Positions 1 through 64,000 of a stretch of DNA of 64,000 bases are shown here, piece after piece (position 1 is the stretch's first letter; every line of letters starts with the position of its first letter). The stretch covers positions 3,534,001-3,598,000 of the forward strand of contig JAAXNY010000008.1 of assembly GCA_013420905.1 (NCBI GenBank). The letters run 5' to 3'. Under the pieces are notes generated by a model. The model was not told where the DNA came from. It did no database searches and saw only the letters and a program-made list of their open reading frames with translations. The stretch comes from Collybia mongolica (Eukaryota; Basidiomycota; Agaricomycetes; Agaricales; Clitocybaceae). The position numbers were made by a program, and so were the translations under genes.

Positions 1-1126
1 CCCTTTTATACCTTCGCTGAGAGCCTAAACGGTACCGACATGTGTCGAGACCATTAAGCAATGACGAGACGAAGCAGCGGCGTTGAGACCCCGAGGCTCT
101 CAAACCGCTGGACGGAACTCATCAGCATACAGGAACCTGTTCCGAATAACTCACTATTCATTCCTAGCCCCGCATGCTGCTCGTCCGATCGTCGCTGCAT
201 CTCGAGCACCATGGAGGTGTGGGGTAGGTTCACAAAGCGGCGAAGATTTGCCTGCTCCGGCCGGCTCGGCAGACAATCGGGAGTGGATTTCCGGGCGAGA
301 AATGCCGTCCATGCAAGAATTGTTCAGATGACTACCATTTATTGGGCGTCTATCTCTTTGACGTTTACCCCTATGTGGATGTCGGGCTAGAGAAGTCCTT
401 ATTTGACGGTTGTTGTTAACCTTGCGATGGAACTTCTCTCGTTTGCAGGAAAAATGTCGGCAAGCATGATTATGGGAGCAGTAACTTGCGCAAAGTGGTA
501 GGATTGTCGTTCTTAAACAGAGCTGCTGGATATTGACCTAAACATATAGGAAATCTGATAAGTACGAGAGAAGCGAGTAAACATGACTAAATCCGAAATG
601 CAACCATCACCCCCACTAAAGCCACTATCATGGTATGGAAACTCATATAAACCGCTCAAACGTATGTTCCGATTCCCCTTTCTCCTTTTTCTCGACCTGA
701 TCCAACATTAGCGGATTATTGAGTTCACAACGTCTTAGTTCCTGGAAGATCATCACCGTTGTCTCCAAAAGCGGTCCAAAAGACGCCGCATGAACTGAAA
801 GAGATGATCTTGGGCATATTGTTCGGACAATGATGACTTTTCAGCGGCAAAAGAGCGGAGATCTTTGGTCACACTCTAGAATATGTGGCGAATGGCGGTC
901 TTTAATCGCCACTGCGTTTCACGTTACATTGTCGGTCCGCCAACGATACCAAACTAGGATAGTGGTAATTAGCACTATAACGAGAATCGAGGTCAGTTGA
1001 AAACATTTTTACAAAGACAATGTTACAGCAAACTAAAACATATGTTCAGAAGCCCAAGTAATTCACTCGTGACAACATTCATGAGCAAGAGAAGCTAGCC
1101 ACCTTTCAGGGAACTCAGCCTCCTCC
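1..1126. other. no recognisable gene
   Basis: I see no exon chain, conserved motif, TIR or long open frame in this stretch. The short open frames near its left edge (about 61-390) do not resemble a protein family I know and show no splice pattern extending them. Confidence 0.5.
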
Positions 1127-1563
1127 CTACAAACCACATGCAGCCCTGGTCACAGCTTGCGCCGACACTGGCACGATTCCAAACTCGACCACGTGCCCAC
1201 CTGTTATCTCATCCATTGCTCTCTGGGTGGTATAAAAACCTCTCGACGCGTGAACGATTACCGTGACCGTGATGTCACGAACTGCCCCGCCCTCATCGAC
1301 ATATGTGATCTTCCAGTACGACACGCACTGTGGCGAATTCCATGCTGGGACGACCTCAGAGGACACAACATATGGATAGGAGGGGAGGGAGCCGATTGTA
1401 GTAAAACCTTTGGTGATGAGCCCGTTTGGACCGTTGGAGCAGGCGACAGTGGCGAGAAAGAAGCTACTGTTCCCCAATTAGGGTCGTAGCCAAGGGTCGT
1501 GGAGAAAGCAGATGAGGAAGGGAGTAGGACAAGTGCGACGGCGAAAGCTGCGGTCAACTTCAT
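1127..1563 (-). pseudogene. cerato-platanin, frameshifted
   Basis: Cerato-platanins are small secreted fungal proteins of about 140 residues that act at cell walls and as elicitors. Read on the minus strand from the ATG at 1561-1563, the gene gives a signal peptide (MKLTAAFAVALVLLPSSSAF), then TLGYDPNWG. The reading frame must then slip by one base near 1475 to give the rest of the family: LATVACSNGPNGL, GFTTIGSLPSYP, WNSPQC, WKITYVD and a terminal AACGL. The slip lies in a run of four G (minus strand), so the simplest reading is loss of one G, or a sequencing error in a homopolymer. No intron with acceptable borders repairs it. The usual C-x-x-C in the middle reads C-V-S-Y, so one of the four disulfide cysteines is replaced. 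The family call is firm; whether the gene is dead depends on that single base. Confidence 0.85.
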
Positions 1564-2929
1564 AATGTAGGTGATGTACTAATAACGTGCCTTCGCCAAC
1601 TCATCACCCCAGTCGCCGTAGTTTTTATAATCTTTTGAAAGCCTGGATGGTGTCCATTTGCGTCAAGTTCTTGGCGGTGAAATGCCAATGCTATACCCTA
1701 TACTGTCCTATCAGGTGGATAGAAACCACACGCACAACGAGTCGCCATTCATTTCGAGCCCTGAATGATATCTGACGGCCGTTTCATCCCGAGCGCCATG
1801 AAGGTGTGAAGAGTGTTCTTATAGCAATCGTCCCTGATCAAACCGGCAGACTCAGTGGTGAGTAAATTTCCCAGCAGATGCCGTAAGTTACAATCGATGA
1901 CGTTTAGATAACCATTATGCGTAGGCTTGATGCTTCTATGTCATTGGTACCCGTTCCTGGGTGCATACCAAATCAAGGAAGTACTTACCTGGTACCAACT
2001 TGACAAGTTGGCAGTCCATCAAGTCAAACGACGCCTGGCAACAGAGCGGGCCGGGATCCGAAATCAATTTTGAATGGAACGTTCGATAGTAGCTCGTAGC
2101 AGCCACTGTGCATCCTTATCGTAGGGAAAGAAGGCTGGGTAGGACTAGTTCATTCTAACCTTAAGCTCAGATTCACTCTTTCAGGAAGCTACACGCTGCC
2201 ATTAACAATGTTTCCAGGAAGAAACGGAAGCCACAAGCGGAAAGGAGACCCGAAGGGTCGATCTCAAAGCGCCACGGCATGATCAATGCACCTACGCCGC
2301 CATCATCTGTGACATCCCTCAGCTCCTAAACTTGAATAACGGACAAACCCACTTGAAATCAACCAACTATGTCGCATACGTATGGTGCATTTCACAGCTA
2401 CCGACTTGGAAACCGAGGTCTCTGTATTTTACAGGCTGGTCTGTTGTTGAGGCGAAATCACATCTGCCCCCGTCTGTCGGGTCCGCTTGACAGGAGGAAA
2501 TACCGTCAACATTCGTTCGCTCCAACTGCCTCCTCGGCACTCACCTATCGACTTCGTCGACAGGTCTAAAAATAACATCGTATCACCCTGTCTCCATTTT
2601 CAACGCTTGTCAGTAGACTGACAGATTCATCCCTCTGTGACATCCTCATCTAATCCTTTCCCTGAGGAGTCCCTGCCAACATCTTCTTTATCTCACACCA
2701 CGATCGATAGGATTGGACTGGACTTGAAAGTGGCGCATTTCCCTCGTTTAAAGAAAGCCCATTTCTTTGGGTAACCCGGGTTTGTCTTCGGTTATTATAT
2801 CGTATTGCCCTCAGAGGCACGGTGGAGCATGACTATATCCCGATTCACACGTCTATCATCGCACTGTTAAATACCAGCGACCTATTGAACTAAGTATCAC
2901 TTGAACCACGAAGCGTTTGAAGATCCAAG
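1564..2929. other. intergenic, no recognisable gene
   Basis: This stretch lies between the divergent cerato-platanin (-) and GMC oxidoreductase (+) genes and must hold both promoters. Apart from the TATA box at 1623-1629 I could not define sites. The short frame at 2369-2569 has no family resemblance. Confidence 0.5.
1623..1629 (-). promoter_or_regulatory. TATA box of the cerato-platanin gene
   Basis: TATAAAA on the minus strand, about 60 nt upstream of the ATG at 1563. This is a normal position for a fungal core promoter. Its intactness suggests the gene was expressed until recently. Confidence 0.5.
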
Positions 2930-5206
2930 ATGGTTGCACATACCTTGCCGTGGGTCGTTGCGTCCATTTTTATATTACCCTCGTTGGGAAAACTTTACAA
3001 CAACCCGTCTCAATTAGTTAAAACAACTTATGACTACATCGTCATTGGCGGTAAGTAAATGGTTCATTATAACTCTTTCTTACTGAACATTAATTGTGTA
3101 CAGCTGGCGCTGCTGGAGCGGTTGTTGCGGCCCGATTGTCGGAAGATCCGAGAATATCAGTACTCTTGGTTGAGGCGGGAATATCGTGCGTTGCAAATAA
3201 TCTTTGCTTAGCGGCTCAAATTCACTTTGACCAGGGATGAGGGCATCACACCTATCGAAATTCCATTGATAGGCCTTTCTCTCACGCCAAATACGCCGTT
3301 GGACTGGAATTTTACGACAATACCTCAGCCTGGTCTTTACAATCGTGAAATACCGTATCCCCGAGGTAAAGTTCTTGGTGGGTCGACCTCAGTCAGTAAG
3401 CTATTAGTTTCGTTTATTGCGTCATTGAGATACTGATCGGCTACCTTCCAAAGATTACATGGTCTACATGCGTGGGTCTGCAGAGGATTTCGACAGGTAT
3501 GCCTCAGTCACTGAAGATTCTGGGTGGAAGTGGGATAATATGCTGCAATACGCAAAGAAGGTAAACTATATCCATAAGGGCGTGCTTTCCTATTCATGAC
3601 TGACGTGTAACAATAGAATGAGAAACTAGTTGCTCCTGCAGATCATCACAATACGACGGGTGAATTTATACCGTCCCTGCATGGCACCTCTGGTGCTATC
3701 TCCATCAGCCTTGGTGGCAACCCGACGCCTCTGGACTCGCGCGTCATCGCCACAACACAGGAGCTCCCATCCGAATTCCCGTTCAATCCTGATACGATCG
3801 GTGGTGATATTCTTGGAATAGGTAACTTTCTTGCTCTCTTTCTTTATGGTGTTTTTATGTACATCCAAAGGTTGGGCATTTGCATCGATCGGTAATGGAA
3901 CGAGAAGTAGCTCCGCAACCGGTTATCTCGCACCCGCATCTGGTCGTCCTAACCTGGATATCGTTGTCAATGCCCAAGCAACGAAGCTTGAAGTAACAGG
4001 AAAAATAGGTACTGTTCCGTGTTTCCGTCGGGTTCTCGTAGCGGAGAAAGCGGGAGGTAAGCTACAAGATATCTCCTCTGGGTTAGTTTTAATGCTCGCT
4101 TTAGCCACCGCCCGTGCCTTGACAGCCAAACATGAAATTATCCTATCAGCCGGAACCTTCGGAACTGCCGCGTTACTGCAACTCTCTGGTATCGGAGATA
4201 GAGAAGAACTTCAAGCAGCCGGCGTTGCCACTATCGTTCACAACCCATCTGTGGGAAAAAACATGTCTGACCACGCGTTACTCCCCAACGTATGGAACGT
4301 GGACAATCCGAATACCTACGATTCGATCTTCAGGGATTCAAATGAATTCAACGCTAGCCTGGAGCAGTGGATGAATAATAGAACGGGACCGTTTGCAAGC
4401 CATATCGCTAATAACCTTGGCTGGCTGAGGCTTCCTAGGAATTCAAGCATCTTCAAGACGACTCCTGATCCCTCTGCAGGTCCAAATTCGTCGCATTTTG
4501 AAATGATTTTCCTTGTAAGCTTCTCCCGGTTTTATTCGTGCTTGTGCTCATATCGAGACAAAGAATTATTGGCTGAACCCCACTACACCTATTCCTCCCA
4601 CCGGGAATTTCATGAGTACAACGATAGTGCTTATTTCACCCACCTCACGTAAGGCCCTCAGTTGCTCTATATCATGGGAGACTCTAAAAATACGGACAGG
4701 TGGTTTTGTTAGAATCGCATCCTCGGACCCATTCATGAAACCACTTGTTAACCCCAATTGGGTCGCTACTGATTTCGATATCTTCACTTTGATAGAATCC
4801 GTAAAAATTTCGAGGCGTTTCCTTGCCGCCAAAGCATGGAACGGATATGCCATTAACGGTTTTGGTGAACTTGGGGCCGCCCAAACAGATGAAGAAATAG
4901 AATCATATATCAGAAAAAACGTGAACGGCATTTGGCACGCAGTCGGAAGCGCTATGATGACGGCGAAAGATGCGAGTTATGGTGTCGTCGATCCAGACCT
5001 CAAGGTTAAGGGAGTCAGCGGATTGAGAGTTATTGATGGCTCGATTCTCGTGAGTCCAATGCTCTCGTCGTAGACAGAATACTTACGTACCCATACAGCC
5101 GTTTGTCCCTAATGCACACACCCAGGGGACGATCTATCTCATCGCGGAACGCGGCGCGGATTTGGTCAAGGATGATTTCCACGCTGATAGTTGCCCCACT
5201 TGTTAG
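2930..5206 (+). CDS. GMC oxidoreductase, aryl-alcohol oxidase type
   Basis: Flavoenzyme of the glucose-methanol-choline family, aryl-alcohol oxidase-like. Such enzymes are secreted, oxidise aromatic or aliphatic alcohols and supply H2O2 for lignin breakdown. The ATG at 2930 starts a hydrophobic leader (MVAHTLPWVVASIFILPSLG). Nine introns (3051-3103, 3186-3234, 3396-3453, 3561-3616, 3822-3870, 4057-4104, 4515-4563, 4649-4699, 5050-5098), all GT-AG, give one open frame to the TAG at 5204-5206. Landmarks in order: the FAD-binding YIVIGGAGAAGAVVAARL; PRGKVLGG followed by NYMVYMRG; LSAGTFGTAALLQLSGIGD (GMC signature 2); SPTSRGFVRIASSDPF; the catalytic-base region GIWHAVGSAMM with its His; and VPNAHTQGTIYLIAERGADL with the second conserved His. 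No break is visible. It may equally oxidise a different alcohol, since substrate choice cannot be read from sequence. Confidence 0.88.
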
Positions 5207-7231
5207 TCCGTACTCATTTTGGCACACTTTCCTGGAATGGGATCTTCATACCTGTTTCTACATGCAACTTCCCTCCATTACATCTACCAGTCTTTAATCG
5301 TTTTTCACTGACGCCCTCCATTTTTCACCATAGGCCACCCACTCTTCGACGGTGCAGGCACCCACCTCTCATTCGCTTCCATATTCCAAAATTTCCTCCA
5401 ACTCGTTAATCCAGACTCTTTCAAAGCTCTCTTTTCCCGGAACTATTTTCAAATTTTTTATATGTAAACTGTATTTTGGACCGTTAACGGCTAGATATAC
5501 ATTTTGAACCGGTGCCGATGGGATACGCATACTACCATATACATCCTTACAGCCGACTACAACCAGCAACAGAAGAAAAGCCCGACTTCTTTTTACCAGA
5601 ATTCCATGATTTGACATGCATGTACGGTCATGATGAATGTGTAGCGTAAAATCAGAATTGCGGTTACAAGTTTCAACGTAAACCCCCCTGCATCTAGACA
5701 ACACTGTGGCGATAGAATCGTAATGTTCATTTCATCGGATGGATTGGGCTGACTTGCAACTGGAACGTTGGGCAAAACGGTTAATATTGAGAATCGGAAT
5801 TATCGGAATTCGGAAGTCCCCTCAAGCTCTCACGCTTTGCGCATCCGACTTTTGCCCCACCACGGAGCATTCCTTTAATCTCTTTGGAATGGGCGCCACG
5901 AGGGTCTACGGAGTGTCGCAAACGACGGAAATGATACCACCAGGGTCCACAGGACAGCGCACTACAACCCTTAACATATGTGTTGGGCGGACCACCTCCT
6001 CTTGGGAGACGATTTTCGCGGTGCTTGATATGCTGGGGCTCATTAAGTTGTAGTTAATGATTATAATAACTATCGATTCAACTAATACTCTGACCTACAT
6101 AGACCCTACTTCAGCAAAACACCTAAATACAAAATACAAAATATTCACCTTTGACGGCGCAAAGACTTCTAGAAAGTCAACATATGATGAGGGAACAAAC
6201 GTCGCGGAAACTCAGAAGGGGCTGACCAGGGAATCCTTTGACGATTACAAGGAAACGGTGCGAACTTGCCAATTTTCCAAAATTCCGCTGGCTGAGGCCC
6301 AGACTCGAGAGTGACGTTTCCAACTTTCAGCGAAACTTCACTTCCCCCTAGAATTAGTAACGACGGGTCCAGGCCAATCCAACAATACATGATGACGAAC
6401 CACCCAAGTAACGGCAAGCTGGGTTTTCCATTGAAGCGTCGCACCAATTACACAGCATGATCTTCTAGATAGACCATCGTACATCATACTCAAGTACAAA
6501 CAATGTTTCAAGGGCAGCACGGGAACGAGGCGCGGAAACCCAGCATAACAGTGCCATCCACAGTTACAGGGTCATCCTGGATCGTTCAGCACATGGGGCT
6601 GTTACGGCTACATTACAGGCGCTCAAAAAACCCATTCGTGCCTAATACACCTCCTGTATGGAGGCTTCCATAGTGCACAAACCCAGAAGCACTCCCATGC
6701 TATTAGCCCCATACCTCCCATGTCCCATCGAGATACCCCAGCTCTGATCATCACACGGATTTTGCTGTACTCACGACATCCACTGCGCGCCTACTCCGCG
6801 CGGCATGTGTCATTAACATAGACCTATAGACCTATGGACATTCACAATACTCATTGCCAGACCACCCAGGCGCGCCTTCAGTCGCGTCAGGTTTTCTTTC
6901 ACTGACGCGTGCTGGATGAAGAGGTTGATATGCACACGTTTGTTTGATGTGGTGCTGACCAGGTTTACTTGATGCCGTATCACCCAAAGGTACTCAACAA
7001 ATCGAATGCGTTGAGCGACGACCCTGCAAAGACTTATGGTATATGAAAGAGTTATATCTGGAACAATACAATCCAACGAAATTCTTTGACCATGTGAATT
7101 TTTGAATGGCACAGCCCTACATCACTGCTGTCAATCTTATGTCGCGCTTTATATAAGTCCATACTTCACAGCCGCCATCCATTTGCCTCTTAAAGGACAA
7201 CAACAACCACCCCAAGTTTCTACTCTTCAGC
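5207..7231. other. intergenic, no recognisable gene
   Basis: About 2 kb between the GMC gene and the first NACHT-kinase gene. Several open frames of 60-110 codons occur on both strands (for example 5739-6053 and 6169-6447 minus), but none shows a family motif or plausible splice links. I see no repeats here. Confidence 0.45.
7149..7156 (+). promoter_or_regulatory. TATA box of NACHT-kinase copy 1
   Basis: TATATAAG lies 76 nt before the ATG at 7232, a typical distance. It suggests the copy had its own promoter even though its coding frame is now broken. Confidence 0.45.
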
Positions 7232-10200
7232 ATGAAATCCGAAGCGGATCTCGACACACGAGCTCTGCTAGACCAGTCAATCAAACACAACAGAGAGGAA
7301 CATCGTCCGTCCGTGCAATCCCAACCTATTGTTACTACAGCCCCCATAACGTTCGCCAATCATAGGTTTGAAGCACCTGAACCTGCACATTCCAGTCTAC
7401 CATGGGAAGCTTGGGAGCTGGATGAAGATTTTTTCAGGGCCCTTTCTTATTGGACACTAAGCCACCCAGAAACTTCGCTCGATCGCGTCCTTGATAAGAT
7501 ATTCTCTGGAATAATGACCAACCGAGACTTATTTGCAATGATACCAGACCAACCTTTTCCAGCCCGTGGTCTGGTTACTGCGATTGCTCACCTCTTTGCT
7601 CTTGGTGCGGTACGTAGCTGTTGACCAACGTAACCGAAATATTGAACTCCCGCATCCCAAGACTATTTCACGCGCTGTAGCAGAAGTTCAAACGTTTGCT
7701 AAATCTATTCTACGCTGGGTCATCAATGTGAAATCGGCATTCGACTCAGCCCCAGAGGGTCGTTTTTCTAAAGCTGTTTGGAAAAATCTTTCGCATATGC
7801 GGTGAGCTCAGTCAACGTGATACCAACAGTAGAACCGACATCTACCTAGGGACCTAATCGATGAGATCTGTAAATGGGCAGCAGCTAGATTGGTTTGAAG
7901 CTCCCTCTAGTATTACAAACTATAACTAATATGCACGGCAGCAAGATGGACGATGGTTGCGAATCAAAAATGGACTGATCATTGACAAAGAAATTTATGA
8001 ATTCAAGGTTCGCATGATGGAAGCACGGCATCTGTTTGTGGTGGGTAACTGGCCATGGTTCTAGTCTGAATCCGAATTTTGGTCTAATCATGTTTCAAGG
8101 ACCTCTCTGTTCTCAACATATCTGTGGGCGCAGATGCACTCGAACAAAGTTTTCGAAACCTCTTACAGATTCGGGAGTCGAACATAACGCTCGAAATTAA
8201 GAAAATGAAAACATGTCAAGCAGATCAGTTGGTGGGTTGGGCCTCTGCTACTGACTCCTCACACAACAGCTTACCTTTCTAGGCACAAATTATGACTGAA
8301 TTGGAGAACCAGAAACAGACTGCGGAACGACGCACGTTCCTATTGGAAACCTTAGTTCCACACACAGTCGATAACCCAACATATACCCATCAAGGGAAAC
8401 AGCCATGTGATGCCGGTACACGCGTTGAAATTATGAGCGATATAATCACTTGGGTTTACGATATAACTTGCGAATCGCGAAACTTTCTGTGGCTCACAGG
8501 CGACCCTGGCTGCGGGAAGTCTACTATCACAGCGTCCATCGCTAGGGAGTGCAAGGACAAGCGCGTTCTATGGGCACAACTCTTCATTAACCGCAAAAAC
8601 GATGAGACGACAAAGCCTAACTCGTATTTTCCATCTATTGCTCGGCAGCTTTCTGACCGCTCGCCTGACGTGCAGTGCGCAATATATGACTCTCTGGTCA
8701 AACAACCTTCTCTAATGGATGGCATGGGCATCGACCAAGCCATGAAACTATTTGTTGAAGCCATTGGAGTTGCTTGTTTTCTGGATCGCAATTCGCCCGT
8801 AGTCGTCGTTATCGATGCTTTGGATGAGACAGATCGAAGCCATTTGAGGGAGACCGCAACGATATTCTCTAGGTTGTTCGAGGCCCTGAGACAACATCCG
8901 AATGCCAAAGTTTTCATTTCAAGTAGGACTGAAGACGACATTTTGGGCCCATTCTCCCGCAGTATCAACGACAAATGTGTAAAACGCATCCGTCTTGACA
9001 CCTCTGGTCAGTCGTCCATCAACGATGTCGGAACCTACTTGAAGCGACGGCTGGTCCAAATCGTTGAAAACAATTATCTCGACTGGGCTGTTTAGCCAGG
9101 AGATGAACGTTTACACAAGCTGGTCAGCCAAGCATCAGGGCTGTTCATATGGGCCGTAACGGCTGTCCGGTTCCTCGAGCAGCAATTCGACAAAATGGGT
9201 ACTGAATGTTTTGATGAGATTCTTGATTTGTTGAACACCGAGGGCATGACTGACATTAATATCTTGTATAACGCAGTTCTTCACCAAGCCTATCCTGCCA
9301 TGTCACCCGATTGGGAATATGAGAAATTTCGCAGAATAGTGGGTGCGATTGTCGTTCTTCGGGAGCCGCTGTCTCTCGCAGATTTTGGTGGTTTGCTTGA
9401 CTTGCGCCGATCTCCAACGAGCGCCCCAGTAGATATTGTTAACTTTGTTCGTCGACTACGAACGCTGTTAGCGGCTGGTACCGACGCGATAACACCACGG
9501 ACGGTTCCGAGACTTCACAAATCTTTCTTCGAGTTCATCACTAGCGAACGCGTTGACAGCCGTTTCCGCATCGACCAAGAATATGCGCGTGTTAAGCTGG
9601 GTCGCCAGCGCCTCGGGATCTCACCCCAATTGGACAGCTTCCGAATGTATTCTTCCAGGTGGGAAACAGCTCAGCAATGGCTAGATGCCAACCAAGTGGA
9701 CCTATTGAATTATATTTCCAACCAAGATAGCTTTACCCTTGAGGATAAAGCTCTGTGTACAACTTGGGTAAAAAATTGTAGGGTGATTTATCAGGTAAAG
9801 CGCTTACATGCATGCTTTCATCTGAAGTGCCGTTCACTAAAAATTACACAGCGTGCTACGATCTACATCTATAAACTCCTGAAAGCCGATCGTGCTAATA
9901 CTCAGGAAACGGCTGATCATCTGACCGAGCTCAAGGAGTGTATCCAGACCTGGGGCTCTTGGGACGTGGTCAAGGCAATTAGTCACTATAATGCAGTCCG
10001 CGATCGTCTGCGTGCTTTCCCATCTGCGAGAGGAGGGGAAGATTTTCAGAGAATCATTGCCTTGGACACTGACTCAATATCTGCCTGCCTTTACCTTGTT
10101 TTATACGACCGCGAACAGCACCAAAGACTTGCAGAACAACCTTTGGCCCAAATACACGCAGTACTTAATCTACTACAAGGAGTTTGTCTATCTGTCGTCT

Positions 10201-11430
10201 CATTTAGATTCTTGCCTCTTATTTTGTTTTTGGTAGATGCTCGATTCACTATCCCTTGATGAGTCATTTAAAGGCCCGTTCTTGCAAGCCTTGATCAAGA
10301 TGTCTAGAGACAGTGGTTCGTACCCGGATGGTCTCCTACAACATGATGTTACACCGTGGAACGAGCATGCATATCTGGGAAAATACAGGACTATCCGGCT
10401 GGGCACATACAAGGGGCAAGTTGTTGCTATCAAAGTTCCAACAATATATGAACCCCCCAATGGCGAGATAATCTCAGAGGTTAGTTTTAACCACAGGTGT
10501 CGCTAGGTAGGTTGACAACTGTTGTACAGTTTTCTGGTGAAGCACTGTTATGGCGTCAACTACGTCACGTTAATGTCCTCCCGCTTCTCTGCCTCCTTCG
10601 TGGCAAACTTCATCTTTCCACCATTGGCTTAGTATCGCCCTGGATGATAAACGGCGAGATCTTGCAATATTTGTTAAGGAACCATAATGCAGACCGTGTG
10701 TCGCTGGTAAGAATTCATGCATTCGAAAGTCAAGCGATGACCTACCCGTTTATTAGATGCGTGATGTTGCCAAAGGTCTTCAGTATCTTCACAATATGCG
10801 TCCAAGCATTATTCATGGGGAACTTATGCCAGTGAGTTTAAGCTAGCTGCCTGTCCTGTCACGTTATGTAATACACAGCGGCAATATTTTTGTAGTACAA
10901 TATCTTAATTACAGACACACATAAAGCCTGCATCGCGGACTTTCGCCTCTCGACAGGTTATGAATCGGAGGCCTTGGGGCTCTTTTTACCCTCACTGACG
11001 GGTGAAACGGCTGGACTTAGGTTCAGGGCCCCCGAACTATTAAGCGGCGGCGAACGCATGGATTGTAATATCAGCAGTGATATATACTCCTTCGGCTGTG
11101 TGCTGTATTCGGTAAAAATTATTTGATTGTCGGAACACGGACCATAACGACTGAAAGTTCGGACAGATATTCTCTGGCAATCGACCGTTCCATGATACAA
11201 AAAGCAATTATACTTTGATCATGAAGGTTACACAAGGAGAACGCCCGTCACGCCCGTCTCGTTGTATACGATCGGGGGTGCCATGCGATCGTTTAGGTTT
11301 AAACGACCACATGTGGAGTATTGTGGAAGATTGCTGGCACCAGGACCCCTCAGCGCGCCCAACCACTAGCGAGATTCTTACACGCTTCCCCATTTTGGCA
11401 CCTCGAGATACCATTGTATCTATCCCATAA
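7232..11430 (+). pseudogene. NACHT-kinase protein, copy 1, nonsense codon
   Basis: Tandem paralogue of the gene at 14.4-18.6 kb, with the same exon pattern. In order: an N-terminal helical region (7232 to about 8270, four introns); a NACHT NTPase with P-loop GDPGCGKST and Walker B VVVVIDALDETD (8300-9090); a helical continuation with LHKSFFEFITSERVDSR; and a C-terminal kinase-like domain beginning after MLDSLSLDESF (10237) and ending at the TAA at 11428-11430. A TAG at 9093-9095 interrupts the NACHT exon where copy 2 has TGG (Trp). The frame is open again on both sides, so it is a single nonsense change. The kinase keeps the VAIK lysine and APELL, but the catalytic loop reads HGELMPYN instead of HGDLKTAN. 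The base aspartate and the loop lysine are both lost, and the DFG triplet is DFR. A truncated product ending in the NACHT domain could still be made. Confidence 0.82.
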
Positions 11431-14375
11431 AGTTCAAGTTGTATATGAAAGGTAAATCGTTTTTAGGGAACATTCTAGACCTTGTTATGCTTAAAGTTGT
11501 TGGATGAGCTGGTGGACGCTCATAGATCGTCTCGTCCTGATTCCGGCCGTGTTCGTTCTACTGGAGAAAGGGGGGGTGGTGTGCATCGTTTGCGGGGGAT
11601 GGGTAAAAAGTGCGATATCGTGGTTAGAACACGTCAGCAACTCAGGGTGAGAACAATCGCATTGTCGGTGTTGGAGAGGGTAAGTATGAGAGAACCAAAT
11701 TATGGCCTGGCTGGAATCTAGACAATCCACATCGATATCCTTCTTTAATCCTATACGCTCCTTTCTTGCATCATCCGTTATCACCAGTACTGTGAATATT
11801 GACATGGCGGAATGTAAGTGGCGGGGCTACACTGAGTCCTGACTCCTGAGCGTGTGGCTTTCAGGGAAAAGCTCCCAAAGACGCGAGGTCGTGGCCCATA
11901 AGCTCGTGAACGTGTAAGCAACCTGCTTTGGGCTGCCTCTTCTAGTCAATCTATCACTGAAGATCGTGTTTACCTGTGCATCTGTTAAGTTTCGAAACCA
12001 AGGAGTGTGGCGGAATTATTATGTCGGATTTCGGATGTACACCTTTCTCCTTACAGTCGGCGTTTAACTGTCCAACAAAACTCGTTGGCTCTTTCACCTA
12101 TCTCAACTATTAAAGAGACCAACCCTTCGAGGAGCTGCCACCTCCCGCATTAGTTCAGGTATATCGCGATACGCGTTCGATAAAACACTGTAGTAAACAA
12201 CCTTTGAATTGTCGAGTCCTATCCATGAGAGGAGGTACTTAGCTCTCTAATGTTTGCGGGTGCTTAGGTGCTGGTATGTTGTGCGTGACAGTGTTACCCA
12301 TGAACTCTGTCTGACAATACACTCCAAAGTCTAGAACCCAAAAACTCTGCATCAGTTTCGACGGAACGGCGCCTTCCTGTGAGGAAGCCAGTATTTGGCC
12401 CACATGTCAAGCACGGGCGGCTCCGCTGCTAATAGCATAGAGTCCAGCCAATCAACGTACGACAAGGGCGATATAAAGGATGGATGCATGATGGGAGGAG
12501 AGTACATGGTGTGTTCTTGCCGATTTCCCAAACGCCCAGCTAACGAGACCTGAATTCAAAGGTAATTCAATCGGTTGAACCAATGGCGAACTCCTAGAGG
12601 CGGGCCAGGACTCCCTCAAATTATTCATGATTGCCAGCGACGAGCTCGAACGACAATACTTGCGGTAGTCGTCCATCCAAGAATCCAATGTCGCCAGGTA
12701 CTCAATTACATTGAAGGTATGCCGATCACAACCATTAACTTTTGGTGATTAATCTAACTTTTTTTTTTCCTTAGACGTAGGCAAGCTGGCGTTTCCGTAC
12801 GCTTGGAACACCATAAACTTTCTCTTCAGTCCGAAACCACAACATGTTCGCCCATCCAGACCTGCCACCAACGTGTGTGCTATCCTCGAGCTCGCTACCT
12901 TGACAAACTTCCAGTCATTGTCTATGCTATTGACACTTCTCTGCCCATCTTTAAGTGACCACAACGTAAGACGTGAACAGGGCGTTCGGAGTAGGCAGTG
13001 GGCCGACTTACAGATAACCCAACGTCATTGATTATGATGACGGGTGGGCAGAAACAACGGTATCAGAGGACACAGTTGAGGAAAGGTCATGCGAAGTGAG
13101 GATCCATCGATGTTGTACGAAAGCCAGGACTAACGATGTTTCAGTTAAGCTCAGCTCAAAGTGCAATCATAAACGAGCTGAACATCGGTTCCTGGGGACC
13201 AATGACGATCTTTTTTCAATGTCCCACTAGATGCGCATCATATCTCACTCCAAACTCCAAAAAGGTGCCGTGAATGACGTGCAATGTCGTGCAGACTTGA
13301 ACTGTCAGGCTGAAGCGTGCCTATCCGACTCTAGTCGCTAGATTCGAGGTCGTTGATCTCCAGTGGCAGTGATAGATGCATATTGTGAGCTGCGCACCCC
13401 GACAGTAGCCAAAGACTCGAAACTCAATACACTAGCGTTTTCGTTTCATGATCAGTACTGCCTCTGCTTCCACAACATTCCACCACTCTTGCCGGACTAC
13501 TCCGTCTTACAAACGCTCTCGATGATACGATAACAAGCCTTGTAGGCTACAACTTACGTGTCAGTTCACAGCTTCTACGGACCCAGTTGCCACTGGTACA
13601 CGTCCCAGGATATATGACACATGCTTGGGCAATTCGGTCGTATGCGTAACTAATGATGGTCTTATTCTTCCTTGCCGATTGAGAAGAGAATCGACGATTG
13701 CGGGGCACTCTGACCGTTAGGATATGTAAACGTGAGGCGGATGCACGAGACTGTCACTGAGAGGTGGAGGCGAGCATCAGAAGTCAGACATAGTCCCGGA
13801 TCACCACTACCGCCGAACAATTAGAGAGATGGGGGCGTCGTGCCCCTCCTTTTTGATAAACAGAGACTATCTCGACTTCTCCATCTGACGCCCACCCTAC
13901 ACAATATCTCGCCTCTCGAGAATGACAGAAGCTCGGAAACCTCGAATGAAGTGTACTTTTAAGATCGCCAACACGCTTCCCCGATTTGTCACTCATTCGA
14001 TTTTCCATATGCTGGACCAGAACGTTGAGAAAGATATGTCATAAATACCCCCTTCGACCACTTTATGAGGCAGTTAGCAGGAAATGAAATACCTGATTAT
14101 TTAAATTTTATTTCAAAATTCCAAGTCAACCGAATTTCCTTCTGCTTGCCTTCACACCACCATGGCATGTCCACGCATTGTCACTCACAAGTCCTCGAGA
14201 TACATCTTTCGGCGTCGTAACAAGGCGCAGCTGATAAGGGATATGATCATGTGCACCTTTGACATCAAGCCAGATGGGGACAATCCTATAAGTAACGACA
14301 CAACTGCTATGGAACACAGCCTCCACTGCCGGGACAACAATAGCCTCTTTTCTTGATTCCATTTTTCGTTCTGGC
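11431..14375. other. intergenic between NACHT-kinase paralogues
   Basis: Nearly 3 kb without a gene I can support. Small open frames (11482-11721, 12452-12688 minus, 12749-12964 minus, 13784-14008 minus) have no recognisable domain and no consistent introns. I see no third copy of the NACHT-kinase gene in this spacer. Confidence 0.45.
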
Positions 14376-17300
14376 ATGAAATTCGAAATGGAGCTCCGTG
14401 CGCAAGCTTTATTGGATCAGCTAACAAAACGCGGCGAAGAAAGGGGTCATCAGTTCGTGCATCCAATTACCTGAAATGGTACTATTCACGAACCGTTTCG
14501 TTCGTAGGCCTGAAGTACTCGAGCCGGTTTGTACTCCAGGTGATACATCTTCCAGCCTACCATGGGAAGTCTGGGAGCTGGATGAACAGTTCTTCAAAGC
14601 CCTTTCTTGTTGGACATTAGATCACCCGGAGACATCCCTTGATCGTGTCCTTGATAGGATATCTGTTGGGATAGAGACAAGTCGAGATATTTTCTCTCTC
14701 ATACCTGATCAACCGTTCCCAGCCCGTGGCCTTGTCACCGCGCTCGCTCATCTCTTTACTCTCGGTGTGGTGCGTGGCTCGTCGTCAATGAGGCTAGAAC
14801 CCTGACTCCTCCACCCCTCAAGGCTGTCTCGCGCGCCGCTGCCGAAGTTCAAATATTTGCCAAACAGATTTTACATTGGGTCATCCACGTGAAATCGGCA
14901 TTCGACTCAACTCCCAATGGTCGGTTTTCTAGAGCAGCTTGGAGAAATCTTGCACATATGCGGTGAGTCGAGACCACCTATGTTATGCAAGACGGAAATC
15001 TTAATCTCCATCTAGGGAACTAATCGATGAGATTTGTAAATGGGCAGCAACTAGACTGGTTCCAAGGGTTCCTCTGGTAATGCAAAATGTTGCTAAAATC
15101 AGTTATAGCAGGATGGACGATGGTTACGTATCAAACATGGACTAACTATTCACAAAGAAATATCCGAATTCAAAGTTCGCATAAGAGAAGCTCAACACCT
15201 GTTTATGGTATGACTCTCGCCCTGATTTGAACATTTAATTTCATACATATTCAAGGACCTGTCTATACTAAACCTATCCTCGGGCACTGATGAAATCAGG
15301 CGGGATCTCCAAGGCCATTTCCAAAATCAAGAATCAGGTATAACGCTTGAGATTGAGAAGATTAAATTATGCCAAGCGGATCAGTTGGTGGGTCGTCAAC
15401 CTTTAATTCTGTAAATTCGATTTTGATTACCAGTGTTAGACGCGCATCGTATCTGAATTAGATAAACAAAAGCAAGCTGCAGCACGACGCATGTTTTTAT
15501 CAGAGACACTGATCCCGCACACAATTGAGAATCCAACCTACGTACACCAAGGAAAACAAACGTGCGATATTGGCACCCGCGTTAGCGTTCTGAACGACAT
15601 AGTTGATTGGATTTATGATATCGCACGGGGGTCTCGGAACTTTCTGTGGCTCACAGGAGATCCTGGCTGTGGGAAGTCCGCCATCACGGCGTCTATTGCC
15701 AAAGAGTGCAAAGATAAACACGTGTTATGGGCGCAACTCTTCATCAATCGCAAAAACGACAAGACGACAAATCCAAATTCCTACTTTCCATCTATTGCTC
15801 GACAATCTGCTGACCGCTCATTGGAGGTGCAGCGCGCCATACACGACGTTCTGGTAGAGCAACCCTCCCTGGTGGATGATATAAATGTCGACCAAGCTAC
15901 GAAGCTGTTCGTGGATGCCGTCAGAGTGGCGTGTTTTGTGGATGAGAAGTCTCCCGTAGTCGTGGTTATTGATGCTCTAGACGAGACAGATCGAACTCGC
16001 TTGAAGGAAACTGCAACGATATTTTCTCGCTTGTTCGAGGCCCTCAAAGAATATCCCAATGCCAAAATCTTTATTTCGAGTCGGACTGAAGACGACATAT
16101 CTAGTCCTTTTGCCCGTACTATCAGTGACAGGTGTGTAAAGCACATCCACCTGGATACGTCCTCTCTGTCGTCAATCAACGATGTCGGGACCTACTTGAA
16201 GCGACGATTGGTCCAAATTGTCGAAGAACATGATCTCGACTGGGAGGTTTGGCCAGGAGATGAGCGCTTACAGAGGCTGATCAACCGGGCGTCGGGTCTA
16301 TTCATATGGGCAGTGACGGCTACCAGATTCATCCAACAACAGATCGAAACGCTTGGCACCGAATGCCTCGACGATATTCTCGATTTGTTGAACACCGAGA
16401 ATATGGCAGACGTCAGTGTGCTTTATAATACGATTCTCCGCCTGGCCTACCCTCCCGTGTCGCCCGACTGGGAATTCGGGAAGTTCCGCAGAATAGTGGG
16501 TGCGATTGTTGTTCTACGGGAGCCGCTGTCTCTCGCCGACCTTGGTATCTTGCTTGATTTACGTCGATCCCCAACAAGCACCCCTGTCGACATAGTTACC
16601 TTTGTTCGTCGACTACGAACGTTACTGGCAGCCGGAACAGATGCAATAACTCCACGAACAATTCCAAGACTGCACAAATCTTTCTTTGAGTTCATCACCA
16701 GTGAACGCGTCGATAGTCGCCTCCGCATCGATCAAGAATATGCACGTATCAAACTAGGCCATCAGCCTCTTGGACTACCATCCCGACTAGATAGTTTCCG
16801 GATCTATTCTTCGAAATGGGAATCTGCCCGCCAGTGGTTAGATGCCAACCAAGCTGATCTCTTCAACTACATATCCACCCAGGATGGGCTTACCGTCGCA
16901 GACAAGGTTCTGTGTACAGGTTGGATCAAAAATCACGGAGTAATCTATCAGGTGAGTTTCCTGTGTGCATGTTCGAATTATTTGCTGATTACCACACAGC
17001 GTGCTACTATATACATCTACAAACTCCTGAAAGCTGATTACGCTGATAATAAGGCAACAGCTGATCACCTGGCTGAGCTCAAGGATTATATTCGAACATG
17101 GAGCTCTTGGGACGTGACCGGGGCTATCACCCAATACTATACCGTCCGTGATTGTTTACGTGCATTCCCTGTTTGGAAGGGAGGGGAAGATTTTCGGAGG
17201 ATTACCGAGTTAGATACAGATTCAATTTGTGCTCGCCTCTATCTCACGCTGTATGACCGCGAGCAGTACCAAAGGCTCATGGGACAGCCTGAGGCGCAAA

Positions 17301-18577
17301 TACAGATGGCGCTCAATCTGCCACAGGCGGTCCGTTAACGACTTTCTTCTTTTGAGTCCGTATCTCATCTTATCCTGATCACCTCAGATGCTCGATTCTT
17401 TATCTCTCGACGAGTCATTCAGGGGCTCATTTTTGCAGGCCCTGATCAAGTTGTCCATGGAGACTGGTTTATATCCCGATAGTCTCCTCCAACAGGATGT
17501 TACATTATGGAATAAGCCCATATTTTCAGGGATTTTCAGGACTATTTGGAAGGGCACACACAAGGGCAAACTCGTCGCTATCAAGGCCCCAAGCGTGTAT
17601 GCACATCATAATAGTGGGGAACAGCTAGAGGTTAATTTCCACTGCTGGCGCCGCTTATAGTGCTGACGGAGTTGCTGCACAGTTTGTCCGAGAGGGACTT
17701 TTATGGCGTCAGTTGCACCATACTAATATCCTTCCCCTTCTTTGCATCTTTCGTGGAAATAGCAACCACTCAAGAATTGGTTTGGTATCACCCTGGATGG
17801 AGAATGGTGACATCGAAGACTTTCTAGATAGAACGCCTGACGCGGATCGTGTGTCACTAGTGAGAAACCCAATCGATCTCAAAAAATATGAGGCTGACTT
17901 ACCTATTACTCTGCGCAGGTTCGAGATGTTGCCAAAGGCCTCGAATACCTCCATACTATGCAACCGAGCGTTGTTCATGGAGATCTGAAGACTGTAAGTT
18001 TGATTTATGTTTTAGTTTTTTTGTAAACCAATAATGTACAATGACGATGTCTAGGCCAATATTCTAATCACGGATGCACATCGGGCCTGTATCACAGATT
18101 TTCGCCTGTCGACAGGCTATCAGTCAGAACTATTAGATTTATCTCTGACATCCCTAAGGGCAGAAACGACTGGACTTAGATTTATGGCCCCTGAGTTGTT
18201 AGATGGGGAAGAATGCGTGGATTGTACCATCAGCAGTGACGTCTATGCTTTTGGATGCGTGTTGTACTCAGTACGAGATAAATTTTCACTTGAAACATTA
18301 GCTTGAGATCGCTGAATGGATTGTTCAGGTATTCTCGGGAAATAGGCCATTTTATGATGCAGGCAGCGATTATACTGTAATCATGAAGGTTATCCAGGGA
18401 GAACGCCCCCCACGCCCGTCTCAATGTGCACCATCAGGTGCGCCGTGTGGCAGTATAGGTTTAAACAATATTATGTGGGGTATAGTGGAAGACTGCTGGC
18501 TCCAGGATCCCACGGCGCGTCCCACCACAGGCAAAATCCTTGCGCGCTTCCCTATCTCGGCATCTCGAGATGTGTAG
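14376..18577 (+). CDS. NACHT NTPase with C-terminal kinase domain, copy 2
   Basis: STAND-type signalling protein. About eleven introns can be placed by comparison with copy 1; the main NACHT exon runs from 15447 to about 16950. Visible parts: an N-terminal helical region of about 280 residues; a NACHT domain with P-loop GDPGCGKSA, Walker B VVVVIDALDETD and sensor-like KIFISSRTEDD; a helical region with LHKSFFEFITSERVDSR; then a kinase of the TKL style. The kinase has the lysine motif VAIKAP, the catalytic loop VVHGDLKTANIL, DFRLS in place of DFG, FMAPELL, SSDVYAFGCVLYS and the C-lobe WGIVEDCWLQDPTARP, with the stop at 18575-18577. The start is uncertain. The copy-1 homologous ATG is at 14376, but that frame meets a TGA near 14472. 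The frame that continues into the rest of the protein can start at the ATG at 14476. Fungal NACHT proteins act in non-self recognition and cell death; this role is inferred. Confidence 0.82.
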
Positions 18578-19802
18578 TGCATCCCTTCCACGAAAGATTT
18601 TCAAATGTAGATAAGGTGTTTTTTGGAGGATACGCAGAACCTCATAACCTGTGTCCGCTAAAAAGAATATAACAGAATATGCATATCTGGATTCACCACT
18701 TAACAACCGAAATGGCAGTCGAAACAAGTGGGAGGCCTCGCTGGTTGTACGATTTAGATCGAGAATCTATGGGATGGCTAGAGCCTCTTATCCATTCGGT
18801 GTGACCCGAAGGATGAAATGCATAGCATTAAATCGTCAACATGCGATCGAACAAACAGCATAACAATGAAATTGCGTGGATTCTAGCTATGATTATGAGT
18901 ATCAGTTGTACACAATAAGGTCAGCCCATAACGTTCGTCAATGACACAGCCATCTCCCCTTCGACCTGAGACCACAACGGATTTACCCCTCCCGGTCCTT
19001 CCTCCAATAAGTTCTTTTCGAGCCTGATTACTGGGAGGAAAGTGACTTCACATAACAATTACATTTCCCAGCCGGCTGGCGTGCCCCTTTACCTTCTCGG
19101 ACGTTTGACAGCTTCTTTTGCTGAGAGCACTTCCTTAAACGCCTTGAATGGGATTAAATTAGATGGATTGAGTCTCTACCGGGTCTTGTGTGCTCACCAT
19201 CCTCGTTCAGAAATATATTCCACGAGGACCACAGACCGTGTGAAAAAACTCAGACCTAAATTAACCATGTCTTGGAATCGCTTTCTGGAGTTGGTGATGT
19301 ACGACTTCGAGGACTGGTGGGAGGAGGCCATTTACGATAAATGTGGGCCTTTGAGATTCGGGGCAACGGTGCAGCTGGGCCGGGACCGCCCACCCACACG
19401 CACACACTACCATTGCTTTTACCCCCAACTTCCAAGTGTCATGGCCCCTTCATCTGACGTACATCCCACATCCTCACCCGGCCGTTCTCCAACAATACCC
19501 TTTGCGATGTCTGTTTACTTCCCTCCACTCGACCCACCGATGGAAGGTGTAAGAGGTCAGTCTGGGCAATCTGGGCGGTGTTAGTCATTATTCAGAAGTT
19601 CAACGAGTCAGGTACCCGATGCTCGTCAGCTATGATTTTTTTTAAATACTATTCTCTCTACCACGTTCGCCACCTTGCCTTGTTTTTGGGGCCTGCCGCG
19701 CATACATGTGGTCATTCGTTGTTCTCTTCAAAGCTGCTGAGGATGGAGCTTGAATGCACGATATCGGTAATTGTAGGGTTTTCCGAGTGATTGTTATGGG
19801 AA
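18578..19802. other. intergenic, one weak ORF
   Basis: Spacer between NACHT-kinase copy 2 and the large transposon. One frame (19042-19584, 180 codons) is open but has a run of Pro/Ser at its end and no motif I know. I do not call it a gene. Nothing else is supported here. Confidence 0.4.
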
Positions 19803-19815
19803 GAAAAACAGGTAG
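19803..19815. repeat. possible target-site duplication, left copy
   Basis: GAAAAACAGGTAG directly abuts the left inverted repeat. GAAAAACATGTAG, with 12 of 13 positions equal, occurs at 33784-33796, eight bases beyond the right inverted repeat. It may be an aged target duplication or a chance match in an A-rich context. Confidence 0.35.
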
Positions 19816-20088
19816 GTAAGCTACAATGTAACGTACCATACGGTCCAGCGGGCGTATACAATGTAGTGTATGGTACGGTCCGCGGACGCTACATTGTCCG
19901 CTACAATAGAAATATGTAACTACATGTAATCGTACCATGCGGTTCTGGCGGACCACGCACGGCCCCAACGGATAGATATGTATTTCCGCGTGGCCGTACG
20001 GTATTCATATTCGGCATGGACTACATGTAGTCCTCGGCCATGCGGCAATGATAGTGGGCCACACACGGCCCCATCCGTGTGGCCATAC
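19816..20088 (+). repeat. left terminal inverted repeat of KDZ element
   Basis: It runs from GTAAGCTACAATG to about CCCCATCCGTGTGGCCG and matches the reverse complement of 33502-33775 almost base for base. It contains internal short inverted motifs such as CATGCGG/CCGCATG and ACTACATGTAGT. Confidence 0.88.
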
Positions 20089-20562
20089 AGCAATCATATT
20101 CGGCACAGACTACATATGAGTCCTCGGCCATGCGGCAATGATAGTGGGCCACACACGGCCCCATCTGTGTGGCCGTATGGCAATCATATTTGGCACAGAC
20201 TGCATATGAGTCCTCGGCCATGCAGCAATTCTAGCGGGCCACACATGGCCGAATCCGTGTGGCCGTACAGCAATCATATTCGGCACAGACTACATATGAG
20301 TCCTCGACCATGCGGCAATGATAGTGGGCCACACACGGCCCCATCTGTGTGGCCGTATGGCAATCATATTCGGCACAGACTGCATATGAGTCCTCGGCCA
20401 TGCAGCAATTCTAGCGGGCCACACATGGCCGAATCCGTGTGGCCGTACGGCAATCATATTCGGCACAGACTACATATGAGTCCTCGACCATGCGGCAATG
20501 ATAGTGGGCCACCTACAGCCTATCCGAGTGGCCGTACGTCAATCATGTTTTGCACAGACTCG
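20023..20562 (+). repeat. left subterminal 90-bp tandem repeats
   Basis: Six units of 90 bp, the regular ones starting at CATATGAGTCCTCG at 20113, 20203, 20293, 20383 and 20473, after one degenerate unit next to the inverted repeat. Two unit types alternate: one with GGCAATGATAGTGGGCC, one with AGCAATTCTAGCGGGCC. The true period is therefore 180 bp. Arrays of this kind at transposon ends usually hold transposase binding sites. Because 90 is a multiple of three, a long open frame crosses the array, but I do not regard it as coding. Confidence 0.85.
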
Positions 20563-20738
20563 GCTTGTGATGATTAGCTTTGCAGTCTGAAATTGGTGCC
20601 GAAGTTCGGCCACAATGGAACAGACCCTCGGCACATGACTGTTGGCCTTGGAGCATACAATTGAGGTGAAAATTTGACCACAGTATATAATATAATAAAT
20701 CATAGGTGCAATTTAGTAGTTACAATTACTGTGCAGGT

Positions 20739-21333
20739 TCAGCTATGGGAGGCCTCTTGATCATTTTTGCTATCCACTGAGTTCCGGTATGCAATGGCTT
20801 GGGAAATGTCATCCCGGATAGCATTGAGTGCCTTGTAGGTAATGTCCTGTGCCTTTAACTTCTCTACTTCAGCCAGGTAGAGGCGATGGGCAGCATCTTT
20901 GTAGCTGATACCCAATTGCTGTTGCATGGACAAAGCCTCAGCATGTAGAGAGACCATTTCTCTGTCTGTAAGGCTCTGATTTTGCATGAAACAGAATGAA
21001 ATTGTAGATATATTGAGAAGGCTTACTGGATCTATGGGTACCATCACAGTCCCCTCGGCCACCATGCTGCCATACACTCCAGATGGATTGAATGGCTGTG
21101 TTAGTGGTGTAAATAATGTGTTACAGTTCAGGTTAGGTTAGAAGGTGACTCACACCTCTGCTGGATGCAAGATCCAGGCCTTGTTGGACTTTCTTTGCTG
21201 CTAGGGCATGCTTTGTGGCCGGCAGCAGGTACTTTGGGATGATGACTGATTTACCATCAATCATATAAGTTGGTATAATGATGGGATTCCCATCTGCATT
21301 GGCTATGGTGGTATATCCAGAGGGTGTATTCAT
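20739..21333 (-). CDS. KDZ accessory protein 1, unknown function
   Basis: Leftmost gene in the element. The ATG at 21333 starts MNTPSGYTTIANADGNPII. Two introns, a GT-AG pair leading into PFNPSGVYGSMVAEGTVMV and another between VPIDP and SLTDREMV, give about 155 residues ending DQEASHS. The C-terminal half is rich in Leu, Gln and Lys with heptad-like spacing (MQQQLGISYKDAAHRLYLAE), so a short helical or coiled-coil segment is likely. I know no family for it. It is transcribed divergently from the Zn-cluster gene, with only about 190 bp between the two starts, so the pair probably shares a control region. Confidence 0.65.
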
Positions 21334-21522
21334 TCTGGATGCAAAGGAAGGGAGTCGATCGGATGATGGAGATCAGACGGCTGCAAGTAGAGAGGCCGAA
21401 CGGGTCACGTGATACTTACGTAATGTCTGTGTTTTTTAAAAACTTTTGATGCTTGCCGTTTATCTTCAACCGCCACAAGCTGCCGTTGTAATCCCTGCCG
21501 CCTCTCATCCATCAAACTCAGT

Positions 21523-24367
21523 ATGCAACACATCACCAAAACTTCTGCAATCTCCTTGCTTGACAAGAAGATCCGATCCACAATCAAATCCGGGACACTT
21601 GAAAATGAATATGACCGGATCTGGCGTGAGGTAAAAAGCATCAAGGCCGAGCTGACAGGATCCGTCGGCAACACAAACCTGTTCATTTTTGAGTTTGTCA
21701 AAGAGGCTGTAAAGCGACAACCCATTCCTGTCCTGGCATCACGATTACCAGCAATCCTAAAGGAGTGGGAGCGGAATCATGAGGGTAAGTGGCAAATGAA
21801 CATATATATAAATCAAACATGTTCATCATTTCAGACACAGAGGGTCCAGTACAAGGCCTCGGAACAGCCAGCCGGGCGCCCACGGCTATCGGATTGCATG
21901 GCCGAAACCAATCCGAGGCCGACACCAGGCAATCCGTGCCCCCCAGCCGTGGCCAAAACCAATCCGACACCAATGCTAGGCAATCCGTGCCCCCCGGCCG
22001 TGACCAAAAGCAATCCGACACCAATGCTAGGCAATCCGTGCCCCCCGGCCGTGACCAAAAGCAATCCGCACTTCCTGGCCGTCGCTCGGCCAGTGGTGGC
22101 CGACATTCTGGTATTAGGGGGAATCAATCCGACGAGAGCGGGAGGATATCCATGGGTGACGGAAGGGCGTTAGGAGCAGGAGCAAGGCAATCCAGTAGGC
22201 GAGGGAAGCAATCCGATCGTGATGGAAGGGGCTTGGAAGGCGGCGTGAGGCAATCCGGCAGGCGTCAAAAGCAATCCGCAGTTGAGGCAACGCAATCCGA
22301 GGCTGGCGAAAGGCCATCCGACGACTCCGGATCCATTTACATTGCGCCTGGGAAGCAATCTGCTGGTGCTAGGCAGCAATTCAGAGCTGATGGAGCCATG
22401 GATGAGGGTCGTGCCAGAACCAATCAGCCCCGTGCTCCTCGTCGTTTGCAACCACGAAATGCGAGTCCTGGCCCCTCCCGTCACCGGCAAAATACCAACA
22501 TGGAGGTTGATGAGGCCCCATTCCGGTCATTTCAGGAGCTCGCTATGCTCTCAGAGGATGAGGAAGAGGATATACCGGATGTCCAGGGCACTGCCAGAGA
22601 AACCGAGGGGGAGACAGAACCGACACAGAAGAAGCGACGGATTGACAATAGGCCACGGCGCCGAGCTCAGCGGACAGGCCGCTACCATGCCGAGAAGTGT
22701 CTAAAATGCATACGAAGAAATCTTCCATGTGAGAAACAAGCCATGGGTGGAGCGTGCGTTGCATGCTATGAGGCAAAGACGAAATGCCTCCATAGCGGCC
22801 CAAGAGGGGGGAAAAAGAAGAAGGTTCTTGAAGAGTCTGAACCAGATTCAGATAATCCCTCCGATGTACAAGAGGAAGTGGTGGAACAGGCCAAGAAACG
22901 GAAACGAACAGGGAAAGCGGCGGCCCAAGGACGTGTGGACAAACCCCGGCCGGATGAAGACACGGACGATAGCCCCTCAGAGCAATGGAGGACGGAACGC
23001 CGAGCAGAAAAACGTAAGTTGTTCCCTTTCCACACACTACAATGCTTACTGAAATGCACATTGCAGGGCCACAAGACAAACACTTTGCTGCCGGTCAAAC
23101 CCGCCGCGGCCGTGTCCCTCCTCGTGAAAATGCCGACATGTCGCTCGCGGAGGCCAGCAGACGCTTAGTTGCTGCCTCATCTCACATAGGGGCATTATTT
23201 GCAGGTACAGAGGGAGCACCTGGCTTGGCAGATGTCCCCTCCCTCCTTGGTCATGCTATGGCACAAATTTCAACTCTGGAGAATCAAGTTGATGCCTTAA
23301 CGGTCGTCTATCGTGATATCGCGGAGTATCTTGGATTACCACTGGAAGGTTTGCCACGGGAACCGCGAAACCGCTACGACGAATTCCGACGGCCAATTAT
23401 TGTAACGGATGTACGGCCAGCACAGGAAACACAGGAATGGGTAAAGACTTGGCTACAGTATGGGGGTGAGTTTGACGATGGGGAGGCATGGTTGGAGCGC
23501 AAAACAATGCAACGCATGAAGGCGCGGCTAGCTCAGGCAAAGTATGAGAGGGAGCAATCAGTTGAGGGCGTCCAAACCCCTAGGGTAAGGGAAGTTGACA
23601 CTCACAACCAACCCCCCCCTCTTCTGCGGAGTAGTGATGCGGGGGACAGCCCCTCGAGGCAGGCCTCCATATTGGCCACGGAAGCACCACCAGTAATGGT
23701 GTCGGGAGCGGCTACTGACATGGATGTGGATAGTGAACTGGCCACTGAAGCTGCACAGGCCACTCAGATGGCACCGGAAACGGAGGTGGCTTTGGCCACC
23801 AGGATGCCCACGGCCACCACCCCACCTCCTTCGGCCACCGCCCCACCTCCTTCGGCCACCACCCCACCTCCTTCGGCCACCGCCCCACCTCCTTCGGCCA
23901 CCGCCCCACCTCCTTCGGCCACCACCCCACCTCCTTCGGCCACCACCCCACCCGCTTCGGCCACAACTCCTTCGGCTGTGGCCACCACAGCACCTCCTCC
24001 AGCCACAACACCTCTGGCCACAATACAAACTTCGGCAGTGGCACAGCCCAACTCAATGGCAGAACACGGAATGGATGCAGCATCTACACTTGAATCCTCA
24101 GCTGCATCGTCCAATCCAATTGTGCAGCTCATTCCTGCAACCCCAGCTACATCACAGGAAGTGCCTACCGGTCCCCAATTGCTTGTTCCACCATCACTCA
24201 ACCCCCCACCAATGCCTCACAGGCGTTCTCCCCGCCTACATGCCAGAAGTATTAGCCCCCAGCCAGGAGATGAGGGCACTCCAATACGGTTATCACCTCA
24301 GCCTGGTAAGCGGCCTCTGGAGCCCAGCTCTTCGGAAGTGCCCTCCACCAAAAAAATTAGAAAGTAG
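21523..24367 (+). CDS. KDZ accessory protein 2, Zn2Cys6-like cluster
   Basis: Three exons: 21523 to about 21783, about 21833 to 23015, and about 23067 to 24367. The N-terminus (MQHITKTSAISLLDKKIRST) is helical. A long Arg/Gln/Ser-rich low-complexity region follows, then a basic stretch (KKRRIDNRPRRRAQ). Next is the cysteine cluster KCLKCIRRNLPCEKQAMGGA continued by CVACYEAKTKC. Its spacing is C-x2-C-x6-C-x8-C-x2-C-x6-C, which fits the fungal Zn(II)2Cys6 DNA-binding cluster. A helical middle region (LGHAMAQISTLENQVDALTV) may dimerise. The tail has about eight TAPPPSA repeats and ends RPLEPSSSEVPSTKKIRK, with nuclear-targeting basic residues. Proteins of this cluster type bind CGG triplets, which is notable given the motif enrichment in the element. 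A zinc knuckle of other function remains possible. Confidence 0.75.
21905..22075 (+). repeat. 51-bp tandem repeat rich in CAATCCG
   Basis: Three imperfect 51-bp units with the core GGCAATCCGTGCCCCCCGGC, each carrying two CAATCCG heptamers. They lie in the second exon of the Zn-cluster gene and are read there as RQSVPPGRDQKQSDTNA-like repeats. Confidence 0.8.
23805..23965 (+). repeat. 21-bp tandem repeat (TAPPPSA)
   Basis: About eight units of CCACCTCCTTCGGCCACC plus three bases, coding TAPPPSA or TTPPPSA in the Zn-cluster protein. Every unit includes TCGGCCA, one of the words that is over-represented across the element and in its subterminal repeats. Confidence 0.85.
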
Positions 24368-24451
24368 TTGATTTCTTGTAGACATATTTGTTCATATCTT
24401 GTACATGTAAATATCAGTGCTCATCAATATACCATACATGTAAATATATTT

Positions 24452-27054
24452 CTAATCATAATCTGCCCGGAGTTTCTTCTGTCTGGTCCGCTTGGCAGAA
24501 GTTCCATATTTCTTTGCTTCCTCAGCAGCCAGTGCATCAGCATTCACCATCTTTCTTGAGACTCCTTTCTTCCTTGGCATAGGTCTATTGGCCGGTGGTG
24601 ACTGTGTGTCAGGCAACGGCAGGTGCACCAGGTGTGGCCGATGGGCCGGAGGTTGCTCATCAAGCTGAATGGCTGGTGGTGACTGTGTGTTAGGCAACGG
24701 CAGGTGTGGCCGAGGGGTTGGAGGTTGCTCATCTAGCTGACTGGCCGGTGGTGACTGTGTGTTAGGCAACGGCAGGTGTGGCCGAGGGGTCGGAGGTTGC
24801 TCATCTAGCTGACTGGCCGGTGGTGACTGTGTGTTAGGCAACGGCAGGTGTGGCCGAGGGGTCGGAGGTTGCTCATCTAGCTGACTGGCCAGTGGTGACT
24901 GTGTGTCAGGCAATGGCAGGTGCACCAGGTGTGGCCGATGGGCCGGAGGTTGCTCATCAAGCTGAATGGCTGGTGGTGACTGTGTGTTAGGCAACGGCAG
25001 GTGTGGCCGATGGGCCGGAGGTTGCTCAAGCAACTCAGGGTCAATTGGAATAGTGACCTGTGCTGAATTTGCCGTCATGCCTGTCGTAGTGTTGTCGGGC
25101 ACGGCATGCTGAGAGTGTGTATCTGCAATGGTGCCAAGATATTGGGTCATCTGGCTGGAAACTAAATAAAGCGGTTCTCCATCATTTGGGCCGTTGACAG
25201 GCAGCATGTTGTAACCAGCGCCTTGCAATCCCATTACCTCTTGGGTGCTACAAGGCCAATAGAAACCTTCTGCCGCTGGTGTTTCCACAGCTGAGGCTCC
25301 TATGGCCAAACTTTGGGTTGCTGGGGGTTGGACGGCCAATGTTTTTGTGGCCGGGAACTGGATGGCTGCCATTGTGGCCACATCCTTCGGCCTGGGCTTC
25401 CTGGGATTTACATGCCTACCCTTGCCCTTTCCTGTGGCAACACTGGGGACTCCATCATTATATAGGGTGGTATACTCGGCCACACATCGGTCCTCTCCAT
25501 ATACCACATGGGAAAACCGGAATGCTGCCGCAGCACCATACAGGACTTGGCGCTCATGGATATGCTGTAAAACATCCAATATCTCCCCCTTTCGCATGTT
25601 CTGTGGGTCTTGGATTTTTATGTGGTCTGGCAAGTACTTGCTGGGAATGTACAACTCTGGATTCAATATAACTTGGCGATAGGGGACATGAGTAGTACGG
25701 TTGTTGGTTGCAAGCTCTATTATCAACATGAGATCTCTAACTTCTCCAAACTGAAAAAACTGCTTCAAGTACTCACTGTAGTGGTATCCCCAGTAACGCC
25801 GTAGCAGGTCAGTGAGTTGAAGTTTTTTGAGTGATGTGGATTTGGATATTGGTGACAACTCTGGGAAGGTGTTTGGCACTTTGATATCCAACTCTGGTGG
25901 GATGGATGGCTTGCCCACCCCATCACCACCACTTTCCCGAGTACGAAGTGACTTTACATAGTCCAATAATTTTCTTTTGAACTGCAAGACAAGATCCTTT
26001 TCTGTATCAAGAAACGTTGGAGATGGTACACCCATGTTTGTAGCCATCTGGTCATTCCTTGTAGTACCTAGTCAGTTTGAAGCAACTGGTATAATGTGGA
26101 AAATACTTACGCATCTACCACTAACCTACCATCTGTGGTGTGGTAGACCATGAATGTAAGAGTCAACATCCCCATTTCCAGGTATCGTTCCATGGCCCAT
26201 TGCTGGACCCGTTTATCCCCCTGTTTAGCAGCCAGCCTAGCAAACAGATGAGCATAATGTCATGCCAATCAACCACATTGCATTGGATTGGATTGCCCAC
26301 AAGATGTGCCGATCGGCCACCACGGATTGGATCGGATTGCCAATTGCGGCCACCGCGGATTGGACCGGATTGCCAATGGCGGCCACCGCGGATTGGATCG
26401 GATTGCCAATGGCGGCCACCGCGGATAGGATCGGTTTGCCAATCGGCCACACGGATTGGGTCGGATTGGCCAGAGTTGGCATGGACTCACTCATTTTGTT
26501 TTGTTGGATCATGGCCCTGCTGCTTAGTCTCTTCAACTTTCTGCAAAATCACATTACGGGCCGTATCATCCATTTTGTCATACACTGCTTTTGCTGCCTT
26601 GTTTCGTTTCTCAAAAAGTTGTTCAGTAGTTGGTTCACCTTCCAGTCCAAGTATTTCCTTGACCTCCTTGCAAACCTCTTGTGGATGGAGCCTCCAAACC
26701 ATATCTAACCGTTTGACATGGATTGTGGGTTTTGGTAATGCATGGTTAGCTTTTGTCCGCCAATTATTGGATATCCAATTTGCAAGGTTCTACATTGACA
26801 ATCAGTCCTGGTGTGACATGTGCAATATGTTTATTCACCCTTGCCCGTCCCAACCTTTCCTCCTCATTACTACTTTGCTCGCCACGCATTTCCCAGAAAT
26901 TGAACATGGCTGGCAAGATTTGTGACCTTAGTACATTACCTCTGCCAGCTCTGTCCATTTGCAAGAAATATTGTTCCTTAAATCCATCAAGCACTTTGCG
27001 TTCATCAGGAGTGTAGATACAATCTTTGCGGGCTTTCCGTGGAGAAGTTGCCAT
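24452..27054 (-). CDS. KDZ accessory protein 3, unknown function
   Basis: Five exons on the minus strand from the ATG at 27054 (MATSPRKARKDCIYTPDERK). Splices can be placed: a 50-nt intron between LGRAR and NLANWISNNWRTKANH; a 254-nt intron (26237-26490) after GHDPTKQNE; and one more before NDQMATNMGVPSPTFLD. The stop is at 24452-24454. The first part has WISNNWRTKANHAL and LQKVEETKQQ, likely helical. The middle (LTDLLRRYWGYHYSEYLKQ) is also helical and ordered. The C-terminal third is seven 24-residue Pro-rich repeats (QLDEQPPTPRPHLPLPNTQS), then a basic end (KRTRQKKLRADYD). I recognise no catalytic motif. It sits tail to tail with the Zn-cluster gene (85 bp apart) and head to head with the transposase (about 290 bp between starts). 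Confidence 0.7.
24590..25045 (-). repeat. 72-bp coding tandem repeat
   Basis: About six to seven units of 72 bp (24 residues each) in accessory gene 3, with the core GGTGGTGACTGTGTG and GGAGGTTGCTCATC. The outer units carry an extra HLV insertion, so the array has evolved by unequal exchange. Confidence 0.8.
26305..26470. repeat. intronic 33-bp repeats with paired CGGATTG sites
   Basis: Within the intron 26237-26490 of accessory gene 3 are five units spaced mainly 33 bp apart. Each unit holds two direct CGGATTG words exactly 10 bp apart: 26323/26333, 26356/26366, 26389/26399, one degenerate pair, and 26452/26462. GGCCACCGCGG joins the units. The spacing of one helical turn inside a non-coding intron suggests protein binding sites. 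Confidence 0.75.
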
Positions 27055-27342
27055 GTTGTGCCTGAGGAAGAATTAAGGGTTCCAATTTAAGTCGGCAGGG
27101 TGGATTGCATGCTTAATAAATATGCTGGGTGTAATCCACATGATCGGAAAATCTGCAATCAGATAACAAACCATGTGGTGATGATGATGAGATTAAGTGT
27201 CATCATTGCCCCTCATGACCGGCCTGATTGATTGATTGGCCCTATTGGCTATTTCTAGCTTGAGGTAGTAATGATAAAATGGGTTTGATAAAACATATGT
27301 GCATTGCACACCTATCCCCACCTCAATTACTAGCAGAACACA

Positions 27343-30300
27343 ATGTCCCATCCACCTGCAAAGAAGAGACGCATCAAGAAAAATGTCCTGCATGAAGATG
27401 ATGATCTTGCATTTGATTCTGTTACCATAGAGCGTGTACAAGTGAAAACACAACGAGGCATTGTGGAGAAAAAAGTGGAAGTACCACTACGTCCAGCAAT
27501 ACATGGTGGACAAGGGGTATCAGGTCAACCATGGGTTGAAAGTGTAACTGAGACATTGATTGATACTGGCAATGACCCAATTGATCTGGATAATAGCCAG
27601 CCGGTGGCATCACAGGGGAAGGTAAGTGCATTATGAAAAGAGTCTGAAACATACTAAATGCATAGCAGGACCAATCATATTACTTGCAAGAACATGCGAA
27701 ACATTGGGAAGGTATATTACAGGCTCTCCTAGCACGTGAATCTTTGCCAGAAGGCAAATGCAATGTATGTGCCGAACGGGAGGCTCGCTGGCGTTGCCGA
27801 GATTGTCATAGGGGCCGGATGATGTGCCGTGGGTGTTTCCGACATTACCATCAGGACAATCAGTTGCATCGCATTCAGTATTGGACTGGGGAGTATTTCC
27901 GGGATGCGGCACTCTGGGAGGCGGGTGTCTACATGTTGGTTCAACATCAAAATGGAGCACCAATATGTGAGGCCTTAAAGAAGCAGATGCACACTCTAAA
28001 CATGTTAGAAGAAAGTACTGATATTGCTGAGGAGCAAAAGGCATCTGAGGCACCAGCTGGAAATTCAAGATCGGCATCAGCATCGGCATCGGCATCGGAA
28101 TCGGAATTGGCATCGGCATCGGCATCGGCATCGGCATCGGCATCGGCATCGGCATCGGCAACTCAGTATCACAGGGTCTCGGATTGCATGGATTTACCAT
28201 CATGGCAAAGAGAAGATCATGATAATGAGGCAGATAGAGACACTATGCTCGAAGAGGATGATGAAGAACACATAGTGGAAGATGAATTGGGCTTCCGTGT
28301 ACCTGCCGTGCCAGATGTGGCCGAGGACCTGCCATCGGTCAATCCGGCATCCAAAAATGCAGCCAGACGGCCACCTCGCCAAGATGCTCTGGTCAATCCT
28401 TATGTCCGCGTGGTTCATACAAATGGCATACATCACCTGGCACTTGTTTCCTGTCCATGTCAGGGATCGGATTGCCTTCCATCAGACCTTGTGTTTTCCG
28501 GTCTGATGCCAACAAGCTTTGAAACAATCCGGACAGTGTTTACACTGGCTGTCCTTGACGATTTTCGTTTCTCTAGTCTAGAGCTTAAAGCTTCAGCATA
28601 TCAATATTTTCAGCTGCTCAGGCGTTACACAAACCCCATGGCTCCAGCAATGGTACCAAATATATACCATGAACTGCGTAGGCTTTCTCGTATTTGGCGA
28701 TGGATTAAGAAGTTGAAGTGGGCCGGATTCGGCCATGGAAAGGCCAATCCGGAGAATCCGGCACCGGGTGAAATGGCCATATTTTGTCCCACCTGCCCCC
28801 AACCTGGAATCAACCTGCGTGATGATTGGAAAACAGATGAGAACAGGTAAGATACAATCCAGTGTCTGGTTCTCATTGCATAACCATCTGTGGGGTTGCA
28901 GATGGGTATATCGGCCATCGCTTACGGCTGATGGAAACTTCAAGGCTGACCATGTGCGGCAGAAGGGCATTGTGAAGGATGTCTGGCTATCAGAGGGTGG
29001 TGGAATGATGGGGAAAAGAGCTGATTATGAGCAATTTTTGCTCTCTGCTAGGGAACGCAAAACGGTAAGCCCCTTTGCTGAAGATAAGAATGATTGAAAA
29101 AACTGCATATGCTCAGAAAGCACCATGTGAAAACAAGTTCCGGGCAGTAGAACAGGCTCTCCTTGCATCTAAGGCATGCGATATCACAGGAATTGTGGCT
29201 ATTGCATGTGCCCGTCATGGATGTTTTGTTCCAAACAGTATTGCTAACCTTTACCAAGGTGAACAGCAAAAAAACATTGATTGGTCATTTCTCAAAGCCC
29301 TGGAGGCTTTTGGGATTGATCCAGATCAAGGTGTGACATTTATATATGATATTGTCTGCCAATATTGGGTTTATTTACACTGGCGGATCGGCCACTTGCT
29401 ACCGGCCGGATTGCAAGTAGATCCTGCAATTGGTCTATTTCATGTTCATGGGCACAAGGAACAGTGTTTTTTTCGGTATGCTACCTCATTCATAGCAGGT
29501 GCTGGAATGGTTGCAGGGGAAATTCTGGAATCTCTGTGGGCAGGGCTGAATTCGGTATCACCGGCAATGCGAACGGCAACGCTGGCACATCGGGCTGAAA
29601 TGATGGATGATCATGTCACAGATTCAAATCACAAGAAAGGCTTGAACATGGGTGTGTACATACTCCACTAGGCCAATCTTGTTGCTAAATATTTTCAGTG
29701 TCCTCATTGTGCAAACAATTTGAAGAGGCCCAGACCATGGCAAAGCATGCTAATCAATATTTCATGAACATGACAGATGCCATCCCAATAGAGAACACTC
29801 AGGTGTGGGAACAGGAAATAAAGATGGCAGAGGACCAGCATTGCAATAACCCAGCCATGATGGATGTCCTTGCAACACGGAAAGTCAGTTCGGATCCGGA
29901 AGCGGATTCGGCCAATGTCGGATTGCACACTGGCACAAGTGAAGGTGAAAGGTGGATACAGTTAGCGCTTAGCATTGAGGAGCAACAGTGTGTTGTAAAC
30001 CTATGGCTTGCAATTAAAATACTCAATAACCTATTAGGCTGGACTTACAAGATCGGGTTCTCCGCCTCCGGAAAAACCCACGGGAGGACAATCGGCAAGA
30101 AGTGGAACGGCTTCGGCAACTCTTGGTTGCATTGATGGACAGTTTGGACAGTGTGAAAGAGGAAATCCGCATAGGCTTTCACGAGCTACGCAGATTTGAG
30201 GACAGCAATATGCTCGGACACTTTGAAAATATTGATGGCATTAGTTCATATTCCACAGACAACAATCCACTGGCCAGTGCAGGGATTGGCCTGGAGGAGC

Positions 30301-31076
30301 CACTTTTGATTCCGCCCGAAGATAGGGTACTGTCTATGCCCTCGACATGCCTGCCATCCACCCATCCGTACTGTGTAATGGAACTCCGGCAACGGGAAGA
30401 GATGGCCGATCGGCATCTATCTGCCCTTCGTGCTGTGATTGCAGACAAATCCTTCCAGTATTCACACGTCATCCGCAATGCTCCACGGAAGGCAGTTACA
30501 ACCCGTTCACGGAACCAGATATCCAAATTAAATGATCAGATTGCACTGCATTGCCGTGCATATGGCCGATGCCGTGCGGCCATGATCCGGCTCGGCGCCG
30601 ATGCTGACACCCTGAAAAAATATCAATTATTGCAAAGGGAGGATGTAAAGAGCAGTACTGCTATTTTGGACCCAAATATACCAGGATCAACCAAGGTGAA
30701 GCTGTCATGGATCTGGCAATATCATAATGTCAATGATATGGATGCAGCATCACTTCTTGAATGTAAGTATGCTTGTAAACCAAGCCGCACAGTGCTAATT
30801 AATAATAATCTAGTTAACCGTGTGCACTGGCTTCGCGCCCGAGCACATAAACATCGCTGGAATGAGGAAGCAATATTAGTTGGCTATGAGATGGAATGGA
30901 CAGTCCGTTACTACCGTCGACAAGCAGACATCTGGAAGGAAAGACGAATAGATACCAGGAACTCAGCTGGCGCTCAGGCATACGCTGCACGGAAATCGGC
31001 CACTTGGGTTACAATTGCCGAGGCCGCTCAATGGCAGTTTGAGGCCGTGAATCCGAACTTTGAGCGGATTGCGTGA
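27343..31076 (+). CDS. KDZ transposase with CxC2 cysteine cluster
   Basis: Main transposase of the element. Seven introns can be placed (after SQGK, DENR, ERKT, GLNM, EEQQ, LLE and one more by homology). The ATG at 27343 begins MSHPPAKKRRIKKNVL. The CxC2 zinc cluster follows: CNVCAEREARWRCRDC, then CRGCFRHYH and LHRIQYW. A Ser/Ala low-complexity hexamer run comes next. The KDZ catalytic core has LTADGNFKADH (first Asp), FIYDIVCQYW (second Asp) and AGEILESLWAGLN (Glu), with HVHGHKEQCFFRY between. The C-terminus has VNRVHWLRARAHKHRW and EEAILVGYEMEWTVRYYRRQ as in other KDZ proteins. Order, spacing and residues all fit a functional enzyme that cuts and joins element ends. It is transcribed away from accessory gene 3. 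No nonsense codon or frameshift was found. Confidence 0.88.
28072..28160 (+). repeat. GCATCG hexamer microsatellite in transposase
   Basis: About 14 units of GCATCG, with GAATCG and GAATTG variants, coding an Ala/Ser run in the transposase linker. A hexamer keeps the frame when it changes length, so it can vary freely between copies. Confidence 0.85.
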
Positions 31077-31162
31077 CCGGCTTATGTAACAGCTGACCAT
31101 ACTGATCAATATTGATAAAATAAAATCCTTTTCTTATCATTGTGCCTACAAACTGTCTTAAG

Positions 31163-33301
31163 ATGCCCAAAGCTTACCTCACTCTGTTTGACCCCCTCAT
31201 TATCAATGGAGCAGATACTTTAATTGAAGATCTGGATAGTCTACAAAGGGTGATCTTCTATTGTGAATCACGCTTCCGAGCAGCACTATCTGCCATTGCC
31301 CAAGCATCCAGCAGGGCACAGGAAGCACTACAGATTAACCTCTTTAATGAGTTGGTATGTCCCCTAATTTGGCATGTTTTTGTGTACATTCCAACAAATT
31401 TTCAGGATTTTGCTTTGGCATGCATCGGATCGGCCACTGCCACTGGCCGCAACATACAGATCCCAATCATAACCAGATCCCTTGCTGCCGCTCGGTCACT
31501 CACCACATCCGATCAGCAAATGCTTGACTACTCAGAGCCATTCAAGTTGTTACTTGATGCTAGCACCACCTACAACGATCCTACTGCAGTTGTTGCCAAA
31601 TATCAACTGAGCTGGTGGGTCGGCCGTGCAAAACTGGCAAACCCTTCCCACTATATCAACAGCAAGACTATTGGAAAAGCGCTGAGGTTCGATTTGAAGT
31701 ATCGTTCTGAAGTGGCCCAAGCAGCAATACCATCTGCCGTTGATATGCCAGTATCAGCAAACACATGGCCGATCGGCCAATCGGCTCGGCTTGATTTCCC
31801 AATGGCCCTCCAAGGTTTGCAGCGTCGGGTTGATGCTCACATAATCTCTCAGTACAGCCAAATGAGACAAACTATCCGGCGCGCTTCTGGCTTTAATGAA
31901 TTATTTGAAGCTGCCGTGTTGAAAGAGACTGAATCCGTGTTCAGGGACAATCCGCTGCCAATGCGGCAGCGAGCCACCCTCGGCCACACTGTAGAGGATG
32001 AAGCCCGTGCAGAACAACAGCGGCTAGAGTCAGCACCACTCCTCAAATGGTCCGCTGGTATCACTCTATCTATGGATGATGTCCGCCAGCTTGTGCGCTC
32101 AGATAACCGTGATTTTGCACAGCCACATTCTGGGTATGATGCAAGCCTGGCCGATAGCGCGGAAAGTGGCAGTTATTCTGATGCCGATGAAACCTTCCCT
32201 AGTGATGTACACTTCAGCCCACTCAGCAAGGATATCCAGGATCCTCCTGAGCTGTCCCCCCTTCAAATACCATCTCACTTTTCTTTTTGGCCTTTAAGGT
32301 TTGGAAAATCAGGACACAGTGGCAGGTATCCATCGGGAAAACTCCCTACTCACACTCCTGGTCTGGATCTCCCTGGCATGCCGAGCTCGGCCATGCTGGC
32401 CGTTGGTTCAACTGCACCGTCCCCCGCACCCCATCCTACCCCATTAGCACTAAACAAAGATACCCATATGTCCACAGATAGTCAGGCAGGTCCCTTATCC
32501 CCCCAAGCAAATATATCTTTCATTTCTTCCACTGACATTCCGGCGGCCGATCGGATTGCTTCCTCACTGGCACCAGCGCTGGCATCTCCCATGCCTACAA
32601 TTTTGCCTACTCCTTCGGCCCCGCACCACCGTGTGTTTATTAAAGCCCGGCCAGTAGATCAGGCATCTTCAGATGATGAATCAGCCCCCCCCCAACGTAT
32701 CACGCAAGCCCCAGCCCGTGTACCCACCATAGCTGCAGCAGCCACAATGTCGGATTGGGTTGGTGATGCCGCGTCGGCCACTCCAACTTCGGCCATGGAT
32801 GCAGTGGCCATGATATCATCGGATGAGGGAAGTCATCATGGCTCCGCTTCAGCCCGGGATGCTGTGGCTATGATCTCATCTGACGAGGGAAGTCATGGGG
32901 GTGCAGCCAATCCATTGTCAGCTCTTGCTGCATTGGCTATGATCTCGGATGCGGAAAGTGGTGCTGCTTCGGCCACTCCAATTTCGGCTATGGATGCGGT
33001 GGCCATGATATCGTCGGATGAGGGAAATCATCATAGCTCTACTTTGGCCACTGCAATTTCGGTCCTGGATGCAGTGGCCATGATATCATCAGATGAGGGA
33101 AGTCATAGTGGCTCAGCTTCGGACGGGGAAGGTGGTTCCGCTTCAGCCGCTGCAATGTCGGCCATCGATGCAGTGGCCATGATATCTTCAGATGATGAAC
33201 CACTTGTACATCCAGGTCCATACAATGCGGAGTCTTTTAGAGATGTTCCCGACACCTGGCTGGACTATACAGGTTCTGGATCTGATGGGGAATATTTGTA
33301 G
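31163..33301 (+). CDS. KDZ accessory protein 4, SIM-like repeats
   Basis: Begins MPKAYLTLFDPLIINGAD at the ATG at 31163, 87 bp after the transposase stop and on the same strand. One in-frame intron (after NLFNEL, about 31353-31405) is likely. The first 300 residues are ordered and helical (LQRVIFYCESRFRAALSAIA, YQLSWWVGRAKLANPSHYIN) with no family I can name. The second half is low complexity. Near the end a motif of the form AMDAVAMISSDEGSH recurs about six times: a hydrophobic core VAMI, then acidic and Ser residues, the pattern of SUMO-interacting motifs. The TAG is at 33299-33301. A role in nuclear recruitment of the transposition complex is a guess. Confidence 0.65.
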   Translation: MPKAYLTLFDPLIINGADTLIEDLDSLQRVIFYCESRFRAALSAIAQASSRAQEALQINLFNELVCPLIWHVFVYIPTNFQDFALACIGSATATGRNIQIPIITRSLAAARSLTTSDQQMLDYSEPFKLLLDASTTYNDPTAVVAKYQLSWWVGRAKLANPSHYINSKTIGKALRFDLKYRSEVAQAAIPSAVDMPVSANTWPIGQSARLDFPMALQGLQRRVDAHIISQYSQMRQTIRRASGFNELFEAAVLKETESVFRDNPLPMRQRATLGHTVEDEARAEQQRLESAPLLKWSAGITLSMDDVRQLVRSDNRDFAQPHSGYDASLADSAESGSYSDADETFPSDVHFSPLSKDIQDPPELSPLQIPSHFSFWPLRFGKSGHSGRYPSGKLPTHTPGLDLPGMPSSAMLAVGSTAPSPAPHPTPLALNKDTHMSTDSQAGPLSPQANISFISSTDIPAADRIASSLAPALASPMPTILPTPSAPHHRVFIKARPVDQASSDDESAPPQRITQAPARVPTIAAAATMSDWVGDAASATPTSAMDAVAMISSDEGSHHGSASARDAVAMISSDEGSHGGAANPLSALAALAMISDAESGAASATPISAMDAVAMISSDEGNHHSSTLATAISVLDAVAMISSDEGSHSGSASDGEGGSASAAAMSAIDAVAMISSDDEPLVHPGPYNAESFRDVPDTWLDYTGSGSDGEYL

Positions 33302-33354
33302 TATATATGTATGTAACTGTTGCTGCTCTCTCAGTATTGGAATACAAATCTAGC

Positions 33355-33501
33355 CGTTGGCCATCGATGCTACACTATTGCCATATGGCTCAGGACTATA
33401 TGTAGTCCGTGCCGAACGTGATTGCTGGATGGCCGCACGGGAAAACATGTCTATCCGTTGGGGCCGTGCGTAGTCTGCTGGAACCGTATGGTACAACTTG
33501 G
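33355..33501 (-). repeat. right subterminal degenerate repeat units
   Basis: Just inside the right inverted repeat are two or three diverged copies of the end motif (GGACTATATGTAGTCC, TCTATCCGTTGGGGCCGTGCG, GGCCATCGATGC). They match pieces of the terminal repeat but do not form a clean 90 bp array as on the left. Confidence 0.55.
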
Positions 33502-33775
33502 TGTACGGCCACACGGATGGGGCCGTGTGTGGCCCACTATCATTGCCGCATGGCCGAGGACTACATGTAGTCCATGCCGAATATGAATGCCGTACGGCCA
33601 CGCGGAAATACATATCTATCCGTTGGGGCCGTGCGTGGTCCGCTAGAACCGCATGGTACGATTACATGTAGTTACATATTTTTATTGTAGCGGACAATGT
33701 AGCGTCCGCGGACCGTACCATACACTACATTGTATATGCCCGCTGGACCGTATGGTACGTTACATTGTAGCTTAC
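33502..33775 (-). repeat. right terminal inverted repeat of KDZ element
   Basis: Mirror of 19816-20088, ending in CATTGTAGCTTAC. A few substitutions and small indels separate the arms, for example a run of five T where the left arm has CTA. Confidence 0.88.
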
Positions 33776-33783
33776 ATATGTGA

Positions 33784-33796
33784 GAAAAACATGTAG
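33784..33796. repeat. possible target-site duplication, right copy
   Basis: GAAAAACATGTAG matches the 13 bp just outside the left end with one mismatch. Eight bases (ATATGTGA) separate it from the last base of the inverted repeat, so either the right end of the element is longer than the inverted repeat or the match is accidental. Confidence 0.35.
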
Positions 33797-34289
33797 AAAA
33801 CAGAGAGTATGCACCAAATGAGCTGGACTGAGCGGAATTCACAACTCTCGGTCAACTTCAAATGAAATTGTCGTCATCGAGCTTGTGCTTCTTTTCTATG
33901 CAGTTGGCCACATATAAAATAGGGCATTGCCCTTTCTCGCGTTCTCCCAACTCCCACATATCTTCCAGCAACCACCGATCCCTCCGCGAGACGAGATGCT
34001 CATTTCCCGACCTCACCAGGCTCAGAAACCCGACTCGAGCATCTGGCCATAATATCTCGGTAAGTCAATAGCTGAGCCAAGATTTCACGCATATATAGCG
34101 CGTTTGTACTTACCTTCGGTGCATTTGGCGCTTTCGCGCAGGTATTTCGTATATTACATCAGACAAATCTAAATGTAAACTCGAGCGTGCGGCACGCCTC
34201 GGCATCCTCCGGAGATCGGGCCGATCGTCGATCAAGACCCATCCCCGCCAGCAATTTCTTTCCCACCGGGTCGCGTTACCATATCAATC

Positions 34290-35800
34290 TAAAGCAGACG
34301 TCGACGCGCCCCTCACTAAAAGGCTTTCATCTCTGGCCTCACCGCCTTGACCACCAACGATCTCTTGACATGACTCTCAACGTTTGGGATAGTGTAGGCC
34401 GTGGATGGATTCGGACAACCACGGACGTTTGGAAATGTATTGTTTGAGATGACGGCTGGGAACCTGGCGCGGTGTGAGTCTCTTTCTCCGTGTGTAGGCG
34501 ATGCTGATCTGACCTGACCTGTTTTTTTGTTAGGTTTATACTTATTCAGCGAATTAACGTCGAAATGCGCCAAGGTGCGCAATTGGTGAAGCAAGGCTGG
34601 ATTTCACAGAACGGTATGTCATGTTGGACATTGAATTTCTGGGGCTGTTCACATTTATTTCCTGCTCCACGTAGGCTTGCGAAAAAACGACAGAATGCCA
34701 CCGACGAGCCTCCCCCAGAAGAAATGAAAATACCCGGGGGGGGGGGGTACATGCAGAGGACATGGCGCTCGCCATGTTGAAAAAAGTTGTGGGCCATGGT
34801 CTGGAAAGTCACGCCGATGGCGGATCGTACGACCTGTGAGGATGCGTTGCGTCCTGATCACCCTCTGCCTCCGATGGATGAGGATCTGAGCAAGAGCAGA
34901 GTCCTGAGAAAACGTGCCGGGGACGAGAAAGACGGAGAGGTGAGGGAGTGGACGAGGATCAAGGACCTGGATGTGCGCGTGGGGAAGCAGACAATCGGTG
35001 ACCAAGCGTCCATTTGAAGGGCGTGTTCTTGGGTGTGGATATGGTAGGCACGAAGTTGGATGGCGATGTGGCGGCGGGTGCTGGTGTGGTTGATGTGGTT
35101 GATGAGAGCGACGATGGTGATGACAGTGATAACCCGGAGATGATCGAGGAGACTGAAGACCTTCTGCCCCCACCGTCCTCCTCACCTCGGCCTGTCCCTG
35201 CCCTGCCCTGCCCTGCCCGTGCCCGTGCCTGCTCTACCATTCGCAGTCTCCGTGCTACCGGACAACAACGCCAACATCTACCTGGGGGAAGCCCAGTCTC
35301 TCGCGGTCTGAGTGGGCAGGGAGTGCGTCGGCTCGAACATCGATGCAGAGGAGCTCACAAAAGGGCATGGGACGATGATCAACGATAACGACCGGGATGA
35401 GGATGTAGGATTTGAAATTGCTCCGTTGGACCCACCACGTCTAGTGCCTGTCGAAACTGCCGGGAGTAAACATGCGATGAAAGTGGAAATAGGGGTAGAA
35501 TCACTACCGCCCACATCACCAAAACGAAGGCAGGCTGCGAAACTAGAGGATCTATTCGCGTCCCGGAAGGGGGACGGCATGTCCATCGTATTAGTGTTAC
35601 TTTATAAGATTTCCTAACTGCAAGCCTCCTTATCCAGCCATCTTTTCCCTCCTAGGATGACTCGTCCTTTATTTCGAGCTAGACGACGAAGTGCCCTTTC
35701 CTACCTCCCAACCAACAAACCTCAAACAAGACCACGTCCCACCTCCTGCCGCCGCAGCTCTCCACTCCCACACATGCCCCCGCCCTCCTGCACACACACC
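34290..35800 (+). pseudogene. RRM/Nop8-like nucleolar protein, decayed
   Basis: Read across frames, this stretch gives a whole RNA-binding protein with many breaks. Near 34300-34450: DVDAPLTKRL, then ISGLTALTTNDLLT, a stop, LSTFGIV, a stop, and AVDGFGQPRTFGNVLFEMT with NLARC, which is an N-terminal RRM. After an intron, IGEARLDFTE (about 34590). From 34900: KRAGDEKDGEVREWTRIKDL and VRVGKQT. From 35240: LPDNNANIYLGEAQSL, a stop, VGSNIDAEELTKGHG and GFEIAPLD. At about 35540: KLEDLFAS; at about 35680: ELDDEVPFPT. The LFAPREE/ELDDEVPF tail is, as I recall, typical of basidiomycete Nop8-like ribosome-biogenesis proteins. At least four stops and several frameshifts show it is dead. The family name is less certain than the decay. 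Confidence 0.6.
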
Positions 35801-36338
35801 CCAGTTTATCCCTAAACACACATATTTCTTCCTCCTCCCCAGCACGCCTCCGTATCATATATAATTCCCAACACTAGGGCACACCTGCCCAACATATTCG
35901 AGGTAGCAGCGAAGCGCGGATGGGGCGGCGCGATCCCAGTGTGGGTTTTTCCGGGCGGGCACAGACGAGGGTGTGAGGGCGGCGTGGGGGGCGGGGGGAG
36001 GGAGGGGGGGTAGGAAGGAGGGGTGTGGGCGTAGGTGCGGTCGATCCAGAGGAATGAGGCCTAGGGATGGAGGAGCCGAGGATATTTTTGAAAAGAATTC
36101 TAGGAGTTCGGTTGGATAGTTAGAGATGCATATGGTGAGCTACAAATCGTGAAAGAAAACCAATAGTACCTGCTCTGTCGGCTTTTCTCTTTTCTTCATC
36201 TCGGAAGGTGGCATTCTTTCGCTCGGAAAAACACCGGCAACTAGATTTGGCCCGCACGTGAATTAACGGCACTGCCACCTTGGTAATCGATCCTGCACTG
36301 GATCGATATTGAACGTTGAACGTTGAACTCGTACTTTC
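35801..36338. other. intergenic, G-rich, no gene
   Basis: Between the decayed RRM gene and the TPR-CHAT gene. It contains a G-rich run (about 35978-36020) that could be the far end of the decayed gene or promoter material. Nothing else is supported. Confidence 0.4.
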
Positions 36339-39300
36339 ATGATGGACGACATACAACGCGATAATACCCCAGAAAGATGTAAGTGTTTGGATATTATATG
36401 TGTCGCAGTGAAGTTTGGATGAGTTAATGGAACTTTTCAGATAATCCGCAAGGCAAGACAGGCTTTAGTCCCACAGCAGAAAAGCTAAATGCTCCGTTTC
36501 GGGAACATGAATTACTAGAGGCTCTTCGACACTGGTGGAATAAGCTGTCCAAGTTATCACCTGGGGATCCAGATCTTGCTGAATGCCTAGGGTCTGTGTC
36601 TGATATATATGCTCTGTTGTATGAATGGACTAGAGAGCTAGGGGATCAGGAGATGATACTGAAATATTCTATGGCAGCCATAGCTGCAACTCCTGAGTCT
36701 CATCCAAAACTACCTTCTACACATAGACATCTGGGGTTTGTGAACTGGGCCAATTATGACAAGACTGAAGAGCTCAAAGACCTGGAGGCTGCATTGAACC
36801 ATTTTCTGGCAGCAGCGGGCTCTATGCCAGAAGGTCATCCTGACTTGCCCAGAATGCAAAATTACTTGAGTCAGATATATGGTACTAGGTTTATCATCAC
36901 TGGGGATTTTAGGAATCTGGAAGCTGCACTTCAGTATCTCCAGTTGGCTCTTACTGCAACTCCAGAGGGTCACCCTAGCTATCCCAGAATGCTCTATAAC
37001 TTGAGTGTACTCTTCATGCACAGGATCAGGTCAACAGGGAGCCAGGTTGATCTAGATGCTACACTCAAGTATTTTCCAGTAACCATGGCTGCTACTGCAG
37101 AGAATCATCCAGACTTTTCTGGCATACACTACAATTTGGGTATACTCTACAATTACAAGTTCCAGAAGTCTAGAGAGTTGAAGGACCTGGAGGCCTCACT
37201 CAAGTATTCTCTTAAAGCTGTGGCTGCAACTTCTGTTGGGGATCCTGATTTACCTCACATGCATCTGGCTGTGGGTGAATCTTATGGTGAATTATATAAG
37301 ATGTTTGGAGACCTTAAAGATCTTCAAAGAGGGCTCAAATTTACCCTAGCTGCTGTAACTGCAACTCCAGAGGATCATCCAAACTTGCTTCATATTGCAC
37401 AGAAGTTTAGTAGATCCTGCAGCACTGGATCCAATGTGTCTGGGGATTTAGAGAACCTGAGAATTCCACTCAATTTCCTTGTAGCAGCTGCAGATGCCAT
37501 GTCCAAGAAACATCAGGGTTTGATTGATATACATGGACAAATAGGTGTGCTGAAGGGTGAAATGTACAAGAAAACTGGGCTCCTAAGTGATCTAGATGCT
37601 TCAATAGAACACAATCTGTTTTGTGCAACTATGGATCCAAAAGTGCAATCAAGCTTATCTAGCATATACCAAAATCTGGGTGGGAACTATGGTGAGAGAT
37701 ACAGAAGAACTGGGGACTTGGATGATATGGACACTGCACTTAAATATCTCCAGGAAGCTGTTGGCACAGCTCCAATAGGTCATTTGAGTTTGTCTACTAT
37801 ACACCAAAACTTAGGTACATTATATCTTGACAGATATAAAAGGTTTATGAACCTCCAGGATCTGGAGGCTGCACTTAAGTTTACACTGGTTGCTTTAGCT
37901 GGAACTCCAGATGGTGATTCAGACCTGCCACTTGTGCATACACATTTGGGTTCTTGTTACCTTTTCAGGTATACAAGGTTTGGAGACCCTGATGACCTGG
38001 AGGCTGGACTCAAATTTCACCAAGCAGCCATGGTAGCAACTCCAGCAGGACATCACAACCTGCCTGGGGTATACTAGAATTTGGGTGGATCATATATGTA
38101 CAGGTTTAACAAGATGGGAGAACTGAAGAACCTGGAAACTGCACACCAATATCTCCAAGCAGCTGTAGTTACAACCCCAGAAGGACACCTGGATTTACCT
38201 GCAAGGCACCAGGCTTTAGGTGATTGCTATAGCAGCAAATACAAAAATAGTGGAAATATGCAGGATCTAGAAGCTGCAATATACCATCACCTAGTAGGAG
38301 TAGATAAATCACCACTTGCTCACCCTAGTTTGCCAAAACAGCTCAGTAGTTTGGCAGAATTGTATGCCCTGAGGTTTGAAGCCATAGGGAATCTAGAAGA
38401 CCTTGAACTCTTATATAGCTTATACAAGGGTGCCTTACAATCACAAACAGCCTCACCTCAAGATCTTTGGGATGTTGCTGTACAATTCAGCCAACATTTG
38501 AATCATTTTGCAATTCAGCCAAACTTGGAAGGTTATGTTGCTGCCCTCAGAGTTCTTCCATCTCTTATGTGGTTAGGAAGTCCTCTTACAAACAGGCATG
38601 ATATGCTTGTCAGAAACAAGATTCCAGGTTTTATTTCAGAAGCAGTAACCATGGCTCTGAAAGCTTTAGATCCCAGGCTTGCAGTTGAATTTCTAGAACA
38701 AGGAATGTCTATAACACATAAGCAAACCTTGCAGCTCAGAGATGAGCATGCCATGCTTGATGTCCATCTACCATCTCTCTCAAAAAAGCTTTATCAAATA
38801 TCAGTCCAATTGCAAGGTTCATCTGAGATGTTTAACAGCATGATTAACTACCATACCCTAGCTTTTGAGAGGCAAAATTTGATTGATGAAATTAGACAAC
38901 AACCAGGTTTTGAGGACTTCTTGTTGTCACCCAAATATCCAAAGCTCTGTGCTGCTGCTAAACATGGGCCAGTAATCATGATAAATTGCAGTCATATACA
39001 AACTGATTCCATTATCATCCTCTCACCATTTATAACTCCTGTCCACCTTTCTCTGCCTGATGTATCAGCACCTGCTATCAAAAAATATACAGACAATTTG
39101 CAAAATGCTTTGAACTATGTTTCAATTCATTCCAGAGAGCTTCGGCATGGAAGACTACATGAATTTGATAGGTCCTTGTCAGATAACATGCTTCAATCTG
39201 TAACTTCATGGCTTTGGACAGCCATTGTAAAGCCTATCTTTGACCTTTTGCTTGAGGTTAGTTAAAATTCTTTACCCTTTAAGGCCCCAATGTTGAATGA

Positions 39301-40070
39301 TCCATTAGAATGGTGTTAATTCTGGAAGACTATGGTGGTGTCCATCTGGGCCATTTACCTACCTCCCACTTCATGCAGCTGCACCACAGAACAGCCCCTT
39401 TATTCAATCCTATATACCAACTTTAGATTACCTTGTTCACTCTAATATAGAGTGCACCAAGATATCTGATATTATAACTATGATTGGTGTTGTCAGACCC
39501 TCTGCTAACATTGGATCATGGGCTGAGCTTCCCTCTGTTGAAACGGAACTTAGCACTGTTGCCAGACTCTTTGGTCCACAATCTTTACAACTTAAGGACT
39601 CACAGGCCACTATTGAAAATGTCTTAACAGCAATCCAATCATCATCTTGGCTTCACCTTGCCTGCCATGCTTTCCAAGACCTACCTGATCCCCTGAGCAG
39701 TGGTCTTATTGTATATAATGGAAAGTTAGAACTTAAAAAAATCCTAAACCTCAAACTTACAAATGCTAAATTTGTTTATCTTTCTGCATGTGAAACTGCA
39801 ATGGGAGACTCAAAGTTGACAAATGAGGCCATGCATTTGGCTGGGGGTTTTCTTGCTGCTGGATTCAAGGGAGCTATTGGAACATTATGGAGTATGGTGG
39901 ATGCCCATGGACCCAAGGTTGCTGAAGTGGTTTATCAAACAGTTCTTGGGAAGGATAATATCCCTGATATGCAACTAGCTTCTGAAGGACTGCATCTTGC
40001 AATTCAAAAACTTAGAGAAAAGGGCACCCCTTTTTACCAATGGATGCCTTTTATCCACATTGGAATTTAA
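36339..40070 (+). pseudogene. TPR-CHAT caspase-like protease, one nonsense codon
   Basis: TPR-CHAT proteins join protein-interaction repeats to a caspase-like peptidase. Exon 1 starts at the ATG at 36339; introns lie at about 36380-36440 and 39257-39308. Roughly a dozen TPR-like repeats of about 50 residues follow (DLEAALKY, ATPEGHPDLP, LG-x2-Y). A bridging helical region comes next, then the CHAT domain: RLWWCPSGPFTYLPLHAA, the catalytic His in WLHLACHAFQD, the catalytic Cys in VYLSACETAMGD, and AGGFLAAGFKGAIGTLW. The stop is at 40068-40070. A TAG at 38075-38077 breaks the TPR region where sister repeats have a Gln codon (H-Q-N-L-G), so a single C-to-T change explains it. The gene lies in a stretch almost free of CpG. 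If the TAG is a read error the protein would be complete at about 1,200 residues. Cleavage targets are unknown. Confidence 0.85.
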
Positions 40071-41987
40071 AATGGATTTTTTCAAGGGGTGGTAGATTGG
40101 TGGATCTTGGACATGTTATTCCCCCCCCTCCAAATAAAGAAATTGTTGTAGATTGTATTGGCAAACAGCAGGACAGCAAGCCAAGGCCAGTATCCAATGG
40201 CATCAACAACAACCAACTAAGCATGTGGTTTGTCAATATTCCCAAAACTGATGGATATATAGATTTTCCAGGGGGAGATTCTGTTGCCTTATGTAATAGT
40301 GTCCATATATGGTAATACCTAAATGTATCAAAAAGCCCATAATAAGACATGATTTGCACCCCCTTCCAACCAGTACATTCAGTGTCAGTCAAGGGTTGGG
40401 TTTCAAGTCCAGGAGCACATTTGGCATGGCTTTCAATGTCAATTCCCAACCTCTTTTGTGATTTAGCTTCTTGTGCCCATGAAATGGGTTCTTTTTGGTT
40501 TTGAGAGAGTCTTGCTATTTTAAAAATCATACAATTTGAAAATTTACTCAATTCTCTACATGCTCTCAAGGCTTTGATTGTTGCAACACAGTATCAAAGA
40601 AATTTCTGCTGCTGTCCAAAAGCAGCAGTGACTAAGCACCACACACCATGACTATTCATACAAAATTGAAGATGCACTGTAACAGTTGTGATGCCAGAAG
40701 CACAAGGCTAAGTATGATTGGCCTGGAGTGGCAAGCCATGACAGTGACCTTGAGATATGACAGAACACCCTGAAAAAGTGAGTTACAAAGGTTTCTCAAA
40801 AGAGAGTTTACCTATATATACCAGATTTAATATGTCCAGCAAGGAGCTTGCAGTCCAATCACAACATAGAGCAGATTTTGGGACTTGTTTCTTGGTACTC
40901 TTCTACCCCTTCCTAGCTTCCAAGGTCAGAGGGGTATACTTAAGCCTTATTCAGTAACCAGGTTTTGGTAGAGTTCAGTACGGTATGGTTTGGTTAGGAA
41001 AAATTTACCACTGTCTGAACAGCCTAACCAAGTTAGTCAACTGAGTCACAAATTCAGATTATAGATTGAGTATTGATATCATCTTATCATGCATTCATCA
41101 TTATAATTGTGTCAAAAGCCTCACATAGAAAATTTTCCTCTGCATGGCTCTGTCACAAACAATGCTGGAAAACCTCTATCATTATTTCTGCAATCAGTGG
41201 AGATGGTTATGCTGCTGTGCTTGCCTCTTGCCACCTGGATAAAAAACATATTCACACATCTCAATTCACAGGCTTAGCAATAGGTCCATAAGCTGCTAGA
41301 GGGTGAATTTTTGTGAACTGTTGCTTTAAGTAGTTGGTGATGGGATGAATTCAGACATAGAATGTTCTATGCACTTGGCAAAGAGCTCAGTGAAGGATAA
41401 AGGGAGAGGGGAGATGGGGTCATTCATCACTTATCATAAATTAATAAGATCAGAGTGTGACAAGTTCACTGAAGTCTGAACCCCTGGTTAGAACCCTTAA
41501 CCAAATTTCAATTTGTAACTGAGCTCTACTGCACTTAACTCTACCAAATCCTGGTTACCAAATAGACCCTTACAAGGAAGTGATCAAAAGGAAGAAACTA
41601 ATCAAAGCTGGTAAATATGTGCAGGAATGATTATCTTCCTTTGTTTATAGCCTGCCTATGGAAGCCTAGATACAGGATGCCACAGATACCTGATTGCCAA
41701 GAGGAAAGGGAGTTTTGCTATGACAAGTAATCCAAATTGTCAATTGCCCACAAGTTTTGTGGGAGGAAACTGGTTCGAGTCATGGACAGTTAGAAGTCAT
41801 CTGGGTATAGGTCGATGTCTAAATTCGAGTCTAACGAGACTAGTAAATTACTAATTGGGAAGAACTGATCGGATCACGCGGTTTCGCTCCTCTGAAATAA
41901 TCACGAACAAACAACTTCCTACACCAATTCGAACTTTGTGACACCAACCGTATCTTCATCTTGTCCATACCCTTTGTACTCTCAAAA
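40071..41987. other. intergenic, CpG-depleted, holds a MITE
   Basis: Up to about 41,770 the sequence continues the CpG-poor state of the TPR-CHAT gene. After that CpG returns abruptly and the Nup53 promoter region begins. No coding gene is supported; frames such as 40040-40315 are downstream noise. Confidence 0.5.
40943..41569. mobile_element. PIF/Harbinger-like MITE, 627 bp
   Basis: The termini are inverted: AGCCTTATTCAGTAACCAGG on the left, and GGGTCTATTTGGTAACCAGG when the right end is reverse-complemented, followed by GG or GA TTTGGTAGAGTT on both. A TTA triplet flanks each side (40940-40942 and 41570-41572). The TTA duplication and a GGG-CTATTTGG-like end are typical of PIF/Harbinger. 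There is no coding capacity inside, hence a non-autonomous MITE. It lies just downstream of the TPR-CHAT gene. Confidence 0.65.
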
Positions 41988-43328
41988 ATGCACAACTCGC
42001 CCTTCACCGTCGCCGGCATGTCGACTTCGACCAACGTGCATCACACCCCCAACCTCAACACATGGGGGAGTTCAAGTACCAGTGGCCCACTGGGAACATC
42101 TTTCAGCGACACACTCTCACAATCGAGAAGTCATTACCAGGCAGGATATCTGATGGTACGACGCGTTTAAGCAGAGTAAAAGAGCGTATGCTAATCAATA
42201 GGCTTTTTTCAGTCTTCACAGAATAATGTATGTGCCTTACGGGCGTTGAAAAATGACGAAAAACTTCAGCTGTTTGAAATCTAGAATGCCCCACAAGGAA
42301 ATCAACGAGTCGACGAAGTTCCGATAGTACCAACGAAAGCAAAGATGAGCCACGCTCTCTCAAGAGGATCGACCTCAGATTTTGGAATGGATTCCATGTT
42401 CGAGAGCTCTAGGTATGTAACGGCGTCCTTGGTGGTGATACGAAAACTGAGTCATCCCACAGACAACGACAAAACCTGGCTGATGCAGATGCACCACCCA
42501 CGAACTCGATAAACGATATTCCGAGCGAGAACCATTTCGAATCTAGCGCTGCTCGTTTCCAACCACGAGTGCGTTCCCATTGTTGCCACTGAGAAATGCA
42601 CTAACGCCACAACGCCAGAACTCCATTCTCGACACTTCAGCACTCCCCCGGCGTCATACTCGCGCGCCATCCATTCCACAGCCCTCTCAATTACTATATA
42701 TCATCGTTTTTGGATACCCTGCGGATAAGTACAGCATCACCGTCGAGTACTTCCGGTCTCTGGGGGAATGCACGGAGGCAGACCAGAACCTCGACATCCA
42801 GAACTGCTTTAGAATTGGGTACAAAGATCCCGGAGATGCATTAAGAGCCGTGCGGAAAAACGGAGAGGTACTAGGTGGGAGTTGGATGATCGGTGCAAAG
42901 TGGGCGGTACGTCGCAAGAACAGCTCGCTCATCGGGCTCAAACTGACCCTCTAGTACAGGATTCAGCACAAGCCGAAGCGATGATTGGCCAGCCCATGCT
43001 CCGCCATGGTGTCGCCGGGCTCCTCCCAGACCCCGCCTCTCCGTCCAACGCAATGGCCGTAGACGAAGGTTTATCGTCGCCTATGAACTCCACGTCAAAC
43101 ACGCCCACAGTGGGTACCCCCATCAAGCTCGCCCCAGCAACCTCCGCGTTCAGGCGGACGGGCATCACAGAGAAGCCGTCAACGCCCCAGGCCCAGCGGG
43201 GTTGGGGTCCGAGCATGCCTGGCGTCAGCGCCCCCGCATTTCCCACTACCGCCAATACCACCCCCGCGACAAGCTCGCCGAACAAAGGCATGCTGGGCCA
43301 GATGTCAGATTTGATCTTCGGGTGGTAG
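41988..43328 (+). CDS. NUP53: nucleoporin Nup53/Nup35 (MPPN domain)
   Basis: Nuclear pore inner-ring component that links the membrane to Nup93-type scaffold proteins. The ATG at 41988 starts MHNSPFTVAGMSTSTNVHHT. Five short introns, including one of 49 nt between FQPR and NSILDTSALPRR that restores the frame, give a single protein. The MPPN/RRM-like domain runs from LLYIIVFGYPADKYSITVEY through IQNCFRIGYKDPGDALRAV to GSWMIGAKWA. The C-terminus GMLGQMSDLIFGW is the amphipathic membrane-binding end typical of the family. FG repeats are few. CpG content is normal, unlike the sequence just upstream, and no break is seen, so this is an active housekeeping gene. Confidence 0.87.
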
Positions 43329-46205
43329 GAGCTGGATTCTCGTAGTACCCGTCTTGTTACATGTCGGGAGGGGACGTGTTGGTGTGTTGGAGTTGGTATG
43401 TTGGCGTACGTTCGTGTCTCGGGTGCTGGTTAATTGTACTCATTGTTCCCCTTCTCCCGGATTTTTCTCGGTCCCTGTGATAGACACGACTTTGAGTCTA
43501 TTTGGCTGGCGTATCAATGCATGTGTATACGTGTGCGGTGAGCTTGAGCTTGATCGATTTATGGTCTTTTGGATGGGACGTAGCACCGGCGGAAGGTTTT
43601 CTGACAGTATTTCGCGGTAGACGTCTTCGTACGATGAGGCTCGTTCTAGTGCTTACGTGTGTCGGTGTTTCGTACTTCGTGTATTTTCTTTCTCTGCATC
43701 TGTATCACTGGTGCCGATGGATTTAACTTAAATCTATTCAGTGAACTATTTTGGAGATCGATCAGGGTGGTCGTCCCATTGGAGGAAGACCATCAAGGAT
43801 CACCAGCCCTGCGCCCAGAAATATCCAAAAAGAAGGGACCTCGTGTCTGCGGAATTTTGCGAGGAAGCGCGGTAGAGGGCCACCCGACTTCGTAAGTAGG
43901 ATGATACAACGTTGGGCGAAAGGAAGCACAGAACACGGGCTGTGGGAGAAAAGATCCCGGCGAGAACACCCCCCCCCCCTACCTCGCTCTCGCCTTGCGT
44001 GCATATATGTATGTACATCGATGCATCTGTCAAGCTAGATGTAATTGATTTCTCTCAGTCTGCGCTGCGTGAGGCTTCTTCTGTCATATGACCACATAAA
44101 TTTTTCGAAGTTGAGTTCGCTTGTTTCCCGCTGTCTGCCGTTGGGGTTGCGCCTAATGCGGTCTTGCAGATCGTGGTGTGGATTGTATGTATGCGACGGG
44201 ACGGGCACATCGGGCGTTCCTTCTGCACCCGTGGTATGATCGTGAGGCAATTGAGTTGGCAGCGACGATCTCTGGATGGCCCCTCTCGCCGATTCAATAA
44301 CCCCTGCGCCTGCAGGCTGCGTGTGGAAGAGCCCCAGATTCCGACAGACTAATTATATACGCCAGCGCTTCCACGGGGGTTTTATTTTATTTTATTTTAT
44401 TCGATTCGAACGGACCTCGAGGTCGCATGGATGATGCGTTGTCGACGTAGGAGGATATCGCCTGAATGCATGCACGGCGTGTGGCGGCCCAACTCTTGTC
44501 GTCATTCAGACATACTCAGGCCCGGCCGGCAATGCGGGACGATTTTGGCTGGCTTTACCGCCGGACCCACCAAGGCAGCAAAAAATACCCCCGGTGGGGG
44601 CGCGTGAAGAAAGTTCAGTCGGAATCTCATAATCTAAGCCTTGAGGTGCTATGTATGTATGAAATTTATCGTTGGTTGGAAGAGATGGAGAGATGGAACA
44701 CCCGTCTGTTTCGCATTTCTCACCCCGACCACCTGGAGACGGGAAGTGGTCAAAAGACCGCCGACACCACTACGACACTCAGTTGCAGGGCCTTCACGTA
44801 CATAGTACTATCTTTTACAGGAAAAGTCTTTTTCTATCTAACCCTCGATGACCTCGCGACAACTAGGTTCTATTAAATACAGGGATGTCAGACACAAAAC
44901 GGCGTCCGTTAGCGGAGAACGTACGTGCGATTGATTGGTCTCGATGTTTTTACGACTTCTGCATGACAAGTTCGCATTGTGGCGAAATTCATGAGGCCTG
45001 ATCACGCGATGCAGAACTGAATCGAGGGAAAGTAGTCTTGTAGGGTCGAAGCACACAAGTGAACGCAGAGCCCATACTTTGTAAAACCAGACCTACAAGA
45101 CTATTTTTCCTTCCTCTCGTGGACCAGATACATGCTTTCGATTCTGTTGAAGTTTCCGTCCTCCACATGGCTGAGCATGTGTGACGATGAAACGCCGGAT
45201 GAGCCCACACGAACCGGTAACTTATTTTTCACGCGGATTACATCACCAATCATTCATCAGATTCCACCAATTTCTTCCGAATCTGCCAAGTATTTCTTCA
45301 CCCTAACCAGTTAACCTCCACCCACAATCTGGGCGCTCACCACAGGGGGGCTCCAATTTTGCTGCGCCATCGTCCGGGAAGATGGCCAGGCCCGTCTTTG
45401 TGCCATGGTGGAGCAAGGATTGACACGTTATGCCATGAGGCACCACCTGTCAGCGGACGAATGTCATTTACACGATTAACCTTCGACACACCCAAGGAGA
45501 CTTGTTGTGAATGAAACTCAACGTTTCGTCGGGGAAGGATAGGGTTTTCGGTCAGTCGTCATTGATTCGAGATGTAATCATCGAATTCGAGATCTTATCG
45601 ATCTGGAGTTGATGCTACCCTGGGTGATCTCCGAGCCTTGCTAAACCAACCCAGGAGCGTATTATTCAAAAGCTCTATAGCCCGGAAGCAGCAAAAATCC
45701 CTCAAATAACTGTATAGACCAGACTTCGACAGTCAATATGGTCAGCTGGATGCTTACCGACCATTGAAGCCTTGAGGGCTCATGGTCGAGACTTTCCGCG
45801 TGCCTCGCCCTTGGCTGTGTTGATGCCGATACAAACGTGGTCTATTCGTGATAGATTGATCAGTTGACCCTTTTCCTGCTTTGAAATGAACTTCGCTGCA
45901 GAACAATTTGCGGAGTGTCTCCAGACTTGTGCGTCCCATGCCTGCGACCGAATCGTGGGATCCCATCGCGAACCCCTCTTATCTGACACACCCAATATCT
46001 CGTTGATTCCGGCACACGAGCCCGCGCATGTCAGGGAATTCTCGCTTGGATACCCCAAATGATCGTCCGGTCTAACCGTGTCTTTTCTGACGATCATTCG
46101 TTCATAATGACCGAACCCGTGAATTTTCTCTCCGCTTTTTTTTTGCAAAGTATTTTAACGCTCCTCAACATCGGCGACGACGCACTAGTTTTTCTTTTTT
46201 TTGTC
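43329..46205. other. intergenic, no recognisable gene
   Basis: About 2.9 kb. Open frames of 60-140 codons exist on both strands (for example 44466-44876), but none shows a domain or a splice pattern. A short TTTTA-type simple repeat lies at 44379-44401. CpG content is normal here. Confidence 0.45.
44379..44401. repeat. TTTTA simple repeat
   Basis: Four to five units of TTTTA in the intergenic stretch; a similar short run occurs at about 48260-48280. An ordinary microsatellite. Confidence 0.7.
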
Positions 46206-48164
46206 ATGGGCCATAACATCAGGCTTAAAGTCGCTATCTGGTGAGGCGCACGCCCTTCGTTAACGCCGATCGCTTCTAACCGTGATGCAGCGGGGGTGGG
46301 ATTGGGGGGCTGACCACCGCAGGTAAGAATCGCCGGTGTTCCCCCCCCTGTCGTATTGACTCTGAGCCGTCGACAGTGGCACTATCCAGATATCCAGACA
46401 TAGAAGTCGACGTCTACGAAGGTGCGGAAAAGTTTGGTGAAGTCGGCGCCGGCATCGGATTATTTTCGCGTATGTCGTCCATAATCCTCCTATTTTGTCT
46501 GTCTGGCTGTTAACTGGTTCATGGACTTCAGGCCCTTGGGGAATCATCAAGAAATTGGGTCTCGAACAAGACCTACTGAAGACTACCGACATGAAGCCTC
46601 AAGAAGGACCAGGTAAGCACAATCATCGTGCCTTTTTCGAAATATTCCTTCTGACCCAACGGTTTGCAGTCCAATCCTTCAGGTACAGACTCAGCGACCG
46701 ACGTGAAGGTCTTGAATTCTACACCCTAGTGACCAACGGTCAGTCCCACCCATACACTCGTCTTCCCGTTGCCGTCCCTTATTTGCACATTCTCTATAAG
46801 GGAACCTGATGGTGTTTCATCGCGCCGACTTCCAAAAGGTGCTTCTCAGAAGGCTCCCCCAAGCGTGCAAAACGCATTGCTCGAAGCGTCTGCGGTCGTA
46901 CACCCAACGGCGCTCAGGGCCCATCGAGCTTCTCTTCGAAGACGGATCAACGACGACGTGCGACGTGCTCGTCGGCGCGGACGGGCTAAAATCCGCGGTG
47001 CGGCGGTCGTTTCTGGGCGAGAAGGCCCAGGGGGCCCTGTCAGAGCGGCGAGGGGCCGAGGCTGCTGCGCTCAACGCCACGGTCGATCCAGTCTGGAGCG
47101 GCACGAATGCGTATCGGGCTTTGATACCTGCCGAACGGTTGCGCGCGCGCGCGCCTGGCCATCGGGTCTTCACGCAGGCATCACAGGTATGCGGGCTCTC
47201 CAAAGTCGTCTGGCGTCTCATGTGATTGACGCTGGGTTTGGCAGTATCTGGGCAAAAATGGCGTAAGATGCTCTTTCCCCCCCGTCCCCCCCCTTTTTTT
47301 TTCAATCGTCCGTCGGGTCAGGGTACTGACATCACTCTTGCAAGTACATCGTAGCGTACCCTATATCGCACGGGAAGATGATCAACTTTGTGGCGTTTTC
47401 ATCCCAGCATGATCTCGAGAACACGACGTTTGGTGGGCCTTGGGTGTCGCCGACGAACAAATCTGAGTTTGCGAGCATATTCAGCCACTGGGAGCCAGAG
47501 GTGCAAGCCCTGATCGACGTTCGTGATCAAACCACCATATTCTCGTTATACTTTTTCTCTGATCCTAGAACACCAGTGCGTCGAAGCTCCACTCCGATGG
47601 GCGATCCATACCGTCAGGCCTCTCGGGTCCTACATCTCAGGGCACGTTGCCCTCCTCGGTGATGCGGTACGCACTCCCTTCCCCTTTCTCGCAACCCAGT
47701 AATCCGCATACTAACACCCAACAAAAAAGGCACACGCAATGACGCCCCACCAAGGCTCCGGCGCCGGCCAAGCCATCGAGGTACGCCATGTCCTGTTTAC
47801 CCAAGAACTGCTCCTCCCTGACGCATCCGAATTTTTTTTAAAAAAAAAGGACGCATACGTCCTCGCCACGGCGCTCGGGCACCCGGGCACGACGCGCGAG
47901 TCCCTCGGCCGCGCGCTGGCGGTCTATGACCACGTCCGCCGCCCCATGGCGCTTAACGTCGTCGAGCGCTCGCGCCTCAACGGGCAGTACTTCAGTCTCC
48001 ACGGCGGCGGCGGCGTCGGCGAGGACTTTGGCCAGCTCGCGGGGCGCGCACTGGCGGAGCGGCTGCAGCGCCTGGGGGACACGTTTACGCGGAATTGGGA
48101 GTGGGCGTGGACGACGTCGGCGGATGCGATGGTGAGGGAGACGCTGAGGATGCTGGAGTCGTAG
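46206..48164 (+). CDS. FAD-dependent monooxygenase, salicylate hydroxylase type
   Basis: Class A flavoprotein monooxygenase that hydroxylates an aromatic ring using NAD(P)H and O2. The ATG at 46206 starts MGHNIRLKVAIC, followed through two introns by the dinucleotide motif GGGIGGLTTA. Further exons give VDVYEGAEKFGEVGAGIGLF, NLMVFHRADFQKVLLRRLP, the DG motif region DVLVGADGLKSAVRRSF, PISHGKMINFVAF, and WAIHTVRPLGSYISGHVALL with GDAAHAMTPHQGSGAGQAIE (the GD motif and FAD-ribityl contact). The end is ETLRMLES* at 48162-48164. About nine introns, all GT-AG, restore one frame. The true substrate is open; related basidiomycete enzymes act on salicylate, kynurenine-like or phenolic compounds. No neighbour suggests a pathway cluster. 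Confidence 0.85.
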
Positions 48165-49189
48165 TTTGGGGGATTTGGGGGTGTGGGTGTGTGGTGTGCG
48201 GGGGTGTGGTGTGGTGTGGTGTTTTTATTTTATTGGATTGTGTGTCAGATTAGGGGATTTCATTTTATTTTATTTGGGTAGGATTTGTACGTATAGCTAT
48301 TGTATATACCATAGACATTAAATTGAATTTGGGGAATATGGGGATGGAGTGGTGAGGGGGGTCTCGGACTGTTTCACGCGGAGAACGGTATATCATAACA
48401 GCTTGCTGAGTAGCACTGGATCGTCGGTTGTGGCTTGTTCCCATGTTGCTAGCGAAAGAACTCCGGCACGAAGTATCACCGTTACATCCACAACTATCTC
48501 CCCCAACCCATGACGCACATCGAACACAGTCGGAACCTCGGCACCCATGAGAACCCAAAAAAACACAGGGGCATATATCCCCCATGAGCCCGATGAGAAC
48601 CCCCCCTGAACCCTACCCCCCGCATCTCCGTCCTCGTGTATGTACCAGCCCCTGCCCTATTAACCAGTGATAATTCCGCAGTACCAGTACAAGGCCCAAG
48701 GTTCCGAAGCTGGCATAGTTGAATAGAACAGTGTTGGTGTGATGCGATCAGGAGCAGGCAACCAGTAACCGATTTTCACTCGCTTTTTGTCTTTTTTTTT
48801 TTCGTTTTGTTTTGAGGACTTTGTTGGAATGGTGAGGAAGGTATGTTATTGGTATCGTGGGGGGGGGAGGTGGAGGGGTGGGTGCAGAGGGAGGCGCTAT
48901 GGCTGTCACCGTTCGACGTCAGATGCGTATGAGAGGGGCCCGGGGACTCGGGAGCTTGTCTTATTAAAATTCGGAGGTTTGTTGGTTAAATTTGTCGGAA
49001 TTTGGACGTTTTGTATCATTTCTACATTTTATCAGAATCTAGTGCATATGATCAACAGGGTAGCTCACTGGTCTCCAGTCAGCACCTCAAAGAGAAAGTG
49101 AGCTCTCAAAATTGAAAACCCCGCGATACTGAACTTTGGTGACCCCTCACACCACCCAACCCAACATCCGGGTGAGTGGGTGATTGGGG
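48165..49189. other. intergenic, no gene
   Basis: Downstream of the monooxygenase. T/G-rich runs (48180-48280) look like a 3' end. Frames at 48265-48585 and 48787-49101 have no motif. The right part may be the far, unrecognisable end of the inverted RRM/Nop8 fragment. Confidence 0.4.
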
Positions 49190-49835
49190 TTGATCCGGGG
49201 TGTGTGCACGGGACGAGGCGTGGTGTGAGTGGGGGTGGAGAGCTGGGGGCGTGTGTGTGGGAGCGGGGGTGTGGTCTTGTTGGTTGGGAAGTGGAGTAGG
49301 GGGGCCTTCGTTGTCTAGCTCGAGGTCGAGGTCGAGGCGTCCCAGGAGGGAGAATCCAGCGGTAGTTAGAAAAGGTTATGAGGCACCGTCCTCCCCACGA
49401 GGCGCGAATAGATCCTTCGGTTTTGTAGCTTGCTTGTGTTTCGGCGGTGGAGGCTGCGGTAAATCAGTTCCTGTTTTCTACTTCCATCGCGGGGTCGTCT
49501 CTGACAGTTTTAGCGGGCACGGGGCATGCTGAGTCCAAAGGGACGATGTCAAATCCTATATCCTTCGCCGTTGTCGTTGTCGTCAAACGTCATCCCCGCC
49601 CCTTCGTCAGCTCCCCTTAATCGATGTTCGAGCCGACGCTCTGCCCGCCCATCCAGTCCGCCTCGTCCTTTCTTCCGAACAACGATGTGAGGAGGTCGAG
49701 TGACTGGGCCTTCTCCAGGTAGTTGTCGGTGTCATTGTCCAGTAGCACTGTGACGGCGGGTGGTGGGGCGAGCACGGGCATGGTGGGATGCACCGAGCTA
49801 GAAAGGGCGAACGAGCGAAGGGGGCTGGGGTACGG
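49190..49835 (-). pseudogene. RRM/Nop8-like C-terminal fragment, inverted copy
   Basis: On the minus strand I read VLAPPPAVTVLLDNDTDNYL and EKAQSLDLLTSLFGRKDEAD; then VGSNID, a stop and GELTKGRG; then KPKDLFAPRGEDGA. After a short probable intron come AGFSLLGRLDLDLELDNEGP and PTPLPNQQD. This corresponds to the C-terminal quarter of the decayed gene at 34.3-35.8 kb and keeps a segment (DLLTSLFGRKDEADWMGG) that the other copy has lost. Homology stops abruptly at about 49,835, so no N-terminal RRM is present. Stops and shifts show it is not functional. The functional parent gene is outside this window. Confidence 0.6.
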
Positions 49836-51779
49836 CTGCACGCCGTATCCGTCCTGTCGTCACCCAAGCACACCCAACAATTTCATTGACTGTGCGGGTA
49901 TCCGCCGTCCGACCCGTCAACTGATGGATCGGTCAATTGTTATTGACCTTTGTCTATGCGGGCGTTCGTTATCTTTCCCCATCACTCACATAGAGCTCAT
50001 TAGTCTTCTACTTGAGTTTTCTTTCTTTTTGCAGCTACCATTCCTCTTTCATTAATTCATTAAAAGCAACAATGGCATACTGTTACTGTAAGGTCTTAGA
50101 AGCTACTTGTCAGTGTGGTCCAGGTGGTTATTTCCCCTTCTGCTACTGTGGCTCACTTAGCTCAATGCAACAAGGTTTACACTCAATCAGTTCCTAGACC
50201 ATCAGCTCCCTCACCATTGCCACTGGCTTCTCCAGAGCTTCCCCCAGTCAATCCCCTTCCCCCCTTAAACCCAACTCCAACCTTTGATTTCCCACCCACA
50301 CCACCCAACATGGCAGATGCCTCTTCTTCAACTGATCCAGTGCCACCTGCTGTTCAACCACCTGCTACCACACTGCAAACCCCTACCTCAGCTGTTGATC
50401 CTTCAGCTTTGCTCTCCACTCTAGCATCACTTATTACAACATTAACCACTCAGTTGACCCAGAGACAGATACCCCTCAAGCTCTGCCTCCCACCCAACCA
50501 TCCTTCCCAGCATTTATCTCTTCAGAAGCTTCTCCTGCTGGTAAGTTGCTCCCAAATCTCTTTCCTTCCATAGAGGCAAGCCTGCTCCTGGACATTGCCT
50601 GCCATGAGTTCTGCCCCATTGATCTCTGTAAATTAGATTCACACTTTAGGAACAAGGCAGATATTGAGTGTTTGGATTGTGTGACTCCCCACATTGGCAT
50701 TCTGAAGGAATACCCCTCCCTCCATTCCCTCCTTGTTCCCCTTCATTCCTATTTTGCCATCCTCCAGGTGTTTGCCACATCATCTGGTGATGCTCAAACC
50801 ACTCTTATATTGGTATTATTACTAATCATTACTTGTCCCATCTTGTCAAGCTTCAACAGCCATATGACTGGTTTGCAGTTGTTCAGTATCACATAGAGTT
50901 CCACCTTCACCACTGCAAAGAATGTCTGCTAAAATGTTCACCAGTTGGGCTCATCCAGACCAGCTAGTAATGAGGTATTACCTCTTTGGTAGAGCATGCA
51001 CCAATGCTGGTACTTCTGGTATGTGTTCATCAGCAGGCAAGCACAAGTGCAACCTCAGCTCAGAAATGTGCTTCACATTCAACAAAGGTTCATGTACAGT
51101 GACACCCTGCCCTGATGGGCATATTCACAAGTGTTGTGAATGCAACGACCTGGCCATGGCGAGAAGACATGTTTGAAGACCTAGGGACTCAGCTTGGTGG
51201 ATACATGGCCCACATCATGCCCTGCTGCCTACTGGCACCAGTGCACTCTTCCTGGTTTTCATATCATCTTGGCTCCCTTGTCTCCAGCCCCTATGTCCTT
51301 TATGCCCAGGGTACCACATTCTAATCTATGTCCACCTGGCCCACCTCCTCCTCCTTGCCCCAACACTGATCCCCATTGTGAGACCTACACTCCCCTCTCA
51401 CTGTCACCACCCATTATTTCTTGTCCACTTGCATTTAGTGCTTGGCAGCATTACCTTTCAGACTACCCTGATTGCACTTTTGTAGATTCAATTCTCAATA
51501 TAATCCAATTTGGCACTAATGTTGGTGTCATGGGCAATACTTCTGAACAGTCATGCCAAAGCCTTAAGTCTGCCTCAGAGAATCAGGCCTTCATCAATGC
51601 TAGCCTCTTCTTATCCCCTCCACTTCCCAACTTATGCTGTTCTCCACTGGGTGCAGTTGCACAAGAACAGAAACTGGGAAAGCTTTGCATTATCAACCAT
51701 ATTCCATGGCCACATGGCTCCTCAGTCAATGGTGGTGTCCCTGATGATATATTCCAGTGTGTGGTTCACAATTTAAGGT

Positions 51780-53400
51780 GTTTTGGTCAAGGAAGGGGTT
51801 CACCATCCACACCAACATTGCCATCACTGATCAGAGCCTGTCACTGCATGTTGAAGCTTGTACCATCAATCAACCAATCACACAGTGAACCACTGTGCCA
51901 ATATGTGTGCCACTTGTCAAAATCACATCAGCCCATCACATGGATGTACTTATTGTATTACCAAGGCTATTGTTTGACCCTGAGACATGTGGCAGCAATA
52001 GCAGTACATAGTGGCATTGTGTAGTTTAGGTATATAGTAGCCACCACTTGGTAGGGGAATCCTTAGATTGATCTCTTAGGATTTCCCCTACAGGGGAGTA
52101 TTTTAGACTTGTACTTATGACAATATACTTAGGATTTCCACTCTCAGTTGGAAGTTGGCTGACTTGTGATCATGCATGCTTTGACTTAGGGTTGCCCTGA
52201 TACCATCAGAATGGTACAAGCACACTTGGTGGCTTTAATTGGATAGGTCTGAAGTCAGCTCTGAGTGGTTATATTTCATCTCCCTCCTTCCTCAGCCCAT
52301 GGATTGCTTAGGAATCTTTTGTATCATACTTTTACATACCTCCCCTACATATTCTTGACTTAAAGTGTATTTATATGATGTATATCTGGTCAGATATGTT
52401 GAAAATACTCACTTTAAACATCCATTCTTGTTTTTCCTTCTCTCCAAGGCCAATGGGGCATCACCAACTTCATGTAAGTGATGCTTGGAGTCTATTACAT
52501 ATATATATACTCATTTTATGTCATGTTTTGCTGTGGGGATGTCTCACAGATATGTCATGACACCCTCAACAATACTATATTGATTCTTCTCCCCACATTT
52601 GTTTTATAACCACAGACACACATAATCCATGCAATATCACTATATTACTATACTAGTGACTATCTACAACAATACCTATGGCTAAAGTGTCCACTTTAAA
52701 TGTGGAGAGCTCCAGATCTGTCAAAATACAAATCTATGTCCATATTCTTTCCTAGAATAGCTGAGGGGGATTTCATTGGATAAAATATATGTAAGTATAT
52801 GAAGTATTATGATACACAAAAAAAATTAGGAAGAAAAACCTAGGAATAGTGAACATAGTGAGCTCACTGTGAGAAACAGCAAGTATAAGGGGGCCAAGCA
52901 ATGCTTCTGATGGTGGGCAGTAGGGTGGGAATGATGTGTGGCACTGACTGATGTGCTTGTTCCAAAAATGTTGTTGACATCTTATTCATTTTTGGAATGA
53001 CATCCAAAGCTCTTCTCACCAATCTATCCCATTCCTGTCCCCCAAGGGGCAGGGAAACAGTCAATGTAGGTAGAATAATATTATTGAACCTTAAATATGT
53101 TTTTTCCATATATGGATGTATGCCCTGTAGTGAACATGACCCAAATTACAGTGCTGGGCACCCATCCAGCATTGCTGACTATTGTTGATGCACTGCCACC
53201 CCATCAATAATGGAGATTATATTTTTGGAACAAAAACATGAGGAAAAACATGTAAAATAACATATCAATGTGTAAATGGAGTTTTAACATTTGCCCATTT
53301 GGAACCCTGCAGTTAAGCATAGCAATTTTTTATATCAGATTCTACTCTAATTTACAGTCCTGCATGTACCACATAAGGTAGTAAGAGTACTGTACATTAT
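51780..53400. other. unidentified insertion or replacement in the Ngaro relic
   Basis: Between the RT N-terminal part and its thumb region the expected polymerase palm is absent. The 1.6 kb here is AT-rich and CpG-poor and holds no frame I can name. It could be a nested degenerate element (the TAGGGGAATCC / GGATTTCCCCTA inverted words at 52057-52095 hint at terminal structure) or rearranged DNA. Confidence 0.4.
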
Positions 53401-53668
53401 ATATCATCTTGCCAAGCTTGGGTGCTTGTCTTCTTTCAGATAAGCTTGCATACCTTTCCAATGGTTGGATGCTTGGTACCAGAAGACTAAATGTACATTG
53501 TATGAACTCCAGGAGCTTACAGGCTTCCTACAGTTTACTTTGCAAGTGATTCCAAACTCAAGCACATTTATTCAGTATCTATTTGACTTCTCTACATCAT
53601 TTACTTCCCCCTTCATAATCTGTCACATTCCCAAATCTGCTGCAGCTAATATTCATTGGTGGCAAGTA

Positions 53669-53880
53669 CAGTGGCTCAAAAAACTGCCCCAATGTTTGTA
53701 CATTTTTGAAAGATCAATATGGTATGAAGTGCTGACATAAGCAGGGGACCTGGGGTAATTATGTAAGATACTATGACATCGTGGCTTTCCAATGGACCCT
53801 GGATCATGTGATTTGGATCAATATCCATTAAGCTATAAGCCAAACAAAATGGTTACTTATTGGGGCAGTTTTTTGACCCT
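53669..53880 (+). repeat. left inverted repeat of the mariner element
   Basis: It starts CAGTGGCTCAAAAAACTGCC. An inverted copy of the outer site, TATTGGGGCAGTTTTTTGAC, lies at its inner end (53858-53880), so each arm is bounded by two sites facing each other. Confidence 0.88.
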
Positions 53881-54029
53881 TATCTTATTTTCCATTATTC
53901 TGGCATTTATGATCCAATGCAAGAACATTATGGACTGTGGGAAGAATAAACAATGTCATGTGACTTTATTTGTATCAATTTGACATGTTGGAATTGGTTC
54001 AATCATCTTCTTGACCTCTTACCACCATC

Positions 54030-55049
54030 ATGAAAGCCATTTCTACTGCTCAGCACAATACTGTTGTTTCTCTCCTCAATGAGGGCTATTCTCAGCGTCA
54101 AATCAAGGAGAAAACTGGTCTAGGGAAGGGTACCATCAGTAGGATCAGCAAAGATGTGGATGGAAACAAAGAAAACAACCTTGGTGGCCGCCCCTCCAAG
54201 CTGTCTGTTCGTGACAAACAGTCAATTATTCGTCAAATCAAGTCAGGGAAGCTTGATAATGCAGTTCAGGCTACCCAATTCATCAATGGCATCATCCCCA
54301 ATCCTGTCACACCCCAGACAGTCAGAAATGCACTCAAGGAAAATCAATTTTATGCTGCTACAAAGAGGAAAGCTCCTCTTCTCAAACGAGCCCATCGCAT
54401 CTGGCGTCTCCAGTTTGCAAAATATCATGAAAGCTGGACTGTGGAGGACTGGAAAAGGGTTCTATGGACAGATGAGACCAAAATCAATAGGATTGGGTCA
54501 GATGGAAAGGTTTATGTCTGGAAACAAAGGGGAGAACCACCATCTGATAGAACAACATCACCTACTGTCAAACATGGAGGAGGAGGAAACCTCATGGTAT
54601 GGGGTTGTATGGGGTGGAATGGAGTGGGAAAGCTCATAGAGGTGCAGGGGAACATGGACAAGGTTCAATACTGTGAAATTTTGGAGAGTGGAGTTCAGGA
54701 AAGTTTTGAGAAGTTGGAAATGGTGGATGGCGAGCGCTACTTTCAGCAAGATAACGACCCCAAACACATATCTGGACTGGCCACACAGTGGTTTGAAGAC
54801 AACAACATTCAAGTCCTTGGCTGGCCTGCCCAATCCCCTGACATGAATCCAATAGAACACCTTTGGGAACATCTCAAGCGCCGTCTTAAAGAATATCCGA
54901 CACCACCCAAAGGAGTACATGAGTTGTGGGATAGATTGGCTGAAGAGTGGGGTGAAATTCCACCAGAGGTATGCCAAAACCTGATAGAAAGTATGCCCAG
55001 GCGGATACAAGCAGTTATAAAGGCAAAAGGTGGTCATACAAAGTATTAG
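54030..55049 (+). CDS. Tc1-like DD34E transposase
   Basis: Single-exon gene of 339 residues inside the mariner element. The N-terminus is a bipartite helix-turn-helix DNA-binding domain (YSQRQIKEKTGLGKGTISRI, then GGRPSKLSVRDKQSI). The catalytic domain follows: WTDETKINRIGSDG (first Asp), YFQQDNDPKH (second Asp), and SPDMNPIEHLWEHLKRRL with the Glu in the usual DD34E spacing. The GGGGN-LMVWGCM loop, typical of Tc1 proteins, is present. The stop is TAG at 55047-55049. Length and motifs match functional members, and no stop or frameshift occurs. It probably cuts and pastes the element at TA targets. Confidence 0.92.
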   Translation: MKAISTAQHNTVVSLLNEGYSQRQIKEKTGLGKGTISRISKDVDGNKENNLGGRPSKLSVRDKQSIIRQIKSGKLDNAVQATQFINGIIPNPVTPQTVRNALKENQFYAATKRKAPLLKRAHRIWRLQFAKYHESWTVEDWKRVLWTDETKINRIGSDGKVYVWKQRGEPPSDRTTSPTVKHGGGGNLMVWGCMGWNGVGKLIEVQGNMDKVQYCEILESGVQESFEKLEMVDGERYFQQDNDPKHISGLATQWFEDNNIQVLGWPAQSPDMNPIEHLWEHLKRRLKEYPTPPKGVHELWDRLAEEWGEIPPEVCQNLIESMPRRIQAVIKAKGGHTKY

Positions 55050-55064
55050 ATAGAAAATTAATAG

Positions 55065-55276
55065 AGGGTCAAAAAACTGCCCCAATGAGTAATCATTTTG
55101 TTTGGCCTATAGCTTAATGGGTTTTGATCCAAATCACATGATCCAGGGTCCATTGGAAAGCCACGATGTCATAGTATCTTACATAATTACCCCAGGTCCC
55201 CTGCTTATGTCAGCACTTCATACCATATTGATCTTTCAAAAATGTACAAACATTGGGGCAGTTTTTTGAGCCACTG
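55065..55276 (-). repeat. right inverted repeat of the mariner element
   Basis: Mirror of the left arm, ending GGCAGTTTTTTGAGCCACTG. The inner site GGGTCAAAAAACTGCCCC lies at 55066-55083. The outermost roughly 150 bp of both arms are identical by eye. Confidence 0.88.
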
Positions 55277-56140
55277 TATTCAGTTCACACTGGAATGGTG
55301 TGATGGTTATATTGCCTTCTTTACCATCAATTACTGTCCACACAGATGCTAGTGGCCATCAAGGTTTAGGTGGAGTAATCAGTGACCAGTGGTTTTCTGT
55401 TTGAGCCCCTTACCAACATCACATTCATGATATCCAGTTCAAGTAAATCCTTGCAACTCAGCATGCAATCCTTTGCTGGGGTGACTCATGGAGTAGTCAC
55501 CACACCACCCTCTGCAACAATGAAGTGGTTGTCTCATAATTGAATTTGGGTACCTGCAAGTCCCCTTATGCCCTGCCAGTGCCTCAAGCAATTATCATGC
55601 TAGTGGCTTGTCTCAAATTCTCTTCCTCTTCTGTTTGGATTCCTACTGAAGAGAATGTGCTTGCTGATGCCAATTCTCATTTTCAGTACACCAAACTATC
55701 CCAGCTTGCTCCACACCTTCCCCCCAGGTTCTCATTACCAAAATCCCACCTCACTGCTATGAAGCACACTCTAACATGTTAAACCATGCCACTTTTTACA
55801 TCTGCCATGGTCTCACATCCAGTACCTGAAAGACCTAATCTTCAGGTCAGAAGTCCTTTATTGGCTTCACCCACCTCCACCCCAATCTCTTGGATGAGCC
55901 AGGGGAGTTCTTGCCTGCTATGGGTAGGTCCATTATTGGGTGGATCCACTCCCTTGGAGGTCACAGACTTGGGCCCAGGGCCATTAGAAGCTACCTCTGC
56001 TGTTCATTCCCTCGATATTGATGAGAAAATCCCCTTTGCAGCCTGTGAGGGGCTGCATCACACCGAGTGCCCAGAGGGGAGGGTGGCATGGATGGTGATA
56101 CTCAACCACACAGGGAAGGGGGCACCTAAGGGCTAAGCAG

Positions 56141-56895
56141 GCTTTGTCACAAGGGAAGGATCCAGGCCTAGTTTATTGCAAAGGGGATGGCCCCATCTAC
56201 ATAGGTACACTAGAAAAATACTATGGAAAAATATTTGAAGCCTATATCAGCCTGCTAGGGCTGTACAAATAGTACAGGGGTAAACTGTCAGTAAGGAGTA
56301 AACTACTAACTGCAAAAGGGGTAAGGGATATGTCACAAGGTAGGTAGAGTTATGCTGAGGTAGTCTCAAGGTGTATGGCAGCATATAGGTATCTATATGA
56401 TAATGCAAGGTGTACCTGAGCACCTAGATGTGGGGCACATATGCACTCCCCTTACATATTAGCACATTCCTTGTGTGCCTTATTTGTCCAGCATTGGGAA
56501 TCCTAGGATCCCCAATAACCTGGTCAGTCTAGGACAAAGCCAACTCTATTCCTCAATTTCCCCAAATTTTTTTTTCATGTAGGTCTAGCACAATCAACCC
56601 TAGGTCGTATTTATAATCAGAAGCCACCTATTATCACCAACTTGTCCAAATTCACAACTGGCAATCATACAAGCAACAGCTCAAAAAGGGCTTACCGCAA
56701 ACACACAGACCCCAACACCCAACACAAGCCCCCAAATACATACGAAATAAATTATCATTCGACTTCACGACAACGACAACACAAAATGCAACAGGCAAGG
56801 TGAATTAATGCAAGTAGATCTATATCATATACTTCTCAAAAAAAAAAAAAAAAAGCAAATAAGGAAAACCGCCAAACCCACCATCCCTCACACCC
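56141..56895. other. intergenic, no gene
   Basis: The left part continues the CpG-poor Ngaro debris to about 56.6 kb. After that CpG recovers. An A run lies at about 56,841-56,855. No gene or site is supported; the 3' end of the PFF1-like gene (minus) enters from the right. Confidence 0.45.
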
Positions 56896-59800
56896 TCACA
56901 CCGTCAAAATCCCACCCACACACCCCATAAGCAGCGCATCCACCGTGCCCCCCATCCTCCACTCCACCCACGCATCCAATTTCTCAAACAGCCGCATCGC
57001 GACCCCGCCCTGCTCCTTGACCGCCTTCTTCCCCGGCCACATGCCCCCCTCCTGCAGCCCTACAAAGTTGATCACCAAGCCGCCGCCCCCGTCCCCTCCT
57101 ACAGTCGCCTCATCGAGCTTGACGACGAGGTCGACAGACCAGGTGTCTTTCCCGTAAAACGACGCTTCTTTGATGAGGTGCCGCGCGCGCTCGGCGGGCG
57201 GGTTATCGTCCAGGTTCCATTTGAACACGTGAGCGTCGAAGGCGATGACTGCGTGGGCATTCAGTCAGAGTTATGTATGCGATGAGGCGGGGAGGAGGGG
57301 AGGAGGGGGGGGAAGAGCTTACCTGTCCATATGAGCCCGGGGTGGCTGATCTCCAACGTCAGACTCCGCGTCCCAGCAGCCAAGTCCTTCACATCATTCA
57401 CGGCGGAGATCGTAAACTTGCTTTCAGCAGTCCAGGGCGAGACGTAGCCCGGCTCGACCGGGAAGGACACCTTGTACGGCGTCAAGAACTGCGGAAAGGG
57501 AAGGGGGGGGGTAGAGGCGGGCGGTCAGGGGATTTACTATATGCATGATGGGGGTATGGAGCACTCACGGCAGAGAAAGGGTATAGCGAATCCCAATCCG
57601 AGTTGTAATCATCCATGACTACAGGGACCAGCGCCGCGTCCGACGCCGCCAGAGGCGCAAACTCTTTCACGATATCATTCACCAAGAGCTCGAACCCCGG
57701 CGCGCCGTCCGCAGCGGCGACATGCAGCGACTGCTCATGCGTCGTCACCTACAACCAGCCCCAAAAAAAAAAAAAAAAAACACACAAAAAAACAAAAACT
57801 CCAATCAGCAAAAAACATCCCTCAAAAATCAACCAAACCAAACCAAACCAAACCAAAAAAAAAAAAAAGAAACGTACATTCTCCAAATGCAAGATGAACA
57901 CCCTCTTCTGGTGCATCCCATCAAACGGCACCCTCATCGCAAACACCGCCATCGCAACCGCCGTCACCACGCCCATATACACCACCCCGCGCCTCAACGC
58001 CCTCGGCCCAAACCTATGCGAAAACGGCAGCACCAACGGGAGCGCCTGCGCCCCGATGACCGACACGATCGTCGCGATTATATTATCCGCCGGCGCGTCC
58101 GCCCCGATCCGACCCGTCTACCCCCAAAAACACCATCAATCAGCCCAACCCGCCAACACCCAAGCCCATACAGGGGGGGGGGGGGAAACTAGGACGCGAA
58201 ACGCACCAACGGCACAAAAACCTCCACCACAGGGATAAGCAGCAGCACGCCCCCCAGCAGCGGGAACGCCGCGCCCACCGCATACGTCACCAGCGCGATA
58301 TCCCTCATCCCCCCCGTGATCACGCGGTTCATCATCAGCGCGAGCAGCAGCGGCAGCGCCGAGAGGAAGAACACCGCGGCCGACCCGACGCCCGCCATCT
58401 GGCCCGCGAACGCAAACGCCGCCTGCATCAGCAGCAGCGCCGTAAACGCCGTCTGCTCTCGCACCGGCCCCACCAGCACCTGTGATAGCAGCGCCCCTGC
58501 AAAAAACAGACCGACCCACCCCGACCGTTAGCACATGCGCATACAGCCTCGCGGGGGGAAGGAACACGACGTACCGAGGACCGCCGCGGGCCCGTACAGC
58601 GCAATCGCAGAGTACTGGCTCGCGAACCAGCTCATGCTCTTCCCGAGCACCCGCTGCATCACCAGCGCCACCACGTTCGGCACCACCACGCTCCCCACGA
58701 TCCCCGCGACCACCGCCACCGCGCCGCGCCGCTGCTCCCCCCACACCCCGCGGGCCCGCTTCATCGCGGCTGGCGCCGCGTCCACGTACGTCAGCCTTAC
58801 GAACGCCAGGGACGTGGCTAAAAGCGCCGAGTAGAGTATCTTCGCGGTGGTGAAGGAGTAGATGAAGAAGAACCCGAGGTAGGAGAAGAAGACCGTCGTT
58901 GGCGGTGTGTATTCTGTCAGCGTGGGGATGGGGGACCCGGGTGCGGAGAGGTAGTGGAGGAGTGCGAGTGTGTTCTCTGCCATGTTCTGGGTGGTGGTTT
59001 AGGGCGGGGAGCTTGTGATGGATGTGGGCTTACTTGGGCTACGCCTGCCTGGATGTTCTCCACCAGATCCTGTCGGAATTCCTGTTAGACGTTTGGATAG
59101 TGCTGAAAGGGATGTACGAACTTTACGCATGTGGTACAGGTAACTATTACCGATGATCGCCATCTATTCCATCGTCAAAGTTCACTCGCATGCTGGCAAG
59201 ACGAAGGAGTAAACTCACATCGAGTCCCGTCACGTTCAAGTACTGCTCAAACTGCCGAAAATCGGTGCTTTTGCGAACAAATCAGGATTCGGGTATCGCA
59301 CAACATGAAAGAGCATACTCGGACAGGATAATCCCAGAGCTGAAAATATCATGCGCGAATATCGTACCAAACGGCCTGACAAAAGAAAAAAAAAAACAGT
59401 CGTCAAAACCCAAGAGGACGCGCGAAGAACCAGAATTGAAGAGTACCTCGGAACATGCGAGTACGCCATGATCATCTCTTCCGACGTCGCTTGGAACAAT
59501 ATCTCGCGTCCCGTCGTGCCAGCAGCTTCAGGCGAATCAGTACATACCCTCTCGCAGTCCCAACAAACACCACCTCACCTTCGAGATTAATCGCCGCCCG
59601 TATCCTTACAAAAAAAAAAAAAAAAACAAAAAAAAAACGTTAGACCCAGACTCCCAACTCTATCAAAGCGACATACGTGGGCGCGACCGGATGCTGTGTC
59701 GAGAACAAATGAGACCCATCCTGCAACGATTCCTCGGCATGGTTGAACACTAAAACCCCGAATTCATAAGCCGACAAAAAAAAAAAAGCAAACGGGTGCA

Positions 59801-60611
59801 CACGGGACACAACTCACAAAACACGATCGCATGTTTCGGCTCCCAGCCCGGGGTATTCACCAGCACGCGCATGCACTCCAACATCACCCCGACCGAGATC
59901 GCGTCGTCCGCCGCCCCCGGGCTCGGCAACGTGCTGTCCAAATGCGAGTTCACCAGCACCGCATGCGCCTTCCCCTCCGGCGTCCCGTCCGAGATCCGCA
60001 CAACAATATTCGTCAGGTCCACATACGTCTTGTACAGCCTCTTATTCATCATGTCAAACCTGCAAAACCCATCAGAGCCTCAGTACAGAGATATACCGCG
60101 AGTGGGTTCGTGTGTAATAACGAACGCACCGATGGCTCCCGCTGCCCTCCTGCCGCCAAACCTCGCACTCGAGCTTGCGCCCCGTCGCAGCGACCACCTC
60201 CTCGCAGTTCCGGCGCACCAGCTCGGCCTGCTCGACCATCCACGCATCGGCCAGGGCATGCTCGTATGTCCCCACGGTCCTATACCCAATACCCTCCGAA
60301 AGGTGCTCCGCATACCCAAGAATCCGCGCCTCCGAAATCTGCGGCAGCCCCGTACTCGGGTTCGTCCTACAACCGGCACGAACGGTTCAGCTAACGGTAC
60401 GCCGTCCCGACATACAAATGTCGATGCTTACAGTTCGGTCAAGGGGCTGGGAAGTGCTGCGGACAAATGAACGCCCAAAACTTAAAGTTGGAAAGAGGGA
60501 TCAGGTACCGTAATGCTGCTTCAAGGCTAGGTAAGGCGCGCCAATAAGGACCGGGGAGATGGCAATAAGAGAGCGAAAGGGGCCCCAACGGGAGCGAGGG
60601 CGAGGGCTCAT
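56896..60611 (-). CDS. PFF1: vacuolar membrane M28 protease, PFF1-like
   Basis: Zinc aminopeptidase family M28 joined to a multi-span membrane domain, the architecture of fungal Pff1 at the vacuole membrane. From the ATG at 60611 (MSPRPRSRWGPFRSLIAISP) a chain of roughly a dozen short introns keeps the frame. The peptidase part shows ISEARILGYAEHLSEGIGYR and HAVLVNSHLDSTLPSPGAAD (zinc His and Asp). It also has VFLFNHAEESLQDGSHLFST (Glu pair), INLEAAGTTGREILFQ, IFSSGIILSDTDFRQFEQYL, and IGNSYLYHMRK (zinc His). Then come eight or so hydrophobic spans (VFFSYLGFFFIYSF, LLLALMMNRVI, LVTYAVGAAFPLLGGVLLL, IVSVIGAQALPLVLPF) and a lumenal C-terminal region ending GGILTV* at 56896-56898. Homopolymers are abundant in its introns. 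No break is visible. It is a conserved housekeeping gene. Confidence 0.87.
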
Positions 60612-61313
60612 GGTGGTTGAAGAGAGAGAGCCGCGTGTAGCCCTGAAAAAAGATCCAACCGGTTATTCAGGCGCCAGAAAGTTAAAAGAACCCGAGTCGC
60701 TCGTTTTGGGAAAAAAAACGGGCCGCCTAACCCCCAACTCCACAACTGATCACGGGCTGCCAAGCTGCCCTCTGAAAGTATGCATACATAGTAATTTTTG
60801 TTTACTTTGGGGTGCAAGATGGCTCATGTAAGAGTATGTAAGAGGAACATGCACTTGGGGTTCGGTTGGAGTAGAGTGGGGTGGGTATTTCGACTCGCTT
60901 CTCGAACTCAATGACGTAGGTCCCCGATCGGAGAGATCGTCGCAACACGTGGACCTTCAAAGCTTCATACCCTACTCCTATCACAGCACAAAGCCTGAGA
61001 TATCCCGGCACGTGAAACGTGAGAAAAGTTCAAGTATTTCGCCAGATATCCTTGCATATCAACTGAAATACCCCGCACGGAATATTTCCAGGTTATTACT
61101 CATAACTTGGACATTTTCTGATAATTTCGCTTGTCATTTCGCCAGAGTTTCGCCAAACATATCACGACCACATTTACTATACCCAGCGCGCATGCGGGGA
61201 TCGCTCCCTCCGTTTGCTCTGCCAATGCCAATCCATGACGAGGAAACAACTATATATTATTAGCTTTAACTACGTATACATCTGACAGCTGTCAAGAACA
61301 GTGATGGGAAAAA
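60612..61313. other. intergenic, divergent promoter region
   Basis: Lies between the PFF1-like gene (-) and the coiled-coil gene (+), so it should contain both promoters. I see no clear TATA for either. Short frames (60949-61263) have no family signature. Confidence 0.45.
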
Positions 61314-63112
61314 ATGGTTACATGTGATCCTCGCAAACGAACGCGTCGCGTCAACCTTCCTGTTATCTCAATAAAGTGCGATTCAACAATGAACGAGAGC
61401 TCCGCTCCTGCAACAAGCAGTCCATGTGAACCTACCTCATTTACAACCACCGGGACGCAGTCGAAGACCAAAGCAAACGCTAGCGTATTCCTGGCAACCT
61501 TGAACAAACACGACACGAGAATCAATACACTTGAAATTGACAATGAAGAGCAAGAATTGAGGATTCAAAGACTTACTGATGAAAATAAAGTGATACGACA
61601 AGAACTTGATCTCCTCAAGCGGACCGTGGCTATGCAACAGAAAGCTCAGGCCTCAGCAGATGGTCGACTGGGTGTATTGGAAGCGGATCAGCTTGCGATG
61701 AGAGAAAAAGATGGTGATGATAGCGAGAGCTCCGAGGGCGACGATGGAGAAGAAGTGGTGACTGATATGACGGCGCGCGAGCGCAAGGCGATTGAGGAAA
61801 GTTTGTCCGCGTTCTCTGATCCAAGTTTAAAGGTGTGTCAAAACCGCAATGTGCACATAGAAGAATACTCACGAAATAATCAGGAACTTACCCGTTTTGC
61901 ATTTTCCACCAAACTGAACCTCGCGAAGCTCCTACCAAAAAATCTCCCATGGTACCCCGAAAGCCCTGACAAGATGACCTGGCCGCGAATTACAGGGACT
62001 GATGACCCAGTGCTCCGTTTCCGATGGGACAAGGCCTGGGATCACGAAGACAACTTTTACTCCATTCGCATGATTATCGCATATATGAATCACCACGGCA
62101 GCAAGCTTGTACCAGCCGCTTCGGGAGCCTTGTCCAAGATCAGCTCTGATGACCTTCAGAAGCGGGTCATCGAGAAATTCACGAGCCTGCAGAAAGGCCT
62201 CCGAGATGGAGGTTATCTGAATTCACGGAACGAGCGAATTATTGCCAAGGCGGCCGAGGCATCAGCTCCCAGTGACGAGGTGCAACCAGAGGCGGGCGAA
62301 GATGCCGCGATGCAAATAAAGCTCGAGGGAAAAGCGAAGAGGTCGAAGGTATCGGTTCTGGCTAGTCGTGCCGGAGGGGTAAGTTCAATATTGTTTCATG
62401 CTGGAGTTTATTGACATTCAGTCATAGAAACTGGAGGTGAGGATGAGAAAGCGTGAAAAACTACCGCCCAATTCCCCATACCGCGACAAGAAGTACGATG
62501 CTGCATTCACAAGAAAGCTCATGTCAGATGATGAGGATGAATTTGACGCAAACGGTGCAAAAACAGCAAATTTTGTCTCACACGCTCCAGCCTATTGTAG
62601 CAAAGAGGCAAGTCAGATAAAATTTAGGCTTTACTTAGACTAACATACCCAATTGGCTGCAGCTGAAGGACCTGTTTGCTGCTGTGGATGCTGCACCAGA
62701 CCCAGATGGCTCTGCACGTTACACACGCCGTGTGATTGGACCCATTTGTGATGAGCCACCGAAGGTTGGGAAAAAGATAGAATTGAAGGCCCGGCGGTGG
62801 ATGATTGACCCAGATTGGCTTGTGAAGGAGGAGAATCAAAAGTATGATATCGAGGCCCGGATTGTGGACAATGGTAAGGCCTGGGGCGATGATGAAGATC
62901 CCGAGGTGCTGTTGGCGAAGCGAGAAAGATTGAAGGCAGATAAAAAAGTTATTGCAGACGGGAAAAAGAGGAAAACGATGGATGCTGCTGTAGAAAAAGA
63001 GACAAAGAAAGCGAAAACCAGCAAGGGTAGAAAGGGTGTGAAACCAAACAAGGCACGGGCAAGTTCCTCGGCTGTGAACGAGGATGATGGTGACGATGAC
63101 AACAGTGACTGA
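61314..63112 (+). CDS. uncharacterised coiled-coil nuclear-type protein
   Basis: I do not recognise the family beyond its likely expansion in agaricomycetes. The ATG at 61314 is used; 61389 is an alternative. The N-terminus has a clear coiled coil (LEIDNEEQELRIQRLTDENK, then VIRQELDLLKRTVAMQ), followed by an acidic Ser/Asp tract. After an intron comes a conserved-looking block (MTWPRITGTDDPVLRFRWDK, AWDHEDNFYSIRMIIAYMNH, ISSDDLQKRVIEKFTSLQKG). The last exons give KREKLPPNSPYRDKKYD and a Lys/Glu-rich tail with nuclear-targeting look (KKRKTMDAAVEKETKKAKTS). The last intron begins GCAAGT after the exon end GAG, so it is a GC-AG intron. The stop is at 63110-63112, and it runs tail to tail into the next gene with 26 bp between. 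Confidence 0.65.
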
Positions 63113-63138
63113 CATGTGAACATTCCTTGCTTACTGTA

Positions 63139-64000
63139 TTATTCCTCTCCTTCATTGTCTTCATCATCGAATAGGTCATCAGGTTCGGTTCCTACCTGTA
63201 GGGACCGTGAAGCTCTTTTAACAACATAGAATATAGTACTGACATGATCAAATGATACAGAGACCCAGAGGTCTTTTTGAATGCGCTGCGAATGGATGGG
63301 AATAAGTGCGAGTGGGCTGTCAATTTTCGAAATGGGTATGATCTCCGGAGGATCAAACTGATCAGCATATGTTGTGTGAATCCCAAGGGTCGATGCACTG
63401 AAGATTCCATTAACCTGAACAAGCATTTGAATAGGTATCCCACATACTAAAGATCCCATGGAAAGACCGGGATGTCTTCATCGCGCTGCATACGATGAAC
63501 CAGGGCGCATATGTGGGGAGGTTTCTCATCGACCTTGACAGAAACGAGAGACAGGATTTCTGCAGGCGTGCGATGACCGGGTCCATCGGAAATGAATGCA
63601 AGTGAGTCGGCTTTAGTACGTTTGTTAGATGTCGCGCCGTATCGGATCCCGTCCTTGCGGATATATGTCAAGGGCCGACAGGTTTGTGAACGATAAAAAG
63701 GTAGGCCATCCTCCATGGAATGGTCGTCAATAATGTTTAGGTCAGGCCATAAATCTTGGGCGTATTTGAGCATGAGTGCGTAAGATCTGCCATTGTGAAG
63801 AAGGTCGGCGATATTGCAAGTTTTCCCCAATCGACGAGGCAGAGAGACGTTATTTCCGAGGGAGGCTTCTGCTCGATACACAGCAAGGTCCGACATCATA
63901 CCACCCCTGTTCTCGCGTGCCTCAGTTTGAATGATCCTGTCAATATAGCCCTTCTCGAGATCATTACCATCTTCAGGGAGAGCGAGAAGATACTCAAAAA
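63139..64000 (-). CDS. uncharacterised protein, 5' end beyond window
   Basis: The last two exons of a gene entering from the right. Exon 63447 upward gives LPRRLGKTCNIADLLHNGRS, YALMLKYAQDLWPDLNIIDD, RKDGIRYGATSNKRTKADSL, PAEILSLVSVKVDEKPPHIC and DIPVFPWDL. A short intron (GTATGT to CAG) joins it to ASTLGIHTTYADQFDPPEII, SPLALIPIHSQRIQKDLWVS, VSFDHVSTIFYVV and an acidic end (DDLFDDEDNEGEE) with the stop at 63139-63141. I know no function. Cysteine and histidine are few, so no zinc site stands out. Its frame continues upstream to at least 63899 and beyond; the start is not in the window. Confidence 0.6.

Follow-up and report, generated by a model that had tools for sequence, protein, structure and literature searches.

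Some plant transposons are known to own dispersed words, which are reported to lie outside coding sequence. In the VANDAL elements of Arabidopsis, the word is YAGTATTAY for VANC21 and AGTTGTCC/AGTTGTAC for VANC6; such words run through one transposon family, largely in tandem repeats that differ between relatives, and CG methylation is at stake (passages of PMC5735166). The protein VANC21 is found at non-coding regions and binds poorly to coding probes that lack the motif (same paper). In the Spm/En elements of the CACTA type, the accessory DNA-binding protein TnpA recognises short repeats in the subterminal regions, which are retained by non-autonomous copies; the GC-rich part of these repeats is discussed as a site sensitive to methylation (passages of PMC2613891). 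Among Agaricomycetes, the Kyakuja lineage comprises KDZ transposons that carry TET/JBP (passages of PMC12730594). Kyakuja-1_LB and -2_LB have a KDZ transposase, a 7-bp target duplication and 5'-CA..TG-3' termini without terminal repeats (PMC12730594, section 3.2.1); the terms subterminal, tandem repeat and zinc are absent from the main text of that paper. Titles and abstract openings, together with passages of PMC12730594, PMC5735166, PMC10398659 and PMC2613891, showed no account of such words in a KDZ element.

A KDZ element with two recurrent words

The window, the whole stretch of DNA analysed, is 64,000 nt of the forward strand of Collybia mongolica (GCA_013420905.1, contig JAAXNY010000008.1, 3,534,001-3,598,000). 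It holds a KDZ element, here called element A, with two recurrent words: W1 (CGGATTG/CAATCCG) and a second word with the core CGGCCA, counted as TCGGCCA/TGGCCGA. The limits given in a preliminary description (21880..32760) are too short, and AGAAAAA stands on either side of the true span. Its main features are as follows.

19809..33782: complete KDZ element of 13,974 bp, a family A copy with termini CAGG...TGTG (ends read from copies of the element, which were found through the terminal repeat)
19802..19808: left target-site duplication, AGAAAAA, 7 bp
33783..33789: right target-site duplication, AGAAAAA, 7 bp
19812..20093, plus strand: long terminal inverted repeat of the left end, inner boundary approximate
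33498..33778, minus strand: long terminal inverted repeat of the right end, inner boundary approximate
19985..20560: 90-bp tandem array, subterminal on the left; it has 12 CGGCCA-type words and lacks W1
21523..24367, plus strand: Zn2Cys6-like accessory gene (Zn gene), from open reading frames; exons about 21523-21785, 21840-23013 and 23069-24367, splice sites inferred
22698..22787, plus strand: zinc-cluster-like motif, C-X2-C-X6-C-X8-C-X2-C-X6-C
24452..27054, minus strand: accessory gene 2, with several inferred exons; positions 24589-25028 form a 72/144-bp array that contains CGGCCA
27344..31076, plus strand: KDZ transposase gene, 7 inferred exons, 8 dispersed W1 and 8 TCGGCCA
31163..33301, plus strand: accessory gene 3, with two inferred exons; W1 occurs 3 times and TCGGCCA 10 times

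The left and right terminal repeats are 98% identical over 173 bp, and 20000-20093 is 97% complementary to 33498-33591. Five further copies have 7-bp duplications that can be seen by eye in their flanks. Profile searches place the transposase among KDZ proteins (PF18758 KDZ, 4e-39; PF18803 CxC2, 4.1e-15). It has 298 relatives at E<=1e-20, and the named ones among the 120 matches listed are fungi, which we take to be Agaricomycetes. Element A resembles Kyakuja in its KDZ transposase, 7-bp duplication and CA..TG termini, whereas its long terminal repeats set it apart from Kyakuja-1_LB and -2_LB. No TET/JBP match occurs among seven translated stretches of element A; the single match found in the genome lies outside it (contig C5, 4.43 Mb).

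Exact counting gives 37 W1 in the window: 33 within element A (21890-32757) and four outside (4304, 5019, 57594 and 62858). The preliminary description had estimated by eye about 35 copies in the element against about two by chance, and both figures were close: 3,000 dinucleotide shuffles, a control that it had named beforehand as a possible refutation, give a mean of 1.97 and a maximum of 8. The excess survives this control, which rules out chance as its source, and it persists with tandem arrays masked (18 versus 1.5, 100 shuffles). The description had found one copy in the flanks rather than four; host DNA on both sides is at chance (2 versus 3.07 expected in 19.8 kb and 2 versus 3.72 in 30.2 kb). 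It also overlooked the second word, which is commoner than W1, with 46 copies of TCGGCCA/TGGCCGA in element A (shuffle mean 1.95, maximum 8, 3,000 dinucleotide shuffles).

W1 is unevenly distributed. Two repeat clusters hold 20 of the 33 copies, 12 on the minus strand (21909-22299) and eight on the plus strand (26323-26468); the first 12 are not independent because all lie in one frame and encode Gln-Ser. W1 is missing from the terminal repeats, the first 2.1 kb and 22645-26322. Exons contain 25 copies (14 in the Zn gene, eight in the transposase, three in accessory gene 3). The claim that W1 occurs in every reading frame nearly holds: outside the first cluster, exonic copies in plus orientation fall in all three frames and those in minus orientation in two, while the sixth frame is filled by the Gln-Ser cluster alone. 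W1 lies near CGGCC/GGCCG words more often than expected (12 versus 5.1, 68/5000), and its proximity to the strict core CGGCCA is not significant (6 versus 2.9, 435/5000). Word sites and arrays are as follows.

21890..22299, minus strand: W1 cluster 1, 12 CAATCCG (coding Gln-Ser) and one CGGATTG, partly a 51-bp tandem array (21905-22068)
22638..22644, plus strand: dispersed W1
23811..24006, plus strand: 21-bp array with 8 CGGCCA in a linker; the family B counterpart is an array with W1 and CGGCCA
26314..26468, plus strand: W1 cluster 2, a 33-bp array with 8 CGGATTG and 5 CGGCCA-type words, inside accessory gene 2 in what is inferred to be an intron
28070..28160, plus strand: (ATCGGC)15 array in a Ser-Ala linker of the transposase; the homologous position in families B and C is occupied by an 18-bp W1 array
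28180..28186, plus strand: W1, transposase Ser-Asp-Cys, private to A
28340..28346, minus strand: W1, transposase Val-Asn-Pro, common to A, B and C
28468..28474, plus strand: W1, transposase Ser-Asp-Cys, private to A
28525..28531, minus strand: W1, transposase Thr-Ile-Arg, common to A, B and C
28745..28751, minus strand: W1, transposase Ala-Asn-Pro, A and C only
29407..29413, plus strand: W1, transposase Ala-Gly-Leu, private to A
29919..29925, plus strand: W1, transposase Val-Gly-Leu, common to A and B
31065..31071, plus strand: W1, transposase Arg-Ile-Ala, private to A
31948..31954, minus strand: W1, accessory gene 3
32552..32558, plus strand: W1, accessory gene 3
32751..32757, plus strand: W1, accessory gene 3

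Protein constraint and the DNA word

Synonymous-codon shuffles rule out protein constraint as the cause in the transposase. Outside its array, the A transposase has eight W1 versus 1.8 expected (0/1000 shuffles); the B transposase has six versus 0.69 (0/400; rank 1 of 2,311 heptamers) and the C transposase six versus 0.79 (0/400; rank 1 of 2,160), where B and C are one family, so that the independent lineages number two. The hexamers AATCCG and CGGCCA are the top two under this null in both the A transposase (of 1,459) and the B transposase (of 1,366). Both words occur in both orientations in the A transposase (W1, five plus and three minus; TCGGCCA, five and three). The case is weaker in other genes. 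Accessory gene 3 of A has three W1 versus 0.43 (15/2000) or 0.52 (6/400) in separate runs, and that of locus C has two versus 0.47 (25/400). The Zn exon that contains the first cluster has 14 versus 5.68 (0/2000), and beyond 22300 it has one versus 0.34 (122/400). In this test, W1 is absent both from the third Zn exon and from accessory gene 2, with cluster 2 lying in an inferred intron. The earlier proposal that the DNA word is kept, rather than the protein, is supported by these shuffles, by the use of both strands and several frames, and by W1 in a lineage with 71% DNA identity and in derivatives without a detected coding match.

Relatives, site turnover and CpG decay

Transposases of lineages A and B are 71% identical in DNA, and the same two words recur at 29% divergence. 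The expectation that related KDZ copies would keep W1 holds in part: three of the eight A transposase sites are identical in B and one more is in C, while four are private to A, and the B and C transposases have three other W1 sites outside their array. For comparison, 11.7% (92/788) of CpG-holding heptamers are identical between A and B. Taken alone, the private A sites would make weak statistics. With arrays masked, W1 remains in excess in B (14 versus 1.7) and C (10 versus 0.66; 100 shuffles each), and it lies near CGGCC/GGCCG words in B (19 versus 3.1, 0/5000) and C (5 versus 1.2, 45/5000). Three homologous linkers or introns contain arrays of different build between lineages. Arrays of unlike units hold W1 or CGGCCA in 6/7 cases in A, 5/7 in B, 5/9 in C and 6/6 in N, and in 0/1 in D, 1/7 in E and 0/2 in F. 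Of two non-autonomous stretches, L031 (3.5 kb) holds 24 W1 and L039 (3.7 kb) holds 30; most of these belong to mirrored arrays whose units are unlike.

The more distant KDZ stretches D, E and F, which surround transposase matches and may lack element ends and far genes, have two, three and three W1 (D, 2 versus 2.2 in shuffles; E and F, raw counts), and A accessory proteins have no match in them. Of eight listed loci around a W1-bearing 10-mer, the two that match A hold 10 and six W1; the other six, which have no match to A, B, C or N, each contain one or two.

CpG transitions are the largest substitution class in 6/6 copy comparisons. In older copies, CpGs are kept at 110/143 W1 positions, 1062/1517 other CGG positions and 490/676 non-CGG positions, pooled from six of eight comparisons (omitted are near-identical A1, with 33/33 W1 kept, and the reverse comparison of C to B, with 9/13). 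W1 CpGs are lost at about the rate of others, which rules out the W1 context as a mutational CpG refuge. The CpG figure is 0.64 for A, 0.73 for one host flank and 0.75 for stretch F; because the last two are nearly as CpG-poor, CpG loss lends weak support to the idea that A in particular is silenced. The genome contains DNA-methylase-family matches.

Accessory genes and a candidate reader

The Zn protein has six cysteines with the spacing of a zinc cluster, which we take to be the canonical Zn2Cys6 spacing. Pfam Zn_clus (PF00172) scores 18.1 bits, under its cut-off of 21, and a single-sequence model of the zinc cluster, covering 83 residues, is poor (mean pLDDT 54). Residues 330-560 have no homologue at E<=0.001, and solved structures gave no lead, nor did alignment of accessory gene 2 N-termini. 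Exons 2 and 3 of the Zn gene have a homologue in the family B stretch (37-39% identity), where the zinc-cluster frame contains a stop. Accessory gene 3 has a homologue in locus C (46-56% identity) and none in the B stretch. Among ten A accessory segments searched, five matched B (from the Zn gene and from accessory gene 2, none from accessory gene 3) and six matched C (accessory genes 2 and 3, and the C-terminal part only of the Zn gene, without the zinc cluster). The match between accessory genes and words across A, B and C is not clean. Classical zinc clusters contact CGG triplets; since a homologue also stands alongside W1 in both A and B, the Zn2Cys6-like protein is the foremost candidate to recognise W1.

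Putative recognition sites and rival explanations

The words are enriched beyond dinucleotide and synonymous nulls, on both strands and in two lineages, with turnover of sites and within unlike array units. W1 and CGGCCA are putative sites of recognition at the DNA level, probably read by a protein that the element encodes, with VANC-like anti-silencing or TnpA-like transposition use; the binder, its binding and its purpose are what we infer from these patterns. The reading that we favour, tentatively and at a little short of an even chance, is VANC-like. Selection would hold W1 and CGGCCA throughout the KDZ lineage, in exons, introns and subterminal repeats, and an element-encoded DNA-binding protein would read them and in this way distinguish the element that encodes it from other genomic DNA. 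The accessory Zn2Cys6-like protein is the candidate reader of W1; once bound, the protein would extend across the element and act against CpG methylation or silencing by the host. This use fits best because the words cover much of the element, coding sequence included, and because copies carry a mark of CpG loss. We infer the parallel with VANDAL/VANC and recognition by an element protein by analogy: both systems have a family-wide short word, often in tandem repeats, in element A and its relatives as in VANDAL. Unlike VANDAL, which has a Mutator-type transposase and a VANC protein, the element here has a KDZ transposase and two words, which also occur in exons, in several frames and on both strands, above synonymous expectation.

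Transposition sites or host-factor sites would fit nearly as well. If the words serve transposition, an accessory protein would bind internal and subterminal copies in a TnpA-like manner and compact the element or pair its ends; exonic copies would add capacity, and silencing would not be the point. We consider this rather unlikely, even though most W1 of the non-autonomous copies stand in mirrored arrays (plus on the left, minus on the right) inside shared terminal repeats, CGGCCA-type words fill the 90-bp subterminal array of A, and TnpA takes subterminal repeats as excision cis-determinants (passages of PMC2613891). The derivatives have W1 arrays, while the subterminal array of A holds CGGCCA-type words only; the terminal repeats and 90-bp array of A are without W1, and W1 is spread through transposase exons, where end-pairing does not need it. 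Unlike in Spm, the words run through the interior and coding exons rather than the ends alone, and the transposase and accessory proteins are different. Less probable still are sites for a host zinc-cluster activator or silencing factor, exploited by the element or aimed at it. CGG-based sites are common among fungal zinc-cluster activators, and the element-encoded binder is itself a candidate; yet among the stretches compared, enrichment follows one KDZ lineage and is absent from D and host flanks, raw counts in E and F are low, and silencing use by the host should favour site loss.

An excess with no function at the DNA level, produced jointly by tandem duplication, by repeats in the proteins and by bias in codons or in CpG mutation, is already largely refuted and very improbable. 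This explanation can draw on the two clusters, with 12 copies coding one Gln-Ser repeat, on a transposase expectation that protein alone lifts to about 1.8-2.2, and on ranks of only 10 for W1 and 7 for TCGGCCA among 2,503 transposase heptamers when the (ATCGGC) array is left in. Against these stand the excess that remains after array masking and under synonymous shuffles, arrays of unlike units that repeatedly hold W1 or CGGCCA in A, B, C and N, and W1 CpGs that mutate as other CpGs do. A signal at the RNA level, for instance an exonic splicing enhancer or a small-RNA seed, would suit the exonic position of most W1, but it is disfavoured by the words lying in both orientations within the transposase gene and by W1 in an inferred intron and in derivatives; we give it hardly any credence.

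A bolder proposal, possible yet doubtful, is that a KDZ lineage without TET/JBP evolved its own self-recognition independently of VANC. A two-word code would be written in exons largely irrespective of frame and strand; fresh arrays would refill it in disordered linkers and introns, and the element's accessory proteins would read it to escape CpG methylation. If an element protein reads the words, this would be a second fungal route, besides TET/JBP capture, to mark own transposon DNA. In contrast to the plant words, those here lie inside exons beyond what the proteins need, and the synonymous-null test can be used on any transposon to seek hidden address codes.

A private word for each KDZ family was also considered and is unsupported, with none in D (shuffles) and nothing marked in the raw counts of F. 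In stretch E, GTTATAA is frequent in raw counts, mainly in one 1.1-kb block.

Two recurrent words in a KDZ element

The window covers 3534001–3598000 on contig C8 of a 46-Mb assembly, identified as fungal from the relatives of its transposase. Its KDZ element (element A) has a long inverted repeat at either end. Element A encodes a KDZ transposase (PF18758, 4e-39; PF18803 CxC2, 4.1e-15) and carries at least three accessory genes: one for a Zn2Cys6-like protein, plus accessory genes 2 (minus strand) and 3, with exon limits in A inferred from open frames. The genome has 12 transposase matches at 91–100% identity, counting the window copy, which together with many terminal-repeat matches show that further copies and shorter derivatives exist. 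Near the element is a 615-aa host open frame (15491–17338), some relatives of which bear NACHT-domain protein names.

Features of element A
19809–33782: element A, 13,974 bp, CAGG at the start, TGTG at the end, AGAAAAA on either side
21909–22299, minus strand: W1 cluster 1, 12 copies in a single frame, read as Gln-Ser
Inferred intron of accessory gene 2: W1 cluster 2, 8 copies in a 33-bp array

The window contains 37 copies of the heptamer CGGATTG/CAATCCG (W1), 33 of them inside A, where 3,000 dinucleotide shuffles give a mean of 1.97 and a maximum of 8, so the enrichment proposed in the preliminary description holds. The same description found a single copy in part of the flanks; there are four, two in each host flank, at or under chance (3.07 and 3.72 expected). 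Two clusters contain 20 of the 33 copies. When tandem arrays are masked, W1 ranks second among heptamers (18 vs 1.5 expected), a count that still includes five copies (22125–22299) from the Gln-Ser region outside the program-called array, and TCGGCCA/TGGCCGA ranks first (23 vs 1.3). This second word, with 46 copies in 19809–33782, outnumbers W1 and has the same signal under a synonymous null. One-base variants of W1 are mildly raised in A (56 vs 34 summed; CGGATAG, CGGATTC and TGGATTG are most in excess), so W1 is fairly sharp as a word. Ten examined copies of A carry 10 to 33 W1, and five of them carry 31 to 33.

Constraint at the DNA level

Shuffling synonymous codons preserves protein sequence and codon usage. 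In the A transposase without its (ATCGGC) array, W1 (8 vs 1.8) and TCGGCCA (8 vs 1.7) each reach counts found in 0 of 1000 shuffles, which rules out the protein as the cause of the W1 excess there and bears out the earlier argument that protein constraint is insufficient. TCGGCCA and W1 rank 1 and 3 among 2,488 heptamers, with a shifted form of W1 between them. If the array is kept, they rank 7 and 10 of 2,503, array words being among those above them, and 0 of 400 shuffles match either count. Accessory gene 3 has three W1 (equalled in 15 of 2000 synonymous shuffles) and 10 TCGGCCA (0 of 2000). Each word lies five times one way and three times the other in the transposase gene.

A related family, represented by B (L029–L030) and by its CpG-poorer copy C (L033–L034; 96.6% identical to B in the transposase region), shares the pattern. 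In the transposase region A and B share 71% DNA identity, and protein identity between their transposase exons is 54–89%. B matches 5 of 10 accessory segments of A (36–77% identity; Zn gene and accessory gene 2), with no match to accessory gene 3 among the ten; C matches six, which come from accessory gene 2, accessory gene 3 and the C-terminal portion of the Zn gene. B has 31 W1 in all and C has 18; after array masking the counts are 14 and 10, vs 1.7 and 0.66 in shuffles. In the B transposase without its array, W1 is first of 2,311 under the synonymous null (6 vs 0.69). The same null places AATCCG and CGGCCA as the top two hexamers, out of 1,459 in A and 1,366 in B. The full TCGGCCA is not common to the lineages (7 in B, 1 in C); their common core is CGGCCA. 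These results show DNA-level constraint on two words, on both strands and in several frames, within one KDZ lineage.

Distribution and turnover

Stretches D, E and F (12–14 kb), which surround more distant KDZ transposases, contain 2, 3 and 3 W1, A accessory proteins have no match in them at E 0.001, and comparison of D with shuffles reveals no strong word. In E (L037–L038, contig C21), 24 of 25 TTATAA lie in one 1.1-kb block directly after the transposase match (8743–9876, joined coordinates), often within GTTATAAC, and 13 CGGACTC lie past it (10918–12260, joined). One W1-containing 10-mer occurs 67 times in the genome (17 for the reversed control). Two of the eight loci given for it match A and are W1-rich; the other six have one or two W1 and no match to any of the four elements used for comparison.

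Short stretches L031 (3.5 kb, 24 W1) and L039 (3.7 kb, 30 W1) have A-like terminal repeats, demonstrated for L031, and carry W1 mainly in mirrored arrays of 31- and 32-bp units. The inner part of B has no match in either, and A proteins have none in L031. L040, a related, older-looking copy, retains three W1. A 1.2-kb stretch of this non-autonomous copy (1079–2299) is 92% identical to L029–L030 10909–12131 (joined), and is possibly another inserted element.

The preliminary description suggested checking related copies for W1, and half of the eight A transposase sites recur in them: the identical word occurs in B at three and in C at one more, and four are private to A. As a baseline, 92 of 788 CpG-holding heptamers (11.7%) are unchanged between A and B. 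Outside the array, B and C carry three further transposase W1 sites of their own. Arrays are also built differently in three homologous low-constraint places: in the transposase linker, A has (ATCGGC)15 where B has an 18-bp W1 unit; in the accessory gene 2 intron, A combines both words in a 33-bp unit where B has four spaced W1; and in the Zn-gene linker, A has a 21-bp CGGCCA unit where the unit of B contains both words. Arrays bearing W1 or CGGCCA number 6/7 in A, 5/7 in B, 5/9 in C and 6/6 in L039, compared with 0/1, 1/7 and 0/2 in D, E and F.

CpG transitions are the commonest substitution class in all six copy comparisons, and the genome contains DNA-methylase-family matches. CpG observed/expected is 0.64, 0.67 and 0.30 in A, B and C, against 0.93, 0.90 and 0.75 in D (L035–L036), E and F and 0.95 and 0.73 in two host flanks; the contrast is uneven because F and one flank are intermediate. 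Summed by hand over six of eight copy comparisons, CpG retention is 0.77 in W1 (110/143), 0.70 in other CGG (1062/1517) and 0.72 in other CpG (490/676). In older copies W1 decays like other sequence, offers CpGs no refuge and is not clearly protected.

Possible reader and purpose

A reader protein would recognize the two words. The Zn2Cys6-like protein is the leading candidate because both words contain CGG and its cysteine spacing is seen again in family B, where the gene copy also has an in-frame stop; its zinc-cluster profile score is under the cut-off. Wide coverage of the element and CpG loss point tentatively to anti-silencing of the VANC type as a possible purpose. VANC motifs are family-wide, occur in tandem repeats and are reported from non-coding regions (PMC5735166). 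A transposition role like that of TnpA, which recognizes subterminal repeats of Spm (PMC2613891), would suit the mirrored subterminal arrays and is somewhat less likely than anti-silencing.

Element A agrees with the Kyakuja lineage of KDZ, as described in PMC12730594, in its termini and 7-bp duplications, and differs in having long terminal repeats and no TET/JBP match in seven translated stretches. Transposon TET/JBP enzymes are proposed there to aid escape from silencing, and on a bold reading A's lineage may escape by another route. Titles and abstract openings yielded no report of dispersed words of this kind in KDZ elements. The sole TET/JBP match from the genome search is at C5:4428003–4428410, outside the copies studied.
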